Source: Saprospiraceae bacterium (GTDB lineage: Bacteria; Bacteroidota; Bacteroidia; Chitinophagales; Saprospiraceae). Taken from it: a DNA stretch of 64,000 nt. This document shows, in pieces, positions 1-64,000 of this stretch. The position numbers and the translations under genes are program-made. The notes under the pieces are model-generated. The model was not told where the DNA came from, did no database searches, and saw nothing but the letters and a program-made list of their open reading frames with translations. Location of the stretch: NCBI GenBank assembly GCA_027488935.1, contig JAIYAP010000007.1:19324-83323 (forward strand), read 5' to 3'. Position 1 is the stretch's first letter. The number at the start of each line of letters is the position of its first letter.

Positions 1-1091
1 TGAAGCGCCTGTTCAATTTGCCCGATAAACGCGGTATGATCTTGCGCCAAATAAATATACTCGGCAAACCCCAGGATATCGTTTGAAAAGGCGGTACTCA
101 CCACCGCTTTGCCTGCTGCAAGATACTCATTGATTTTGAGCGGATAAATACTGGCCGTGAGGGTGTTGCACAAAAACGGAATCAGCACACAATCCATATA
201 TTGCAGGTAAGCGGGCAAACTTTCGAGCGGACGGCTGCCGGCCCACACGACATTGGGCAATTGATCGAGTCCAATTTGAGCAGGTCCACGGCTGTTGATC
301 GGACCAATCAGCAATAGAGTATGCTCCGGATACGCCAAGGCAATTTTTTTCAATAAAGGGTAGTCAATCCGCAGGGCGTCTAAGTTTCCCACAAAACCGA
401 TCACTTTTCCGGTTTTACCTTCCAGTTCTTTCGGACGTCGGAAGCGTCCCTGCAGCACCGTTTTAAACAGATCAACCGCTGCGGCATTGAAATACAGTAC
501 AATACGATCCGAATAGGGCTGTTTTAGTTTTTTCAGGTTGCTGGAGGTCACAAACGTCAAATCGGCCTGACGGATCGCCGCAATTTCCAGGTCGGTGCCG
601 TGTTTGTCGGTATATGGATCCTGGGTAATATCGTCGATGCAATGGTAAATTTGAAGGGCAGCGCCTGCATTTTCAGGCAACATACTGGCATAAAACGGAT
701 TGTAACAATTGATGTACACATATTCCTGCCAGCCGTGATCGCGCAGGGCCTTGCGGATGGCGCGCAGCACAATGCGGTTGTTCCAGGCCTGAAAAAACTG
801 GTACACCAAACCCGGTGGCAACCAGTTGATGGGCAAGGTGGGTGGAGGCGTAACGGCCACAAAATTGTTGGGTATTTGGGGTAAGGTTTCATACTGTACC
901 CGACCTAACAGCAAGCCAGGCAGGCGTTTGCGCAGCACCGGATCGTGTTTTAACAAGTCTTTCCAGGAATACGGATGATTTACGTACAACACCCGATTGG
1001 TCCGCGCAATTTCCTTAGCCATCGAAAGCGAGATCGATGAATAGGGATTATCGGTGCGAAACAAAGAAAAAAACAGGGTATCGTAAGTCAT
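1..1091 (-). CDS. Glycosyltransferase (group 1-like), truncated by window edge
   Basis: Reverse-strand reading from ATG at 1091: MTYDTLFFSLFRTDNPYSSISLSMAKEIARTNRVLYVNHPYSWKDL... with GFVGNLDALRIDYPLL and NEYLAAGKAVVST motifs; frame stays open to position 1. Not in the supplied ORF list. Confidence 0.75.
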   Translation of the reverse strand, partial: MTYDTLFFSLFRTDNPYSSISLSMAKEIARTNRVLYVNHPYSWKDLLKHDPVLRKRLPGLLLGRVQYETLPQIPNNFVAVTPPPTLPINWLPPGLVYQFFQAWNNRIVLRAIRKALRDHGWQEYVYINCYNPFYASMLPENAGAALQIYHCIDDITQDPYTDKHGTDLEIAAIRQADLTFVTSSNLKKLKQPYSDRIVLYFNAAAVDLFKTVLQGRFRRPKELEGKTGKVIGFVGNLDALRIDYPLLKKIALAYPEHTLLLIGPINSRGPAQIGLDQLPNVVWAGSRPLESLPAYLQYMDCVLIPFLCNTLTASIYPLKINEYLAAGKAVVSTAFSNDILGFAEYIYLAQDHTAFIGQIEQAL

Positions 1092-1154
1092 GGGCAAGAC
1101 AGTGCTTTGAATTTTATTTTTAAAAAATGGCGTTTAAAACAGCAAAAGGGTGCA

Positions 1155-2516
1155 TCAAATTTTTCCATCCTGTGGAACTACAGCGGGCCGAAGTTTGTGT
1201 AGCAACATTTCGTAACCCATTTTATACACCCAGGGCACCAGCCCGAATGCGCGCCACCAGCGGATGCCGTAATGCCGGTTTAAAAAAAACTGCATCCACA
1301 CAAAACTGATGCTATAGCCCGTTAGAGTAGCATAAGCCGCCCCAAACAGTCCAAAATTGCGAATCAACACATAACTCAGTCCCAGATTGAGCACCGCTGT
1401 GGCCGTGGTAAAGGCAAAATTAGTCGCAGGTCGGCCGGTAGCATCCAAAATGGTTCCGCACTGTACCGCAAAGGGCATAAACAAGCCAAAAAAGGCGGTA
1501 AAACGCAAAATATTGGCACTTTCCAGGTATTTAGGCCCCGCAAACAACAACATAATAGGCTCCGCAAACAACAACACCGTGATCAAAAAAGGCAAAATAA
1601 TGGCCAAAATTGCGCCCACGCTGCGTTCGTACAACACCTGAATACCTGCTACGCCCTGTTCTTCCAGGTGGGCCGCACTTTGCGGAAACACCACCGAAGC
1701 GATGCTAAAAGATGGCGCTTCAATGAGTTGGGTAATTTTACCAGCAGCATCATACACAGCAAAAGCGGCGGGCCCAATGAGCTGGCCCAACGCAAGTTTG
1801 TCGATGCTTTTGTAAAACATGGCGCTCAAATTGGTCCCCAGCACATATTTGCCATACGATAACATCACGCGCACCCAGGTCCAATTAAGCCGCTTTGAAA
1901 ATTGTAAAAAAGGCCGTGCATATAAAGCGGTGTAAAACAGTCCAACCAGTGCCCCCAGCAGCATGGCGATGGCAAGGTGTTGTAAAAGCATCGGGTAGCC
2001 CATCATTTTACAAAACACAACCCAGGCAAACAAAAAACCGCGAAAACAGATGGTGCTCCAAAAAATACCCCGAAACTCAAAATTGGCCTGTTGCACAAAA
2101 TTGCAATGGTAAAGCAGGGCCATCACAAAATTGGTGAGGAAATAGACCGGTAGCACATACAAAACCTGGGGCGATTGAAAACTAGATGCAATCCAGGACA
2201 TGCTGCCCCACAATAAGACATTGGAAATCAAGGAAAAACAGAGGCTCAGGAACAAGGCCGCGCTGGAAATAGCCGATACAGCGCCCTTATCCTGGCGGTG
2301 GGTATTTAAAAAACGGATAAAACCATTCTGAATCAAGCCATTACGCCCCATTTCGAGGGTATAGGTAATGATCAGAAACAGTCCCCAGGCGGCAAAGTCT
2401 TCTTTCGACAGACCGCGCAGCAACAGCACCGTTGTACCCAGCGAAAATACCAGTCCTGCGCCTTTTTCAAGCAAAGTCAGCAAGCCGGCGCGAAACCATT
2501 CCGTACGGCGCTCCAT
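1155..2516 (-). CDS. Polysaccharide biosynthesis flippase (Wzx/MOP-like membrane protein)
   Basis: Multi-TM hydrophobic protein; likely start MERRTEWFRAGLL at 2516; adjacent to GT and chain-length/BY-kinase-like gene. Confidence 0.75.
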   Translation of the reverse strand: MERRTEWFRAGLLTLLEKGAGLVFSLGTTVLLLRGLSKEDFAAWGLFLIITYTLEMGRNGLIQNGFIRFLNTHRQDKGAVSAISSAALFLSLCFSLISNVLLWGSMSWIASSFQSPQVLYVLPVYFLTNFVMALLYHCNFVQQANFEFRGIFWSTICFRGFLFAWVVFCKMMGYPMLLQHLAIAMLLGALVGLFYTALYARPFLQFSKRLNWTWVRVMLSYGKYVLGTNLSAMFYKSIDKLALGQLIGPAAFAVYDAAGKITQLIEAPSFSIASVVFPQSAAHLEEQGVAGIQVLYERSVGAILAIILPFLITVLLFAEPIMLLFAGPKYLESANILRFTAFFGLFMPFAVQCGTILDATGRPATNFAFTTATAVLNLGLSYVLIRNFGLFGAAYATLTGYSISFVWMQFFLNRHYGIRWWRAFGLVPWVYKMGYEMLLHKLRPAVVPQDGKI

Positions 2517-2526
2517 GCGTGTTTGT

Positions 2527-4773
2527 TTATGCGATGTTTTGTGCGTCCATTTGTGTGAGGACCGAACCGCCATAGCGTTCACCGAGTCCCCGCAAAAATG
2601 TGATCGTTGCGGCATCCTGTTGTTTAATGGCCATACGCGCATTGAATACGCCGATTACCCGATCCACATAAGGCAACAATTCCTGGGCGTCCGAATTTTG
2701 ATTGAGCGCCGCCGCCTCCAAAAGAATAAAATCGTAATGTCCTTTTAGTGCGGTTAAAAACTGTGCAAACGCTTCATGCTCCAACAATTCGGATGGCGAA
2801 CTGTGCATGCCGGTATTGCCAATTACATCCACAAAATGGTCTTCCGGATCCATTTGCCCTTTTTCCTTTTGTTGAAACACCTCTGCCAACCCATATTCGC
2901 GAATCAACTGGTTGAGCAGGGCGCTGTTGGGGCTAGCCTGCGCTGCATAAGCATCGGGCAAGGGCATTTTAAAATTCGTGTCGAGCATCAACACTTTTTT
3001 ATTGTTGGCAGCCAGGCTATAGGCCAGCGCGTGCATGATAAACGTTTTGCCTTCTTTGTTTTTAGGGCTGGTAATCAGGAACACCCGCTGGTTTGATTGC
3101 AACACCTGGGTTCGGATTTTGCGCACATTATCCCGGAAACTACTGAAAGCAGGCGCGGTAATTTTACCGGCAAAAACCTGGTTAAAATCGAGACCTTTTA
3201 CCGGAATGGTGCACACGGTACCCAAAAAAGCCAAGTCCGTAGTGTGTTTTTTAAATGAATCGATGGATTGGATGGTATTGTCTAAATAGGCGAATAAAAA
3301 CAACAAAATGCAGGTAAGGGTACCCGAAACAATGGCGGCAAAAGCACTGATCATGGTTTGGCGCGTGGGCTCGGGATGCTCGGGCAATTGCGCATTTTCT
3401 ACAATCGACAGCGGATTGACGGCATTTTCGAGGTTCATTTTTGCCTTGACAAATTCAGCGTCGGCTTCTTCAAATTCTTTCCGCGCCCGTTCTTCATCCG
3501 ATTCTAATTTGGAGGAAATTTCATCGCTGGCCGCCATCGAACTCAGTTTGTTTTTGAGCGACCAGATTTCCTGGCTCAGTCGGCTCGAACTTTCTGAGGC
3601 TTCAATCCGGTCCATATCAATCGACACCTTTTCTTTATACAGGTCTTCCCTGGTTCTTTTCGAATCTTCCGGGCGTTGTTTACCCAGCACTTTCGCCGAG
3701 CTTTGTACCGTTCTTTCCAGATCTGATTTTGCTTCCGCCAGTTCAGTTTCCACATCTTCGTCTTTCCCGCCCGTTTCGATGCTGCGTTTGGTGAGTTCGC
3801 GCACCCGTTGAAACTGTTCGTCGGTGCTATTTTTTTCCAAAACCCGGCCCTGGGTAACGTCGACATCGCGTTTTTTACCGTCATTCATGTATTTATCCAG
3901 TTTTTCTACCGATTCGGCCGCTGAACGTTTGCGGGCTGAAGCGCGTTGCTGGTCAATTTCCAATTTGGCAATTTGTGCGATCAACTCTTCACTTTGTTTA
4001 CCCAGCGCAGGCAGTCCCTTTTGTTTCAGGTACATAAAACGGAGGTCGGTAATAGAATCCACCACCTGTTTTTTGTCTTCCGACAAGCGCGAAAAAGCTT
4101 CCACTGATTTGCGTTTTTCCCGCACCGAAAGGTTGTGGTAATAGCGCATAAAGCGGGTGGAATAGGTATTAGCCATAAACCGCGATAAAGCCGGGTTTTC
4201 GGTGGTCAGTTCAATGGATAAATAATCGGTAGTGCCTTTGCGTTTAATGGCAAGGCAAGCGCTCAAGGCATCGTGGTCGTACCCGTATGCACGTGACACG
4301 CGGTCGAGTAAAAAATCCAGCTCCGGGCTAAAAGAAGGGTCGGTAAGGCTGTCGAGGTTGATTTTGCTAATTTCTTTGCGCAGCGCATCCGATTTAGCGG
4401 TAAAATCGTCGGGTGTAAGTCCAACCAATGCCGGATTGCCTTGGCGAAAAGCCTTTTCAGGTCCGCTTGGACTGGCCGAAAGATCGTGTTTCAGCATTTC
4501 TATCCCCAAAATTTTGAGGGTAGAGCGCGACTGGGTAAATTCAATCAGGTTAGAAAATGCGTTATCTACCTGGTATTGTTGCACAAATGCATCGGAGTTA
4601 TCAGAATTGATCCCTTTATAGTTCACAATACCGGTGGCCATAATGACGGTGGCCTTGTATTGCTTCGGTTTTCGGCCAATAAACAGATAGGTCGCTGCAG
4701 CCGTTGCCAGCATTACGGAAAGAATCAGCCATTTACGGCGCGCAAGAATGCGTATCAGGTAAGCAATATCCAT
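2527..4773 (-). CDS. Exopolysaccharide chain-length determinant / BY-kinase-like protein (Wzz + P-loop-like domain)
   Basis: N-terminal MDIAYLIRILARRKWLILSVMLATAAATYLF (Wzz TM), long coiled coil, second TM, C-terminal VFLITSPKNKEGKTFIMHALAYSLAANNKKVLMLDT. Confidence 0.8.
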   Translation of the reverse strand: MDIAYLIRILARRKWLILSVMLATAAATYLFIGRKPKQYKATVIMATGIVNYKGINSDNSDAFVQQYQVDNAFSNLIEFTQSRSTLKILGIEMLKHDLSASPSGPEKAFRQGNPALVGLTPDDFTAKSDALRKEISKINLDSLTDPSFSPELDFLLDRVSRAYGYDHDALSACLAIKRKGTTDYLSIELTTENPALSRFMANTYSTRFMRYYHNLSVREKRKSVEAFSRLSEDKKQVVDSITDLRFMYLKQKGLPALGKQSEELIAQIAKLEIDQQRASARKRSAAESVEKLDKYMNDGKKRDVDVTQGRVLEKNSTDEQFQRVRELTKRSIETGGKDEDVETELAEAKSDLERTVQSSAKVLGKQRPEDSKRTREDLYKEKVSIDMDRIEASESSSRLSQEIWSLKNKLSSMAASDEISSKLESDEERARKEFEEADAEFVKAKMNLENAVNPLSIVENAQLPEHPEPTRQTMISAFAAIVSGTLTCILLFLFAYLDNTIQSIDSFKKHTTDLAFLGTVCTIPVKGLDFNQVFAGKITAPAFSSFRDNVRKIRTQVLQSNQRVFLITSPKNKEGKTFIMHALAYSLAANNKKVLMLDTNFKMPLPDAYAAQASPNSALLNQLIREYGLAEVFQQKEKGQMDPEDHFVDVIGNTGMHSSPSELLEHEAFAQFLTALKGHYDFILLEAAALNQNSDAQELLPYVDRVIGVFNARMAIKQQDAATITFLRGLGERYGGSVLTQMDAQNIA

Positions 4774-5214
4774 AACAGAATCGTCGTATTCAGTGAGGGG
4801 GTGTAGGACTAAACAAAGCAATTGCGTGCGTTTGAACAACAAACGGCGCATAAATCGTTAAGAAAGTGTGGAAGTATTGCTTCCGGTTGCCCGGAGTCGT
4901 GCAGACGGTTTTTGGAAACAGCCTGGAAAAGCAATAGATGGATTAAAAGTATAAAAACAGGCACACACTAAGTAAAAGTCTACGACAAAGATAATACCAA
5001 TCTGCGAGTTGACTTGGTTTGGGTGGGGATTTTTACAAAACACGCCCAGCATAAAAAAGCTTGACACCGCAGTAGAACCTCCAATGAGGCCTAATTTGGG
5101 TCGATTTGTAGAAAAATACTTTTCCACATGCACAAAGGCCCCGAACTTTCGTTTTCTTTAATGCTTGCGCCCAACTGAAATCCACTTATATTTGTTCATT
5201 AAAATTCATACCCT

Positions 5215-7407
5215 GTGATGTTGAATTTGAAGCGCGTGCTGCGCACATTTGACTTTGAAAAATTTATAACGGACATGAAATTGAAATCGTCCCTCGTGCT
5301 GTTCTCGTTCATTGGAATAGCGGGTATCGCTTTTTTAGTGAACCGTACACACCCAGTCAGTACCGACCCCAATCCGCAAAAAGAAGCAGCCCTGATACAG
5401 GCGTTGTTGCAGGGATTGGCCAACCTGCATTTTCAACCCAAGGCCATCGACGATCAGTTTTCGAAAGAGGTGTACAACCTTTATTTGAAAGACATCGACA
5501 ATGGCAAACGTTTTTATAATAAAGCGGACATTGACCAGCTCAAAGGTTTTGAAACCAAGCTCGACGATCAGGCCAATGCCGGCACCTTCGAGTTTTTCAA
5601 CCGCTCGGTGGAGTTGATGGAAAAGGCCTTGGTTAAAACGCAAGGCTGGTACCGTGAATTGCTCGCCGCGCCCATGGATTACAGCAAAAATGAAATGCTG
5701 GAATCGGATCCTAAAAAGTTAGAGTGGGCCAAAGACGATGCGGAATTGCGCAGCCGTTGGGAAAAATGGATGAAATACGAGGTGTTGAGCCGGGTAACCG
5801 ACGAACAAACCAAGCAAGACAAAGCGGATTTTAAAGGCGAAAAGAAAACTTTTGAGCAATTGGAAACCGAACAGCGCGCAAAAGTGCTCGATACCTATGA
5901 TAAATGGTACAAGCGCATGCAAAAGGCGACCCGCGCCGACCGCATGGAATTGTACCTCAATTCGATCACCAATGTATTTGACCCGCATACCGGCTATTTT
6001 TCGCCAAAAGACAAGGAGAATTTTGATATTCAAATGTCTGGCAAACTCGAAGGCATCGGTGCGCGCCTGCAAAGTGATGGTGAAAAAACCAGCGTAACTG
6101 AAATTGTTACGGGCGGACCAGCCTGGAAACAAGGTGCCCTGGAAGTAAAAGACGTGATTGTAAAAGTTGCGCAGGGCGAAGGCGAGGCGATTGATGTGAT
6201 GGGTTGGGAAATAGACGATGTGGTATCCAAAATTCGTGGTCCGAAAGGCACCGTGGTAACCCTAACCGTTCAGAGAACAGATGGCACCGAAAAAACCATC
6301 AAAATCACCCGCGATGTGGTGTTGATGGAAGAAGGTTTTGCCAAATCACTCCTGCTGAAAGGCAGCGAAACCGAGCAGGATAAAATCGGCTATATTTATT
6401 TGCCGAAGTTTTATGCTGATTTCACACCGCAGGGCGCTACCTCTTGCGCAGCGGATGTGGCAAAAGAAATTGAAAAACTGAAAAGCGAAAAAGTAAAAGG
6501 TATCATCCTCGATTTGCGTGGCAACGGGGGCGGTTCTTTGCGCGATGTGGTGCAGATGTCGGGTTTGTTTATCGAAGAAGGCCCCATCGTGCAAGTGAAA
6601 AACCGCTCTAAAACGCCCGATATTATGCGCGACAACGACAGCCGTGTACAATGGGGCGGTCCGTTGGTGGTGATGGTGAATGGTTTTAGCGCTTCGGCTT
6701 CCGAAATTTTGGCCGCTGCCATGCAGGATTACCACCGCGCTGTGATTGTGGGGTCTACCAGCACGTATGGCAAAGGCACGGTACAACGCTTTTTGGATTT
6801 GGACAATGCCACCCGCGACGAATCGGTAAAACCGCTGGGCGATATGAAACTGACAATCCAGAAATTTTACCGCATCACGGGCAAAACTACCCAATTGGAT
6901 GGCGTTACCCCGGATATTGTGTTGCCTGATTTTTACAATTTTGTAGAGCTGGGTGAAAAGGAAAACGATTATCCGCTCGAATCAACCACCATTCAGGCGG
7001 TGCCATACAACCAAAATGCCTATCAGATTGCCGATTTGGGCAAATTGAAATCGGCCAGTGCGACACGGGTAGAAGCCAATGAAACCTTTAAAAAGGTAAA
7101 TGAAAACGCCATGCGCCTGCGCAAGCAAAAAGACCAGACGGTTTATCCCCTGGAGGGCAACAAATACCGTATGTGGAATAAAAAACAGGACGAAGAAGCC
7201 GATCGGTATGACAACCTGTTCAAACCCATTGATGGTTTTGTGCTGGAAAACTTGAGCGCCGATTTGCCTCAAATTCAGGCAGATACTTCCCGCGCTGCCC
7301 GCAATGAAGGCTGGATGAAAGATAAAAAGAAGGACATTCAACTGCATGAAACGTTTAAGATCATGCAGGATATGATTCGGATGGATGCCGTGGCTGGAAA
7401 GCAGTAG
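5215..7407 (+). CDS. prc: C-terminal processing (tail-specific) S41 peptidase with PDZ domain
   Basis: PDZ region GIGARLQSDGEKTSVTEIVTGGPAWKQGALEVKDVIVKV; catalytic region GNGGGSLRDVVQMSGLF...VNGFSASASEILAAAMQDYHRAVIVG. Confidence 0.88.
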   Translation: MMLNLKRVLRTFDFEKFITDMKLKSSLVLFSFIGIAGIAFLVNRTHPVSTDPNPQKEAALIQALLQGLANLHFQPKAIDDQFSKEVYNLYLKDIDNGKRFYNKADIDQLKGFETKLDDQANAGTFEFFNRSVELMEKALVKTQGWYRELLAAPMDYSKNEMLESDPKKLEWAKDDAELRSRWEKWMKYEVLSRVTDEQTKQDKADFKGEKKTFEQLETEQRAKVLDTYDKWYKRMQKATRADRMELYLNSITNVFDPHTGYFSPKDKENFDIQMSGKLEGIGARLQSDGEKTSVTEIVTGGPAWKQGALEVKDVIVKVAQGEGEAIDVMGWEIDDVVSKIRGPKGTVVTLTVQRTDGTEKTIKITRDVVLMEEGFAKSLLLKGSETEQDKIGYIYLPKFYADFTPQGATSCAADVAKEIEKLKSEKVKGIILDLRGNGGGSLRDVVQMSGLFIEEGPIVQVKNRSKTPDIMRDNDSRVQWGGPLVVMVNGFSASASEILAAAMQDYHRAVIVGSTSTYGKGTVQRFLDLDNATRDESVKPLGDMKLTIQKFYRITGKTTQLDGVTPDIVLPDFYNFVELGEKENDYPLESTTIQAVPYNQNAYQIADLGKLKSASATRVEANETFKKVNENAMRLRKQKDQTVYPLEGNKYRMWNKKQDEEADRYDNLFKPIDGFVLENLSADLPQIQADTSRAARNEGWMKDKKKDIQLHETFKIMQDMIRMDAVAGKQ

Positions 7408-7425
7408 AATATAAGGCAAATTAGG

Positions 7426-7465
7426 AGCCCCTTGTGCTTTTTCGAAAGCGCAAGGGGCTTTTTTA
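7426..7465 (+). terminator. Rho-independent terminator after prc
   Basis: agccccttgtgctttttcgaaagcgcaaggggcttttttat: strong stem followed by T tract. Confidence 0.85.
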
Positions 7466-7471
7466 TGCGCT

Positions 7472-8155
7472 TTATTTATCCATCAAACGCAATCCTTCTC
7501 GGCGGGTTAAAGGAGCCAGCGATGTTGCAGCAATAAATGCCCGAACCGCCTCAGGATTGGTGCGGGAATATTGTCGCAAGGCCCAACCCGCCCCTTTTTG
7601 AATAAAAAACTCCTTGGATCCAGCCAGGCGTCGGATATACTCGAACAGGAGCGCCGAATCGGTATCGTTTTTATACGAAAGTTGAAAAATAATGCTCACC
7701 CGTTGCAGCCACATATGGCCCGAATCCATCCAGCGTTCGGTGACAGGTTTTATTTGTTCGGGGAACCGTTTGAAGTGCATGCCCACCAATTTGGCAATCC
7801 AATCGACCGTATCCCACCAGGATCGGGTACAAATGAGGGTTTCGAGCAATTGTATGGCCTGTGCGTCGTGTTTTTTAATCGTTTTTTCAACACATTGTAA
7901 GGCAAAATAGTGCATTTCACGGTGATCATCTTCAAAACACAAATGGGTAAGCGCAGGAAGGTCGGCAGGCGTGGGCAAGCCGTTTTCCTGAAATATTTGT
8001 TTGGAAATGGCCACCCAATGCGGCGCCTTCAGGCCAAAAAATTCAAATTGATGGCGCATATAAGCCATTTGTCCCTGGGCAATGGAAGGGTCGCCCGCCG
8101 TACGAAAACGCGCTGCAACCAGAGTATAATAGGATTGAGGATCGAGCATGCCCAT
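7472..8155 (-). CDS. DNA alkylation repair protein (AlkD-like HEAT-repeat)
   Basis: YMRHQFEFFGLKAPHWVAISKQIF...TRSWWDTVDWIAKLVG...KEFFIQKGAGWALRQYSRTNPEAVRAFI typical of AlkD family. Confidence 0.88.
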   Translation of the reverse strand: MGMLDPQSYYTLVAARFRTAGDPSIAQGQMAYMRHQFEFFGLKAPHWVAISKQIFQENGLPTPADLPALTHLCFEDDHREMHYFALQCVEKTIKKHDAQAIQLLETLICTRSWWDTVDWIAKLVGMHFKRFPEQIKPVTERWMDSGHMWLQRVSIIFQLSYKNDTDSALLFEYIRRLAGSKEFFIQKGAGWALRQYSRTNPEAVRAFIAATSLAPLTRREGLRLMDK

Positions 8156-8292
8156 ATTTTTAGTGTCGAAAGGTACAAAGAGGCCTCCAAAACCTTGTAT
8201 CCATCGAAAGGAAAGCCGCGCTTAAAACTAAATTGCGCGAAAAGCCGTTCCTTTGCAATCCAATCCAACTTACGTGAACACATCTTTTTGAT

Positions 8293-9177
8293 ATGATGAA
8301 ACAAGTCTTTTTACCCTTGGCGACCATCTGCTTTCTATTTGGCGCCTGCGCAGTGAAACCCAAAGCAAATTTTACCATGCCGGTTAAAAAAGTAACGGCA
8401 CCTGCTTTGGTCAACTTTACCAACACCTCTTTGAAAGCAGAAAGCTATGAATGGGACTTTGGGGATGGTGGTACTTCCAAAGAAGTAAGCCCTAGCCATA
8501 AATACAAACATTCCGGCAATTTTACCGTCGTACTTAAAGCCACTAAAGGCAACAAAACTGTTCTTTCCAAACAAATGATCCAGGTAACTGCACCCGAGCG
8601 CTGTCTCGTAGAAATTGAAACCACCATGGGCACCATGCTTGCCGAACTGTATTCGGCAACCCCCAAGCACCGCGACAATTTTGTCAAACTTGCCGATGAA
8701 GGCTATTATGACGAATTGTTGTTTCACCGGGTTATTTCCGGGTTTATGATCCAGGGCGGCGATCCGAATTCTCGGGGCGCAAAACCCGGCCAATCCCTTG
8801 GCTTCGGCGGCCCAAGCCACTTGGTTCCGGCCGAATTTGTCGATTCACTGGTACACCTGAAAGGCGCAATTTGTGCAGCCCGCACCAGCAATCCAGAAAA
8901 AAAATCGAGCGGTTCGCAGTTTTACATTGTACAGGGCGCACCTGTTGCAGCGGAAATGCTCACCCAGATTGAAAACAGCCGCGGCTTTCACTACACCCCC
9001 GAACAACGGGCAGGTTACACCACCATCGGTGGCACCCCGCAGCTCGACCGTGAATACACGGTGTTTGGCCGCGTAATTGAGGGTTTGGACGTTATAGACA
9101 AGATTGCGGCGACCCAAACAGGCGCTGGCGACCGCCCAACGACCGATGTGAAAATGAAAATTCGGGTCATCAAGTAA
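8293..9177 (+). CDS. Lipoprotein with PKD domain fused to cyclophilin-type peptidyl-prolyl isomerase
   Basis: Lipobox FGAC; PKD YEWDFGDGGTSKEVSPSHKYKHSGNFTVVL; cyclophilin ETTMGTMLAELYSATPKHRDNFVKLADEGYYDELLFHRVISGFMIQGGD. Confidence 0.88.
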   Translation: MMKQVFLPLATICFLFGACAVKPKANFTMPVKKVTAPALVNFTNTSLKAESYEWDFGDGGTSKEVSPSHKYKHSGNFTVVLKATKGNKTVLSKQMIQVTAPERCLVEIETTMGTMLAELYSATPKHRDNFVKLADEGYYDELLFHRVISGFMIQGGDPNSRGAKPGQSLGFGGPSHLVPAEFVDSLVHLKGAICAARTSNPEKKSSGSQFYIVQGAPVAAEMLTQIENSRGFHYTPEQRAGYTTIGGTPQLDREYTVFGRVIEGLDVIDKIAATQTGAGDRPTTDVKMKIRVIK

Positions 9178-9211
9178 TTTCAAATCCAAGGAGCGCCGGG
9201 TTCCGAACAGC

Positions 9212-11110
9212 ATGCATTTATTTTTAAATTGCATTTCCATACGCACAAACTGGTACGATAAGGTGGCTTGGCCCTTTATCGTACTCTTGTTCGTGTGCCC
9301 GGCGCTGCTTTTGGCCCAAAACCCCGGGACCGCCGCCCAGGATACCACCCAAAAACTGAAAATTGAAACGGCCCAACAAGTTGAGGGATTTTCAAGAAAC
9401 GGGCACGAATCGCGCAAACTTAGCGGCAACGTGCGGCTACGTCAGGAAAACACCCTGGTGTATTGCGATACGGCCATCATTGACGACTATACCAACAATG
9501 CGGTGTTGCGGGGCAATGTGGTATTGGAGCAAAGTGATTCTGTAAAAGTATTTGCCGATTCGGCGGTGTACCTCGCAGCGATTAAAACCAGCGATCTGTT
9601 TGGCAATGTGGTGTTGGTCAATGGCGTACAGGAGTTATTTACCGACAAACTGCGCTACGATATGGCCAATAAGATTGCCACTTACCACCAGGGCGCTACC
9701 ATGACCAATGGAAAAAGCCAGCTGGTAAGTCGACATGGGTATTATTTTGTCCAAAAGAAAGAGATTTACTTCAAGGGCGATGTGTTGGTGACCGATCCGG
9801 AATTTACGATGCGCACCGATACGATGCAGTTTAATACAGAAACCCAGACCGTTGGTTTTCTTGCGCCCACGTTGATCAGCCAGCGCAAAAGTAAAATATA
9901 TACCGAAGGCGGTTTTTATGACATTGAAAACCAGTTTGCGGAGTTTGATAAAAACCCGCAATACGAAAAAGACGGGCAGAAAGGCAAAGCGAAAAAAATG
10001 CGGTACAGCGGCAGCACCAAAGAGTATACGCTGGAAGGCGACGCTTATATTGACGATCGGGATAAAGGGCAAAAAGTGCAGGCCGATGTGGTGCGTTTTA
10101 ATTCGGAAACCGATGCCACGGTACTCAAGGGCAATGCACATTTTCAGGACAGCACCCGCGATATTACAGGTGCAGAGATTCGGTACAACAGCAAAGTCAA
10201 AGATTTTCAGTTGCTGGGCCGGGGTCGGCTGGTGGATCCGCCGAATATTATTGAGGCCGATTCACTCAACTTTAATGACGAATTAGGGAGTGGTTTGGCC
10301 CTTGGCAGCGTTATTTTTCAGGATACGGTGAATAATTACACCATTCTGTCATACCGGATGGATTACAACAAAAAGACGGAATACCTCAATGCTTTTGGCG
10401 GATTTGGGTCGGATGGTGTGGCAGGCAGGCCCATGATGAAAAACCTGATGGAAGGTGACACCTTATTTATGAGTGCCGACACCCTTATTTCGTACAAACC
10501 AGACAGCGCATCGACCAACCGGTTACTGATTGCCCATCGGGATGTGCGTATTTTTAAAAGCGACCTGCAGGCGGTGTGTGATTCGCTTTCGTTTAGTTCG
10601 GTCGATTCTATTTTTTGGTTTTTCAAATTGGATAGTATTCAGCAGCCTTTGCTTTGGAGCGACACCACCCAGTTTTCGGGCGACACCATTCGATTGTTGC
10701 TGAAAAACAATAAAATAGATCGCTTGTGGCTTACAAAAAACGCCTTTGTGATCAATTCAGAAGAGGGCATTTTATTCAATCAAATAAAGGGCCGTAACAT
10801 TACAACCACGTTTCGGGACAATGAGGCCAAAGAAATGTTTGTAGAAGGGAATGCGCAGGCCGTGTATTATGCTTTGGATGATAAAGGTGCCTATGTAGGA
10901 CTCAATGAGACTGCTTGTTCGGAAATGCGCATGTTTTTTGATAAAAAAAAGATAGAACTCATCAAGTTTTATGCAGAACCGGCGGGTACTTTTACCCCGA
11001 TGAGCAAGGCCGGTAAAGAGAACAAGCCCCTGGATGGCTTTTTTTGGGAGCAAAAACGTCGGCCGCGCAACATGGGCGATTTATTAAAGCAAAAAATTAC
11101 AATACGTTAA
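9212..11110 (+). CDS. OstA-like / LptA-domain organic solvent tolerance protein
   Basis: Repeating beta pattern GNVRLRQENTLVYCDTAIIDDYTNNAVLRGNV, GDAYIDDRDKGQKVQADVV; N-terminal hydrophobic segment. Confidence 0.8.
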   Translation: MHLFLNCISIRTNWYDKVAWPFIVLLFVCPALLLAQNPGTAAQDTTQKLKIETAQQVEGFSRNGHESRKLSGNVRLRQENTLVYCDTAIIDDYTNNAVLRGNVVLEQSDSVKVFADSAVYLAAIKTSDLFGNVVLVNGVQELFTDKLRYDMANKIATYHQGATMTNGKSQLVSRHGYYFVQKKEIYFKGDVLVTDPEFTMRTDTMQFNTETQTVGFLAPTLISQRKSKIYTEGGFYDIENQFAEFDKNPQYEKDGQKGKAKKMRYSGSTKEYTLEGDAYIDDRDKGQKVQADVVRFNSETDATVLKGNAHFQDSTRDITGAEIRYNSKVKDFQLLGRGRLVDPPNIIEADSLNFNDELGSGLALGSVIFQDTVNNYTILSYRMDYNKKTEYLNAFGGFGSDGVAGRPMMKNLMEGDTLFMSADTLISYKPDSASTNRLLIAHRDVRIFKSDLQAVCDSLSFSSVDSIFWFFKLDSIQQPLLWSDTTQFSGDTIRLLLKNNKIDRLWLTKNAFVINSEEGILFNQIKGRNITTTFRDNEAKEMFVEGNAQAVYYALDDKGAYVGLNETACSEMRMFFDKKKIELIKFYAEPAGTFTPMSKAGKENKPLDGFFWEQKRRPRNMGDLLKQKITIR

Positions 11111-11350
11111 AAATGAATAATTTATAAAGAAAAGCGACTTTTTAAAAGTATTGAAATGCCAAATTAAGCCTTTTTTAAATTCCGCGTTCTACTAAAATCT
11201 CGTATTATTCTATTACAAAATCGGCATTTTTCTTACTTTGCAGCCCACTCACTACCGGTTGCATTTTTATTCCATTGATTTCCTGTTTTATACAATGCGT
11301 TGCAAAACGCCGTGAATGGCGTATTTGTAAGGCATAAATATTTGCAACAC

Positions 11351-14300
11351 ATGCGGCTACCTTCTACCTTTCTTGCATTTTTCTGCTTTTCACAACTTTC
11401 CTTGGCCCAATGTCCGCCAGTCGGCTTTCCCGAAGCGGGCAATACTTGTTCCACCGCACCCATATTATGTGCCAACCTGGATGGTTATTGTAATACGATT
11501 AACAATAACAATATGGTGCAAAACTTTCCGGGATGCCCGGGATTTCAACTGAACAACGACGAATGGTTTGCCTTCTATGCCGGTTCTACCACCATCACCA
11601 TGATTGTTACGCCGAGCAACTGCACCAGCAATGGCAGCAACCAGGGCTTGCAGGCTGGTATTTACAGGCAATGTACCAGTAATCCGGTGGACTTGCAATG
11701 CTCTTGTACCACCAATCCCTTTACCCTTACAGCCAATAACTTTATTGTTGGACAAATTTACTGGATGGTGATTGACGGTTGTGGCGGTGATGTGTGTGAT
11801 TATTCGATCGATGTTACGGTCGGTTCTACCGTGGGTCAGCCACCTGCCAACCCGGGCCCGATCACTGGACCGGCCAATGTTTGTGAAGGAAGTACCACGA
11901 GCTATACCATTACGCCGCCGGTTGGGGCATCCATGTATAACTGGACCCTCACCCCGCCCATCGGCACGCTTACCCCTAATAACAATACGGTCAATATTGC
12001 CTGGGGTAACAATACCACTTCCGCAGAGTTGTGTGTCAGCACTTCGAATGCCTGTTATTCCAATCCAACTCAATCTTGTTATACCATTGATGTGGTGCCC
12101 AGACCAACGGCCACGCTTTCGGGCGCAGGGATTATCTGTGCGGGGGGCTCCGGGAATGTTCCCTTAACCGTGAATTTTACAGGAGAAGGTCCCTGGACCT
12201 TTATTTATCGAATCAATGGGGTAAATCAGCCTGCTGTCACCACCAGTTCCAATCCCTATACCATCACTGCCACCGCCCCGGGCACCTACACCCTAGCGAG
12301 TGTTACCGGTGGTGCTGCAACCTGTACGGGAACGGTTTCAGGTACCTCCGTGGTATCACAAACCAATATCACCACCACGACGGTCGTAACCCAGGCCATA
12401 TGTGGCCAAAGCAATGGCGCCATCAATTTAACCGCCAGCAACGGTGCCGCACCTTATACTTTTATCTGGTCGAGCGGACAAACAACGGAAGACCTGAGTG
12501 CCATCCCGGCGGGCACTTACACCGTAACCGTTACGGATAATAATGGCTGTACCAAAACGGCCCAGGCTACGGTCAATGACAACCCGGTCACCCTCAACTT
12601 AACCGCCGTTGTAACCGCCAATACGACGTGTATCAATGGAAATGGGGCGATAAACTTATCTGTAACCCCTGCCAATACCTACCAATACAACTGGTCAAAT
12701 GGCGCAACAACGGAAGATTTGGCAGATTTGATACCCGGCTCCTACACCGTGACCGTTACTTTTGGCGTAAACTGTACCAATACTGCTAGTTACACCATTA
12801 ACGACAATCCAAATCAGCCCAATATTACGGCAACCACCACCCAATCTACCTGCGATCAAACCAATGGCAGCATCAATGCTTCGGTCAGTGGCGGCGTGAC
12901 CCCTTACACCTATTTATGGTCGAATGGCGAGACAACGGAAGACTTAAGTAATTTGTTGGCAGGGACTTATACCCTGACGGTAACGGGCGCGAATGGTTGT
13001 ACCAGAACCTCAGAATTGACGATCTCAAACAACAATCCACCGATTAATGTAACGGCCGTGGTGGTAAACAACACCACTTGCCTGGGAGGAAATGGGAGTA
13101 TTAATGTATCGGTGGCACCTGCCAATACCTACACCTATCTTTGGTCGAATGCCGAGACAACACAAGATTTGAGTAACCTCCCACCAGGCACGTACTCGGT
13201 TACGGTTACCCAGGTGGGAAGTTGTACCCAAACGGCCGAATTTACCATCAATGACAACCCTGTTTTACCCAATATTGCACCCGTCGTTGTCAACACCACC
13301 TGCGATTTGGCCAATGGAAGCATTAGTTTATCGGTGAATGGGGGCGTAGCGCCTTATACGTATTTATGGTCTGGTGGTGAAACAACCAGTAGTTTGACCA
13401 ACGTCTTGGCCAACAGCTATCAGGTGACCGTGACCGGTGCGAATGGTTGTACTCAAACAGCCGATATCACTGTGAACAACAACAATCCACAGATCAATAT
13501 TACCGCCACCATCACCGCCAACACCATTTGTATACCAGGCAGCGGCAATGGCAGCATCAATGTATCGGTGAGCCCGATCAACCCGGCCTATACGTATATT
13601 TGGTCGAACGGATTTACCACGCAAGACTTGAACAACCTCGCGCCTGGAAATTACACCATCACGGTGAGCGCTGGTGGCACCTGTACAAATACGGCCGAAT
13701 TTGAGGTACCGGACAATCCGAATTTGCCCACGATTACCGGCAATTTTATAGAATCGACCTGTGATTTGGCTAATGGCAGCATTAATATCAGTGTAAATGG
13801 CGCCACAACGCCGTACACTTATCTTTGGTCGAATGGTGCCATTACCCAGGACATTACCGGTTTGGTTGCCAATGGATACACCGTTACCGTGACCGGAGCC
13901 AACGGCTGTACCAGCACTTCAGAATATAGCATTACGAACAACAATCCGCCCATTTCGGTCACCGCAGTAGTTAGTTCTAATACAACTTGCAATGCGAATG
14001 CCAACGGTGCAATTAATGTATCGGTGGTACCTGCAGGCACGTACACGTACCTATGGTCGAATGGATTGACTACCCAGGATTTAACGGGTTTGGCCGCTGG
14101 CTCCTACCAGGTAACGGTTACGGGCGCTGGTTCTTGTTCAGAAACTGCTTCGTTTGATGTGTCAGACAATCCGAATGTGCCTAATTTAAATTTTAATGGC
14201 ACTAATGCACGCTGCGGACTTAACAATGGCGCTGTTAATTTATCGGTTAGTGGCGGGGTAACACCTTATGTATATTTGTGGGCTAACAATGCAACCACGC

Positions 14301-17300
14301 AGGATCTGAGCAATGTGCCGAGTGGTTTTTACGAAGTGACGGTAACCGGTGCAAATGGCTGTACCAGTGTCGGGGATATCTTTGTAGATGATGAGGCAAT
14401 TCCGGTTAGCATAAATGGTGTTGTGACCGATAAAACTTCCTGCCTGACAGACAATGGCCGAATTGTGCTTCAATTATCGCCCTTCAATGTTACGGTAAGT
14501 TGGGCAAGTGGCAGCACGGCAACCACCCTGAACAACCTCGCGCCAGGTGATTACAGTGTAACCGTGAGCGCCGGAGGAACTTGCACCGAAACGGCTAATT
14601 TTACCATTATTGACGCTACAGAAATCCCAACCCTTACGACCGATGTAACCGCAGCCCGTTGTGGCTTACCCAATGGTGGAATTGATCTGGAAGTGAGTGG
14701 CAGCGTGGCTCCATATACCTATAAATGGTCGAACAACGCCAATACGCAAGATTTGACGAACAAATTGGCGGGTACTTTCACCGTTACCGTAACTTCGGCA
14801 ACCGGATGTAGCGCAACCACGGAAGTAACCATACCGATCAATGATTTATCCATCGTAATTTTTGGCGGCATCAGCGATAACACATCCTGCGGTCAACCGA
14901 ATGGATCCATTTTTATTACGGCCGATCCCATCGAGAATTACCAATACAAATGGTCGAACAATGCCATGGTGGCCGATTTATATAACCTGGCGCCCGGCAT
15001 GTACACCGTGACTGTAAGTTTTGGCGTAAGTTGTTCCAGTACCGCAACGTTCGAAATTTTAAATGCCGCTACAGCACCCAATTTGTCGGCTTCCGCAACA
15101 GCGGCCACCTGTAATTTGAACAACGGCAGTGCCCTGGCTAGTGCCAGTGGCGGGGAAGCGCCTTACACCTATAATTGGTCGAACAGCACTACCACCGCAC
15201 AGGCCAATAACTTGATACCAAGTGTATATACCGTTACGGTAACAGGCGCCAATGATTGTACGGTAACCGCAACCACGGTGGTGTCTAACAACAATATTGC
15301 CTTGAATATCAGCGGTATTGCGAGCGAAAACACCTCTTGTATCAACGGGAACGGTGCCCTGAATATCAGTGTTGTACCCGCAGGCACCTACACCTATGCG
15401 TGGTCGAACGCGGCCAATACCGCCAACATCAGTAACCTCGCACAAGGTGCTTATACGGTAACCGTAACGGCTGGGGTCAGCTGTTCTGCTACGGCAAGTT
15501 TTAATATTAATGACAATACACCCAACCCAAGCATTGTGCCCAATATTACGGCCGCGATTTGCAGCCAAAGTAACGGCGCAATTGATTTGACGGTCAGCAA
15601 TGCCAGTGGTCCTTACACCTACCTCTGGTCGAACAATGCTACTACGGAGGACTTGACTGGAATTCCACCCGGCAACTATGCGGTAACGGTGACTGCTTCC
15701 AATGGTTGCAAAGCCGATACCTTCCTGAATGTGGCCAACAACAGCACCAGTTTTAGTTTATCCGGCATAACAACGGCATTGACCAATTGTGCCGCGCCCA
15801 ACGGGGCCATTAATTTTACCGTTACACCGCCCGGCGCTTATTTAATTGCCTGGTCGAACAGCGCTACTACAGAAGATATCAGTCAGTTGGCAGCAGGCAT
15901 TTATACCGTTTCCGTCACGGAAGTAGGCAGTTGTGTGGCGTCCGCTACGTTTGTTGTAGATGATCAACGTATTTATCCAAGCAGCACCCAAACCATTGCT
16001 TCTGAAATATGCGGACTTCAAAATGGCAGCCTCCAATTGACGACCCAGGGCGGCACCACACCTTATCAGTTTAGCTGGTCTTCCGGCCAAACCTCCGAAG
16101 ACCTGAATGCAGTTGCAGCCAATACGTACACGGTAACCATAACGGATGCCAATTTCTGTACGGCTACCGCTACCGGTACCATTCCAGGAAATACGGTTGG
16201 TTTTGCCATTGCCGGCACGCCTCAGCCTAATACTTCTTGTGTGAGTTCTAACGGCGGCATCGACTTAACAATCAGTCCGGCAGATCCCGGATTTGGCCTG
16301 TCGTACACCTATGCCTGGTCGAACAGTCCACTTACCCAAGATCTGAATGCGGTGGCAGGCGGCACTTATGTAGTGACCGTGAGTGCGGGCGGCACTTGTA
16401 CCAATGTGGCAAGTTTCAATATTCCCGACGACTCAAATCCGCCACAATTGGCTGCGGGCATTACACCTGCTTTTTGCGGACAAAATAGTGGTGGTATTGA
16501 TTTGAATACCAGCGGAAGCCAGGCACCTTACACCTATACCTGGTCGAATAGTGGCCTGGAAGAAGATTTAAGTGGCGTTGTATCCGGCGATTATACGGTT
16601 ACTGTAGTTGGGGCCGACGGATGTAAAACCATAGATCAATTTACGATACCAGAAAATACCCTTTTACCTAGTATTGCCGGGGCAGCAACTCCGCTTACTT
16701 CTTGTATCAGCAACAATGGCGCGATTAGCATTAATGTAAGCCCGGTGGGACTTTACACCTATAAATGGTCGAACGGCGCTACCCAGCAAAACCTCGCAAG
16801 CCTGCCCACCGGCGTGTACACGGTAACGGTAAATGGCGGAGGCGCTTGTATTTCGACGGCTACTTTTACCGTAGACAATGCCACGCAAACCGTAGATTTG
16901 AGCAGCACCATCACGAATATTCTTTGTTTTGGCAATGCAACCGGCGCCATCGATGTGTCGGTAAATGGCGGAACCGGACCATACACTTATGTGTGGCAAC
17001 CAGCCGTACCGGGCAACTTGCAAGATTTAAATAACCTGAGTCCGGGCACTTACCGATTGACCACCACCGATGCCAATGGATGTTCTGCCAATGCGGTTTA
17101 CGTCGTTGCGCAACCTAATGCTGCTTTGCAAATTAATTGCGTTGCGAGCAATACGGTTTCTTTCCCGGGCGGATCAGATGGATCAGGTAGTTTGAGCATT
17201 TCGGGTGGGACAGCGCCTTATACGGTGACTCCTTCCGTGGGTAATCCGCAAACCGGCGTACCGGCGGGCGTATTGAATTTCAACAACTTACCGGTTGGCT

Positions 17301-19459
17301 CCTATGCCCTAAACGTAACCGATGCCAATGGTTGCAGTGCCGATTGCGGCTTCCAAATAAAACTGATTGATTGTGAAACTGCGGTAGGCACCATGTCTAC
17401 GAACCTGATTTCAACTTGTGGCGATGGCTGTATTACGGCGGTTTACAGCCCGATCGGACAATTCCTGGATGCCAATGATGTACTCCAGTTTGTGTTGCAT
17501 ACGGGCGTGGGCGATACCATTATGCAAGAACTCGCGCGCAACAGTCAGCCCGTTTTTTGCTTTAATCCGGCAACCATGCAATACGGTAGCATTTATTATG
17601 TATCGGCAGTGGTGGGTGATAAAGACGCTGCGGGCAATGTGCAAATTACACACTGGTGTACTGAAATTTCAGTTGGTACTCCCATTCAGTTTATAGAACA
17701 ACCCGTGGCCGTCATCGGTCCAGTGGGCGTACTCAATTGCGAAGTACGGGCTGTTTCCATGCAATGTAATACCACTTTGAATGGCGTCCTGTACAGCTGG
17801 ACCACCGTAAATGGCCTGATTGTCGGACCAAGTAACCAGCCAACCGCTACGGCCGGATTACCTGGAACATACTTCATCACCGTACAGGCGAATGGCTGTG
17901 CAGACACTGCAAAAGTGGTTATAAAAGACTTTAGCAATGCGCCCCAGGCAACGATTGTTGCCAATCCGAGTAGCATCCTCAATTGTACGATTCAGGAAAT
18001 CATCTTGGCTGGCACCATCGAAGGCACCCTGAACGCCAATGCCATTTGGTTATCGGGCGGACAAGTGTTTGCCAATGGCAGCATCGTTCCGATCAGTCAA
18101 CCCGGCAACTATCAGTTTATCATTTTGGATACCCTTACGTTGTGTCGCGATACCGCCCTGATTCAAATTAATGAAAACCTGGCCTATCCGCCCTTATTTC
18201 TGAATCAGCCGGCGGCCCTCAGTTGTGCTCAAAAAACAGTGACCCTCAGTGGCGGTTCTTCGTTTCCGGGCATTCTTTTCCGCTGGGCGCAAATCAACGG
18301 AACCGATACGACGTATATCGGAACAGGCAATAATTTGAATGTAACAAACCCTGGCACGTATTTCCTGATTGGGATCGACCCCGCGAATGCATGTACCAAC
18401 GGGATCAGCACAACCGTTGTAGCCGATGTTGTTACACCGGTGGCAGATGCGGGTTTGCCCTTTACGCTCCCTTGTTTTGGTGAAACAGGCTACCTGGATG
18501 GCAGTGCATCCAGCGGTGCAGCCAACATGACGTTTGTATGGAATACTGTGGATGGTAGTTTGGTCAATGGAATAACGACCTCGAAGCCCGAAATCAACAC
18601 GCCCGGCACCTATGTTTTGCTGGTCACCAACCCAGGAAACGGCTGTACGGATACCGAAACCGTGGTTATTGATCCGGAAGCACCAATTGCAGTACTGGAT
18701 GTGAAACAACCACCTTGTTATGGCGATAAAGGGGCAATTGTGATACAAAGTGTGAGTGGCGGCAAACCACCCGTAAAATATTCGATCAATAACGGCCAAA
18801 CGTTCACCACCAACAACCAGTTCCTCAACTTATTGCCCGGAAATTACGCGTTGCTGATTGTGGACGCCGTGGGTTGCAGTACAACAGCACAGACCGAAAT
18901 TATTGCCGCGCAGCCTTTTGAAATCACCCTCGATCCGCAAGTAAAAATAAAATTAGGGGATAGTTATTTGATCAATACCCAGGTGAGCGGCCCTCCAGGC
19001 GATATCAAAACGGTACAATGGCAGCCTTCTACCGCCCTGAGCTGTGATACTTGTTTGCAAACCGTATCCACCCCACTTAATTCCATCCGGTACAAGGTGC
19101 GGGTTACCAGCAAAGCCGGTTGTTCGGATGAAGCACTGTTGCAAATTGTGGTGGATAAACGCTACGATATTTATGTTCCCAACGTGTTTTCGCCCGATGG
19201 AGATGGCAAAAACGACCTGTTTATGATTTTTGCCGATGTCAAAATGGTGAAAAACATCAAATCCTTCCAGGTTTACTCGCGCTGGGGCGAACGCATCTTC
19301 GAATTTGCCAATTTCCTGCCCAACAATCCCGACATGGGGTGGAATGGCAAACACCACGGACAAGACCTGAACCCGGGTGTATTTGCCTGGTACGCCGTGG
19401 TTGAACTGATTGACGGACAAGAAGTATTGTTGGAAGGGGACGTTACCCTGAAACGATAA
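11351..19459 (+). CDS. Giant SprB-repeat adhesin with gliding-motility-associated (CHU_C) C-terminal domain, T9SS type-B cargo
   Basis: Likely start MRLPSTFLAFFCFSQLSLAQC at 11351. About 20 repeats of the form (Y/F)xWSNGxTTxDLxNLxxGxYxVTVTxxxxC. C-terminus YVPNVFSPDGDGKNDLFMIFADVKMVKNIKSFQVYSRWGERIFE...GWNGKHHGQDLNPGVFAWYAVVELIDGQEVLLEGDVTLKR. Confidence 0.9.
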   Translation: MRLPSTFLAFFCFSQLSLAQCPPVGFPEAGNTCSTAPILCANLDGYCNTINNNNMVQNFPGCPGFQLNNDEWFAFYAGSTTITMIVTPSNCTSNGSNQGLQAGIYRQCTSNPVDLQCSCTTNPFTLTANNFIVGQIYWMVIDGCGGDVCDYSIDVTVGSTVGQPPANPGPITGPANVCEGSTTSYTITPPVGASMYNWTLTPPIGTLTPNNNTVNIAWGNNTTSAELCVSTSNACYSNPTQSCYTIDVVPRPTATLSGAGIICAGGSGNVPLTVNFTGEGPWTFIYRINGVNQPAVTTSSNPYTITATAPGTYTLASVTGGAATCTGTVSGTSVVSQTNITTTTVVTQAICGQSNGAINLTASNGAAPYTFIWSSGQTTEDLSAIPAGTYTVTVTDNNGCTKTAQATVNDNPVTLNLTAVVTANTTCINGNGAINLSVTPANTYQYNWSNGATTEDLADLIPGSYTVTVTFGVNCTNTASYTINDNPNQPNITATTTQSTCDQTNGSINASVSGGVTPYTYLWSNGETTEDLSNLLAGTYTLTVTGANGCTRTSELTISNNNPPINVTAVVVNNTTCLGGNGSINVSVAPANTYTYLWSNAETTQDLSNLPPGTYSVTVTQVGSCTQTAEFTINDNPVLPNIAPVVVNTTCDLANGSISLSVNGGVAPYTYLWSGGETTSSLTNVLANSYQVTVTGANGCTQTADITVNNNNPQINITATITANTICIPGSGNGSINVSVSPINPAYTYIWSNGFTTQDLNNLAPGNYTITVSAGGTCTNTAEFEVPDNPNLPTITGNFIESTCDLANGSINISVNGATTPYTYLWSNGAITQDITGLVANGYTVTVTGANGCTSTSEYSITNNNPPISVTAVVSSNTTCNANANGAINVSVVPAGTYTYLWSNGLTTQDLTGLAAGSYQVTVTGAGSCSETASFDVSDNPNVPNLNFNGTNARCGLNNGAVNLSVSGGVTPYVYLWANNATTQDLSNVPSGFYEVTVTGANGCTSVGDIFVDDEAIPVSINGVVTDKTSCLTDNGRIVLQLSPFNVTVSWASGSTATTLNNLAPGDYSVTVSAGGTCTETANFTIIDATEIPTLTTDVTAARCGLPNGGIDLEVSGSVAPYTYKWSNNANTQDLTNKLAGTFTVTVTSATGCSATTEVTIPINDLSIVIFGGISDNTSCGQPNGSIFITADPIENYQYKWSNNAMVADLYNLAPGMYTVTVSFGVSCSSTATFEILNAATAPNLSASATAATCNLNNGSALASASGGEAPYTYNWSNSTTTAQANNLIPSVYTVTVTGANDCTVTATTVVSNNNIALNISGIASENTSCINGNGALNISVVPAGTYTYAWSNAANTANISNLAQGAYTVTVTAGVSCSATASFNINDNTPNPSIVPNITAAICSQSNGAIDLTVSNASGPYTYLWSNNATTEDLTGIPPGNYAVTVTASNGCKADTFLNVANNSTSFSLSGITTALTNCAAPNGAINFTVTPPGAYLIAWSNSATTEDISQLAAGIYTVSVTEVGSCVASATFVVDDQRIYPSSTQTIASEICGLQNGSLQLTTQGGTTPYQFSWSSGQTSEDLNAVAANTYTVTITDANFCTATATGTIPGNTVGFAIAGTPQPNTSCVSSNGGIDLTISPADPGFGLSYTYAWSNSPLTQDLNAVAGGTYVVTVSAGGTCTNVASFNIPDDSNPPQLAAGITPAFCGQNSGGIDLNTSGSQAPYTYTWSNSGLEEDLSGVVSGDYTVTVVGADGCKTIDQFTIPENTLLPSIAGAATPLTSCISNNGAISINVSPVGLYTYKWSNGATQQNLASLPTGVYTVTVNGGGACISTATFTVDNATQTVDLSSTITNILCFGNATGAIDVSVNGGTGPYTYVWQPAVPGNLQDLNNLSPGTYRLTTTDANGCSANAVYVVAQPNAALQINCVASNTVSFPGGSDGSGSLSISGGTAPYTVTPSVGNPQTGVPAGVLNFNNLPVGSYALNVTDANGCSADCGFQIKLIDCETAVGTMSTNLISTCGDGCITAVYSPIGQFLDANDVLQFVLHTGVGDTIMQELARNSQPVFCFNPATMQYGSIYYVSAVVGDKDAAGNVQITHWCTEISVGTPIQFIEQPVAVIGPVGVLNCEVRAVSMQCNTTLNGVLYSWTTVNGLIVGPSNQPTATAGLPGTYFITVQANGCADTAKVVIKDFSNAPQATIVANPSSILNCTIQEIILAGTIEGTLNANAIWLSGGQVFANGSIVPISQPGNYQFIILDTLTLCRDTALIQINENLAYPPLFLNQPAALSCAQKTVTLSGGSSFPGILFRWAQINGTDTTYIGTGNNLNVTNPGTYFLIGIDPANACTNGISTTVVADVVTPVADAGLPFTLPCFGETGYLDGSASSGAANMTFVWNTVDGSLVNGITTSKPEINTPGTYVLLVTNPGNGCTDTETVVIDPEAPIAVLDVKQPPCYGDKGAIVIQSVSGGKPPVKYSINNGQTFTTNNQFLNLLPGNYALLIVDAVGCSTTAQTEIIAAQPFEITLDPQVKIKLGDSYLINTQVSGPPGDIKTVQWQPSTALSCDTCLQTVSTPLNSIRYKVRVTSKAGCSDEALLQIVVDKRYDIYVPNVFSPDGDGKNDLFMIFADVKMVKNIKSFQVYSRWGERIFEFANFLPNNPDMGWNGKHHGQDLNPGVFAWYAVVELIDGQEVLLEGDVTLKR

Positions 19460-19473
19460 CGATTTATTATAAG

Positions 19474-19525
19474 GTTGTTGCTGCGGTCAAACTTAATATT
19501 TGAGCCGCAGCAACAACGTTTTTTA
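19474..19525. terminator. Rho-independent terminator between the adhesin and uvrA
   Basis: gttgttgctgcggtcaaa ... tttgagccgcagcaacaac followed by gtttttt. Confidence 0.85.
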
Positions 19526-19540
19526 GGGTAAAATTGCTTT

Positions 19541-22498
19541 TTACAGCATTTCTTTCAAAAACATACCCGTATAACTTTTCGGTTCTTTGGCAACTTTTTC
19601 GGGCGTACCTGCGCTTACGATATTTCCGCCCCGCCATCCACCATCCGGACCAATATCTACCACATAGTCGGCTTGTTTGATCACATCGAGGTTGTGCTCG
19701 ATCACAATAATGGTATTGCCTTTATCCACCAAAGCATTCAGTACCTTGAGCAATTGCCGAATGTCTTCAAAATGCAGGCCCGTGGTCGGTTCATCCAGGA
19801 TATACACGGTACGCCCGGTGTCCTTTTTGGATAATTCTTCCGCTAATTTTACGCGTTGCGCTTCGCCGCCCGACAGTGTGGTGGCCTGTTGCCCCAGCGT
19901 AACATAGCCTAACCCAACGTCTTGCAAGGTTTTGATGCGGCGGTAAATATTCGGAATGGGCTGGAAAAACTCAACCGCCTCGGCAATCGTCATGTCCAGT
20001 ACATTGGAGATACTTTTGCCTTTGTACAGCACTTCCAGGGTTTCGCGGTTGTAACGGCGGCCCATGCAACGGTCGCAAGGCACACTCACATCGGGCAAAA
20101 AATTCATTTCAATTACCCGCATGCCCGCGCCTTCACATACTTCGCAACGGCCGCCTTTTACATTAAAGGAAAAACGACCCGGGGCATACCCGCGAATTTT
20201 GGCTTCCGGGGTATCCGAAAACAATTTCCGAATATCCGAAAACACATTGGTATAGGTGGCTGGATTGGAACGCGGCGTACGTCCAATCGCACTTTGATCA
20301 ATTTCAATGACTTTATCCACCAATTCCAGGCCTTCAATGCGCTGGTAGGGCAACGGGCGTTTTAAACTATTGAAAAAATGCTGTTGTAAAATGGGATACA
20401 GCGTTTCATTGATCAAACTGGATTTACCCGAACCGCTCACCCCGCTCACCCCGATAAAGGTACCGAGTGGCAATTCCAGGTTTACATTTTTCAGGTTGTG
20501 GCCCGTTGCACCAAACAAACGCAACCAACCGCCATTGCCTTTGCGGCGTTTTTCCGGCACTTCAATACGCGCACGATCCGCCAGATAATCGCTGGTGATG
20601 GTAGAATGGCGCATAAAATCCTTGGGAACGCCAAAATCGACGATCTGGCCGCCGTGTTTGCCTGCACCCGGACCCAAATCGATCAAATAATCCGATTCGA
20701 GCATAATGTCTTTATCGTGCTCCACCACCAAAACCGAATTGCCAATATCCCGCAGCGACTTTAAAGCCTCAATCAATTTGATGTTGTCGCGCTGGTGCAA
20801 GCCAATACTCGGCTCGTCTAATATATAGGTGATGCCGGTCAGTTGTGAACCAATTTGGGTGGCCAAACGGATCCGCTGACTTTCACCGCCCGACAAAGTA
20901 CGCGCCGGACGATTGAGCGCTAGGTAATCCAGCCCCACTTGCAATAAAAACTTAAGCCGGAATCGAATTTCCTTGAGCACATCTTTGGCAATCATGGCCT
21001 GGCGCTCACTCATATCCGATTCAATGCCATGCAGTTGTGCGGTAAGTTCCGTTAAATCAAGACTGGCAAGTTCGGATATATTTTTATCGGCAATTTTAAA
21101 CCACAAACTTTCTTTTTTCAACCGCGCGCCATTGCATTCCGGACAAACGCCCACCACCATAAAATCTTCGGCCCACTGACGGATTTTTTCGGAACCCGTT
21201 TCGGAATACCAGCGCTTGAGCATGTTCAAAAGACCTTCTGAAGTCAGGTTATAGGTCCATTCATCCTCGCCGTAAGTGGTCGTGATCTCCAAAGGTTCGC
21301 CGCCGCCGTACAAGATAATTTCCATTGCTTTTTCCGGAATATCCTTCACGGGCGTATCGAAACTGAACTTTTGTTTTTTGGCCAGCGCCTTTAGTTGCTT
21401 GAAATTATTGTTTTCGCGGACTTCTCCCAAAGGCACAAAGGCCATTTGATTGATGCTTTTTGTATTGTCGGGAATTACCCGTTTCATGTCCACTTCCTGT
21501 ATTTCACCCAATCCTTTACAATGCGGGCACATGCCGTAAGGACTGTTGAAGGAAAACGTATTGGGCGAAGGTTCTTCGTAGGAAAGGCCAGATTCGAGGC
21601 ACATCAGGCGTTTGGAGTAGGCCACTACACCCTGAAGATCAATCGGCGTCGTTTCCGTTTCAACGGTTTTGCCTTTGCCTTTGGGTTTGGTTTTAGTTAC
21701 CGGTTCCGGAACAAAATCATAATCCAGCACTTGCAACATGCCATCGCCCATGCGCAGGGCAGTTTTTACACTTTCGGCAATCCGTTCGATGCGGTCGTCG
21801 CCCACTTTCAGTCGATCCACCACAATTTCAATATCGTGGATTTTATAGCGATCGACCTGCATGCCGGGCAAAATATCCAGAATTTCGCCATCCACGCGTA
21901 CTTTGGTATAGCCTTGCTTGAGCACCTGTTCGAATAATTCGCGGTAATGGCCCTTGCGCGAGCGCACGACAGGCGCGAGCAGCACGATTTTTTTATCGGC
22001 AAAACGCTCCTGAATATTGGAAATGATCTGATCTTCGGTGAATTTCACCATCTTTTTGCCCGTTACGTACGAATAGGCCTCGCCTGCGCGCGCAAACAGC
22101 AAGCGCAAAAAGTCATATACCTCGGTCACCGTGCCCACCGTGGAGCGCGGATTGCGACCCGTGGTTTTTTGCTCAATGCTGATCACCGGACTCAAACCCG
22201 TGATTTGCTCCACATCCGGGCGCTCCATTTCGCCGATAAACTGGCGTGCGTAACTCGACAGTGTTTCCATGAAACGCCGCTGCCCTTCGGCATAAATGGT
22301 ATCGAATGCGAGCGAGCTCTTGCCCGAACCACTAATACCTGTGATCACCACCAACTGGTTGCGCGGAATCCGCACACTGATGTTCTTCAGGTTGTGCACC
22401 CGGGCATCAATTACTTCGATATAATCATGATCGGGAAGCGTCAACTGATCCGTATTCGATTCAGGAGCAGTCATTTGGGTAGTTTTTGCCTTTGCCAT
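19541..22498 (-). CDS. uvrA: Excinuclease ABC subunit A
   Basis: ITGISGSGKSSLAFDTIYAEGQRRFMETLSSYARQF; two ABC signatures LSGGESQRIRLA and LSGGEAQRVKLAEEL; zinc-finger Cys pairs. Likely start MAKAKTTQ at 22498. Confidence 0.97.
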   Translation of the reverse strand: MAKAKTTQMTAPESNTDQLTLPDHDYIEVIDARVHNLKNISVRIPRNQLVVITGISGSGKSSLAFDTIYAEGQRRFMETLSSYARQFIGEMERPDVEQITGLSPVISIEQKTTGRNPRSTVGTVTEVYDFLRLLFARAGEAYSYVTGKKMVKFTEDQIISNIQERFADKKIVLLAPVVRSRKGHYRELFEQVLKQGYTKVRVDGEILDILPGMQVDRYKIHDIEIVVDRLKVGDDRIERIAESVKTALRMGDGMLQVLDYDFVPEPVTKTKPKGKGKTVETETTPIDLQGVVAYSKRLMCLESGLSYEEPSPNTFSFNSPYGMCPHCKGLGEIQEVDMKRVIPDNTKSINQMAFVPLGEVRENNNFKQLKALAKKQKFSFDTPVKDIPEKAMEIILYGGGEPLEITTTYGEDEWTYNLTSEGLLNMLKRWYSETGSEKIRQWAEDFMVVGVCPECNGARLKKESLWFKIADKNISELASLDLTELTAQLHGIESDMSERQAMIAKDVLKEIRFRLKFLLQVGLDYLALNRPARTLSGGESQRIRLATQIGSQLTGITYILDEPSIGLHQRDNIKLIEALKSLRDIGNSVLVVEHDKDIMLESDYLIDLGPGAGKHGGQIVDFGVPKDFMRHSTITSDYLADRARIEVPEKRRKGNGGWLRLFGATGHNLKNVNLELPLGTFIGVSGVSGSGKSSLINETLYPILQQHFFNSLKRPLPYQRIEGLELVDKVIEIDQSAIGRTPRSNPATYTNVFSDIRKLFSDTPEAKIRGYAPGRFSFNVKGGRCEVCEGAGMRVIEMNFLPDVSVPCDRCMGRRYNRETLEVLYKGKSISNVLDMTIAEAVEFFQPIPNIYRRIKTLQDVGLGYVTLGQQATTLSGGEAQRVKLAEELSKKDTGRTVYILDEPTTGLHFEDIRQLLKVLNALVDKGNTIIVIEHNLDVIKQADYVVDIGPDGGWRGGNIVSAGTPEKVAKEPKSYTGMFLKEML

Positions 22499-22679
22499 GC
22501 CGGTAAAACAAGTGAGCGACGATTTAGTTGGTGCGCTGAGCAAAGGTAATGAAAATGTTTTTTTGAAATAAATATTTTGAAATAAATTGTTTAATAATCG
22601 AATTAGTACTCGGAAAGCCAAAACGCTCCTTTGAATTAGTACAGAACTGTGTACTTTTCCGCCAAAATTTTATACGACC

Positions 22680-24560
22680 ATGCGACTGTTTTACCCTGTC
22701 TTTATTTTGCTGTTGTGGCTTTGTGCGCACACACTTCCAGCACAAAACACCCCTGAACTGTATATGCCGCGCAACATCAAACGCGCATTTGACGCCGAAA
22801 CACGCGCCGCCGATGGCAAACCGGGTGTCAATTATTGGCAAAACCGCTCCGTTTACAACATTCAGGTAGATTTGAACCTGAAAAAGCGCTTAGTAAGCGG
22901 CGACGCACAAATCAAATATTTTAACAACAGTCCTGATACGCTCAAAATTATTCGCCTCAAACTGGCCCACGACCTGTGGCGCAAAAACAGCGAACGCGCC
23001 TACGACCTGGCAGAAGAAGACATGGGCGAGGGTGTGCGCATCAATCAGGTAAAGGTGCAGGATAAAGTGGTGATACCGACCCAACTTACCCGTGCCAATA
23101 CATTCCTCACCATCAAATTGGAGGAACCGCTTCCGAGCGGGAAAAGCATCGATTTGAGTGTCAATTGGGCCTACACTGCCCCAGCCAGCAAAGACGCCCC
23201 GCGCGAGTGCGTGTGCGATTCTACCAGTTGGTTTGTAGCCTATTGGTACCCGCAGGTGGCGGTGTATGACGATTTGCACGGCTGGGCAGATTTTCCGTAC
23301 ACCGGCATGCAGGAAATGTACAACGACTTTGCCGACTATGAAGTACGCATAAAAGTTCCGGGCAATGTGATGGTTTGGGCGACCGGCACCTGGGAAAATG
23401 CCAGCGAATTGTTAATGCCCGAGTATTTGAAACGCTATGAAGAGGCACTGGAATCAAAAAGTATCGTGAAAGTGTTTGGTCCGGATGATTACAACAACAA
23501 AAAGTCGTTTTTCCGGCCAAATTCGATTCAAACGTTTGTGTATAAGGCGAGCGGCGTGCCCGATTTTGCTTTTGGCCTGAGCGATCATTACCTCTGGGAC
23601 GCCACTTCGGCGGTAGTAGATCCGGCTACTGGACGCAAAGCGCTGGTGAGTGCTGCCTACAACCCAAAATCGAAAGATTACTATGAGGTGTGCGACATCG
23701 CCGCCAAGGGTTTGAGCTTGATGTCGACCTTCATGCCCGGTTATCCCTATCCTTATCCGCGCATGACGGTGTTCAATGGCGATGATGGCATGGAGTTCCC
23801 GATGATGTGCAACGACGGCAGCACGGCACCGAATAGCCCACTCACCCTGACCATACACGAATCCTCCCACACCTATTTTCCGTTCATGATGGGCATCAAC
23901 GAGCAATATTATGCCTGGATGGACGAAGGTTGGGCGGCATTTTTTGATGTAGTAGTGTCCGATTCTCTGGCGGGAAAACCCGTTGGCCGCATGCGCAATT
24001 ACTGGGATTTTGCGGGTACCGAAAATGACATGCCGCCGATGACCCCTTCCCGGCATTTGAGCAATCCGGCATACCGGGTGGCATCTTACAACCGTCCGCA
24101 GGCTGCTTATTTTGCCTTGTATCAAATGTTGGGGTACGAACGCTTCCACCGTTGCATGGTAACGTATATGGACCGCTGGAAAGGCAAACATCCGCAACCG
24201 TTTGATTTTTTCAATACCTGGAATGAAGCGGCGGGTGAAAACCTCAACTGGTTCTGGAAACCCTGGTTTTTCGATTGGGGCTATCCCGACCTTGCCGTAA
24301 CGGGTGTTCAAAACAACGGCGGCCGCAAACCCCTCATCGAAATAGAAAACAAAGGCACCATGCCGATGTCTGTGATGGGCGAAATAGAATATGCTGATGG
24401 CAGCAAAGAAAATTTTGTGCGTACCGCGGAAGTGTGGAAAACAAGTGCGAAAAAAATCAGCATCCCGGCCAAAGGCGGTAAAATGATCAAACGGGTAACC
24501 TTAGGGAATCGCCAGGTATCCGATACCGATGCAGATAATAATGTGTGGAAAGCGCCTTAG
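22680..24560 (+). CDS. M1 family metallopeptidase
   Basis: HESSHTYFPFMMGINEQYYAWMDEGWAAFF: HExxH plus downstream E; signal peptide. Confidence 0.85.
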   Translation: MRLFYPVFILLLWLCAHTLPAQNTPELYMPRNIKRAFDAETRAADGKPGVNYWQNRSVYNIQVDLNLKKRLVSGDAQIKYFNNSPDTLKIIRLKLAHDLWRKNSERAYDLAEEDMGEGVRINQVKVQDKVVIPTQLTRANTFLTIKLEEPLPSGKSIDLSVNWAYTAPASKDAPRECVCDSTSWFVAYWYPQVAVYDDLHGWADFPYTGMQEMYNDFADYEVRIKVPGNVMVWATGTWENASELLMPEYLKRYEEALESKSIVKVFGPDDYNNKKSFFRPNSIQTFVYKASGVPDFAFGLSDHYLWDATSAVVDPATGRKALVSAAYNPKSKDYYEVCDIAAKGLSLMSTFMPGYPYPYPRMTVFNGDDGMEFPMMCNDGSTAPNSPLTLTIHESSHTYFPFMMGINEQYYAWMDEGWAAFFDVVVSDSLAGKPVGRMRNYWDFAGTENDMPPMTPSRHLSNPAYRVASYNRPQAAYFALYQMLGYERFHRCMVTYMDRWKGKHPQPFDFFNTWNEAAGENLNWFWKPWFFDWGYPDLAVTGVQNNGGRKPLIEIENKGTMPMSVMGEIEYADGSKENFVRTAEVWKTSAKKISIPAKGGKMIKRVTLGNRQVSDTDADNNVWKAP

Positions 24561-24562
24561 TT

Positions 24563-24607
24563 CCTTTTTGAGGTGACACCTTTTAGCCGAGGTGTCACCT
24601 CAAAAGG
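24563..24607 (+). terminator. Terminator-like perfect hairpin after M1 peptidase
   Basis: cctttttgaggtgacacct tttagccg aggtgtcacctcaaaagg. Confidence 0.6.
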
Positions 24608-24650
24608 CCTTTCAACTAGCCACTCCGCAACAAGGATTTGATACAGGGAC

Positions 24651-24735
24651 AAAAAAAATGAGGCAGTGCCACCACAGCACTACCTCAGCCCTAACCAAAT
24701 AAAACCAAATTATTCTTGATGCGTATTTTTCGATT
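24651..24735 (-). ncRNA. Candidate ~85 nt small RNA (minus strand) with its own promoter and terminator
   Basis: Minus strand: TTG-N21-TACCTTTG promoter at ~24742-24773, then agcacaatcgaaaaatacgcatcaagaataatttggttttatttggttagggc, then hairpin tgaggtagtgctgtggtggcactgcctca followed by T8. Confidence 0.5.
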
Positions 24736-24954
24736 GTGCTACAAAGGTAAAATGCTTTGTGTAAAAACTACAACAACAGACGAAAAATTTTTTATAATTT
24801 TTTTTGCCAAACATCTGTCAAGTACCAAGCCTTTGTCAAAATAGAAAAATCGCCCAAGTACCCTGGAACACAATTAAAAAACTGCCAAACCACATTCCAA
24901 ATTTTATGTAATTTTCCCCCAATTTTTAAAACATAATTTTATTTGTAACGCATC

Positions 24955-26382
24955 ATGGAAAATTTTTGGAAGTTTTTGCCCAAGCTGGTTCGAAAAGCAA
25001 TCACGCTTGGTGTTCTTTTAACACTAAGCAAAAGTGCGATCGCACAAAGCGCCAGCCGCAACGTAGATTCCCTTTTTATCCGCAATATTTTTACCCATGC
25101 CCTTACCCAAGGTAAAAGTTACACCTGGCTGGAGCATCTCACCAAACAAATTGGGCACCGGTTGAGCGGCAGTGCCAGCGCAGCCAAGGCAGAAAACTGG
25201 ACTTTTTCCGTGCTGGATTCCCTCGGATTGGATCAAACCAGGAAGTTACCCTGCATGGTACCGCATTGGGTACGCGGCAAGGCGGAAAAGGTAAAAGTAC
25301 TGTCCAAGGGTGGCGTAAAAGGCTTTGATTTGCACGCGTTGGCCCTCGGCGGATCGGTTGCGACGCCCAAAAGCGGTTTGCAGGCCGAAATTATACGCGT
25401 ACAGCAATGGGAGGAATTGGATAAATTGGGTGAAAAAGGCATTAAAGGCAAAATCGTGTATTTCAGCCGGGCCATGGACCAAAGCAAACTCCGCACCTTT
25501 GACGCGTACGGCGGTGCGGTCGACCAACGGGTATTTGGGGCCTCACGTGCCGCCAAATATGGTGCCTTGGGCGTCATTGTACGTTCGGTAGGCACCCGCA
25601 TCGATGATTTTCCGCATACCGGCACTTTGCGCTACGATTCCGCGTTCGCGCTTATACCCGCTGCGGCCATCAGCACCCGCGATGCTGAAAAACTCAACGC
25701 GCTGTTACAACAAGGCCATAAAGTGCAGGTTTCGATGGAAATGCACTGCGAAACCCTGCCAGACGTACCTGCAAATAGCATCATCGCTGAAATAAAAGGC
25801 AGCGAATTTCCCAATGAGGTAGTACTTGTTGGCGGCCACTTAGACAGTTGGGATGTGGGCGAGGGCGCACATGACGACGGTGCGGGCGTGGTACAAAGCA
25901 TGGAAGTGCTGCGGATTTTGCATCAATTGGGTTACAAGCCCCGGCATACCATCCGTTGTGTATTGTTTATGAACGAAGAAAACGGCGGGCGCGGCGGCGC
26001 ATCCTATTATCAATATGTGCGTGACAAAAAGGAATTTCCCCTGGCTTCCATCGAAAGTGATGCGGGTGGGTTTACGCCCCGTGGATTTACCTTTGAAGGC
26101 GATGCGTCGGTTTTTGGGCCGTTTTATGAAAAAGTATTGAATTACCAGGCCATGTTGGAGCCGTACGGACTCAAATTTAGCAAAGGCGGCTCCGGTGCTG
26201 ATGTGGGTCCGCTGCGTCCCTTAAAAGGCCTGTTGGTGGGCTATTCTCCCGATTCACAACGCTATTTCGACCTACACCACACGGCAGCCGATGTGTTGGA
26301 GGCGGTCAATGCCCGGGAATTGGAATTGGGTGCGGCTAGTATGGCGGCTTTGGTGTATTTGTTGGATTTGTATGGGCTGTAG
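24955..26382 (+). CDS. M28 family metallopeptidase (carboxypeptidase Q-like)
   Basis: VVLVGGHLDSWDVGEGAHDDGAGVVQSMEVLRIL...FMNEENGGRGGASYY...IESDAGGF. Confidence 0.88.
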   Translation: MENFWKFLPKLVRKAITLGVLLTLSKSAIAQSASRNVDSLFIRNIFTHALTQGKSYTWLEHLTKQIGHRLSGSASAAKAENWTFSVLDSLGLDQTRKLPCMVPHWVRGKAEKVKVLSKGGVKGFDLHALALGGSVATPKSGLQAEIIRVQQWEELDKLGEKGIKGKIVYFSRAMDQSKLRTFDAYGGAVDQRVFGASRAAKYGALGVIVRSVGTRIDDFPHTGTLRYDSAFALIPAAAISTRDAEKLNALLQQGHKVQVSMEMHCETLPDVPANSIIAEIKGSEFPNEVVLVGGHLDSWDVGEGAHDDGAGVVQSMEVLRILHQLGYKPRHTIRCVLFMNEENGGRGGASYYQYVRDKKEFPLASIESDAGGFTPRGFTFEGDASVFGPFYEKVLNYQAMLEPYGLKFSKGGSGADVGPLRPLKGLLVGYSPDSQRYFDLHHTAADVLEAVNARELELGAASMAALVYLLDLYGL

Positions 26383-26437
26383 GTCCCTCGAATGAAATTC
26401 GAGGGGTACAAGATGGTAGATGTGATGGCGTGTTAAG

Positions 26438-26564
26438 AACAACGTGGGTGGTTATCCTGTGTAAAAATGTTCGGAAGCCGTTTCGGTACCTTTGACACGT
26501 CGGAAGCGTAGAAAAAACGCTTCCGACGTGTCAAAGGTGCCGAAACGAGGAGCACCGCGAAAAC
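26438..26564 (+). repeat. Element A copy 1: hairpin repeat
   Basis: Arms 26480-26508 and 26518-26546 (29 nt, one G-T-type mismatch); shares flank gttcggaagccg...gaggagcaccgcgaaaac with other copies. Confidence 0.85.
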
Positions 26565-26582
26565 GTGCGTATTCTATAGGAT

Positions 26583-26728
26583 TACTGAAGGCAAAAGTGG
26601 TACATCTTTCGTTAATCTATTCATGATCAGGTTGATAAAGTTAAAAATTGCAGATACTTGGAGGTTTTGTGCTTCTGGTTTATCTTTGCTAGATGGACGC
26701 GGCAGGTACGCATATTTACGTGTTAGTG
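26583..26728 (+). repeat. Element B copy 1: promoter-bearing repeat ending in GTTAGTG
   Basis: tcatgatcaggttgataaagttaaaaattgcagatacttggaggttttgtgcttctggtttatctttgc shared with four other sites; TTG 26658-26660, N20, TATCTTTG 26681-26688. Confidence 0.85.
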
Positions 26729-26779
26729 GCAATTTTACCGAGACACATACACATATGTAATATTAAAAAAGCAAAAAAA

Positions 26780-28165
26780 ATGAAACCAACAATTTTAATT
26801 ATCCTTCTTTTCATAAGACAAATAGCATTTGGCCAAGACAATATTCATAAAATGGATAGCTTATTGTCTTCATTTTACAGCAATGGAAATCTCAATGGGA
26901 ATGTCTTAATCGCGGAAAAGGGAAAAGTGATTTATAAAAAATCTTTTGGCCTTGCAAATGAAACGACAAAGGAAACATTGAACGAAAATTCCGTTTTTGA
27001 GTTGGCATCGGTATCTAAACAATTCACAGCAATGGCAATTGTAATACTTAAAGAAAAAGGCCAATTGAACTACGAAGATAAAATTACAAAATATATTCCT
27101 GAATTGGCCGACTATCATGATATCACCATCAGAAATTTGCTAAACCATACAGGCGGATTGCCTGACTATATGGAAATAATGGATAGCACATTTGACAAAA
27201 ATACAATTGCTACCAACAAAGACATCATTTCAACATTTGCGAAGCTAAAACCACCAGTATTGTTTGAACCAAATACAAAGTGGGAATACAGTAATACCGG
27301 GTATGCTTTGTTGGCTTCTATTATTGAAAAAGTATCAGGGATGTCGTATGGTGATTATTTACACAAAGTCATTTTTAAACCCCTGGAAATGACAAATACT
27401 TTTGTTTACAGAAGAAGGTACGAACCTAAAAAAATGGTTAATTATGCTTATGGCTATGTCTATTCTGATAGTTTAAAAAAATATGTTTTACCGGACGACT
27501 TGGCCGAAACAAAAATCGTTGTATGGCTGGATGGAATTGTTGGAGATGGAACAGTAAACTCAACAGCAATTGATTTACTGAAATGGGACAGAGCGTTGTA
27601 TACCGACAAACTAATTTCAAAAGAAAGTAAAAACGAGATTTTTACTTCAGCGGAAATAAGTGATAAATCAAAAACAAATTATGGCTTTGGTTGGTTCATC
27701 GAAGACAATGGCGTTTATGGAAACATAGTAAACCATACAGGAGGCTGGCCAGGATATATGACCTTTATTGACAGGCATATACAAAATGATTATACTATAA
27801 TAGTGCTTTTGAATTTCGTTAACAATGATACATACATACCAATCGCAGATTTGAGGCGTATTCTTTACAAAATTGAACCTGTAAAATTTATTGAACTTAA
27901 GAAGGAAGAAATAGAAAAATTTGCAGGTGATTATATAAATAGTAAAGGGAAAGTGGTGAAACTGATTTTTGAAGACGGAACACTTTACAGAACAACTGAT
28001 GGCGGAGAAAAATTTGAACTGAAAGCCATTTCAGCCACTAAATTTCAAATGATGAAATACAGTCCTGATATTTTTTACGAATTTATTATTACGGACAATA
28101 AAGTTGTAAAATATATAATGACACAGCCTGAGTTGAAAATTATACGAGAATTAATCAAACAATAA
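26780..28165 (+). CDS. Serine hydrolase, class C beta-lactamase-like
   Basis: SVSK (SxxK) in FELASVSKQFTAMAIVILKEKGQLNYEDKI; YSN in WEYSNTGYALLASIIEKVSG; HTGG in VNHTGGWPGYM. Confidence 0.88.
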   Translation: MKPTILIILLFIRQIAFGQDNIHKMDSLLSSFYSNGNLNGNVLIAEKGKVIYKKSFGLANETTKETLNENSVFELASVSKQFTAMAIVILKEKGQLNYEDKITKYIPELADYHDITIRNLLNHTGGLPDYMEIMDSTFDKNTIATNKDIISTFAKLKPPVLFEPNTKWEYSNTGYALLASIIEKVSGMSYGDYLHKVIFKPLEMTNTFVYRRRYEPKKMVNYAYGYVYSDSLKKYVLPDDLAETKIVVWLDGIVGDGTVNSTAIDLLKWDRALYTDKLISKESKNEIFTSAEISDKSKTNYGFGWFIEDNGVYGNIVNHTGGWPGYMTFIDRHIQNDYTIIVLLNFVNNDTYIPIADLRRILYKIEPVKFIELKKEEIEKFAGDYINSKGKVVKLIFEDGTLYRTTDGGEKFELKAISATKFQMMKYSPDIFYEFIITDNKVVKYIMTQPELKIIRELIKQ

Positions 28166-28170
28166 AAACT

Positions 28171-28317
28171 GCCACTAACACGGGTCTGGCAAAAGTGGTG
28201 GTTCCGTGCTCCGCAAACACATTTTAGGTTAATCGAAGTTTGGTTCTCCGCATCAATCCCGATAATTATCGGAATGGTGAAAATCGCCACCTTCGCAAAG
28301 CCCGAAACCGTTAGCGG
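28171..28317 (+). other. attC-like site, type D copy 1
   Basis: gccactaacacgggtctggcaaaagtgg ... ccaccttcgcaaagcccgaaaccgttagcgg; complementary ends; near-duplicate at 48524. Confidence 0.6.
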
Positions 28318-28346
28318 TAAGTTTAGAGCCTGTAAAACAAGAAATT

Positions 28347-28919
28347 ATGACAAACGACTATTTATACAGCATAAAAAAACAGTTTGAGTATTACAAAATG
28401 CTTGGCGACAAAACATTTTCACAATTGCAGGACGACAAGTTGTTTTGGCAATACAATGACGACAGCAACAGTATTGCAACAATTGTAAAACACATTTGGG
28501 GAAATATGCTTTCACGATGGACAGACTTTTTGACTTCGGACGGAGAAAAGGAATTTCGTGACAGGGACGCTGAATTTGAAAACGACATTAAAAGCAAAGA
28601 AGAGCTTTTATTCAAGTGGAACGAAGGTTGGAATTGTCTTTTCAACGCAATCAACTCATTGACAACAGACGACCTTGACAAAATTATTTATATACGCAAT
28701 CAAGGACACACCGTAACCGAAGCAATAAACCGACAACTAGCACATTATCCATATCACATTGGACAAATTGTGTTTTTGGGAAAAATGCTTGCAGAAAACG
28801 GTTGGACTTCGCTATCAATTCCAAAAGGAAATTCACAATCGTATAACAAAGACAAATTTTCAAAACCAAAACAAAGAGGACACTTTACAGACGAATTTCT
28901 AAATGACAAGAAAGAATAA
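28347..28919 (+). CDS. DUF1572/DinB-like family protein
   Basis: MTNDYLYSIKKQFEYYKMLGDKTFSQLQDDKLFWQYNDDSNSIATIVKHIWGNMLSRWTDFLTSDGEKEFRDRD ... HYPYHIGQIVFLGK. Confidence 0.82.
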   Translation: MTNDYLYSIKKQFEYYKMLGDKTFSQLQDDKLFWQYNDDSNSIATIVKHIWGNMLSRWTDFLTSDGEKEFRDRDAEFENDIKSKEELLFKWNEGWNCLFNAINSLTTDDLDKIIYIRNQGHTVTEAINRQLAHYPYHIGQIVFLGKMLAENGWTSLSIPKGNSQSYNKDKFSKPKQRGHFTDEFLNDKKE

Positions 28920-28926
28920 AAACCGA

Positions 28927-29060
28927 ACCATTAACACGGGTTTTGCGTCAGGCGGGCAGACGCGCATACTTGGAGGTTTGTGCTTCTATTCAAGTTCAGT
29001 GCTGGTTGACAGTTTTGTGCTCCGAAACCCGCCCGAACGCAAAGCCCCAAACCGTTAGCC
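28927..29060 (+). other. attC-like site, type C copy 1
   Basis: cattaacacgggttttgcgtcaggcgggc ... cccgcccgaacgcaaagccccaaaccgttagcc; arms pair with extrahelical bases. Confidence 0.65.
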
Positions 29061-29094
29061 GTCATTGTAAAAAGACACCATACAAAAATTGACA

Positions 29095-29913
29095 ATGGAG
29101 TTAAATCCGAAAACATATGAGCCAAATATCGAACTGACAGAGTTTGTCAAACGGTATTGGACATTAGATGGTGAAAAAGAAAATATACCTCTCAAAAACA
29201 CCATCATACCAGACGGAACAATGAAATTAATTTTTCATTATGGCGACACCTACAAGCACCACTCAAAAAGTGGAGAAATTACAATTTTACCAAAATGCTT
29301 TTTAATTGGACAATTGACAAAACCTTATGTGATTGAGCCCATAGGAGTAACAGGCAGTTTTGTTGTGCAATTCAAGCCGAATGGATTTTTGCCTTTCACG
29401 ACAATCCCAATCAAAGAAATGGAAAACACTGCGGTACCATTGGACAAATTATTTGGAGAAGACGGTAAGAAACTTGGCGAACAAATCTTAAACGCAAACT
29501 CTACATTTGAAAGAATTCAAATTATTGAGACCTTTCTTTTCAAAGAATTATCTGATAAAAAAACCATTGACAATATCGTAAAATCAACAGTTGAAACAAT
29601 CTTCAACGCAAATGGACAGTTTTCTGTAAATGAATTTTCAAATAGCAATAATATTAACCGAAGACAACTATCTCGTAAATTTTCTTCGACAATCGGGTTA
29701 AGTCCAAAGCAACTCGCAAAAACAATTAGAATTCAAACAACTTTGAAAGCATTATTGAATAAAGAACTCACAAGCCTAACTGATTTGGCTTATCAAAACG
29801 AATATTTTGACCAAGCACATTTTATAAAAGATTTCAAGGAATTTACAGGATTGACACCGAAGGAATTTTTCGGAGACGACTTAAAAATGTCTTTGATTTT
29901 TGACAAAGAATAA
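29095..29913 (+). CDS. AraC family transcriptional regulator
   Basis: C-terminal HTH: FSVNEFSNSNNINRRQLSRKFSSTIGLSPKQLAKTIRIQTTLKALL...DLAYQNEYFDQAHFIKDFKEFTGLTPKEFF. Confidence 0.9.
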   Translation: MELNPKTYEPNIELTEFVKRYWTLDGEKENIPLKNTIIPDGTMKLIFHYGDTYKHHSKSGEITILPKCFLIGQLTKPYVIEPIGVTGSFVVQFKPNGFLPFTTIPIKEMENTAVPLDKLFGEDGKKLGEQILNANSTFERIQIIETFLFKELSDKKTIDNIVKSTVETIFNANGQFSVNEFSNSNNINRRQLSRKFSSTIGLSPKQLAKTIRIQTTLKALLNKELTSLTDLAYQNEYFDQAHFIKDFKEFTGLTPKEFFGDDLKMSLIFDKE

Positions 29914-29998
29914 CCTTGTCCCATTTTTACAATTTTGCCGTTTTAGTTGATTCTACCTTTGCATTGCAATAGTGCAAAAATTTAAAAATCATATTAAA

Positions 29999-30373
29999 AT
30001 GGTAAATGTAAATCCAGTTGGTTGGTTTGACCTTAATGTAGCAAACTTAGACCGAGCAAAAAAATTCTATGAAACAGTTTTCAATGTAACGCTGACTGAT
30101 GCTCCCATTGAATGGGGGAAGCAATCATTTTTTCCTTTTAGCCCTGAAAGCCACGACATATCAGGTGCATTGGTGGAAAAAACTGATTTTGTTCCAAGTA
30201 GCAACAATACGGTTATCTATTTTGAAACCGAAGACAACTTTGAAGAAGAACAAAGAATTGAAAAGGCTGGTGGAAAAGTTATTCAACCAAAAATGAATAT
30301 TGGTGAATTCGGCTTTATCTCTATTTTTATTGACACAGAAGGCAACACAGTAGGACTTCACTCACGTAAATAA
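29999..30373 (+). CDS. VOC (glyoxalase/bleomycin-resistance) family protein
   Basis: VGWFDLNVANLDRAKKFYETVFNVTL ... GEFGFISIFIDTEGNTVGLHS. Confidence 0.85.
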   Translation: MVNVNPVGWFDLNVANLDRAKKFYETVFNVTLTDAPIEWGKQSFFPFSPESHDISGALVEKTDFVPSSNNTVIYFETEDNFEEEQRIEKAGGKVIQPKMNIGEFGFISIFIDTEGNTVGLHSRK

Positions 30374-30382
30374 TTTTCAATT

Positions 30383-30736
30383 ATGACTTACGACACAAAT
30401 CTTGCTGACAGAGTTAGAGAGTACCTTGCCGAAATACCAAGCATAGACATTGAAGAAAAAGAAATGTTCAATGTTCTAAATTTTATGGTAAACGGTAAGA
30501 CTTGTGTTTGTGTAAGCGGTGAAAATTTAATGTTGCGTTTTGACCCAAGCCGACAAGAAGAACTTTCGGAAAAAAATGGTTATGAGACAATGTTGATGAA
30601 AGGTAAAGATTACAAGGGTTACTGCTACATAAATCCAGACGGATTTAAAGATAGAAAGGACTTTGAATTTTTCTTAAATGTATGCCTTGACTATAACAAA
30701 GTCGCCAAGTCATCAAAGAAACGAAAGACCAAGTAA
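30383..30736 (+). CDS. TfoX/Sxy N-terminal domain protein
   Basis: MTYDTNLADRVREYLAEIPSIDIEEKEMFNVLNFMVNGKTCVCVSGENLMLRFDPS...MKGKDYKGYCYINPDGF. Confidence 0.82.
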   Translation: MTYDTNLADRVREYLAEIPSIDIEEKEMFNVLNFMVNGKTCVCVSGENLMLRFDPSRQEELSEKNGYETMLMKGKDYKGYCYINPDGFKDRKDFEFFLNVCLDYNKVAKSSKKRKTK

Positions 30737-30745
30737 AACAACGAA

Positions 30746-30880
30746 CGGCTAACAGCGGTTTTGCGTCAGGCGGGGTCCAGTGCTTCGTATGACGCTTTTT
30801 GCTATATTTAAACTGTGGTGCTTCGTATCAAGTGTGGTGCTAAAATTCCTACCCGAACGCAAAGCCCCAAACCGTTATGT
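30746..30880 (+). other. attC-like site, type C copy 2
   Basis: cggctaacagcggttttgcgtcaggcgggg ... acccgaacgcaaagccccaaaccgttatgt. Confidence 0.6.
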
Positions 30881-30925
30881 CACACCCTATTACGACCGCA
30901 CAATAAACAAACGGACAGATAAAAA

Positions 30926-31160
30926 ATGAAATTAATATCGTGGAATTGCCAAGGGGCATTTAGAAAAAAAGTAGACACGATTTTGTTACATCAACCAGAC
31001 ATTTTTTTTGTACAGACATGAAAACCGACCATTTCATATTGACTATTGTTTCGCATCCTCAGACCTTTATGACAAAGTAAAAAGTATAGAAATTGGGACG
31101 TACGAAAATTGGATAACGCACAGCGACCATACGCCGCTAATAATAAATTTTGACCTATGA
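30926..31160 (+). pseudogene. Endonuclease/exonuclease/phosphatase (EEP) family remnant with internal deletion
   Basis: N-terminal MKLISWNCQGAFRKKVDTILLHQPDIFFVQT* then, in another frame, RPFHIDYCFASSDLYDKVKSIEIGTYENWITHSDHTPLIINFDL*; middle of domain missing. Confidence 0.75.
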
Positions 31161-31212
31161 AACAAGAAAGGCGTTTGATTTGATAATGGCTGATATTTTT
31201 TATTAATTGAAA

Positions 31213-31250
31213 AGTGTGAATAATGTAACTATTTTGAAAAATTGTGTAAT
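31213..31250 (+). promoter_or_regulatory. Shared motif site 1 (TGTAA-N16-TGTAA) upstream of OsmC
   Basis: gtgtgaataatgtaactattttgaaaaattgtgtaa; TGTAA at 31224 and 31245, 21 bp apart. Confidence 0.6.
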
Positions 31251-31320
31251 ACTTGCCACAGTTAGGAGCTCCACCTTTGTGGCATAAATACCAATAAAAA
31301 CAATAAACATAAATCGAACG

Positions 31321-31776
31321 ATGATACGCACAGCAAAAGCACATTGGGAAGGTGATTTAAAAGAAGGCAAGGGGTCCCTTACTACAGCAAGCAATATTTT
31401 AAAACAAACAAACTACAGTTTTAAAACACGGTTTGAAGATGGGGCAACAGGAACAAACCCTGAGGAATTATTGGCCGCAGCTCATGCTGGATGTTTTACG
31501 ATGGCGGTAGCGGCCATGCTCACGCAAAAAAAAATAACTCCAACAGCGTTGGATACCGAAGCAACCTTAACCATGGAAGGATTAAATATTAAAAATATTC
31601 ATTTGTCTATTACAGGTTTAGTACCAGGAATTACTGCTGATGATTTTACAGCAATTACAAAAGATGCAGAAAAAAACTGCTTGATTTCAAAGGTTTTAAA
31701 CATCCCTATTATTTCTGAAGCACATTTATACCAAGATTTAAATGGATTTGAAGGATGGATGGATAAAAAAAATTGA
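31321..31776 (+). CDS. OsmC family protein
   Basis: AKAHWEGDLKEGKGSLTTASNIL...GTNPEELLAAAHAGCFTMAVAAML...EKNCLISKVLN. Confidence 0.92.
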   Translation: MIRTAKAHWEGDLKEGKGSLTTASNILKQTNYSFKTRFEDGATGTNPEELLAAAHAGCFTMAVAAMLTQKKITPTALDTEATLTMEGLNIKNIHLSITGLVPGITADDFTAITKDAEKNCLISKVLNIPIISEAHLYQDLNGFEGWMDKKN

Positions 31777-31846
31777 TTTTCAATGGATTAGAGGACATCT
31801 GTTTTCATAACCACGTTGCGTTGACCATAAAAATCTGATAGATAAA

Positions 31847-32845
31847 ATGAAAACAAAGCAAATAGTACTTGCCAGTAGGCCAAAAGGGATTCCTGTGCTA
31901 GAAAATTTTGATACCAAAGATTTTGAGCTGGCAGAAATTAAAGATAATGAAGTATTGCTGGAAGCTATGTATTTTTCTGTAGACCCCTATATGCGTGGCA
32001 GAATGAATGATGCTAAATCGTATGCTCCTCCGTTCGAAATTGGAAAGCCAATTACAGGTGGAGTAATAGCGAAGGTTATAAAAAGCTATATAGGAAATTT
32101 TAAAGAAAATGATATTGTTACGGGTAATCTTCCTTGGCAGCAACATTGTATTGCAACAGCAACCAGCTTACTAAAAATAGATACAAGCATAGCACCGGCA
32201 AGTTATTATTTGGGCATATTGGGTATGCCCGGCCTCACTGCCTATTTTGGTTTAATGCATATTGGTAAACCCAAAGCAGGTGAAACGGTTGTGGTATCTG
32301 GTGCTGCAGGTGCTGTTGGCCTAGTTGTTGGTCAAATAGCCAAAATACAGGGTTGTCGTGTAGTTGGGATAGCCGGCACCGATGAAAAAGTAAAATTATT
32401 AAAAGAAGCGTTTGGCTTTGATGAGGTCATAAATTATAAAACCTGTGCCGATTTAAAGAAAGCGATTACTGATGCTTGTCCAAAAGCAGTTGATATATAT
32501 TACGATAATGTAGGAGGTGAAACTTCAGATGCTGTTATTAGTAATATAAACTTCAATGCAAGAATTGTATTGTGTGGACAAATTGCGTTATACAATAGTA
32601 CCGAAATGCCTATGGGTCCCCGAATTCAACCGATGTTATTAACCAGAAGTGTATTAATGCAGGGTTTTATCATTGGCAATTATCAAAGTCAATTTGGTGC
32701 GGGAAGCAAGCAATTAGCCACGTGGGTTGAAGAAGGTAAACTAAAATATAAAGAAACGATTGTAAAAGGGTTTGATAAATTACCAGATGCATTCCTAGGT
32801 TTATTCGAGGGGGATAACATTGGAAAAATGATCGTTGGAGTTTAA
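31847..32845 (+). CDS. NADP-dependent oxidoreductase (MDR/CurA-like)
   Basis: VDPYMRGRMND...PGLTAYFGLMHIGKPKAGETVVVSGAAGAVGLVVGQIAKIQGCRVVGIAG. Confidence 0.9.
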   Translation: MKTKQIVLASRPKGIPVLENFDTKDFELAEIKDNEVLLEAMYFSVDPYMRGRMNDAKSYAPPFEIGKPITGGVIAKVIKSYIGNFKENDIVTGNLPWQQHCIATATSLLKIDTSIAPASYYLGILGMPGLTAYFGLMHIGKPKAGETVVVSGAAGAVGLVVGQIAKIQGCRVVGIAGTDEKVKLLKEAFGFDEVINYKTCADLKKAITDACPKAVDIYYDNVGGETSDAVISNINFNARIVLCGQIALYNSTEMPMGPRIQPMLLTRSVLMQGFIIGNYQSQFGAGSKQLATWVEEGKLKYKETIVKGFDKLPDAFLGLFEGDNIGKMIVGV

Positions 32846-32865
32846 AATTTTAAACCAAATAAAAA

Positions 32866-33543
32866 ATGAAAATATTAATGGTTCTGACTTCACACAGTGC
32901 GTTGGGAAACACAGGAAAAAAAACAGGTTTTTGGATTGAGGAGTTTGCTGCTCCGTATTATGTTTTTCTTGATGCGGGCGCCTCTATAACAATTGCATCT
33001 CCAAAAGGCGGTCAGCCTCCTATTGACCCATCAAGCGATACTGTTGAAAATCAAACTTCAACTGTTATTCGGTTTAAAGCAGATAAAAGTTTACAAAAGA
33101 TTTTATCAGAAACGCATTTGCTATCTACAATTTCATCCAATGATTATGATGCCATATTTTACCCTGGTGGGCATGGGCCTTTATGGGATTTATACAACGA
33201 TGGTGATTCAATAAAATTAATTGGGGACTTTTGGAGTAGTAAAAAACCTGTAGTGGCCGTGTGTCATGCACCGGCTGTTTTATTGAATGTAAAAGATAAT
33301 GAAGGCAACTTATTAGTAAAAGGAAAAAATGTAACCGGCTTTAGTAACAGTGAAGAAGCAGCCGTAGAACTTACGGAGGTAGTTCCCTTTTCATTAGAAA
33401 ATGAATTAAAAAATAAGGGTGGAATTTATTCTAACAAAAATGATTGGGCTTCTTATGTTGTCAGAGACGGCATGCTTATTACGGGACAAAATCCTGCATC
33501 TTCTGAAGCAACAGCAAAGGAGTTAATAAAGATTCTGAAATAA
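32866..33543 (+). CDS. DJ-1/PfpI type 1 glutamine amidotransferase domain protein
   Basis: AIFYPGGHGPLWDLYND ... VVAVCHAPAVLLNVKDNEGNLLVKGKNVTGFSNSEE. Confidence 0.9.
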   Translation: MKILMVLTSHSALGNTGKKTGFWIEEFAAPYYVFLDAGASITIASPKGGQPPIDPSSDTVENQTSTVIRFKADKSLQKILSETHLLSTISSNDYDAIFYPGGHGPLWDLYNDGDSIKLIGDFWSSKKPVVAVCHAPAVLLNVKDNEGNLLVKGKNVTGFSNSEEAAVELTEVVPFSLENELKNKGGIYSNKNDWASYVVRDGMLITGQNPASSEATAKELIKILK

Positions 33544-33671
33544 TATCTATTAGACACAAACGCAATTGTCCTACCCCTCCCTATTTCGACCTTGTTATAT
33601 CGCCAAAAATCTCGAATATTAACGCGTCAACGGCAACCTACCTACAACAGACAATATAACACAAATCAAAA

Positions 33672-33709
33672 TGTGTGAATTATGTAAGTTTTTGTAATAA
33701 TTGTGTAAC
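33672..33709 (+). promoter_or_regulatory. Shared motif site 2 (three phased TGTAA repeats) upstream of response regulator
   Basis: tgtgtgaattatgtaagtttttgtaataattgtgtaac; TGTAA at 33683, 33693, 33704. Confidence 0.6.
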
Positions 33710-33818
33710 AATTCCTTATCATAATATATCTAAGTTTACATCGCCAAATTCTGTGTCAAATTTGGTGGACAGATTCATGGAAAAAGAAATTTATCAAAAT
33801 AAAAACATTGTACAATAA

Positions 33819-34253
33819 ATGACTAAGACGCTTAATATAATCCTTGCCGAGGACGATTTGGAGGACCAAGCTTTTTTTAAGAGTGCGCTATCTGAGTTGC
33901 CTATTTCCACAATGATCACAACATTTAGGAACGGTGAGGAACTCATGAATTACCTTATTACGAATTCAAGCAGTGCTGGCAGCACCGATTTCCTTTTTCT
34001 GGATTTAAGCATGCCATATAAAACTGGATTTGAATGCCTGTTGGAGATTAAAGAAAATGCAATACTCAAAGATTTGCGGGTGGTGTTGTTCACCTGTTCT
34101 TTTACCAGAGATATTGAGTTTGAACAGGACCTCATAAACAGACTTACAAGAATGGGCGCTGCGGGTTTTATACGTAAACCTGATAGTTTTGAAGAACTTA
34201 AAAATATAATTGAAACGACACTCAATAGATTAATGGATAAAAATACCCTATAA
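33819..34253 (+). CDS. Single-domain response regulator (CheY-like)
   Basis: IILAEDDLEDQAFF...FLFLDLSMPYKTGFECL...GFIRKP. Confidence 0.9.
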   Translation: MTKTLNIILAEDDLEDQAFFKSALSELPISTMITTFRNGEELMNYLITNSSSAGSTDFLFLDLSMPYKTGFECLLEIKENAILKDLRVVLFTCSFTRDIEFEQDLINRLTRMGAAGFIRKPDSFEELKNIIETTLNRLMDKNTL

Positions 34254-34304
34254 CTGTAAAACAAGCAATGCTTTTTACTAAAAAACTAAATTTTACAATA
34301 AGTT

Positions 34305-34715
34305 ATGAACGAAACTCAAATAAAAAATGTACTACTCGCAGAGGATGATGAGGAAGATGTACTCCTTTTCAATACTGTTTTATCTGAATTGAATCGGGAA
34401 ATATTTGTTAAAGTAGTAACAGACGGGATTTTGTTGATGACTTTTTTAAAACAAGAAACCACACTGCCCGAAATGATTTTCCTTGATTTGAACATGCCGC
34501 ATAAAAACGGCTTCGAGTGCCTTAGCGAAATTAAGGGCAATGAAAAATGGAGCAGTATTAAGATTGTTATACTTTCCACTTCATCTCAACCGCAACAAAT
34601 AGATAAAGCGTATAAGGGCGGTGCCGATTTATACCTCGCCAAACCGGTCAGTTACACCCACTTTAAAAACATGATCGATAAATGCCTGTCCCTTAATTGG
34701 AAAGGGTTAAAATAA
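34305..34715 (+). CDS. Single-domain response regulator (CheY-like)
   Basis: VLLAEDDEEDVLLFNTVL...MIFLDLNMPHKNGFECL...LYLAKPVSY. Confidence 0.9.
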   Translation: MNETQIKNVLLAEDDEEDVLLFNTVLSELNREIFVKVVTDGILLMTFLKQETTLPEMIFLDLNMPHKNGFECLSEIKGNEKWSSIKIVILSTSSQPQQIDKAYKGGADLYLAKPVSYTHFKNMIDKCLSLNWKGLK

Positions 34716-34719
34716 ACTA

Positions 34720-35367
34720 TTGATTAAAATCAAATTTTTAAAACAGCAACGCTTGGAGCCAACTATTTTTTTACAGCAACTACGGAGCAAAACTACGAAC
34801 AGTCACCATTTGATTGAGCAAAACAGTATCTCACAATCATTGATGAGCCAAGGTGTCACCATAACTCAATATGCCCAATACCTTAAAAGTATGTATGGTT
34901 TTGTATATGGTTTTGAAAAAATGGTGTTTCCAATATTGAAGCACCATGAATTGCTCCAAATTGACGATAGAAGAAAATCACACCTTATACAAGCCGACCT
35001 TGTCCTGCTGAATCATACGGCAGCACAGCCTTATATGAATGATGAGATATTAAGTACAAATTACCAAACTGTCGCCGCTGCATTAGGCGGAATGTATGTG
35101 CTGGAAGGTTCTACGCTTGGTGGGCAAATTATTAATAAGCATTTGTCAAAAGTTTTAGGTGATTCAATTGCTGGGAAAACAACGTATTTAACGGCTTATG
35201 CTGGGCAAACAAGCAGTATGTGGAAAATTTTTTTGCAATTGCTTTGTGAAGCGGGTTCAATTACTGACAATAAAGACGAAATTATAGAAAGTGCTGTAAA
35301 TACATTTTCGTTGCTAAATAACTGTTTATCAGAACATTCCTATAAATTTATTGAATATGAAAATTAG
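34720..35367 (+). CDS. Biliverdin-producing heme oxygenase
   Basis: LRSKTTNSHHLIEQ (proximal His region) and AALGGMYVLEGSTLGGQIINKHL; directly precedes the phytochrome; start appears to be TTG. Confidence 0.85.
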   Translation: MIKIKFLKQQRLEPTIFLQQLRSKTTNSHHLIEQNSISQSLMSQGVTITQYAQYLKSMYGFVYGFEKMVFPILKHHELLQIDDRRKSHLIQADLVLLNHTAAQPYMNDEILSTNYQTVAAALGGMYVLEGSTLGGQIINKHLSKVLGDSIAGKTTYLTAYAGQTSSMWKIFLQLLCEAGSITDNKDEIIESAVNTFSLLNNCLSEHSYKFIEYEN

Positions 35368-37633
35368 AAAATTGGTTCCACACCAAGCCATAACGGTTAC
35401 CAATTGCGAAAGCGAACCCATCCATATACCAGGCAGCATACAGGCTTTTGGTTTTTTACTTGCCGTAAAAATGGGTGATTATTCCATTGCTTTTGCGAGT
35501 AAAAATTGCGAAACCTATTTTCAATTGCCCTTGAATGAAATAATAGGTAAAAAGTTAAACCTGTTTTTTGATAAAGCAGCAATAAATGCCTTTACTGCCG
35601 AATACAAATTGAACGACAGTGAAATGGAACGCCCTTTTATTTTTTCTTTACTGGGCAAATTGTATAGTACATCGGCTCATAAAAGCAGTGACACGGTTGT
35701 TTTAGAGATGGAACCTTTTGCGGAGGAGCATGCCCAGTTGCCCGACCTGTATATACAAACAAAACGTTTTGCCTACCGGACAGAAAGGACGGATAACTTA
35801 AAGAACCTTTGCCAAGATATTGCCCATGAAACAAAATTGATTACGGGTTACGACCGCGTGATGATATATCTTTTTGACAAAAATTATAATGGTGAAGTGT
35901 ATGCCGAAAGTAAGCGGGAAGATATGGAACCGTTTTTGGGGCTGTCTTATCCCCATACAGATATACCCGCACAAGCCCGTGAACTTTATCTACGCAACCC
36001 TATAAGAATGATCGCAGATGTTGGCTATGAGCCTGTGCCTTTATATGCCTTGGAAGAAAAAGGCGGGTCTGCTATTACATTAGACCTTAGTCTTTCTTTT
36101 TTGCGTTCGGTGTCGCCCATTCATATCCAATACCTAAAAAATATGGGGGTGGGTGCTTCCTTTAGCATTTCAATAATTCACAATAAGAAATTGTGGGGGC
36201 TAATATCTTGTCATCATGACACCCCAAAATATATCCCTTACTATGCAAGGCTTGCCGCACATTTGCAGGCGGTATTTCTTCAATCGCAAATTGATGTACG
36301 GCAGATTGCAGATGAATTTGAGCTGACAAAAAAAACCAATAAAAAGCTGCAGGATTTGAGCGAACAATTTGCCAAAGAACGCCCTGTTATTAACGATGAT
36401 GCGACATTGCAATCGCTAAAAAATCTTTTAAATGCAGATGGCATTGCCATAATGTATAAAGGCAATGTTTTCACGGCAGGCACAGTGCCGCCAAAAGAAG
36501 ACATGCAATTAATAGCAGACTGGCTTTTTAAAAATATTAAAAATGAAAACTTTAGTACATCAAGGTTTAGTGATGATTATTTGCCAGCCAAAGCAATGAG
36601 CAATAGTGTGGCAGGAATTTGTTACCAGCAACTTGATTTATTACCGGGCAATGCCATATTTTGGATACGGAGTGAAATGCAAACAACAAAATTGTGGGGA
36701 GGCGACCCAAATAAGGCGATACTACTAAACGAAGAAAACAATTTGCTTACGCCCCGAAAATCATTCGCAGCTTGGAGCGAATCCGTAAAATATCAAAGCA
36801 CGGAATGGCTAAGACCCGAATTAAATGCAGCGGCTGCTATATCATTGGTGATACAAAGGCAATTGCACCTGATTGATTTAATAGAAGAAGAAGTAAAATA
36901 CCGCAGCCTCAATGAAAAACTGCAAAAAGCCAATGATGAGCTTGCCAATATGAACTGGATAAGCACCCACGATTTGAAAGAGCCTTTGCGAAAAATACAA
37001 ATTTATGCTTCCATTATTTTAGAAAAATACAGCAATGAAATTCCATATATTGTACATTCAAATATTGTACGTATGCAAGCGTCCGCAGCCAAAATGCAAA
37101 AACTTATTGAAGCATTGGTTTCTTATGCAAGCTTAATGTATGACGACGCAAGGTTTGAGCCCGTGGATCTGAATAGTGTTCTCAAAGAAGTGTTCAAGGA
37201 TATAAAAGAGGAAATCGAGGAAAAAGGGGCTACTATTGACATAAGCACTTTACCCACTGTAAAGGGTATTAATTTTCAATTGCAACAGTTGTTTGTGAAT
37301 ATTATCAGCAATTCTATCAAGTTTACAAATCCGGATGTGCCGCTTATTATAAAAATAAGCAGCACAAAAACGACGGAGCATCCAACAACGAGTGCAGGCG
37401 AACCGCTAAAACAATGGTTTAAAATTTCTTTTGCTGATAATGGCATTGGCTTTAACAACAGCTTTAAAAATGATATTTTCAAAGTGTTTTACAGGCTTCA
37501 TGCCAACCAATATACCGGTTCGGGCATTGGTCTTGCCATTTGCAAAAAAATTGTAGAGTCACACAATGGCTACATTACTGCCACGGGTGACATAAACAAA
37601 GGGTCTCAGTTTGATATATATCTTCCTGTGTGA
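35351..37633 (+). CDS. Bacteriophytochrome histidine kinase (PAS-GAF-PHY-HisKA-HATPase)
   Basis: N-terminal VTNCESEPIHIPGSIQAFG (biliverdin Cys context); GAF PHTDIPAQARELY; HisKA STHDLKEPLRKI; HATPase FADNGIGFN...GSGIGLAICKKIVESH. Confidence 0.92.
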   Translation: MNMKIRKLVPHQAITVTNCESEPIHIPGSIQAFGFLLAVKMGDYSIAFASKNCETYFQLPLNEIIGKKLNLFFDKAAINAFTAEYKLNDSEMERPFIFSLLGKLYSTSAHKSSDTVVLEMEPFAEEHAQLPDLYIQTKRFAYRTERTDNLKNLCQDIAHETKLITGYDRVMIYLFDKNYNGEVYAESKREDMEPFLGLSYPHTDIPAQARELYLRNPIRMIADVGYEPVPLYALEEKGGSAITLDLSLSFLRSVSPIHIQYLKNMGVGASFSISIIHNKKLWGLISCHHDTPKYIPYYARLAAHLQAVFLQSQIDVRQIADEFELTKKTNKKLQDLSEQFAKERPVINDDATLQSLKNLLNADGIAIMYKGNVFTAGTVPPKEDMQLIADWLFKNIKNENFSTSRFSDDYLPAKAMSNSVAGICYQQLDLLPGNAIFWIRSEMQTTKLWGGDPNKAILLNEENNLLTPRKSFAAWSESVKYQSTEWLRPELNAAAAISLVIQRQLHLIDLIEEEVKYRSLNEKLQKANDELANMNWISTHDLKEPLRKIQIYASIILEKYSNEIPYIVHSNIVRMQASAAKMQKLIEALVSYASLMYDDARFEPVDLNSVLKEVFKDIKEEIEEKGATIDISTLPTVKGINFQLQQLFVNIISNSIKFTNPDVPLIIKISSTKTTEHPTTSAGEPLKQWFKISFADNGIGFNNSFKNDIFKVFYRLHANQYTGSGIGLAICKKIVESHNGYITATGDINKGSQFDIYLPV

Positions 37634-37796
37634 TCAAAATACCCCCTGGTTACCACCGCAACAAGTCTAGTAGATATTGCCACATCAATATGGCACATAT
37701 TCATCGGGAAGCGGCTATACACTTGCTGCTCAACAAGTGTTTTATACATTTGAAAACCTGATAACAAGTAATAAGCCCAGCGTTAAAGAATAAAAC

Positions 37797-38080
37797 TTGC
37801 CGCATCTCCCCGGCGGGCATAGTTATTTTTTCAATACCGACGTGGCCATGATGGGCAAAATGGGTTTTGATATTGTGGTCGACAAACTCCAGCCCGAAGA
37901 ACTTACCTTGATCCTGTTAAGAAATGCCGGATCAAAGAACTAAATGTTTATCCCGGAACGAGCTCCACCATCGACGCGAGGGCCTTATATTCGGGCGAAT
38001 ATCTGATGAATGTCGGTTTTAATCCCGACATGAACCTGAAACGTACCAGCGTGATTTTAGAAATAAATGCAGTGAAATGA
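37797..38080 (+). pseudogene. GH36 alpha-galactosidase remnant (two pieces, different frames)
   Basis: ...SYFFNTDVAMMGKMGFDIVVDKLQPEELTLI then [49 protein letters not shown] whose stop overlaps the galT ATG. Confidence 0.6.
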
Positions 38081-39111
38081 CCAAGGAATTAAACGCATCC
38101 CCGCACCGCCGTTACAACCCGCTCACCGATAGTTGGGTGCTTGTATCGCCCCACCGCGCACAACGTCCCTGGCAGGGGCAAGTGGAAAAATTGCCGGCCG
38201 ACACACGTCCGGCGCACGATCCGAATTGTTACCTCTGTGCGGGCAATGTGCGGGCCAATGGCGCACAAACACCTGATTATGAGGATGTTTTTGTGTTTGA
38301 TAATGACTTTGCAGCCTTATTGCCTCCTCTTCCCTCAGGGGAGGCAAAGGGGGATCTGGGACCTCTTTTTATTGCCCGTCCTGAGCGCGGCATCGCACGT
38401 GTGATCTGCTTTTCGCCGCGCCACGACCTGACCATGGCTCAAATGGAAACCGTCGATATCCGCAAAGTGGTAGACGCCTGGGTAGACGAATACCGCACGC
38501 TCGGCGCCGAATCGTTTATTAATTACGTCCAGATATTTGAAAACAAAGGCGCCATTATGGGCTGCTCCAACCCGCACCCGCACGGACAAATCTGGGCGCA
38601 GGAGAGCGTGCCCGATGAGCCGATGAAAAAGCAAATAGCACAGTTAAAATACTGGGAAACAAACAAATCGTCCTTGCTTGCGGACTATATCAAAGAGGAA
38701 TTGGTGCTTACCGAGCGCATTTTGTTTGAAAACGAGCATTTTGTAAGCCTTGTGCCGTTCTGGGCTGTTTGGCCTTTTGAAGCGATGATCGTGCCCAAAC
38801 GCCATCTACCCCGCATCACGGACATGACGGACGACGAGCGTAACGGTTTGGCCGATGCCTACCGCCGATTGACTGCTTTGTACGACCGTCTTTTTGATAC
38901 TTCGTTCCCGTATTCTTCCGGTATCCACCAGGCGCCGACAGATGGGGAAGCGCATCAGGAATGGCATTTTCACTTTGTATTTTACCCGCCGCTGCTGCGT
39001 TCGGCGACGGTGAAAAAATTCATGGTGGGTTATGAAATGCTGGCCAATCCACAGCGGGATATTACGCCGGAAAAAGCGGCCGAGATGCTGCGGGACTTGC
39101 TGGAGACTTAG
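38077..39111 (+). CDS. galT: Galactose-1-phosphate uridylyltransferase
   Basis: [25 protein letters not shown]...CYLCAGN...[20 protein letters not shown] (HPHxQ). Confidence 0.95.
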
Positions 39112-39300
39112 GTTTTTTACCCGAAAACGCGGGCAGGTTACGAACCCGTAAAAGAAATTGTAGGCGACGGCATCACAACCTACTCCACAGATTTTGCATT
39201 TTGTGTTATTGGGGTACCGAGCAATACTAGGCATATTTACACGTTGGCAGTTATGGTGCGACAACCGTCCATCGAAAGAAAAACGAAAAATGACAAGGCA

Positions 39301-39813
39301 ATGGATAAAGCAATTTTGTATTCAGAAAGACAACGATTTAAGCAATGGTGGTTGTGGTTAATTCTGTTGGGAGTTAACGGACTTTTTTTATTTGGGGTAT
39401 TTAAACAAGTTATCGGGGGACAACCATTTGGCGACAAACCAATGAGTAATGTAGGACTTTTAATAGTGACAGGCCTAACCATTGCCTTGACAATTTTGTT
39501 TGTAAACTTTCGCCTTGACACAACAATTAAAAAGGACGGAATATATGTTCGCTTTTTCCCTTTTCACTTACAATTCAAACATTACACTTGGGACAAATTG
39601 ACAAAATTATACGTTAGACAATATGCACCAATTTCTGAGTACGGTGGTTGGGGTTTACGACTTGGGCTTGGGGGGAAAGGTACAGCCTATAATGTTTCGG
39701 GCAACAAAGGTTTGCAACTTGAATTTACAGATAACAAAAAATTACTTATAGGAACAAACAAGCCCGATGAACTAATAGAAACCCTGAACAAAATTGGACA
39801 ACTAAAACAATGA
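39301..39813 (+). CDS. Small two-TM membrane protein (PH-like; DUF6141-like)
   Basis: MDKAILYSERQRFKQWWLWLILLGVNGLFLFGVFKQVIGGQPFGDKPMSN...; two hydrophobic segments. Confidence 0.6.
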   Translation: MDKAILYSERQRFKQWWLWLILLGVNGLFLFGVFKQVIGGQPFGDKPMSNVGLLIVTGLTIALTILFVNFRLDTTIKKDGIYVRFFPFHLQFKHYTWDKLTKLYVRQYAPISEYGGWGLRLGLGGKGTAYNVSGNKGLQLEFTDNKKLLIGTNKPDELIETLNKIGQLKQ

Positions 39814-39873
39814 ATTTAACAACGTTCTTATTTTTTACCATGCTGACAATCAAGGCTACTTATGGCTTGGGAC

Positions 39874-39931
39874 GCTTGAAAACGGGATATTTAAGTTCAA
39901 CGGAAATACATTTGAAAGATTTAAGAAATGA
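39874..39931 (+). pseudogene. C-terminal remnant of a two-component-regulator propeller protein
   Basis: LGTLENGIFKFNGNTFERFKK*; resembles VGTRETGLYLYDGKSFTKFSE* of the ORF at 44635-45021. Confidence 0.45.
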
Positions 39932-39950
39932 AAATAGAAAGACCAGCAGC

Positions 39951-40163
39951 CATTAACACGAGTTTGACAAAATGTTGTGTGCAATCTAGTAAAAAAACCT
40001 AATTTTGTATTGTTGCTAAAGTCACAAAGCGCTATATCTTTTAATCAATCTATTCATGATCCCGTTGATAAAGTTAAAAATTGCATATACTTGGAGATTT
40101 GGTGCTTCTGGTTTTATCTTTACTAGACAGATGCGGCAAGTACGCATATTTACGTGTTGCCTG
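39951..40163 (+). repeat. Element B copy 2 with attC-like left end
   Basis: cattaacacgagtttgac at left, tacgcatatttacgtgttgcc at right (aacacg/cgtgtt); -7 here is TATCTTTA (last base differs). Confidence 0.75.
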
Positions 40164-40187
40164 CAAGTTAAAAAACGACACTCGCCA

Positions 40188-41348
40188 ATGAAAGTAACAC
40201 TTGGACTTATCGCATTATTGACAATCACAAATTGTTTTGGGCAGACCTTAAAGCAAGGTAGTTCTTATAATTTACTTTCAAAAAAAACTAAATCAAAAAT
40301 TGACAATATTTTTAAAGAGTTTGACAAGAAAAGTTCCCCAGGTTTTGCTATTGGCATAGTAAAAGGAACACAGGTTTTATACACCAAAGGTTATGGTTCT
40401 GCAAATCTTGACTATGAAATTCCAATTACGCCAAACTCTTCTTTTGACATTGCTTCGGTTTCAAAGCAATTTACCGCAGCTTGCATTGCCTTGTTGATTA
40501 TTGATAACAAAATAAGTTTAGAAACACCAGTCAGTGAATTTGTTCCCGAACTTAAAAAGTACAAAGACACTATTCGTATAAAGCATTTAATTTATAACAC
40601 AAGTGGAATTACAGATTACTTTAAACTGCCACGTCCAGACGGAAAATCTTGGATTACTTTTAATTATTTTGACATTGACTATTGCATCAAAGCTTCGTTA
40701 AGCCAAGACACACTTTTATTTACACCAGAAGAAAAGTGGGATTACTGTAATGTAAACTATATGCTTCTTACAAAAGTTGTTGAAAAAGTAAGTGGACAAT
40801 CATTTAGCGAATTTTCTAAACAAAGACTTTTTGTGCCACTTGGAATGACAAACACCTTGATAAACGATGATGTGACAGAAATAGTAAAAAATAGAGTGAC
40901 ACCATATAATAAGAGAACGCTCGAATATGTGGACGCATACAATAAAAACGGAGTTACGATAAAACCAAATGGCGAGTGGCTGCAACATCCAAGAAATTCG
41001 CCCCACTATGGCGGTAGCGGTGTAGTTACAACAGTTGACGACTTACTCAAATGGAGTGATAATTTCTTTACCCAAAAATTTGGTGGACAGAAATTTTATG
41101 ACCTTATGCACACAACACAAAAATTTAAAAATGGAAGGGATAATCAAGCATTCGGACTATATTTCGATGATTACAAAGGAAGAAAGTATGTTGCTTGGGA
41201 CGGTGGAGACTTTGGAGTTAGTTCACAATTAATTCGCTTTATTGACAAAAGAGTTGCGATTGTTGTACTTTCAAATTTAGGAACAGGCGAAGCGTATAGA
41301 AAAGCAAATATGATTGCAGACATTTTGATTGACAATAAAGACCTGTGA
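40188..41348 (+). CDS. Serine hydrolase, class C beta-lactamase-like
   Basis: FDIASVSKQFTAACIALL; WDYCNVNYMLLTKVVEKVSG; signal peptide LIALLTITNCFGQ. Confidence 0.88.
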   Translation: MKVTLGLIALLTITNCFGQTLKQGSSYNLLSKKTKSKIDNIFKEFDKKSSPGFAIGIVKGTQVLYTKGYGSANLDYEIPITPNSSFDIASVSKQFTAACIALLIIDNKISLETPVSEFVPELKKYKDTIRIKHLIYNTSGITDYFKLPRPDGKSWITFNYFDIDYCIKASLSQDTLLFTPEEKWDYCNVNYMLLTKVVEKVSGQSFSEFSKQRLFVPLGMTNTLINDDVTEIVKNRVTPYNKRTLEYVDAYNKNGVTIKPNGEWLQHPRNSPHYGGSGVVTTVDDLLKWSDNFFTQKFGGQKFYDLMHTTQKFKNGRDNQAFGLYFDDYKGRKYVAWDGGDFGVSSQLIRFIDKRVAIVVLSNLGTGEAYRKANMIADILIDNKDL

Positions 41349-41423
41349 GAAAACCAGCAGCCAACATCGTATTGGCAATACAATGACACCCTGAAATTTC
41401 GGTCCAGTAAAAAAACAGAAGGG

Positions 41424-42635
41424 ATGCTTTTTTCGTTTAGTTTGAAAAGTTCGATTTTACTGATTTTCTTTTTACACGGTATTGTTTTTTCCACATTACT
41501 ATTAATTAAGGGATTACAAAACGAAAATAAATCAAGCCTTTGGCTCAGTTTATTCACAATCCTATGTTCCTTGTATATAGCACCTTTCATGTTTGGATAT
41601 GCTGGATGGTATGCCCAACAGCCTTATAGAAACATTCTTTTTTATATTCCCTTTCAACAATTATTTTTGCTGCCCCCGGTATTGTATTTCTACATCAAAG
41701 CCTTACTTGACAAGTCATTTCAGTTTTCTAAAAGAGATTACATTCATTTTTTACCATCAGCCATTTATTTGATTTACTCAATTGTTGTTTTTCTCACAGA
41801 TAAAGTAATTTTGAATGAATATTACTTTTATAAAGATGGCAAAGACAAAGATTTTTCATTGTGGTACCAGATAACTGGATTATGCTCATTAGGTTATTAC
41901 TTAGCGCAAAGCCTTAAAACTTACTATAGGTATAAAGCATTAACTTATAATGTAGTGAGTTTTGCTGATACCGTAATGTTCAAGTGGGCTAAACGATTTC
42001 TAATAGCATTTTTGATGCTTATGGCTATTCGAATATTATTTTTTATTGTCAACCCTGAGTGGGATGAATTTGGAAAAAAGTTTTGGTATTACGTATGTTT
42101 TTCAATCCTCTTCTACTACATGTCAATAAGCGGTTATACAAATTCAATATTATCAGCCACCTCTTTTCGAGATTCCTTACTAAATTTTGATGCGGATTTC
42201 AAATTTGAAGCAGATAATCCCAGTAAAATTGAACTTCCAATATCAGTACTTGATAAGGACAATTTAGCAGAAGACAAAAATGAAATACCAGACTTTGATT
42301 TATGGAAGGAAAAAATAGAAGCGCTGATGCTGGTTGATAAAATGTATGAGAACCCAGCACTCGTTATATCAGACCTAAGCAACAAATTAGGTACGCACTC
42401 AAAAAAAATCTCACAGGTGATCAATCAAGGGTACAATATGAACTTTAACGATTTTGTAAATCACTATAGAATAAGCGCCGTAAAACAAAAAATTGAGGAA
42501 GGGGAACATACCATACAAACATTACTTAGCCTTGCATTTGAATGCGGCTTTAACTCTAAATCTACTTTTAACAGGGCATTCAAGCGGTCCACTTCATTAA
42601 GTCCGAAAGAATATATTGAAAAACACTACGTATAG
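41424..42635 (+). CDS. AraC-type HTH regulator with N-terminal multi-TM domain
   Basis: Hydrophobic N-terminal half; C-terminal LSNKLGTHSKKISQVINQGYNMNFNDFVNHYRISAVKQKI...LAFECGFNSKSTFNRAFKRSTSLSPKEY. Confidence 0.9.
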   Translation: MLFSFSLKSSILLIFFLHGIVFSTLLLIKGLQNENKSSLWLSLFTILCSLYIAPFMFGYAGWYAQQPYRNILFYIPFQQLFLLPPVLYFYIKALLDKSFQFSKRDYIHFLPSAIYLIYSIVVFLTDKVILNEYYFYKDGKDKDFSLWYQITGLCSLGYYLAQSLKTYYRYKALTYNVVSFADTVMFKWAKRFLIAFLMLMAIRILFFIVNPEWDEFGKKFWYYVCFSILFYYMSISGYTNSILSATSFRDSLLNFDADFKFEADNPSKIELPISVLDKDNLAEDKNEIPDFDLWKEKIEALMLVDKMYENPALVISDLSNKLGTHSKKISQVINQGYNMNFNDFVNHYRISAVKQKIEEGEHTIQTLLSLAFECGFNSKSTFNRAFKRSTSLSPKEYIEKHYV

Positions 42636-42805
42636 TCAATGCAAAGTGGTTATAAAAACAGTAGGCTTCTAATCCATTGAAAATCAAATTTTTTTATCCA
42701 TCCATCCTTCAAATCCATTTAAATCAGGGTATAAAATAGGTGTCAAATCAGGATTTAAAGCGAAATATGGTTTGCAAAAAGTAAAAATTTGCAAAAAAAT
42801 TAGAA

Positions 42806-44440
42806 ATGAGAAAACGCGCAGTTGTCTTTTTTATCCTTGCAAATACTATTTTGCATGGACAAACCCCAAACAGTTTTACACCCATCCAAATAAAACTTCT
42901 GGATAGCATTGCAACACAGGACGTACCCAAAAATGCCCCAGGCATTGCAACCGCCATTATTCAAGACGGGAAGGTCATTTATGAAAAGTATGCAGGTTAC
43001 GCGGACTTGACAGATAACATTCCCATTAAGAATTCCACACGCTTCAATATCGCTTCGAATGGCAAACAATTTACAGCATTGGCAGTATTGACCTTAATCG
43101 ACCAAAAGAAAATTACACTTTCAGACGATATTAGAACATGGTTTCCAAAATTATACCCAAACATTCAGGAGAAAATCACGATTCAAAGTTTGTTAAACCA
43201 TACCAGTGGCATACGAGATTGCTACGATTTATGGTCATTACAAGGTTATACTTGGTGGGAAAAGTCATTTAACAACAATGATGTACTTGCATTGATGGAG
43301 CAACAGTCTGATTTAAATTTTCAGCCAGACACTAAATATTTATACAGCAACACGAACTACATTCTATTGGCGCTAATTGTAGAAAAAGTCTCCAATAAAA
43401 CCTTTGTGGAATATACGAACGAGATGTTTAAGCAACTCAATATGCCAAACACTTCATTCGAGCATGACTTCACAAAAATTCGTGGACAGATAGCAAGGGC
43501 ATATTTCAATTTTGACACTTGGATCACTTATAAATGGATTTGGAATGTTTGCGGTGATGGGAATATTTTCTCTTCCTTAGAAGACCAAATACAATGGGAA
43601 AAACTGGTTCAAGGCAAAGGTACGTCTACTTTCAGCGAAGCACTAATCGTTCAAAGTCAACAAATTATAGAAGGTTCAGCGTTCAATAACTATGGTTACG
43701 GACTTGAATTTGGTACATATAAAGGCTTGGCGTATCGTTTTCACGAAGGAGCGACCGGTGCTTGGAAAGCAACCGTGGTTAGATTTCCGGAAACCAAGAT
43801 TTCAATTGTAACACTTACCAATACAGGTAAATCAACCCCCAATACGCAAACAAGGCAAATGGCGGATGTACTTTTTGAGTTGAAATCAGAAGCAACTTAT
43901 TTAGTAACAAAGCCAACTTCGATCGGTAAGTATGTGCGCGAAGACGAAATTTTAGGAACGTATTTGACGGAAAGTGACTTCGCATTTACGTTTGAAAAGA
44001 CAGATAACGCTCTGTTTCTAAAAAGAGTGGGCAGAAACGATGTTGAATTAGAACGAGAAGCGGACAACATTTTCCACCAAAAGTTTGACCCAGCATTTAA
44101 GCAAGCGTTCATTACGAACTCAAAAGGAGAAATGCAAGTTACAGCCTACTATACAAATCATGCACCTTATAGTTTGACCAAAGTAAATCAAATATTAAAA
44201 GGGTTTGATTTCAAATCGATCAATGGTGAATATGTAAATTCAGAGACGAATACAACCCTAAGGCTAAAGTATATGGATGGAATGAACTATAAAATTAGAT
44301 TAGGAAAAAAGTATAAAACAAACGGTTTGTTAGTTTCAGCCAATAAAATGCTTGTTGACTCTTATAGTTTAGAAATCCGAAACGGAGCATTATTTTTAAA
44401 CGGAGAAAGAATAAAAGAAGTAAAATATGTAAGAAAATGA
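42806..44440 (+). CDS. Serine hydrolase, class C beta-lactamase-like
   Basis: FNIASNGKQFTALAVLTLIDQKKITLSDDI (SxxK); YLYSNTNYILLALIVEKVS. Confidence 0.88.
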   Translation: MRKRAVVFFILANTILHGQTPNSFTPIQIKLLDSIATQDVPKNAPGIATAIIQDGKVIYEKYAGYADLTDNIPIKNSTRFNIASNGKQFTALAVLTLIDQKKITLSDDIRTWFPKLYPNIQEKITIQSLLNHTSGIRDCYDLWSLQGYTWWEKSFNNNDVLALMEQQSDLNFQPDTKYLYSNTNYILLALIVEKVSNKTFVEYTNEMFKQLNMPNTSFEHDFTKIRGQIARAYFNFDTWITYKWIWNVCGDGNIFSSLEDQIQWEKLVQGKGTSTFSEALIVQSQQIIEGSAFNNYGYGLEFGTYKGLAYRFHEGATGAWKATVVRFPETKISIVTLTNTGKSTPNTQTRQMADVLFELKSEATYLVTKPTSIGKYVREDEILGTYLTESDFAFTFEKTDNALFLKRVGRNDVELEREADNIFHQKFDPAFKQAFITNSKGEMQVTAYYTNHAPYSLTKVNQILKGFDFKSINGEYVNSETNTTLRLKYMDGMNYKIRLGKKYKTNGLLVSANKMLVDSYSLEIRNGALFLNGERIKEVKYVRK

Positions 44441-44634
44441 GAAGTGAGGCACACATCATCGGTTTGGCAATATGTCGGCGTTAGTGCTTCTATGAGACAT
44501 TTGTGCTATGAATTCAATATTAATAGTTAGAATCTACATTCATTTTACAATTTTTTACATTTTAATTTGACCCTCAACTTCTTTATGTCCTTGCGTTTGT
44601 GGCATATTTATGTTCGTCTAAATTTTCAACCAAT

Positions 44635-45021
44635 ATGAAAAAATATTTCTCTTTTCTGACAATATTAATTTTTGGCGTTTCTTGCAACGGACAAGCCAAA
44701 AAAGACTTGCCAGAAGAAAAAGTAAGTGAATCCAAAATGATATCTGCCGACCACCAAAAATTTATAAAAACCCAAAGTTTGAATAAAGGTGACAATGTTC
44801 ATTGTAGCCTGCAAGACAAAGCGGGTAATCTTTGGTTCGGCACCACCGGAGATGGTGTTTATAAATATGACGGAAAATCTTTCACTTGTTTTAAAGATGG
44901 ACTAATCAATCCGGGGGTTTGGTCAATTTTGGAAGATAATTCTGGAAACTTTTGGGTAGGCACGAGAGAAACAGGTTTGTACCTTTATGATGGAAAATCA
45001 TTTACTAAGTTTTCGGAATAA
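44635..45021 (+). CDS. Short lipoprotein with two-component-regulator propeller repeats
   Basis: Lipobox FGVSC; CSLQDKAGNLWFGTTGDGVYKYDGKSFTCF...WSILEDNSGNFWVGTRETGLYLYDGKSFTKFSE. Confidence 0.75.
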   Translation: MKKYFSFLTILIFGVSCNGQAKKDLPEEKVSESKMISADHQKFIKTQSLNKGDNVHCSLQDKAGNLWFGTTGDGVYKYDGKSFTCFKDGLINPGVWSILEDNSGNFWVGTRETGLYLYDGKSFTKFSE

Positions 45022-45088
45022 ATACAATCTTGTAACGGACATAGAAGAATAATTAACAAGGATGGACATTAGTGAACAAAAACAACAA

Positions 45089-45474
45089 ACCGCTAACACG
45101 GATTTGGTAAAAGTGGGGTTCAATACACCAAAAGTGCCGCTGGCTGTTAACAACAACGTGGGTAATCTTCCTGTGTAAAAATATTCGGAAGCCGTTTCGG
45201 CACCTTTGCCACGTCGGAAGCGTCGAAAAAACGCTTCCGACGTTGCAAAGGTGCCGAAACGAGGAGCACCGCGAAAACATTTCCGCCGCGCGACGGAATA
45301 TTGCATACTGCACATTTTATATTGTTGCTGAAGTCACAAAGCACTATATCTTTTAATCAATCTATTCATTATCAGGTTGTTAAAATTAAATATTGCAGAT
45401 AGCTGGAGCTTTGGTGCTTCTGGTCTATCTTTGCTATACAGATGCGATAAGTATGCATATTTACGTGTAATCGG
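45089..45474 (+). repeat. Composite site: attC-like left end + element A copy 2 + element B copy 3
   Basis: cgctaacacggatttggtaaaagtgg; A hairpin arms 45194-45222/45232-45260; B with TATCTTTG 45426-45433; right end tttacgtgtaa. Confidence 0.75.
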
Positions 45475-45602
45475 TCATGCTATGACGACATTGCTAACAT
45501 TAGACAACAGTGCAAAAATGAACAAAACTGCAATTTCGGACAAAGCCGTATTTACCTTACTTTGCAAAATGATTTCAGATAATTTCAAAAGCTTCAATTA
45601 GT

Positions 45603-48398
45603 ATGAAAACATCACCACCAAAAAAATCTGTTTCAAAAATAGCAGCAGATAAAACAGAACAGAAGCTAAATGAGATTGGAAAAATTAATGAAATAATTGT
45701 CGTATCTGACGACATAACCGGCCAAAAACAAGCATCACAGTATGCCCGGAGTTTAATTGAAGCGAGCTTAGATCCTCTTGTTACCATTAATGCCGATGGA
45801 AAAATAACAGATGTGAATGAAGCATCCATAAAAGTTACGGGAGTTGAACGTGAAAAATTGATTAATACTGATTTCTCCAATTATTTTACGGAACCGCAAA
45901 AAGCAGAAGAGGGTTACCAGCAGGTCTTTGAAAAAGGTTTTGTGGCTGATTATCCACTAACGATAAAACATAAAAACGGAACGTTGACAGATGTTTTATA
46001 CAATGCTTCTGTTTATAAAGATGATAAAGGCACAGTTCTTGGTGTTTTTGCAGCAGCGAGAGATGTTACATCACAAAAACAAATTGAAGATGAACTCCTT
46101 AAAACCCAAGAACGCCTAAATGTAGGCTTGAAAATTGCCAATATTGCGCTTTCAGAAATAAATTATATAACCAATACCGTACAACTTTCGCCTGAAAGTG
46201 CTGCCATGTATGGCTTTCCTAAAAATCAATTGGAAGCTACTCGCCAACAGATGCACGATACTTTTCATCCTGCTGTCAAAGCAGCGTTAGAAGCTCAAAT
46301 TATCATTGCCATGAATCCCGATAGTGGCGGCTACATGGCATTAGAACATCCCATTGTGTTGCCTTCGGGAGAGGTTCGTTGGTTAAAGGTTAATAAACAA
46401 TTCTTCTATGACCATTCTACTCAACCAGCCAAGCCCGTTTATAGCATTTTGGTTTCTCAAGATATTACCGAGAGAAAAGAATCTTCACAATACGCCCGTA
46501 GTTTGATTGAAGCAAGTTTAGACCCTCTTGTTACCATTAGTGCCGATGGAAAAATAACAGATGTGAATGAAGCATCCATAAAAGTTACGGGAGTTGAACG
46601 TGAAAAATTGATTGATACTGATTTCTCCAATTATTTTACTGAACCGCAAAGAGCAGAAGAGGGTTATCAGCAGGTCTTTGAAAAAGGTTTTGTGGCTGAT
46701 TATCCCCTAACGATAAAACATAAAAATGGAAATTTGACAGATGTGTTATACAATGCTTCTGTTTATAAAGATGATAAAGGCAATGTTCTTGGGGTTTTTG
46801 CAGCCGCTCGGGATATTACCGCACGCAAAAAGGCAGAAGAAAAAATAAAAGAAAGTGAAGTGGAAGTAAGGAAAATAAAGGAACAACTAGAACTAAGTAT
46901 TACAGCAGGAAAAATAGGGGTATGGCATTGGGATGTAAAAAATGATTTGCTTTATTGGAGCAAGGAACAACATAAAATTTACGGGTTCAATAAATCGGAA
47001 ACGGTAACAAGTTCTGCACAATTCAATGCGCTTATTGTTTCAGGGGATATGAAGCGTATTCAAGACGACCTAAGTGCAAGCAATAAATTGGAGCATGAAT
47101 ATGACTTTCAGATTATTAGAAAAAATGATGGCGAATTAAGGTGGATAAAATCCAGAGCAAAAAATACATTCGACGCACAAGGTATGCTTCAATATATTTC
47201 CGGTGTGAACATAGATATAACTGAACAGAAGTTGTTTGAAGGAAAATTGATAGAAGCAAAGTCATCTGCAGAAAATGCGGCTAAATCCCGTCAACAGTTC
47301 TTATCTAACATGAGCCACGAAATTCGTACACCATTAAATTCCATTTTAGGGTTTACAAATGTGTTATTGAAAACTGAATTAGGGTCACAACAAAAAGAAT
47401 TTGTAGAAGCTATAAATACAAGTGGCAAGTCTTTAAACCTGCTAATAAATGATATACTTGATTTGGCAAAAGTAGATGCCGGTAAAATGACATTTGAAAA
47501 ACATCCCATTGAAATTCGGAAATCTATAACAGCACTACTACATTCTTTTGACATGAAAATAAGAGAAAAGAATTTAGAACTTGTTGAAGAATATGATAAC
47601 AAAATACCACCTATATTAGTGGGAGATTCATTGCGACTAAATCAAATTATCTTAAATCTTATAAGTAATGCCGTAAAATTTACACACAAGGGAAAAATTA
47701 AACTAACCATCAAATTACTACACGAAGACAAAGAAAATGTGACCATTGAATTTGTAGTTTCCGATTCAGGAATTGGCATTGCTGAAAATAAATTAAATTC
47801 CATTTTTAATCTTTTTGAACAGGCTGAAATTAACACATCTACTTCTTATGGAGGCACAGGGTTGGGGCTTTCTATTGTAAAGCAATTAGTAGAAGGTCAA
47901 GGAGGAAGTGTTAGCGTAAAAAGTAAACTTGGGGAAGGTTCTGCATTTAGCTTTATACTGCCTTTTGGTAAAGCAAATTTAGAACTTGAAGAAGAAATTA
48001 TTCTATTAAACCCTGTTTCAGAAATTAAAAACCTGCGGGTATTAGTAGCCGAAGATGTAGCATTAAATCAATTACTAATTAAGATTATACTGAATGATTT
48101 TGGATTTGAACATGAAATAGTAGGCAATGGAAAATTGGCAATAGATAAAATTCAAACCAATACTTACGATATTATTTTGATGGATTTACATATGCCCGAA
48201 ATGAACGGCTTTGAGGCAACAGAATACATACGTAAAACATTGAAATCTCACATTCCAATCATTGCATTGACAGCAGATGTAACTACGATGGACGTTTCTA
48301 AATGTAAAGAATTTGGAATGGATAGTTACATTTCCAAACCAATAGAAGAGAAATTACTGTACAATAAAATAGTTGAATTAGTAAAAAAGAATAAATAA
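45603..48398 (+). CDS. PAS-domain hybrid sensor histidine kinase with C-terminal receiver
   Basis: Duplicated PAS/PAC; HisKA FLSNMSHEIRTPLNSILGFTN; HATPase GTGLGLSIVKQLVEGQGG; REC VLVAEDVALNQLL...DIILMDLHMPEMNGFEATEYI. Confidence 0.93.
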   Translation: MKTSPPKKSVSKIAADKTEQKLNEIGKINEIIVVSDDITGQKQASQYARSLIEASLDPLVTINADGKITDVNEASIKVTGVEREKLINTDFSNYFTEPQKAEEGYQQVFEKGFVADYPLTIKHKNGTLTDVLYNASVYKDDKGTVLGVFAAARDVTSQKQIEDELLKTQERLNVGLKIANIALSEINYITNTVQLSPESAAMYGFPKNQLEATRQQMHDTFHPAVKAALEAQIIIAMNPDSGGYMALEHPIVLPSGEVRWLKVNKQFFYDHSTQPAKPVYSILVSQDITERKESSQYARSLIEASLDPLVTISADGKITDVNEASIKVTGVEREKLIDTDFSNYFTEPQRAEEGYQQVFEKGFVADYPLTIKHKNGNLTDVLYNASVYKDDKGNVLGVFAAARDITARKKAEEKIKESEVEVRKIKEQLELSITAGKIGVWHWDVKNDLLYWSKEQHKIYGFNKSETVTSSAQFNALIVSGDMKRIQDDLSASNKLEHEYDFQIIRKNDGELRWIKSRAKNTFDAQGMLQYISGVNIDITEQKLFEGKLIEAKSSAENAAKSRQQFLSNMSHEIRTPLNSILGFTNVLLKTELGSQQKEFVEAINTSGKSLNLLINDILDLAKVDAGKMTFEKHPIEIRKSITALLHSFDMKIREKNLELVEEYDNKIPPILVGDSLRLNQIILNLISNAVKFTHKGKIKLTIKLLHEDKENVTIEFVVSDSGIGIAENKLNSIFNLFEQAEINTSTSYGGTGLGLSIVKQLVEGQGGSVSVKSKLGEGSAFSFILPFGKANLELEEEIILLNPVSEIKNLRVLVAEDVALNQLLIKIILNDFGFEHEIVGNGKLAIDKIQTNTYDIILMDLHMPEMNGFEATEYIRKTLKSHIPIIALTADVTTMDVSKCKEFGMDSYISKPIEEKLLYNKIVELVKKNK

Positions 48399-48523
48399 TC
48401 ATTGACGAAAAAAAATCTAACTTTTTGCAACGCCTATCAATTATTTACAAGCCAACGCAGCCGACAGTGCAAACAATTGCTTAAGTTTAAAACGACACAG
48501 CATCGGACAAATAGAAGCACGAA

Positions 48524-48667
48524 CCGATAACACGGGCTGGGCAAAAGTGGCGGTTCAGTGCTCCGCAGACACGTTTGTGGTTAATCAAACATTGGTTCTC
48601 CGCATCAATCCTGATAATTATCGGGATGGTGAAAATCGCTTCCTTCGCCAAGCCCTGAACGTTAGCA
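48524..48667 (+). other. attC-like site, type D copy 2
   Basis: ccgataacacgggctgggcaaaagtggcgg ... cttccttcgccaagccctgaacgttagcagc; near-duplicate of 28171-28317. Confidence 0.6.
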
Positions 48668-48760
48668 GCAATATAACCGAAACATTTTAAAACCTAGTCT
48701 CAAGTCATATTCTGAAACCTTTAATTGAAAAAATCAATCAATTTTTGTAAAAAAAACACC

Positions 48761-49111
48761 ATGAAAAAATTTCTTATTATCTCAATCGCAATCACAATGG
48801 CAGCATCAAGTTGCAAGGCCGTTTATTCAACAACGGCAATAGAAGCTAAGAAGAGTTTTGTATTGGGCGACAACGAACACGAAGCATTTGAAGTAACAAT
48901 AAAAAATATTTCAAAAGAAAATTTGGAATTATCGCAAATGCCAAATGGTGGAACAAAACAATTAATACAGGTTCTGAATGCTGCCAAATCAGCGACTATT
49001 AAAATTGAAAAAAATACAGCCTTGTATATTGAGAATAAATCTACCAGCAAAGCATCTGTAAAGTTAAATCTTCAATCAAATACGCACCTTTCTATGGGCT
49101 ATAAAAACTAA
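48761..49111 (+). CDS. Small secreted/lipoprotein of unknown function
   Basis: MKKFLIISIAITMAASSCKAVYSTTAIEAKKSFVLGDNEHEAFEVTIKNISKENLELSQMPNGG; lipobox-like ASSC. Confidence 0.6.
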   Translation: MKKFLIISIAITMAASSCKAVYSTTAIEAKKSFVLGDNEHEAFEVTIKNISKENLELSQMPNGGTKQLIQVLNAAKSATIKIEKNTALYIENKSTSKASVKLNLQSNTHLSMGYKN

Positions 49112-49394
49112 AATGGCACTACTACTTTTTGAATTTTGACAATTTATAAAAGAAGGTCTCCACAAAATACTGCAGGCTACATGGGGTTTTATTCAAGTTG
49201 GACTTGACAAACTAATGTGGGCCAATTGCAAAGCCAGGCTTTGGTTCGGGCTGGACAAACAACGTTCAGCATTAATTTACGGAACGCATGACATAGCACA
49301 GCGCTCCATCTTTGTTTTTTACAACCAAAGCGCGTCAGAAGATGACCAGCTCATTGTTGTGTACATTGGGGCTTTTGTTTAACAAAACACTGGG

Positions 49395-49528
49395 AGTTAA
49401 CAACAACGTGGGTAGGGTATCCAGTGCAAAATGTTCGGAAGTCGTTCCGTTCCCCCTGACACGTCGGAAGCGTTTCGAACGCTTCCGACGTGTCAGGGGG
49501 AACGGAACGGAGCGTACCGCGAAAACAT
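49395..49528 (+). repeat. Element A copy 3: hairpin repeat with different stem sequence
   Basis: Perfect 32-nt arms 49443-49474 / 49478-49509. Confidence 0.85.
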
Positions 49529-49566
49529 TCCGACACCTCGCGGCGGAATATTGGGCACTACGCATT

Positions 49567-49728
49567 TTATATTATTGCTGAAGTCACAAAGCGCTACATC
49601 TTTATTCAATCGATTCATGATCAGGCTGATAAGGTTAAAAATTGCAGATATTTGGAGGTTTTGGTGCTTCTGGTTTATCTTTGCGCGACGGACTGGACGC
49701 AACAAATACGCATATTTCCGTGTTATGT
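49567..49728 (+). repeat. Element B copy 4 (promoter-bearing)
   Basis: TTG 49652-49654, N21, TATCTTTG 49676-49683; right end tttccgtgttatg. Confidence 0.85.
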
Positions 49729-49817
49729 GGTGTTGTTAATGGCCACTAATTCACAACAAATTGAGCAATAGAATTAAATATAAAATCGAAAGGTCGAATA
49801 AGACCACAGCTGATATA

Positions 49818-50486
49818 ATGAAGTTCAATTCTAAAGAAGACGGAATAGAACTAACTTGTCATATTTCTAAACAATGCAATACGAATAACGTACCTGAGTT
49901 AAAAGAAAATTATGTCCTTTCTTTCCAATTTGATATCGACTATTTAGCATCATTTGGAAATCCATCTGTTTTACTTTTAGATAAAAAAGAAACAGAACTT
50001 TGCTGTAACGCTAAGCTAATTGTTTCTGAAATTTTGAAAACAAAATATACAGGACACTTAAAAAATATGTTAATTGAGGCTAAGGCAATAGAACTTTTTT
50101 TATGTGTGGTAGGTTGCGAATTAGAAATTGAAGATAAATGTGGAAGTTGTACGTTTTTAACCAACCAATACGAAAAAGAAAAAATTTATGCTGCAAAAGA
50201 AATATTACTAAATAACTTGGCATACCCGCCAATAATATCAGAACTTTCCCTTCAAGTTGGAATTAATCAATGCTACTTAAAGAAAGGATTTAAAGACATT
50301 TTTGGTACTACGATATATGCCTTTGTTCAAGAGCAGAGAATTATTAAAGCCAAACTCTTGCTCAAAACCACAAATAGTTCTGTTTCTGATATTGCTGAAA
50401 TGGTAGGATTTTCCAATGCAAGCAATTTTAGTAATGCTTTTAAAAACTACACAGGGATTTCGCCAAGTGAATTGCGAAATAATTGA
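49818..50486 (+). CDS. AraC family transcriptional regulator
   Basis: PIISELSLQVGINQCYLKKGFKDIFGTTIYAFVQEQRIIKAKLLLKTTNSSVSDIAEMVGFSNASNFSNAFKNYTGISPSELR. Confidence 0.92.
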   Translation: MKFNSKEDGIELTCHISKQCNTNNVPELKENYVLSFQFDIDYLASFGNPSVLLLDKKETELCCNAKLIVSEILKTKYTGHLKNMLIEAKAIELFLCVVGCELEIEDKCGSCTFLTNQYEKEKIYAAKEILLNNLAYPPIISELSLQVGINQCYLKKGFKDIFGTTIYAFVQEQRIIKAKLLLKTTNSSVSDIAEMVGFSNASNFSNAFKNYTGISPSELRNN

Positions 50487-50577
50487 TTTTCCTAAATTCA
50501 CAAGTCAATTTCCCGATTGGATAACTTCAACTAAATAATACGTTTCTACTTTTGCACGTGAATTTTAAAAGAGCAAG

Positions 50578-52812
50578 ATGCAAAAATTTGTATTATTTGT
50601 GGCATTCGTATTTGGATTTGTAGATACAATCCGTGCCCAACAGCAAGACACTACGCTTGTAACTACTTTAAAAGAAGTAGCCATAGAAGGTAAAAGAGTT
50701 GTACTCGAAAGGCTTCAAGAAGTTGAGGGGACTTCCTTATTTTCAGGGAAAAAGAATGAAGTGATTAAATTAGCCAATATGAATGCTAATTTGGCTACTA
50801 ACAATAGTCGCCAAATTTTTTCGAGAGTACCGGGTATCTCTATTTGGGAAAATGATGGCTCAGGAGTTCAAGTTTCAATAGGCGCAAGAGGGTTAAGCCC
50901 CAACAGAAGCTGGGAATTTAACACCCGACAAAATGGATATGATATCTCAAGCGATGTATTTGGCTATCCAGAAGCATATTACAATCCACCTATGGAAGCA
51001 GTTGATAAAATACAAATTGTTAGAGGTGGAGCCTCTTTACAATATGGTTCTCAATTTGGAGGCTTACTAAACTATCATTTGAAACGAGAAACAGAAAACA
51101 AGCCCTTTACTTTTCAATCACAAAACACAATAGGTAGTTATGGAATGCTTAGTAGTTTTAATGCTGTTGGGGGAAATACTTCCAAATGGAATTACTATGC
51201 TTATAATCATTACAGAAAAGGCAACGGTTGGAGAGCGCATGGACAATATGAAGTGCGAAACACCCATGCCTTCGTACAGTATAAAATCAATGCCCAAAAT
51301 AGTATATCAGCAGAATATACAAATATGGACTACGAATTACAACAATCAGGAGGACTTACAGATGCACAATTTGCAAGCAATCATCAACAATCGTTTAGAA
51401 AAAGAAACTGGTTTAGTACCCCTTGGAACGTCGGTGCGATAAATTTTGATCGTAAAGTAAATGAAAATCTGTCTTTTAACGTAAAAGTATTTGGACTAAT
51501 TGGCGAACGAAATAGTATCGGATTTATAGCCCCGGCAACTATAAACGATACGATAAACACAACACTTAAAGATTTTAATAATAGACAAGTTGATAGAGAT
51601 TTCTATAAAAATATAGGGTCTGAGTTTAGAGGATTATACAGCTATAATTTATTGAACAAAAAACACAATCTGGCTTTTGGAGCAAGGGTTTATCAAGCAA
51701 ATACCAAAAGAAAACAAAGAGGAAGCGGCGATACTGGCTTTGATTATAATACAACTATTATAACCAACAAATATCCAACAGCGCTGGATTTTACAACCAA
51801 CAACTTTGCACTGTTTGCAGAAAACCAATTTAAAATAACCGATCATTTTAGTATTACCCCTGGTATTAGGTATGAAAATATCGTTTCAGATATAAAAGGT
51901 CGTTTGTCTGTTTCGGGGACTACTGATGTAAACGCAACACCAAGTAGTATCAAACGAAATGTTATTTTAGGAGGTGTCGGTATGGAGTATAAACTGAAAA
52001 ATAACAATATTTATGCGAACTTTTCACAAGCATTTCGCCCAGTTTTATTTTCAGACATTACACCACCTGCCACCACAGACGTAATTGATGTCAACTTGAA
52101 AGATGCTAATGGATTTAATGCAGATGTAGGGTTTAGAGGCTCATTGTCTAACTTCTTGACTTTTGATATAAGTGCATTTTACATCCAATATAACGACAGA
52201 ATTGGGACCATTCGGAAGTTTATAGACAATGACCCAACAAAGGCTACTTATCAGTTTAGAACTAATTTGGGTAAGTCTTCAAATAAAGGAGTTGAGGCTT
52301 ATGTAGATTTTAACCTCTTTAAGGCTGTGAAATTAAATCCAAAAGCAGGAAATCTAAGTTTATTTGCAAGTTTAGCATTTATAAATGCTACCTATGATGA
52401 CTTCAAAACATCAAGCATTTCTGGTACTGCACCTAGTATTATTATCAAAGAAGATAACCTGAAAGGGAAAAAAGTTGAAAATGCCCCTAGTCAAATACAC
52501 AACATAGGTGTTACCTACTCAAATAACGGTTTTTCGACATCATTACAAACAAGAATAACAAGCGAAGTATTTACGGATGCTACCAATACCGAAGTAGCAA
52601 ACACCACTGCTACCATTGGCAAAATAGATGGTTACCAAGTGTATGATTTGTCCGCAGAATATGTTTTTCTTAAACACTACAATATTAGGGTTAGTATTAA
52701 TAATTTAACCGACACAAAATATGCAACGCGTAGAGCAGGCGGCTACCCAGGACCAGGCTTGTTGCCAGGGGAAGGACGGACATTTAATTTAGGGATTGGC
52801 ATTAAACTGTAA
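50578..52812 (+). CDS. TonB-dependent outer-membrane receptor (FecA-like)
   Basis: Plug ANLATNNSRQIFSRVPGISIWENDGSGVQVSIGARGLSPNRSWEFNTRQNG; C-terminal NIRVSINNLTDTKYATRRAGGYPGPGLLPGEGRTFNLGIGIKL. Confidence 0.92.
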   Translation: MQKFVLFVAFVFGFVDTIRAQQQDTTLVTTLKEVAIEGKRVVLERLQEVEGTSLFSGKKNEVIKLANMNANLATNNSRQIFSRVPGISIWENDGSGVQVSIGARGLSPNRSWEFNTRQNGYDISSDVFGYPEAYYNPPMEAVDKIQIVRGGASLQYGSQFGGLLNYHLKRETENKPFTFQSQNTIGSYGMLSSFNAVGGNTSKWNYYAYNHYRKGNGWRAHGQYEVRNTHAFVQYKINAQNSISAEYTNMDYELQQSGGLTDAQFASNHQQSFRKRNWFSTPWNVGAINFDRKVNENLSFNVKVFGLIGERNSIGFIAPATINDTINTTLKDFNNRQVDRDFYKNIGSEFRGLYSYNLLNKKHNLAFGARVYQANTKRKQRGSGDTGFDYNTTIITNKYPTALDFTTNNFALFAENQFKITDHFSITPGIRYENIVSDIKGRLSVSGTTDVNATPSSIKRNVILGGVGMEYKLKNNNIYANFSQAFRPVLFSDITPPATTDVIDVNLKDANGFNADVGFRGSLSNFLTFDISAFYIQYNDRIGTIRKFIDNDPTKATYQFRTNLGKSSNKGVEAYVDFNLFKAVKLNPKAGNLSLFASLAFINATYDDFKTSSISGTAPSIIIKEDNLKGKKVENAPSQIHNIGVTYSNNGFSTSLQTRITSEVFTDATNTEVANTTATIGKIDGYQVYDLSAEYVFLKHYNIRVSINNLTDTKYATRRAGGYPGPGLLPGEGRTFNLGIGIKL

Positions 52813-52819
52813 AATATAA

Positions 52820-53017
52820 CAGCACATAATACCGGCTTGTGAAAAACCTAAGTATTTAAAGCTTTTTTGTTGCTAAAGTAACGAAACGGTACATCTTGAA
52901 TCAATTAACTCATGATCAGGTTGATAAAGTTGAAAATTGTAGATACTTGGAGCTTTGGTGCTTCTGGTTTATCTTTGCTAGACAGATGTGGCAAGTAGGC
53001 ATATTTATGAGTTACCT
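52820..53017 (+). repeat. Element B copy 5 (promoter-bearing)
   Basis: TTG 52947-52949, N20, TATCTTTG 52970-52977; right end gagttacctgc. Confidence 0.8.
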
Positions 53018-53040
53018 GCTATGCTACGACAACAACAAAA

Positions 53041-53619
53041 ATGTACGACCAACTTAAAGCTCACACTTCTGAACACATAAAATTGACTGACCACCAGTGG
53101 GCAGAAATTATTCCATTATTTAAACCAATTGAAGTAACAAAGGGAAGTTATTTAATCAGAGAAGGACAAACGAGCAATTACATCTACTTCATCAATTCAG
53201 GACTTTTAAGAATGTTCTACCTAAAAGATGGAGAAGAAACTACTCGTTACTTCGCAACTGAGGGGTATTTTGCAACTGCATTAACAAGTTTTTTGACAAG
53301 AAAACCAACCGTTGAAAATGTAGAGGCATTAGAAAACTGCGAACTTTTGCAGTTGCATTTTGATGATTTGCAATTACTCTACAAGAAAGTGCCACTTTGG
53401 GAAACATTTTTTAGACAACTTTTAGAAGAAGCCTACATCATAACGACCAAACGCATTGAAGGACACATTACAAAGACAGCACAGGAAAGATACAATGACT
53501 TTGTTAGGTACAACCCAAGCCTTCTGCAACGAGTACCACAACAATACATTGCAACTTACTTAGGCATCACACCTGTTTCATTAAGCCGACTTCGTAGTAA
53601 AATTTCAAAGACAAAATAA
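53041..53619 (+). CDS. Crp/Fnr family transcriptional regulator
   Basis: cNMP fold GSYLIREGQTSNYIYFINSGLLRMFYLKDGEETTRYFATEGYF; C-terminal QRVPQQYIATYLGITPVSLSRLRSKI. Confidence 0.9.
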   Translation: MYDQLKAHTSEHIKLTDHQWAEIIPLFKPIEVTKGSYLIREGQTSNYIYFINSGLLRMFYLKDGEETTRYFATEGYFATALTSFLTRKPTVENVEALENCELLQLHFDDLQLLYKKVPLWETFFRQLLEEAYIITTKRIEGHITKTAQERYNDFVRYNPSLLQRVPQQYIATYLGITPVSLSRLRSKISKTK

Positions 53620-53693
53620 CGTTCTTATCATTTGATAACTTCCAACACAAAGCTGCTACCGACTTTTGCAACATCATTTTAAAAATTAAAAAC

Positions 53694-54530
53694 ATGAACT
53701 CAAAAGTTGTAATTACAGGCGGAAATAGTTTGGTTGGTCAAGCCCTAATTCCTGCACTCAAACAAAAAGGTTACTTTGTAACCACCTTGACAAGAAAGTC
53801 GTTTTCATCAAAAGCTGATGAGAATATAACTGATTGGATGAATTCTAACAAAGCAAAAGAAGCAATTAAAAGTGCTGATTTTGTTGTCCATCTCACAGGC
53901 GAAATATTTGCAAGAACGTGGGATGAGTTCTATCAGCCAAATGTAAAACCAACAGAGGTAATTGCCGAACAAATAAAAATTGGCAATGTAAAAAAAGTAG
54001 TTTTCCTTAGTTATCCAGGTGCAAATCCAAATTCAGACAACTTGTTTTTAAAATCAAAAGGACAAGCAGAAAAAATCTTAACTGATACCAGTAAGGACGT
54101 GGTAATTTTTAGAGTGCAAGCAATAATGCACAACCCTAACGAAAAAGGTCCTTTTGAAGATTATTTGACTTACAAAGGAACTGAACCGGTAAGAGTAATT
54201 GGAAATGGCAAAACACCTATCCACACCATTTACCAAGATGATGTTATTACTGCAATTTTAAAATCTTTGGAAGCAAATAACGAAGGGGTCTATGACTTAT
54301 TTAATGAAGTTATTGAACTGAACGACCTTGTTAAACTAATCAACAAAGGGCAAGCAATTAAACAAGCAAATACACCAATTTTTGTAGCACGACTTTTTAG
54401 TATGTTCAGCAAAAACCTTTCACCAACAACAGTAAACTTGTACAGCAGAAAACAAGTATTGATGGACAATACTAAAACAGTTAAAGACTTTGGTTTGACG
54501 TTTGTATCTGTAAAAAAACTATGGCAGTAA
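53694..54530 (+). CDS. NAD(P)-dependent epimerase, TIGR01777-like
   Basis: KVVITGGNSLVGQALIPALKQKGYFVTTLTRK...FVVHLTGEIFARTWDEFYQ...PVRVIGNGKTPIHTIYQDDVI. Confidence 0.8.
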   Translation: MNSKVVITGGNSLVGQALIPALKQKGYFVTTLTRKSFSSKADENITDWMNSNKAKEAIKSADFVVHLTGEIFARTWDEFYQPNVKPTEVIAEQIKIGNVKKVVFLSYPGANPNSDNLFLKSKGQAEKILTDTSKDVVIFRVQAIMHNPNEKGPFEDYLTYKGTEPVRVIGNGKTPIHTIYQDDVITAILKSLEANNEGVYDLFNEVIELNDLVKLINKGQAIKQANTPIFVARLFSMFSKNLSPTTVNLYSRKQVLMDNTKTVKDFGLTFVSVKKLWQ

Positions 54531-54550
54531 ACGTTGGACAAAAGCACAGC

Positions 54551-54682
54551 AGGTAACAGCGGTTTAGCGTTATGGCGGGTGAAATGCTTCGTTGACACAT
54601 TTGTACTATATTTGAACTGTGTGCTTCGTATCAACTTTTGTGGTGTAAATCCGCCACTACGCCAAGCCGCAAAACGTTCGTG
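54551..54682 (+). other. attC-like site, type C copy 3
   Basis: aggtaacagcggtttagcgttatggcgggt ... atccgccactacgccaagccgcaaaacgttcg. Confidence 0.55.
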
Positions 54683-54719
54683 GCAATGCAAAACGATAAC
54701 CTAACCAACGTCAAAAAAA

Positions 54720-55478
54720 ATGACAACATATCATATACTAAACGGAGACTGTTTGGCTGACCAATTAAAACAAACAAAAATTAATCAGGACTTTATTGTT
54801 TGTAGGGAATGCCTAATTGACGGTAATTTATATGCGGACAACATCGCTGACTTTTGGGCAATTCGAGCAAAATTTATAGCTGACACCTACAACGTTTCGA
54901 CCGAAGAATATTTTATTAAAACAGTAAGTGAATTTGAAAAACTAAAAAATCTACCTGACAATTCCGAAGTTTGTCTTTGGTTTGAAAACGATTTGTTTTG
55001 TCAGACAAATATGTGGTTTGTAATCTCAATTCTTGCAAATTACCCGAAACTTAAAATCTTTCGAGTGTTTCCGAAAATTGAAAATAATGCAGACACTTGG
55101 AAAGGCTTTGGAATTGCCAATGCTGAAAAACTTGAACAGGCTTATTATTCAAAAATTCAATTTACAGCCGATGACATTAAATTAGGAAAAAATTTATGGA
55201 TAGCTTACCAAAATGGCGACTTAGACAAACTTAACAAGTTAGCGAAATCCCAATCCGACTGTTTTGAATATTTAGAAGAAGTTTGTCAAGCACATATTGA
55301 CAGATTTCCATTCGACAAATCGTTAGGCAGACCTGAAAAGGTGGTAAAAGAAATAATTGAAACCAAGTCGAAAGAATTTCAAATTGTTTTTTCGGAATTT
55401 GCAGACAGAGAAGGAATTTATGGATTTGGAGATTTACAACTTAAAAACATATATGACAGACAGATGCACAGCCACTAA
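54720..55478 (+). CDS. DUF1835 domain-containing protein
   Basis: YHILNGDCLADQLKQTKINQDFIVCRECLIDGNLYADNIADFWAIRAKFIADTYNVSTEEYF...EVCLWFENDLFCQTNMWFVISIL. Confidence 0.85.
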   Translation: MTTYHILNGDCLADQLKQTKINQDFIVCRECLIDGNLYADNIADFWAIRAKFIADTYNVSTEEYFIKTVSEFEKLKNLPDNSEVCLWFENDLFCQTNMWFVISILANYPKLKIFRVFPKIENNADTWKGFGIANAEKLEQAYYSKIQFTADDIKLGKNLWIAYQNGDLDKLNKLAKSQSDCFEYLEEVCQAHIDRFPFDKSLGRPEKVVKEIIETKSKEFQIVFSEFADREGIYGFGDLQLKNIYDRQMHSH

Positions 55479-55604
55479 CACGGGTTTTGCGTCAGGCGGG
55501 CAGAAGTGCATACTTGGAGCGTTGTGCTTCTATTCAAGTTCAGTGCTGGTTGACAGTTTTGTGCTCCGAAACCCGCCCGAACGCCAAGCCCAAAAACGTT
55601 AGCT
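55472..55604 (+). other. attC-like site, type C copy 4
   Basis: ccactaacacgggttttgcgtcaggcgggc ... acccgcccgaacgccaagcccaaaaacgttagct; overlaps the stop codon of the upstream gene. Confidence 0.65.
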
Positions 55605-55842
55605 GAAACCCTACGACCTACTGCGCAACGATCAACCTGACCGCCATTGACCAAGCTTTTAACGGACGACTTACTGGACTTCTAACGTCTACGCTAAAAA
55701 AATAAATTTGTAAAAAAGCCCACCCACGCCAACGCACAAAACACACTTCCATTTTTTTGCTGACAAACAAAACCAACCCGAAAATAAATGAAAGCGTGTT
55801 TTCGTCAACGCTTTTGGTGCTTCGTATTTCTGCTCATTTTAT

Positions 55843-55880
55843 TGTGTGAATCATGTAACTTTTTGCCGGAATTGTGCAAG
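55843..55880 (+). promoter_or_regulatory. Shared motif site 3 (TGTAA-N16-TGCAA) upstream of alcohol dehydrogenase
   Basis: tgtgtgaatcatgtaactttttgccggaattgtgcaag; elements at 55854 and 55875. Confidence 0.6.
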
Positions 55881-55984
55881 GATAGTGCAGGCAAACAGCC
55901 ACACCTTTGTCCTGTGAAAATTCATTCATAAAGTAAACTTGGCACACATTAAACAATTACACTTACCAAACAAAATAGAGGAGT

Positions 55985-57166
55985 ATGCAAAATATAAATG
56001 GTCAAACAAGACGAAAATTTATTCAGCAATCATCCATGGTAGTTGCGGGTGTTTTGCTTCCAAACCCACTACAACTTTTTTCACAAATAAATAAATCAAA
56101 CAATATGAGTAAGAACATAAATTCAAAAGGATATGCCGGAAAAGATGAGCAGGGAAAATTAGTTTCCTGGAATTTCGAACGCAGACCAGTTGGCGACAAT
56201 GATGTTTTAATTGATATCAAGTTCAGTGGAATTTGCCACTCTGACATTCATACAATAAAAGGACATTGGGGAAAGCAGCAGTATCCACAAGTGCCGGGGC
56301 ATGAAATTGCAGGAATAGTTTCAGCATTAGGAAAAAATGTAACTAAATTTAAAGTTGGAGACAAAGCTGGCGTGGGTTGTATGGTAAGTAGTTGTATGCA
56401 ATGCGAGCGTTGTAAAAATGGCGAAGAGCAACATTGCGAAACCACAGGTATGGTAGGCACATACGGTGCTCCCGAAAAATCATCACCAACAGGAATAACA
56501 CAAGGTGGATACGCTACGAATATTGTGGTGACAGAACATTTTGCTATCAAAATCCCTGATAACATAGAATTGCAATACGCAGCACCGTTGCTTTGTGCAG
56601 GCATTACTACCTATTCGCCTCTGATGAAAGCGAAATTCAAAAAAGGAGATAGTATTGGTGTAGTAGGCATTGGAGGCTTAGGACATATCGCAATTAAATT
56701 GGCTGTTTCAAAAGGTGCGGAAGTATATGCTTTCACTACATCCCCTTCAAAAGTAAATGACATCAAAGGTTTTGGTGCGAAAGAAGTAATTGTGGTGAAG
56801 TCAGTGGAAGATTTAAAACCCTGGAAAGGCAAGCTGGATTTCATGATTTCTACCGTGCCATATGCGTATGAAATGTCAGGTTATATTGATTGTGTAAAAC
56901 CGTATGGGTATTTCACACAAGTAGGGCTACCTATTAATGGAAAACTGATGATTAATAATACTAATATGGCTTTTAATCAGGTAAATTTCAATGGTTCGTT
57001 GATTGGTGGCATTCCCGAAACACAAGACCTAATGAATTATTGTGCAGAAAATAAAATTTATCCGCAAATACAAATTATCAAAGCCGAAGAAATAAATGAA
57101 GCATGGAAAAAGGTGGTGAACAAAGAAGCCCGTTACCGTTTTGTAATTGATGCAGCCACAATCTGA
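55985..57166 (+). CDS. Zinc-dependent NAD(P) alcohol dehydrogenase (YahK/AdhC-like) with N-terminal Tat-like leader
   Basis: TRRKFIQQSSMVVAGVLLP leader; GICHSDIHTIKGHWG, PGHEIAGIV, CQQ-type Cys cluster CMVSSCMQCERCKNGEEQHC, GVVGIGGLGHIAIKLA. Confidence 0.9.
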   Translation: MQNINGQTRRKFIQQSSMVVAGVLLPNPLQLFSQINKSNNMSKNINSKGYAGKDEQGKLVSWNFERRPVGDNDVLIDIKFSGICHSDIHTIKGHWGKQQYPQVPGHEIAGIVSALGKNVTKFKVGDKAGVGCMVSSCMQCERCKNGEEQHCETTGMVGTYGAPEKSSPTGITQGGYATNIVVTEHFAIKIPDNIELQYAAPLLCAGITTYSPLMKAKFKKGDSIGVVGIGGLGHIAIKLAVSKGAEVYAFTTSPSKVNDIKGFGAKEVIVVKSVEDLKPWKGKLDFMISTVPYAYEMSGYIDCVKPYGYFTQVGLPINGKLMINNTNMAFNQVNFNGSLIGGIPETQDLMNYCAENKIYPQIQIIKAEEINEAWKKVVNKEARYRFVIDAATI

Positions 57167-57188
57167 ACTAAAAAAAATAAGAAAAATA

Positions 57189-57329
57189 ATGATGGTAACT
57201 AAGAAAAAAAGTATCCCAAAACCAAAAGCTAAGCAGTCGAATGATCCATGCTGGGATGGATATAAAAAAGTGGGCATGAAAATCAAAAAAGGAGAAAAGG
57301 TGCCAAACTGCGTTCCTGAAAAAAAATAA
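57189..57329 (+). CDS. Small basic protein with CWxGYxxVGMKxKxGxxVPNCVP motif
   Basis: MMVTKKKSIPKPKAKQSNDPCWDGYKKVGMKIKKGEKVPNCVPEKK. Confidence 0.6.
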   Translation: MMVTKKKSIPKPKAKQSNDPCWDGYKKVGMKIKKGEKVPNCVPEKK

Positions 57330-57559
57330 TACTTCAGTAAATACAGTAAACGGCTTTGTTGCATGAACATTTTTTATTTCGTTTTTCATGATTCTGCCAA
57401 ATATTTCCAACAGGAGGCAGCGGTTCCGGGCTGGACGTTGTAAAACATCCAACCTGCACCAATCCCTGCCCATTGACGGCAAGGATAGTGACAATTATTA
57501 CCAATGATAACCCTCGTTGTTAATATGCATTGGGGCTTTTGTCTAACAAAACACTGGGT

Positions 57560-57689
57560 GTTCACAACAACGTGGGTGATCCTGTGTAAAAATGTTCAGA
57601 AGCCGTTTCGGCACCTCTGACACGTCGGAAGCGTCGAAAAAACGCTTCCGACGTGTCAGAGGTGCCGAAACGGGGAGCACCGCAAAAAC
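57560..57689 (+). repeat. Element A copy 4: hairpin repeat at right edge of accessory region
   Basis: Perfect 31-nt arms 57603-57633 / 57643-57673. Confidence 0.85.
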
Positions 57690-57691
57690 AA

Positions 57692-57733
57692 ACACCCCAG
57701 ATGCCTTCAACAACATCCGGGGTGTTTTTTTAT
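57692..57733. terminator. Terminator hairpin next to aspS
   Basis: acaccccagatg ccttcaacaa catccggggtgttttttta. Confidence 0.7.
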
Positions 57734-57757
57734 ATAAATCTAATCCGTTGCAGGAAT

Positions 57758-59521
57758 TTACTCCCCCACCACATCAATCCCCAATTCCTTCAATTGCTCC
57801 GCTTTAATTCCGCTTGGGGCATCGATCATCATATCCCGGCCCTGGTTGTTTTTCGGGAAAGCAATGAAGTCGCGGATGGAACCTGCGCCATTCATTACCG
57901 CGCTCAGGCGGTCGAAACCAAACGCGATACCGCCGTGTGGGGGCGCGCCATATTCGAAAGCACCCAGCAAAAAGCCGAATTGGGCCTCTGCTTCTTCCGG
58001 GGTGAAGCCCAGCAGTTTGAAATTGCGGCTTTGCAAATCGCGGTCGTGAATACGGATGGATCCACCACCAATTTCAACACCGTTTAACACCAAATCGTAC
58101 GCATCAGCGCGGATGCTTTTGAGCAGGGCCTTGTCGTCGGATTCCATTTTTACAATATCGCCGGGTTTCGGTGAGGTGAAAGGGTGGTGCATCGCAAAAA
58201 AGCGGTTGGCATCCTCGTCCCATTCCAGCAGCGGGAAATCTACGACCCACAGCGGTTTGAAATCATCGCCTTTGCGCAAATCCAGGCGGGTGCCCATTTC
58301 CAGGCGCAGTTCGTTGAGTTGTTTGTGCGTTTTTTCGTCTTCGCCACACAGCACCAGCAGCAGGTCGCCCGTTTGCGCGCCCGCACGATCCGTCCAAACT
58401 TTCAGGTCTTCGGGACTATAAAATTTATCGACCGACGATTTAATGCTGCCATCGGCTTCCATTTTCACATAAACCAGGCCTTTTGCACCTATTTGTGGAC
58501 GTTTTAGCCATTCGGTCAACTCATCGAGTTGCTTGCGGGAATACCCTGCGCAACCCGGCGCACATATCGCAAGGATGGTTTCGGCACCGTCAAACACCGG
58601 AAAACCTTTGCCTTTGGCCACATCACTGAGGTTCACGAATTCCATTCCAAAACGCAAATCCGGTTTGTCCGATCCAAAACGGATGAACGCTTCATCGTAT
58701 GTCATGCGCGGGAAATCGGGCAAATCGACTCCTAAAGTGCTCTTAAACAGCGATTTCGTCAGTCCTTCAAAGGTGTTCAGGATGTCTTCCTGGTGCACAA
58801 ACGACATTTCACAGTCAATCTGCGTGAACTCCGGCTGACGGTCGGCGCGCAAATCTTCGTCGCGGAAGCATTTTACAATCTGAAAATATTTATCAAAACC
58901 GGCCACCATCAAAATTTGCTTGAAGGTTTGGGGCGATTGTGGCAAGGCGTAAAACTGACCTTTGTTCATGCGCGATGGCACCACAAAGTCGCGCGCGCCT
59001 TCCGGGGTACTCTTGATGAGGTTGGGCGTTTCTACTTCAATAAAGCCCTGGGCCGCGAGGTATTTGCGGGTTTCGATGGCCAAATTGGAGCGGAAAATCA
59101 GGTTTTTTTGCACGGCATTGCGGCGCAAATCGAGGTAGCGGTATTTCAAACGGAGCTCGTCGCCGCCGTCGGTATCGTCCTGGATGGTAAAAGGTGGCGT
59201 TTTAGACGCATTGAGTACCCGCATTTCTGTCACCTTGATTTCGATTTCACCCGTCTCGATTTTAGTCGTTTTCGAGGTGCGTTCGATGACGGTACCCGTG
59301 GCCTGCAACACAAATTCACGGCCGATAGAACGGGCAATATCAAACAAAGCGGCATCGGTATAGGCTTCGTCAAAAACGAGTTGGGTAATGCCGTACCGGT
59401 CGCGCAGGTCGATCCAAAGCAGGGAACCTTTGTCGCGGATCACGGAGGCCCAGCCGCTGAGGGTGACGGTTTTGTCGAGATCGGAAAGGCGAAGTTCGCC
59501 GCAATGGTGGGTTCTGTACAT
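57758..59521 (-). CDS. aspS: Aspartyl-tRNA synthetase
   Basis: [49 protein letters not shown]...RYRYLDLRR-type motif, [23 protein letters not shown]. Confidence 0.96.
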
Positions 59522-59760
59522 GGTAACGTTAGATGCGATTGAACGGATATTATTTGAATGCGAAAAGGCGGTGTATTGGTCTTTTTTTCGGGAAAATGCA
59601 CATTGAAACACGCACACCGACCAACCCCGCGGAAACGGCCGCAAAAGTAGGACTTTAACTGTGATTTGTCCACATTTTATCGTTGGCGTTGTTGGTACTA
59701 AAAAGGCAACGCACAAATTTGTACCTTTGTTCCGTGATAGCAATAGAAAATTCAACAGAA

Positions 59761-60819
59761 ATGGGCGAAGTGACGCCCAAACGCAACATACGCACCTGTT
59801 CTTTGCCCGAATTGGAGGCGACCTTATTAGAATGGGGCGAACCCAAGTTCCGGGCCAAACAAATCTGGGAATGGATGTGGGTAAAAGCCACGACCGACTT
59901 TGACGCGATGTCGAACCTGTCGAAAGCCTTGCGCATACGCCTGAAGGAAACGTTTTCCCTCAATCCGCTGTATGGCAATAAAATACAACACAGCGCCGAC
60001 GGAACCATTAAAACACAATGGATTACACATGACGAACACCGCATTGAATCGGTGCTGATTCCGGTGCAATCCGATGATCGCTACACCGTGTGTGTGAGTA
60101 CGCAGGTGGGATGCAGCCTTACTTGTAAGTTTTGTGCGACCGGAAGAATGGGGCGGAAAAGAAACCTGGAGGGTTTTGAAATCTTCGATCAGGTCGTTTT
60201 AGTAGACCAACAATGCCGCGAAGCCTTTGGACGTGGCATCACCAATGTAGTGTACATGGGCATGGGCGAGCCGCTGCTCAATTACGCGCAAACGATGAAA
60301 AGCATCGAGTTGCTCACCACGCCGCCGCCCTCGGGCCTGGGCATGTCGGCTCGACGCATAACCGTGAGCACGGCGGGTATTGCCAAAATGATCCGAAAAC
60401 TGGCCGATGATGGTTTCCGCAGCAACTTGGCCATTAGCTTGCACGCTGCCGATGATGCAAAACGCAACGAAATCATGCCCATCAACGAAACCAACAACCT
60501 GGAAGTATTGATGGAAGCCCTGGAGTATTTTTACCAGGAAACGGGCGGACGAATTTCATACGAATACATTGCTTTTCAGAACTTTAACGACAGCATCGCC
60601 GACGCGAATCGGCTGATTCAGTTGTGCCGCCGCCGTTTTCCAGTGCGGGTAAATATCATAGAGTACAACCCGATTGATGGCTCGGAATTTACCAAATCAG
60701 GTGATATTCAATTGAATGCATTTGGCAAGCACTTGGCCGACCATGGGGTAACGGTGACCGTGCGGCGCAGTCGAGGGAAAGATATTGATGCGGCTTGTGG
60801 GCAGCTGGCGAATAAATAA
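59761..60819 (+). CDS. rlmN: 23S rRNA (adenine2503-C2)-methyltransferase
   Basis: Radical SAM CxxxCxx[51 protein letters not shown]. Confidence 0.96.
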
Positions 60820-60880
60820 AGGGATTTTCGAGTTCCGATTACATGATTTCCGATTTCCGATTGGATGTTTGATTTCCGAT

Positions 60881-61369
60881 TTAAGATAGGGTGAGCGTCA
60901 TCTTTCTAATGTTTTCCAGCACCCGTTTCATATACGTTTTCCAAAAAGTGTACGCAAATAACCAGTTGAGCGGATAAAGCAGGGGTTGGTTGGCGTGCAG
61001 GTGGTAGGTGTATTCTATCAAAATTTTATTCGGCTCCAGTTCGGTGGTTTTCCATTCGCCCACAAACTTGTAAAACCCGAGCATCCAGGCTTGAAAATCG
61101 TCGACCTGGATTTTCCAGTATTGATTTTCAATTCTTTCGAGTACGTGGTCCATCGAAACATAGCCGCCTTTTTGGGTCAGGGATTTTGCGGCGTACACTT
61201 TTTTGCTGGAACCGGGTACGCCCCAATTTTCATCATCGGTGGTGTGGGTAACGGGTGGCATGATGCCGTAACCGGTGTGTACTTTGGTAACATCGCCGAG
61301 CATGGGGGTTTGAAAGGCTTTTTCGAGGGAGCAATGGTAGAGGGTGGAGGTGCTTACTTTGAAAATCAT
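60881..61369 (-). CDS. SRPBCC/START-like family protein
   Basis: STLYHCSLEKAFQTPMLGDVTKVHTGYGIMPPVTHTTDDENWGVPGSSKKVYAAKSLTQKGG. Confidence 0.65.
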   Translation of the reverse strand: MIFKVSTSTLYHCSLEKAFQTPMLGDVTKVHTGYGIMPPVTHTTDDENWGVPGSSKKVYAAKSLTQKGGYVSMDHVLERIENQYWKIQVDDFQAWMLGFYKFVGEWKTTELEPNKILIEYTYHLHANQPLLYPLNWLFAYTFWKTYMKRVLENIRKMTLTLS

Positions 61370-61477
61370 ATTTTCCGTTTTATCCTAATATTGCGATTGT
61401 ATTCGCAATAATAACGCTTTTTTTGCGCATGCAATCGCAAGATTAGGATAACTTAATTTCCGATCTTAAACTTCTGT

Positions 61478-62149
61478 TTACTTCAAACGCAATCCAACCG
61501 AAACCGAAGCCCAGCTGCCTTTTTGGGTACCATAATTATAATCTATTCCAAAAACTGGATCAACACTCCTTTTTGTACTTAAAATATAACGCGCCGTGAT
61601 ACCCGGACCAATATCGAGGTAGTTAAAAAAGTATTGGGAAACAAAATAATCTATTGGCTGAAGAAGGGGGTCATAATTAGGAATATCGCCAAAAACGCCA
61701 ATTATATAAAATCCTGTAACGTAATTTCCATAAGCCGCAGCGCTAATTTCCAGCGTATTTTTTCGAAGGGGAAGTCGGTAGGAATATCCTAGTTTAAAAG
61801 CAGCCTGGCTTAAGCGGGCAGACTTAACATTCAGCAAGGTACCATCTTGATAAAGGTAGGTGTAGGCCGATATTTGACCATTGCGGGGGTCATCAAATCG
61901 ATAAGAATATAAGGCATCTTTTTCTATTGCTCCTAAACCACGATTACCTTCGCCATGCATAAATTCTATACTGGAATAAACGTGGTGTCGGCCCTTTACC
62001 TTTATTAATCCTTCCAATCGAAGGCCGGCTGCAGGTACTTTGGCAATGTTGTGGAAAGAGAACAACGCGTTAGGTCGCATTTCAAAACGCTGGCCGAATC
62101 CATGAAATGCGGTACATAATAAAACGAAAAGGGTTATATTTTTAAGCAT
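61478..62149 (-). CDS. Hypothetical outer-membrane beta-barrel-like protein
   Basis: Signal peptide MLKNITLFVLLCTAFHGFGQ; alternating aromatic/polar beta-like strands. Confidence 0.55.
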   Translation of the reverse strand: MLKNITLFVLLCTAFHGFGQRFEMRPNALFSFHNIAKVPAAGLRLEGLIKVKGRHHVYSSIEFMHGEGNRGLGAIEKDALYSYRFDDPRNGQISAYTYLYQDGTLLNVKSARLSQAAFKLGYSYRLPLRKNTLEISAAAYGNYVTGFYIIGVFGDIPNYDPLLQPIDYFVSQYFFNYLDIGPGITARYILSTKRSVDPVFGIDYNYGTQKGSWASVSVGLRLK

Positions 62150-62160
62150 GGTTAAATTTT

Positions 62161-62886
62161 TCAAAAGTTGAACCCGATAAAACACCCGACGTAAAAAGTT
62201 TCAAAATATTTATTCGATCCGCCAATCACATTAAAGCCTGCGCTGTAATGCTTCGGAAAATAATACCTGAAAGTGAGGTCGCCTTCAGGTCCCCAAACAA
62301 TACCTCTCGTTGTATTATAAATCATGATATTTTTTCTGGGAAGGGATGGGTTTAGTTTGTCGTCTCCCAATTGAATACGTGTTGTTAACCAAACTATGTC
62401 GTTTCTAAAATAATAGGCGGTATATCCAAGCGACGGTTCAATTTGGAAACGCTTTTTAGCACCGATTTTAAAATTATACCCCAGCCATAAATTGAAACTG
62501 ATATTTGTGTAATAAACAGCACTTTGTTTGTATGTTTTGATTCCCGTTTTGGGCTTCAAGGCAACTTGATCTTTAAACTGGTAATCTTGCGCGTGCGCTG
62601 CTTCCAGCCATAGATAAGTTACAGGTTCGGTACCGTAGGAACTAACGAAATCATCTACGGTAGAGCCGTACGGATTATTGAAATAAGACACCCGTAAACG
62701 TGTAAAAAAATTCTTATAGGAATAACGGTAATCACCGAAAAGATAAAACTGCTTAAGTCCGGTAAAAAAATAGAACTCTCCTTGTGAAAGCACACCAAAG
62801 GAAATATCATTTTTGCCCGATTTTTGGCAGAAAACCGAGGTGCTTAAAAAAATAAAAATGGACAAAATCAGGTAAGATTTCTTCAT
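62161..62886 (-). CDS. Hypothetical secreted/outer-membrane protein
   Basis: Signal peptide MKKSYLILSIFIFLSTSVFC; beta-rich, ends YFETFYVGCFIGFNF. Confidence 0.55.
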   Translation of the reverse strand: MKKSYLILSIFIFLSTSVFCQKSGKNDISFGVLSQGEFYFFTGLKQFYLFGDYRYSYKNFFTRLRVSYFNNPYGSTVDDFVSSYGTEPVTYLWLEAAHAQDYQFKDQVALKPKTGIKTYKQSAVYYTNISFNLWLGYNFKIGAKKRFQIEPSLGYTAYYFRNDIVWLTTRIQLGDDKLNPSLPRKNIMIYNTTRGIVWGPEGDLTFRYYFPKHYSAGFNVIGGSNKYFETFYVGCFIGFNF

Positions 62887-63013
62887 GTTTAGAGTGCGTT
62901 GAGTACTGTCTCATGAGATACAAGTGGGTTATAAATTAACTATTTGCAGTAATTCCCAAGTATTCCCATTTGTTCTCATGAGACAGTGATTAAAAGATTG
63001 AGATATCAACTGT

Positions 63014-63931
63014 TTATTCCAATTCTCTTATTCTCATGCGTACAGTACCGGTACTATATGTATTACCTTGCCCTTGATTTATATCACAAGGATCGCAATA
63101 GTAAACAAATTCTGTTTCACCAAAATCAAAATCGTTTTCTTTTTTTGTTTTCTTAAACCCTACGGTTGGTTGGAATGGAGCCTCAATCTCGCCAATATTA
63201 GGAATCCCAAATTTGATCTTACCACCACCATAACTTATGGAAAATTCCGTGGTATTACCATTCTTTGGATTTACCCCTATTAAATTATAAAACATTTTAT
63301 TTCCTTGTTCACCTTCGCAATAATTCCAGATTAAGAATCCATTATCAATATCATTCCACCAAACCCATTCTTCTTTTCGTAAAGCCTTCTCCCATAAATT
63401 TAAAGTTTTTGTCATTTGCGCTTCAGTAGCAGTTTGGCCATTCGAACTTAGTTCAAAACGATATTGCGTAATTCGAAAAGTACAATTCCTATGAATGATT
63501 TTGCAACCAAATTTTTTTCGCAAGTCCTTACCATCCACCATTTTAATAAATCTTACACGCTCTAATCCATCTAAATTATCCCGCTCACAGTCACCCGTAC
63601 ATGGAACAGGATTATCTCCTGGGCCCGGAGGATCACCACCACCGCCTGGAGGGTTACCACCACCTGGTCCTCTATCTGGCGCACCAAATTCATAGTAATT
63701 AAACACCTTTGATTTGTCTACCAAATAACAGTTTGTACCGCTAATAGATTCTGTTCCAGGAAGTCTAAACTTAAGAGTACCGGTAGTTTGTGCAACGTCT
63801 GTAGCAAATGCAGTATTAAATGCGCTATTGCTTTCAAAACCATGCAATTCAGGTACCGTCTTATCTCCATCTAAACTTTTGTTATAGCCAACGCGAAGTG
63901 GTTTTGAAGGAAATGTGCTAATTTTTTTCAT
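63014..63931 (-). CDS. Hypothetical protein with Gly/Pro-rich linker
   Basis: MKKISTFPSKPLRVGYNKSLDGDKTVPELHGF...GPGGGNPPGGGGDPPGPGDNPVPCTGDCERDN. Confidence 0.55.
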   Translation of the reverse strand: MKKISTFPSKPLRVGYNKSLDGDKTVPELHGFESNSAFNTAFATDVAQTTGTLKFRLPGTESISGTNCYLVDKSKVFNYYEFGAPDRGPGGGNPPGGGGDPPGPGDNPVPCTGDCERDNLDGLERVRFIKMVDGKDLRKKFGCKIIHRNCTFRITQYRFELSSNGQTATEAQMTKTLNLWEKALRKEEWVWWNDIDNGFLIWNYCEGEQGNKMFYNLIGVNPKNGNTTEFSISYGGGKIKFGIPNIGEIEAPFQPTVGFKKTKKENDFDFGETEFVYYCDPCDINQGQGNTYSTGTVRMRIRELE

Positions 63932-64000
63932 TTTGCTCAATTTTGTAAAATTAACAAAAGTTGCAATATAATTTTGTGGTATGAAAAATCACCTACTTAG

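Follow-up and report, generated by a model that had tools for sequence, protein, structure and literature searches.

A stretch of 64,000 nucleotides from a Saprospiraceae genome (hereafter the window) carries, from ~26.4 to 57.7 kb, many small unrelated genes (beta-lactamase family, DinB, AraC, glyoxalase, TfoX_N, Crp-like), several of which stand directly behind copies of a repeat here called B. At least one likely chromosomal gene, GalT-like by reading (38077-39111), breaks up this cassette-rich stretch. The locus raises the question of what B is: a promoter that moves on its own, the end of a gene cassette, or the site at which cassettes enter. The initial annotation had taken it for a mobile promoter module with which each cassette would do without a distant Pc.

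All five copies of B were found in the window where they had been reported. With B1 as the query against its own genome, the other window copies were recovered at E values of 8e-38 to 1e-29 and 81-85% identity, far beyond chance. There are about ten good copies genome-wide, five of these inside the window and five further ones, together with weaker copies, on contigs C58, C87 and C46. The repeat itself is real, but the consensus string quoted for it proved to be a composite that no single copy matches throughout, and B starts further upstream than first noted, near the GCATTTTGTATTGTT repeat. The ten genomic copies align as a block of ~150-170 bp with invariant TGGA, TATCTTT and GCATAT, and their internal spacing is constant (TATCTTTG-N18-TACGCATATTTACGTG), with 23 instead of 18 nucleotides in B4. 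At the 3′ end, the likeness among copies stops sharply at an exact G|TT, or G|TA in B3 (Table 1). All window copies face into the next gene, in agreement with the orientation first described, and on folding B does not form the long stem of an attC-type site.

Most window copies of B start near the second GCATTTTGTATTGTT repeat, between -145 and -177 relative to the core. A different repeat, D4, is a long near-perfect hairpin with arms of the AAAATGTTCGGAAGCCG...CGGCTTCC type (window positions 26432-26565, 45145-45279, 49395-49527 and 57556-57690). It starts at G|TT in cassette register ahead of B1, B3 and B4, has a copy with no B at the island's right end, and in one copy also precedes B in another genome (G023). 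Upstream modules differ between B copies: on contig C58 (L027, 2070-2480 and 3980-4390), two copies share an extra upstream repeat of ~400 bp, which in one case begins at the G|TT of an attC-type site.

Many genes of the cassette region are separated by repeats of ~135-145 bp with the form NNNTAACA...GTTTTGCG...CGCAAAGC...CGTTA, several of which form, on folding, an imperfect hairpin whose internal loop is unequal. At least six are attC-type sites by sequence and fold. In integron cassettes, the first arm of the attC site (R'') is reverse-complementary to the start of the cassette. The same anatomy is present here, as the first arm of the attC-type repeat matches, in reverse complement, the opening bases of its own cassette. 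The cassette behind B1 begins with GTTAGTGGC and has GCCACTAAC in its attC-type site, and the cassette behind B5 pairs GTTACCTGC with GCAGGTAAC; the extent of the match for B1, B2, B3 and B5 is given in Table 1. No convincing reciprocal arm was seen at B4, at the three copies on contig C58 (C58a-c) or at several other dispersed copies, which suggests that the cassettes there have degraded or belong to a different type. Scanning freely for 8-mer reciprocity proved too noisy on its own (16 pairs against 8.7 in shuffled sequence), and for this reason only pairs anchored at mapped cores were used. B occupies the position where an attI site would be, ahead of the first cassette in each mini-array.

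Table 1 Repeat B, cassette and attC-type features of the window (window coordinates; core G, final base of the B copy)
Feature	Position	Strand	Evidence
B1 attI-like site with Pc-type promoter (putative)	26572..26722	+	TTG 26658-26660; TATCTTTG 26681-26688; core G 26722; reciprocal R'' at 28171, 8/8 bases
Cassette behind B1, beta-lactamase family gene	26723..28312	+	ends in attC (28171-28314)
attC-type site, imperfect hairpin	28925..29060	+	sequence, fold
attC-type site	30737..30880	+	first arm reciprocal to cassette start 29055
Degenerate B-like site, short, without promoter	~39185..39243	+	upstream of cassette at 39244; also present in G023
B2 attI-like site	40001..40156	+	TTG 40091-40093; TATCTTTA 40115-40122; core G 40156; reciprocal arm 5/6
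B3 attI-like site	45303..45467	+	CTG 45403-45405; TATCTTTG 45426-45433; core G 45467, G|TA; R'' near 48522, 6/6
attC-type site, end of B3 cassette	48521..48664	+	R'', fold
B4 attI-like site, 5-nt insert	49553..49722	+	TTG 49652-49654; TATCTTTG 49676-49683; core G 49722; no convincing R''
B5 attI-like site	52866..53011	+	TTG 52947-52949; TATCTTTG 52970-52977; core G 53011; R'' at 54549, 8/8
attC-type site, end of B5 cassette (Crp-like and NAD-epimerase-like genes)	54546..54681	+	reciprocity, fold
attC-type site	55467..55604	+	sequence, fold

Other features of the stretch include two duplications. One is inverted, 105 nt long and 90% complementary, and covers the end of an OsmC-like gene (31725-31829 and 42631-42735), and the other is direct, 300 nt long and 90% identical, within a sensor-kinase-like gene behind B3 (45696-45995 and 46446-46745). 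An Rfam scan of 24-60 kb gave weak matches only, far under the family cut-offs.

In order to find relatives of B, we searched with a sequence model of the repeat, which matched in the window's genus and in two other genera of Saprospiraceae. Across genome contigs, a strict B pattern gave no match, whereas the matches to a loose pattern were for the most part scattered and probably due to chance, apart from L097, a contig as long as the G023 locus. In three Saprospiraceae genomes (G224, G321 and G230), one B copy comes immediately downstream of a tyrosine recombinase gene of ~350-355 codons and in line with it, with a gene for a single-stranded DNA-binding protein (SSB) between the two in G224 and G321. 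By linkage and by sequence, B stands in these three genomes as a putative attI site adjacent to an integrase at the head of an array. On the 8,371,686-bp chromosome of G224, the integrase-linked B is followed by cassettes with exact reciprocal ends (L143, 13014/14879, 15007/15740, 15929/16916 and 17044/18535), and G224, which has kept an integrase, carries more B copies ~20 kb and 367 kb away. Within the window's genus, three genomes (G012, G050 and G020) carry an orthologous integrase, ssb and an attI-like region with two GCGCATTTTGTATTGT-type repeats and a core like CATATTNACGAG|TTA, and three others (G007, G002 and G055) have a shorter integrase/attI-like arrangement without ssb. The ssb gene lies between integrase and attI-like site in several genomes (L143 12466-12804, L146 16594-16932, and L156-L158), and an SSB encoded beside such a site could be relevant for folded single-stranded attC sites.

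The arrangement extends across the phylum. Related recombinases occur in 72 of 396 sampled Bacteroidota genomes, and in most of the 30 best loci an equivalent core, its position chosen by eye from the sequence, was located within ~50-330 bp. Sequence was sufficient for 27 integrase-linked first cassettes, of which 17 show an exact reciprocal arm, against 1 of 668 cross pairs with the starts of other cassettes, and cassettes ending in an attC site whose R'' is reciprocal to the cassette start are thus a feature of these loci. A plasmid of Chryseobacterium sp. SNU WT5 (NZ_CP041688.1) provides an example in which the recombinase, annotated as 'site-specific tyrosine recombinase/integron integrase', is followed by a core and then by a cassette whose reciprocal ends lie at 7295/8373 of L207. 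This combination of domain-less integrase (see below), core and cassettes (NZ_CP041688.1 10035-23048, L207) indicates that the system can be plasmid-borne.

The proposal of a Bacteroidota-type promoter signature at the cassette entry points held up. The -7 box consensus of Bacteroidota sigma-A is TAnnTTTG (PMC9723704), and four copies (B1, B3, B4 and B5) match it exactly as TATCTTTG, with TATCTTTA in B2. A TTG lies 20-21 bp upstream of the box not only in B1, B4 and B5, as reported, but also in B2, with CTG in B3. TAnnTTTG is also found between the integrase stop and the core in 16 of 29 attI-like regions (3.3 expected from shuffles), against 5 on the other strand of these regions; the 13 without the exact motif include those of G224, which reads TATCTTTA, and G510. 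In Saprospiraceae-type sites (G012, G050, G020 and G353) the motif ends 33-34 nt before the core, compared with 34 in B, and in most flavobacterial-type sites ~78-85 nt before it. The middle two bases are free, being CT, AT, TT and GT in the four Saprospiraceae-type sites and TC in B. A fixed position with variable middle bases favours promoter constraint over a merely inherited word. TATCTTTA is the common form in genus g33 and is read by G224 and most G321 copies, which suggests that the last base of the -7 box is not strict and that B2 is not necessarily a broken copy. B is best read as containing a built-in Pc-type promoter, TTG-N20-TATCTTTG, which would be active toward the first cassette. 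The idea that every cassette carries its own mobile promoter in place of Pc was not supported, since B heads mini-arrays, and cassettes behind an attC (starts at 28313, 29055, 48662, 54679 and 55603) have no B of their own.

An integrase gene beside the array in the same genome, as seen in G224, is absent from the window's genome: the best match to the integrase is 37% identical, and no TIGR02249 match exceeds the cut-off. A 587-amino-acid recombinase encoded on C87 was considered as the missing integrase and rejected, being 37% identical and having no B in the sequence read downstream. C87 also carries a broken 3′ end of ssb together with an attI that is 78% identical to G224 over 326 bp, and this pair is, judging from the alignment, a relic of a full platform. 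At the B2 locus, the flank in G023 is 88% identical to the window up to the core, followed by a different cassette; as the comparison reads, B has stayed and the cassette differs. The idea that G023 shows the clean empty site of the 26.4-38.0 kb island was set aside, as the right edge is not clean.

A 587-amino-acid tyrosine recombinase with a long N-terminal part occurs together with several isolated fragments of its C-terminal 60-95 residues (L028, G000 contig C52, ~9600-17040; L021 15827-17590; C87 84955-85227). The fragments lie between unrelated ORFs (GTPases, TIR-like), as though the 3′ end of the integrase gene had taken up one element after another.

The B-linked integrases lack a part of IntI. 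The interval between KGxKDR and HxLRH spans 58 residues in P0001 and close relatives, and 58-61 across the set, versus 100 in IntI1, so that an IntI-specific insertion of ~42 residues is missing from the family. Alignment to IntI4 (2a3v) breaks at the position of the insertion and picks up again to the C-terminus. The NCBIfam models remain under their cut-offs, TIGR02249 with 183-208 bits against a cut-off of 265. The integrases have an extra N-terminal stretch of ~80 residues and are read towards the array. The additional domain regarded as the mark of integron integrases was looked for in this family and is absent, which counts against reading B as attI, as the insertion is held to be necessary for recombining folded attC sites. 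IntegronFinder and the archaeal integron survey depend on this domain (PMC9668308), and integron searches demand it (PMC9668308, PMC9024848), so domain-less integrases would be passed over and standard tools would probably call these arrays CALINs. In the literature searched, we found no publication describing such integrases, which is not proof of novelty. In a tree, IntI1 groups with the domain-less integrases against two Xer proteins, yet it does so on a long branch, and for that reason we draw no claim from it.

Some properties of B would also be expected of a stand-alone, MITE-like promoter element that inserted upstream of genes and plays no part in cassette recombination, as B occurs at many scattered places with roughly the same 5′ edge and with an outward-facing promoter signature, in a genome without the integrase. 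We consider this improbable, given that the 3′ end of B is always a cassette core, where cassettes begin, that the same element adjoins integrase genes in other genera, and that neither terminal inverted repeats nor target duplications were noticed. It is more improbable still that B is a variant attC site, that is, the end of a preceding cassette and not an entry site. B does not have the attC stem. In relatives it comes after an integrase or ssb gene, not a cassette gene, and C58c comes after a core gene, uvrB (named by reading). In favour of the attC reading, B2 and B5 sit immediately behind a truncated R''-like arm belonging to the preceding cassette, and G|TT is also the end of every attC site.

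The dispersed copies could instead be leftovers of several complete platforms (integrase-ssb-attI), each minus its integrase, rather than the product of attI spreading alone. The remnants of the ssb 3′ end upstream of the G224 copies and the C87 copy are consistent with this, but no ssb remnant is present at the window copies, most of which start near the second GCATTTTGTATTGTT repeat, at the distances from the core given above, and we rate it slightly below an even chance. This alternative bears only on where the copies came from and leaves the attI reading of B untouched; the copies may stem from several full platforms or from independent transfers of the site.

Our preferred reading, with a probability of roughly 0.8 on the strength of sequence comparison, is that each B is a primary, attI-like site of recombination that contains a Pc, and that the copies are dispersed heads of arrays that have lost their integrase. 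Against this reading count the lack of an orthologous integrase in this genome, the copies such as B4 with no convincing reciprocal arm, and the 13 integrase-linked regions without an exact TAnnTTTG. At the G|TT that closes B on its 3′ side, an integron-type tyrosine recombinase would recombine B with the attC of a circular cassette; the cassette would land directly behind TTG-N20-TATCTTTG and be transcribed, and later cassettes would join through attC sites to give mini-arrays. The original platform would be integrase-(ssb)-attI-cassettes, as still seen in relatives, with an integrase without the IntI-specific insertion; in the window's own genome, the integrase would have been lost and the B copies left behind. 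We lean slightly towards a broader proposal of a widespread Bacteroidota integron system with integrases lacking the IntI-specific domain (a relict of integron origins or a second mode of attC recognition), whose attI-Pc sites have spread as independent heads of new arrays. If domain-less integrases are functional, many Bacteroidota CALINs would have an enzyme that has gone unrecognised, and if they still serve attI/attC arrays, the proposal on the IntI-specific domain becomes directly testable. Dispersed attI-Pc copies would offer one genome several expression-ready entry points.

Among known systems, PMC9024848 lists only one complete integron for Bacteroidetes proper, in Salinibacter. B appears to work like the attI and Pc of class 1 and chromosomal integrons, being a non-palindromic site that ends in G|TT, comes first in the array, has a predicted promoter directed into the first cassette, and in relatives adjoins a tyrosine recombinase gene. 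It differs from them in its many dispersed copies without an integrase, and the related integrase differs in lacking the IntI-specific domain, in its ~80 additional N-terminal residues and in being read towards the array, with ssb in between in several genomes. We place B outside the canonical IntI integrons because that domain was searched for and is absent. ORF-less promoter-carrying gene cassettes and cassette-borne promoters, among the work cited in PMC8618304, are similar in being non-coding units in cassette register and possible promoter sources within an array, whereas no attC belongs to B itself, which matches the integrase-linked attI sites of relatives. The window arrays resemble CALINs in having attC-bordered cassettes in a genome without an IntI gene, but their mini-arrays keep attI-like heads with a predicted promoter, and relatives offer a plausible integrase, one that would go uncounted under the CALIN definition.
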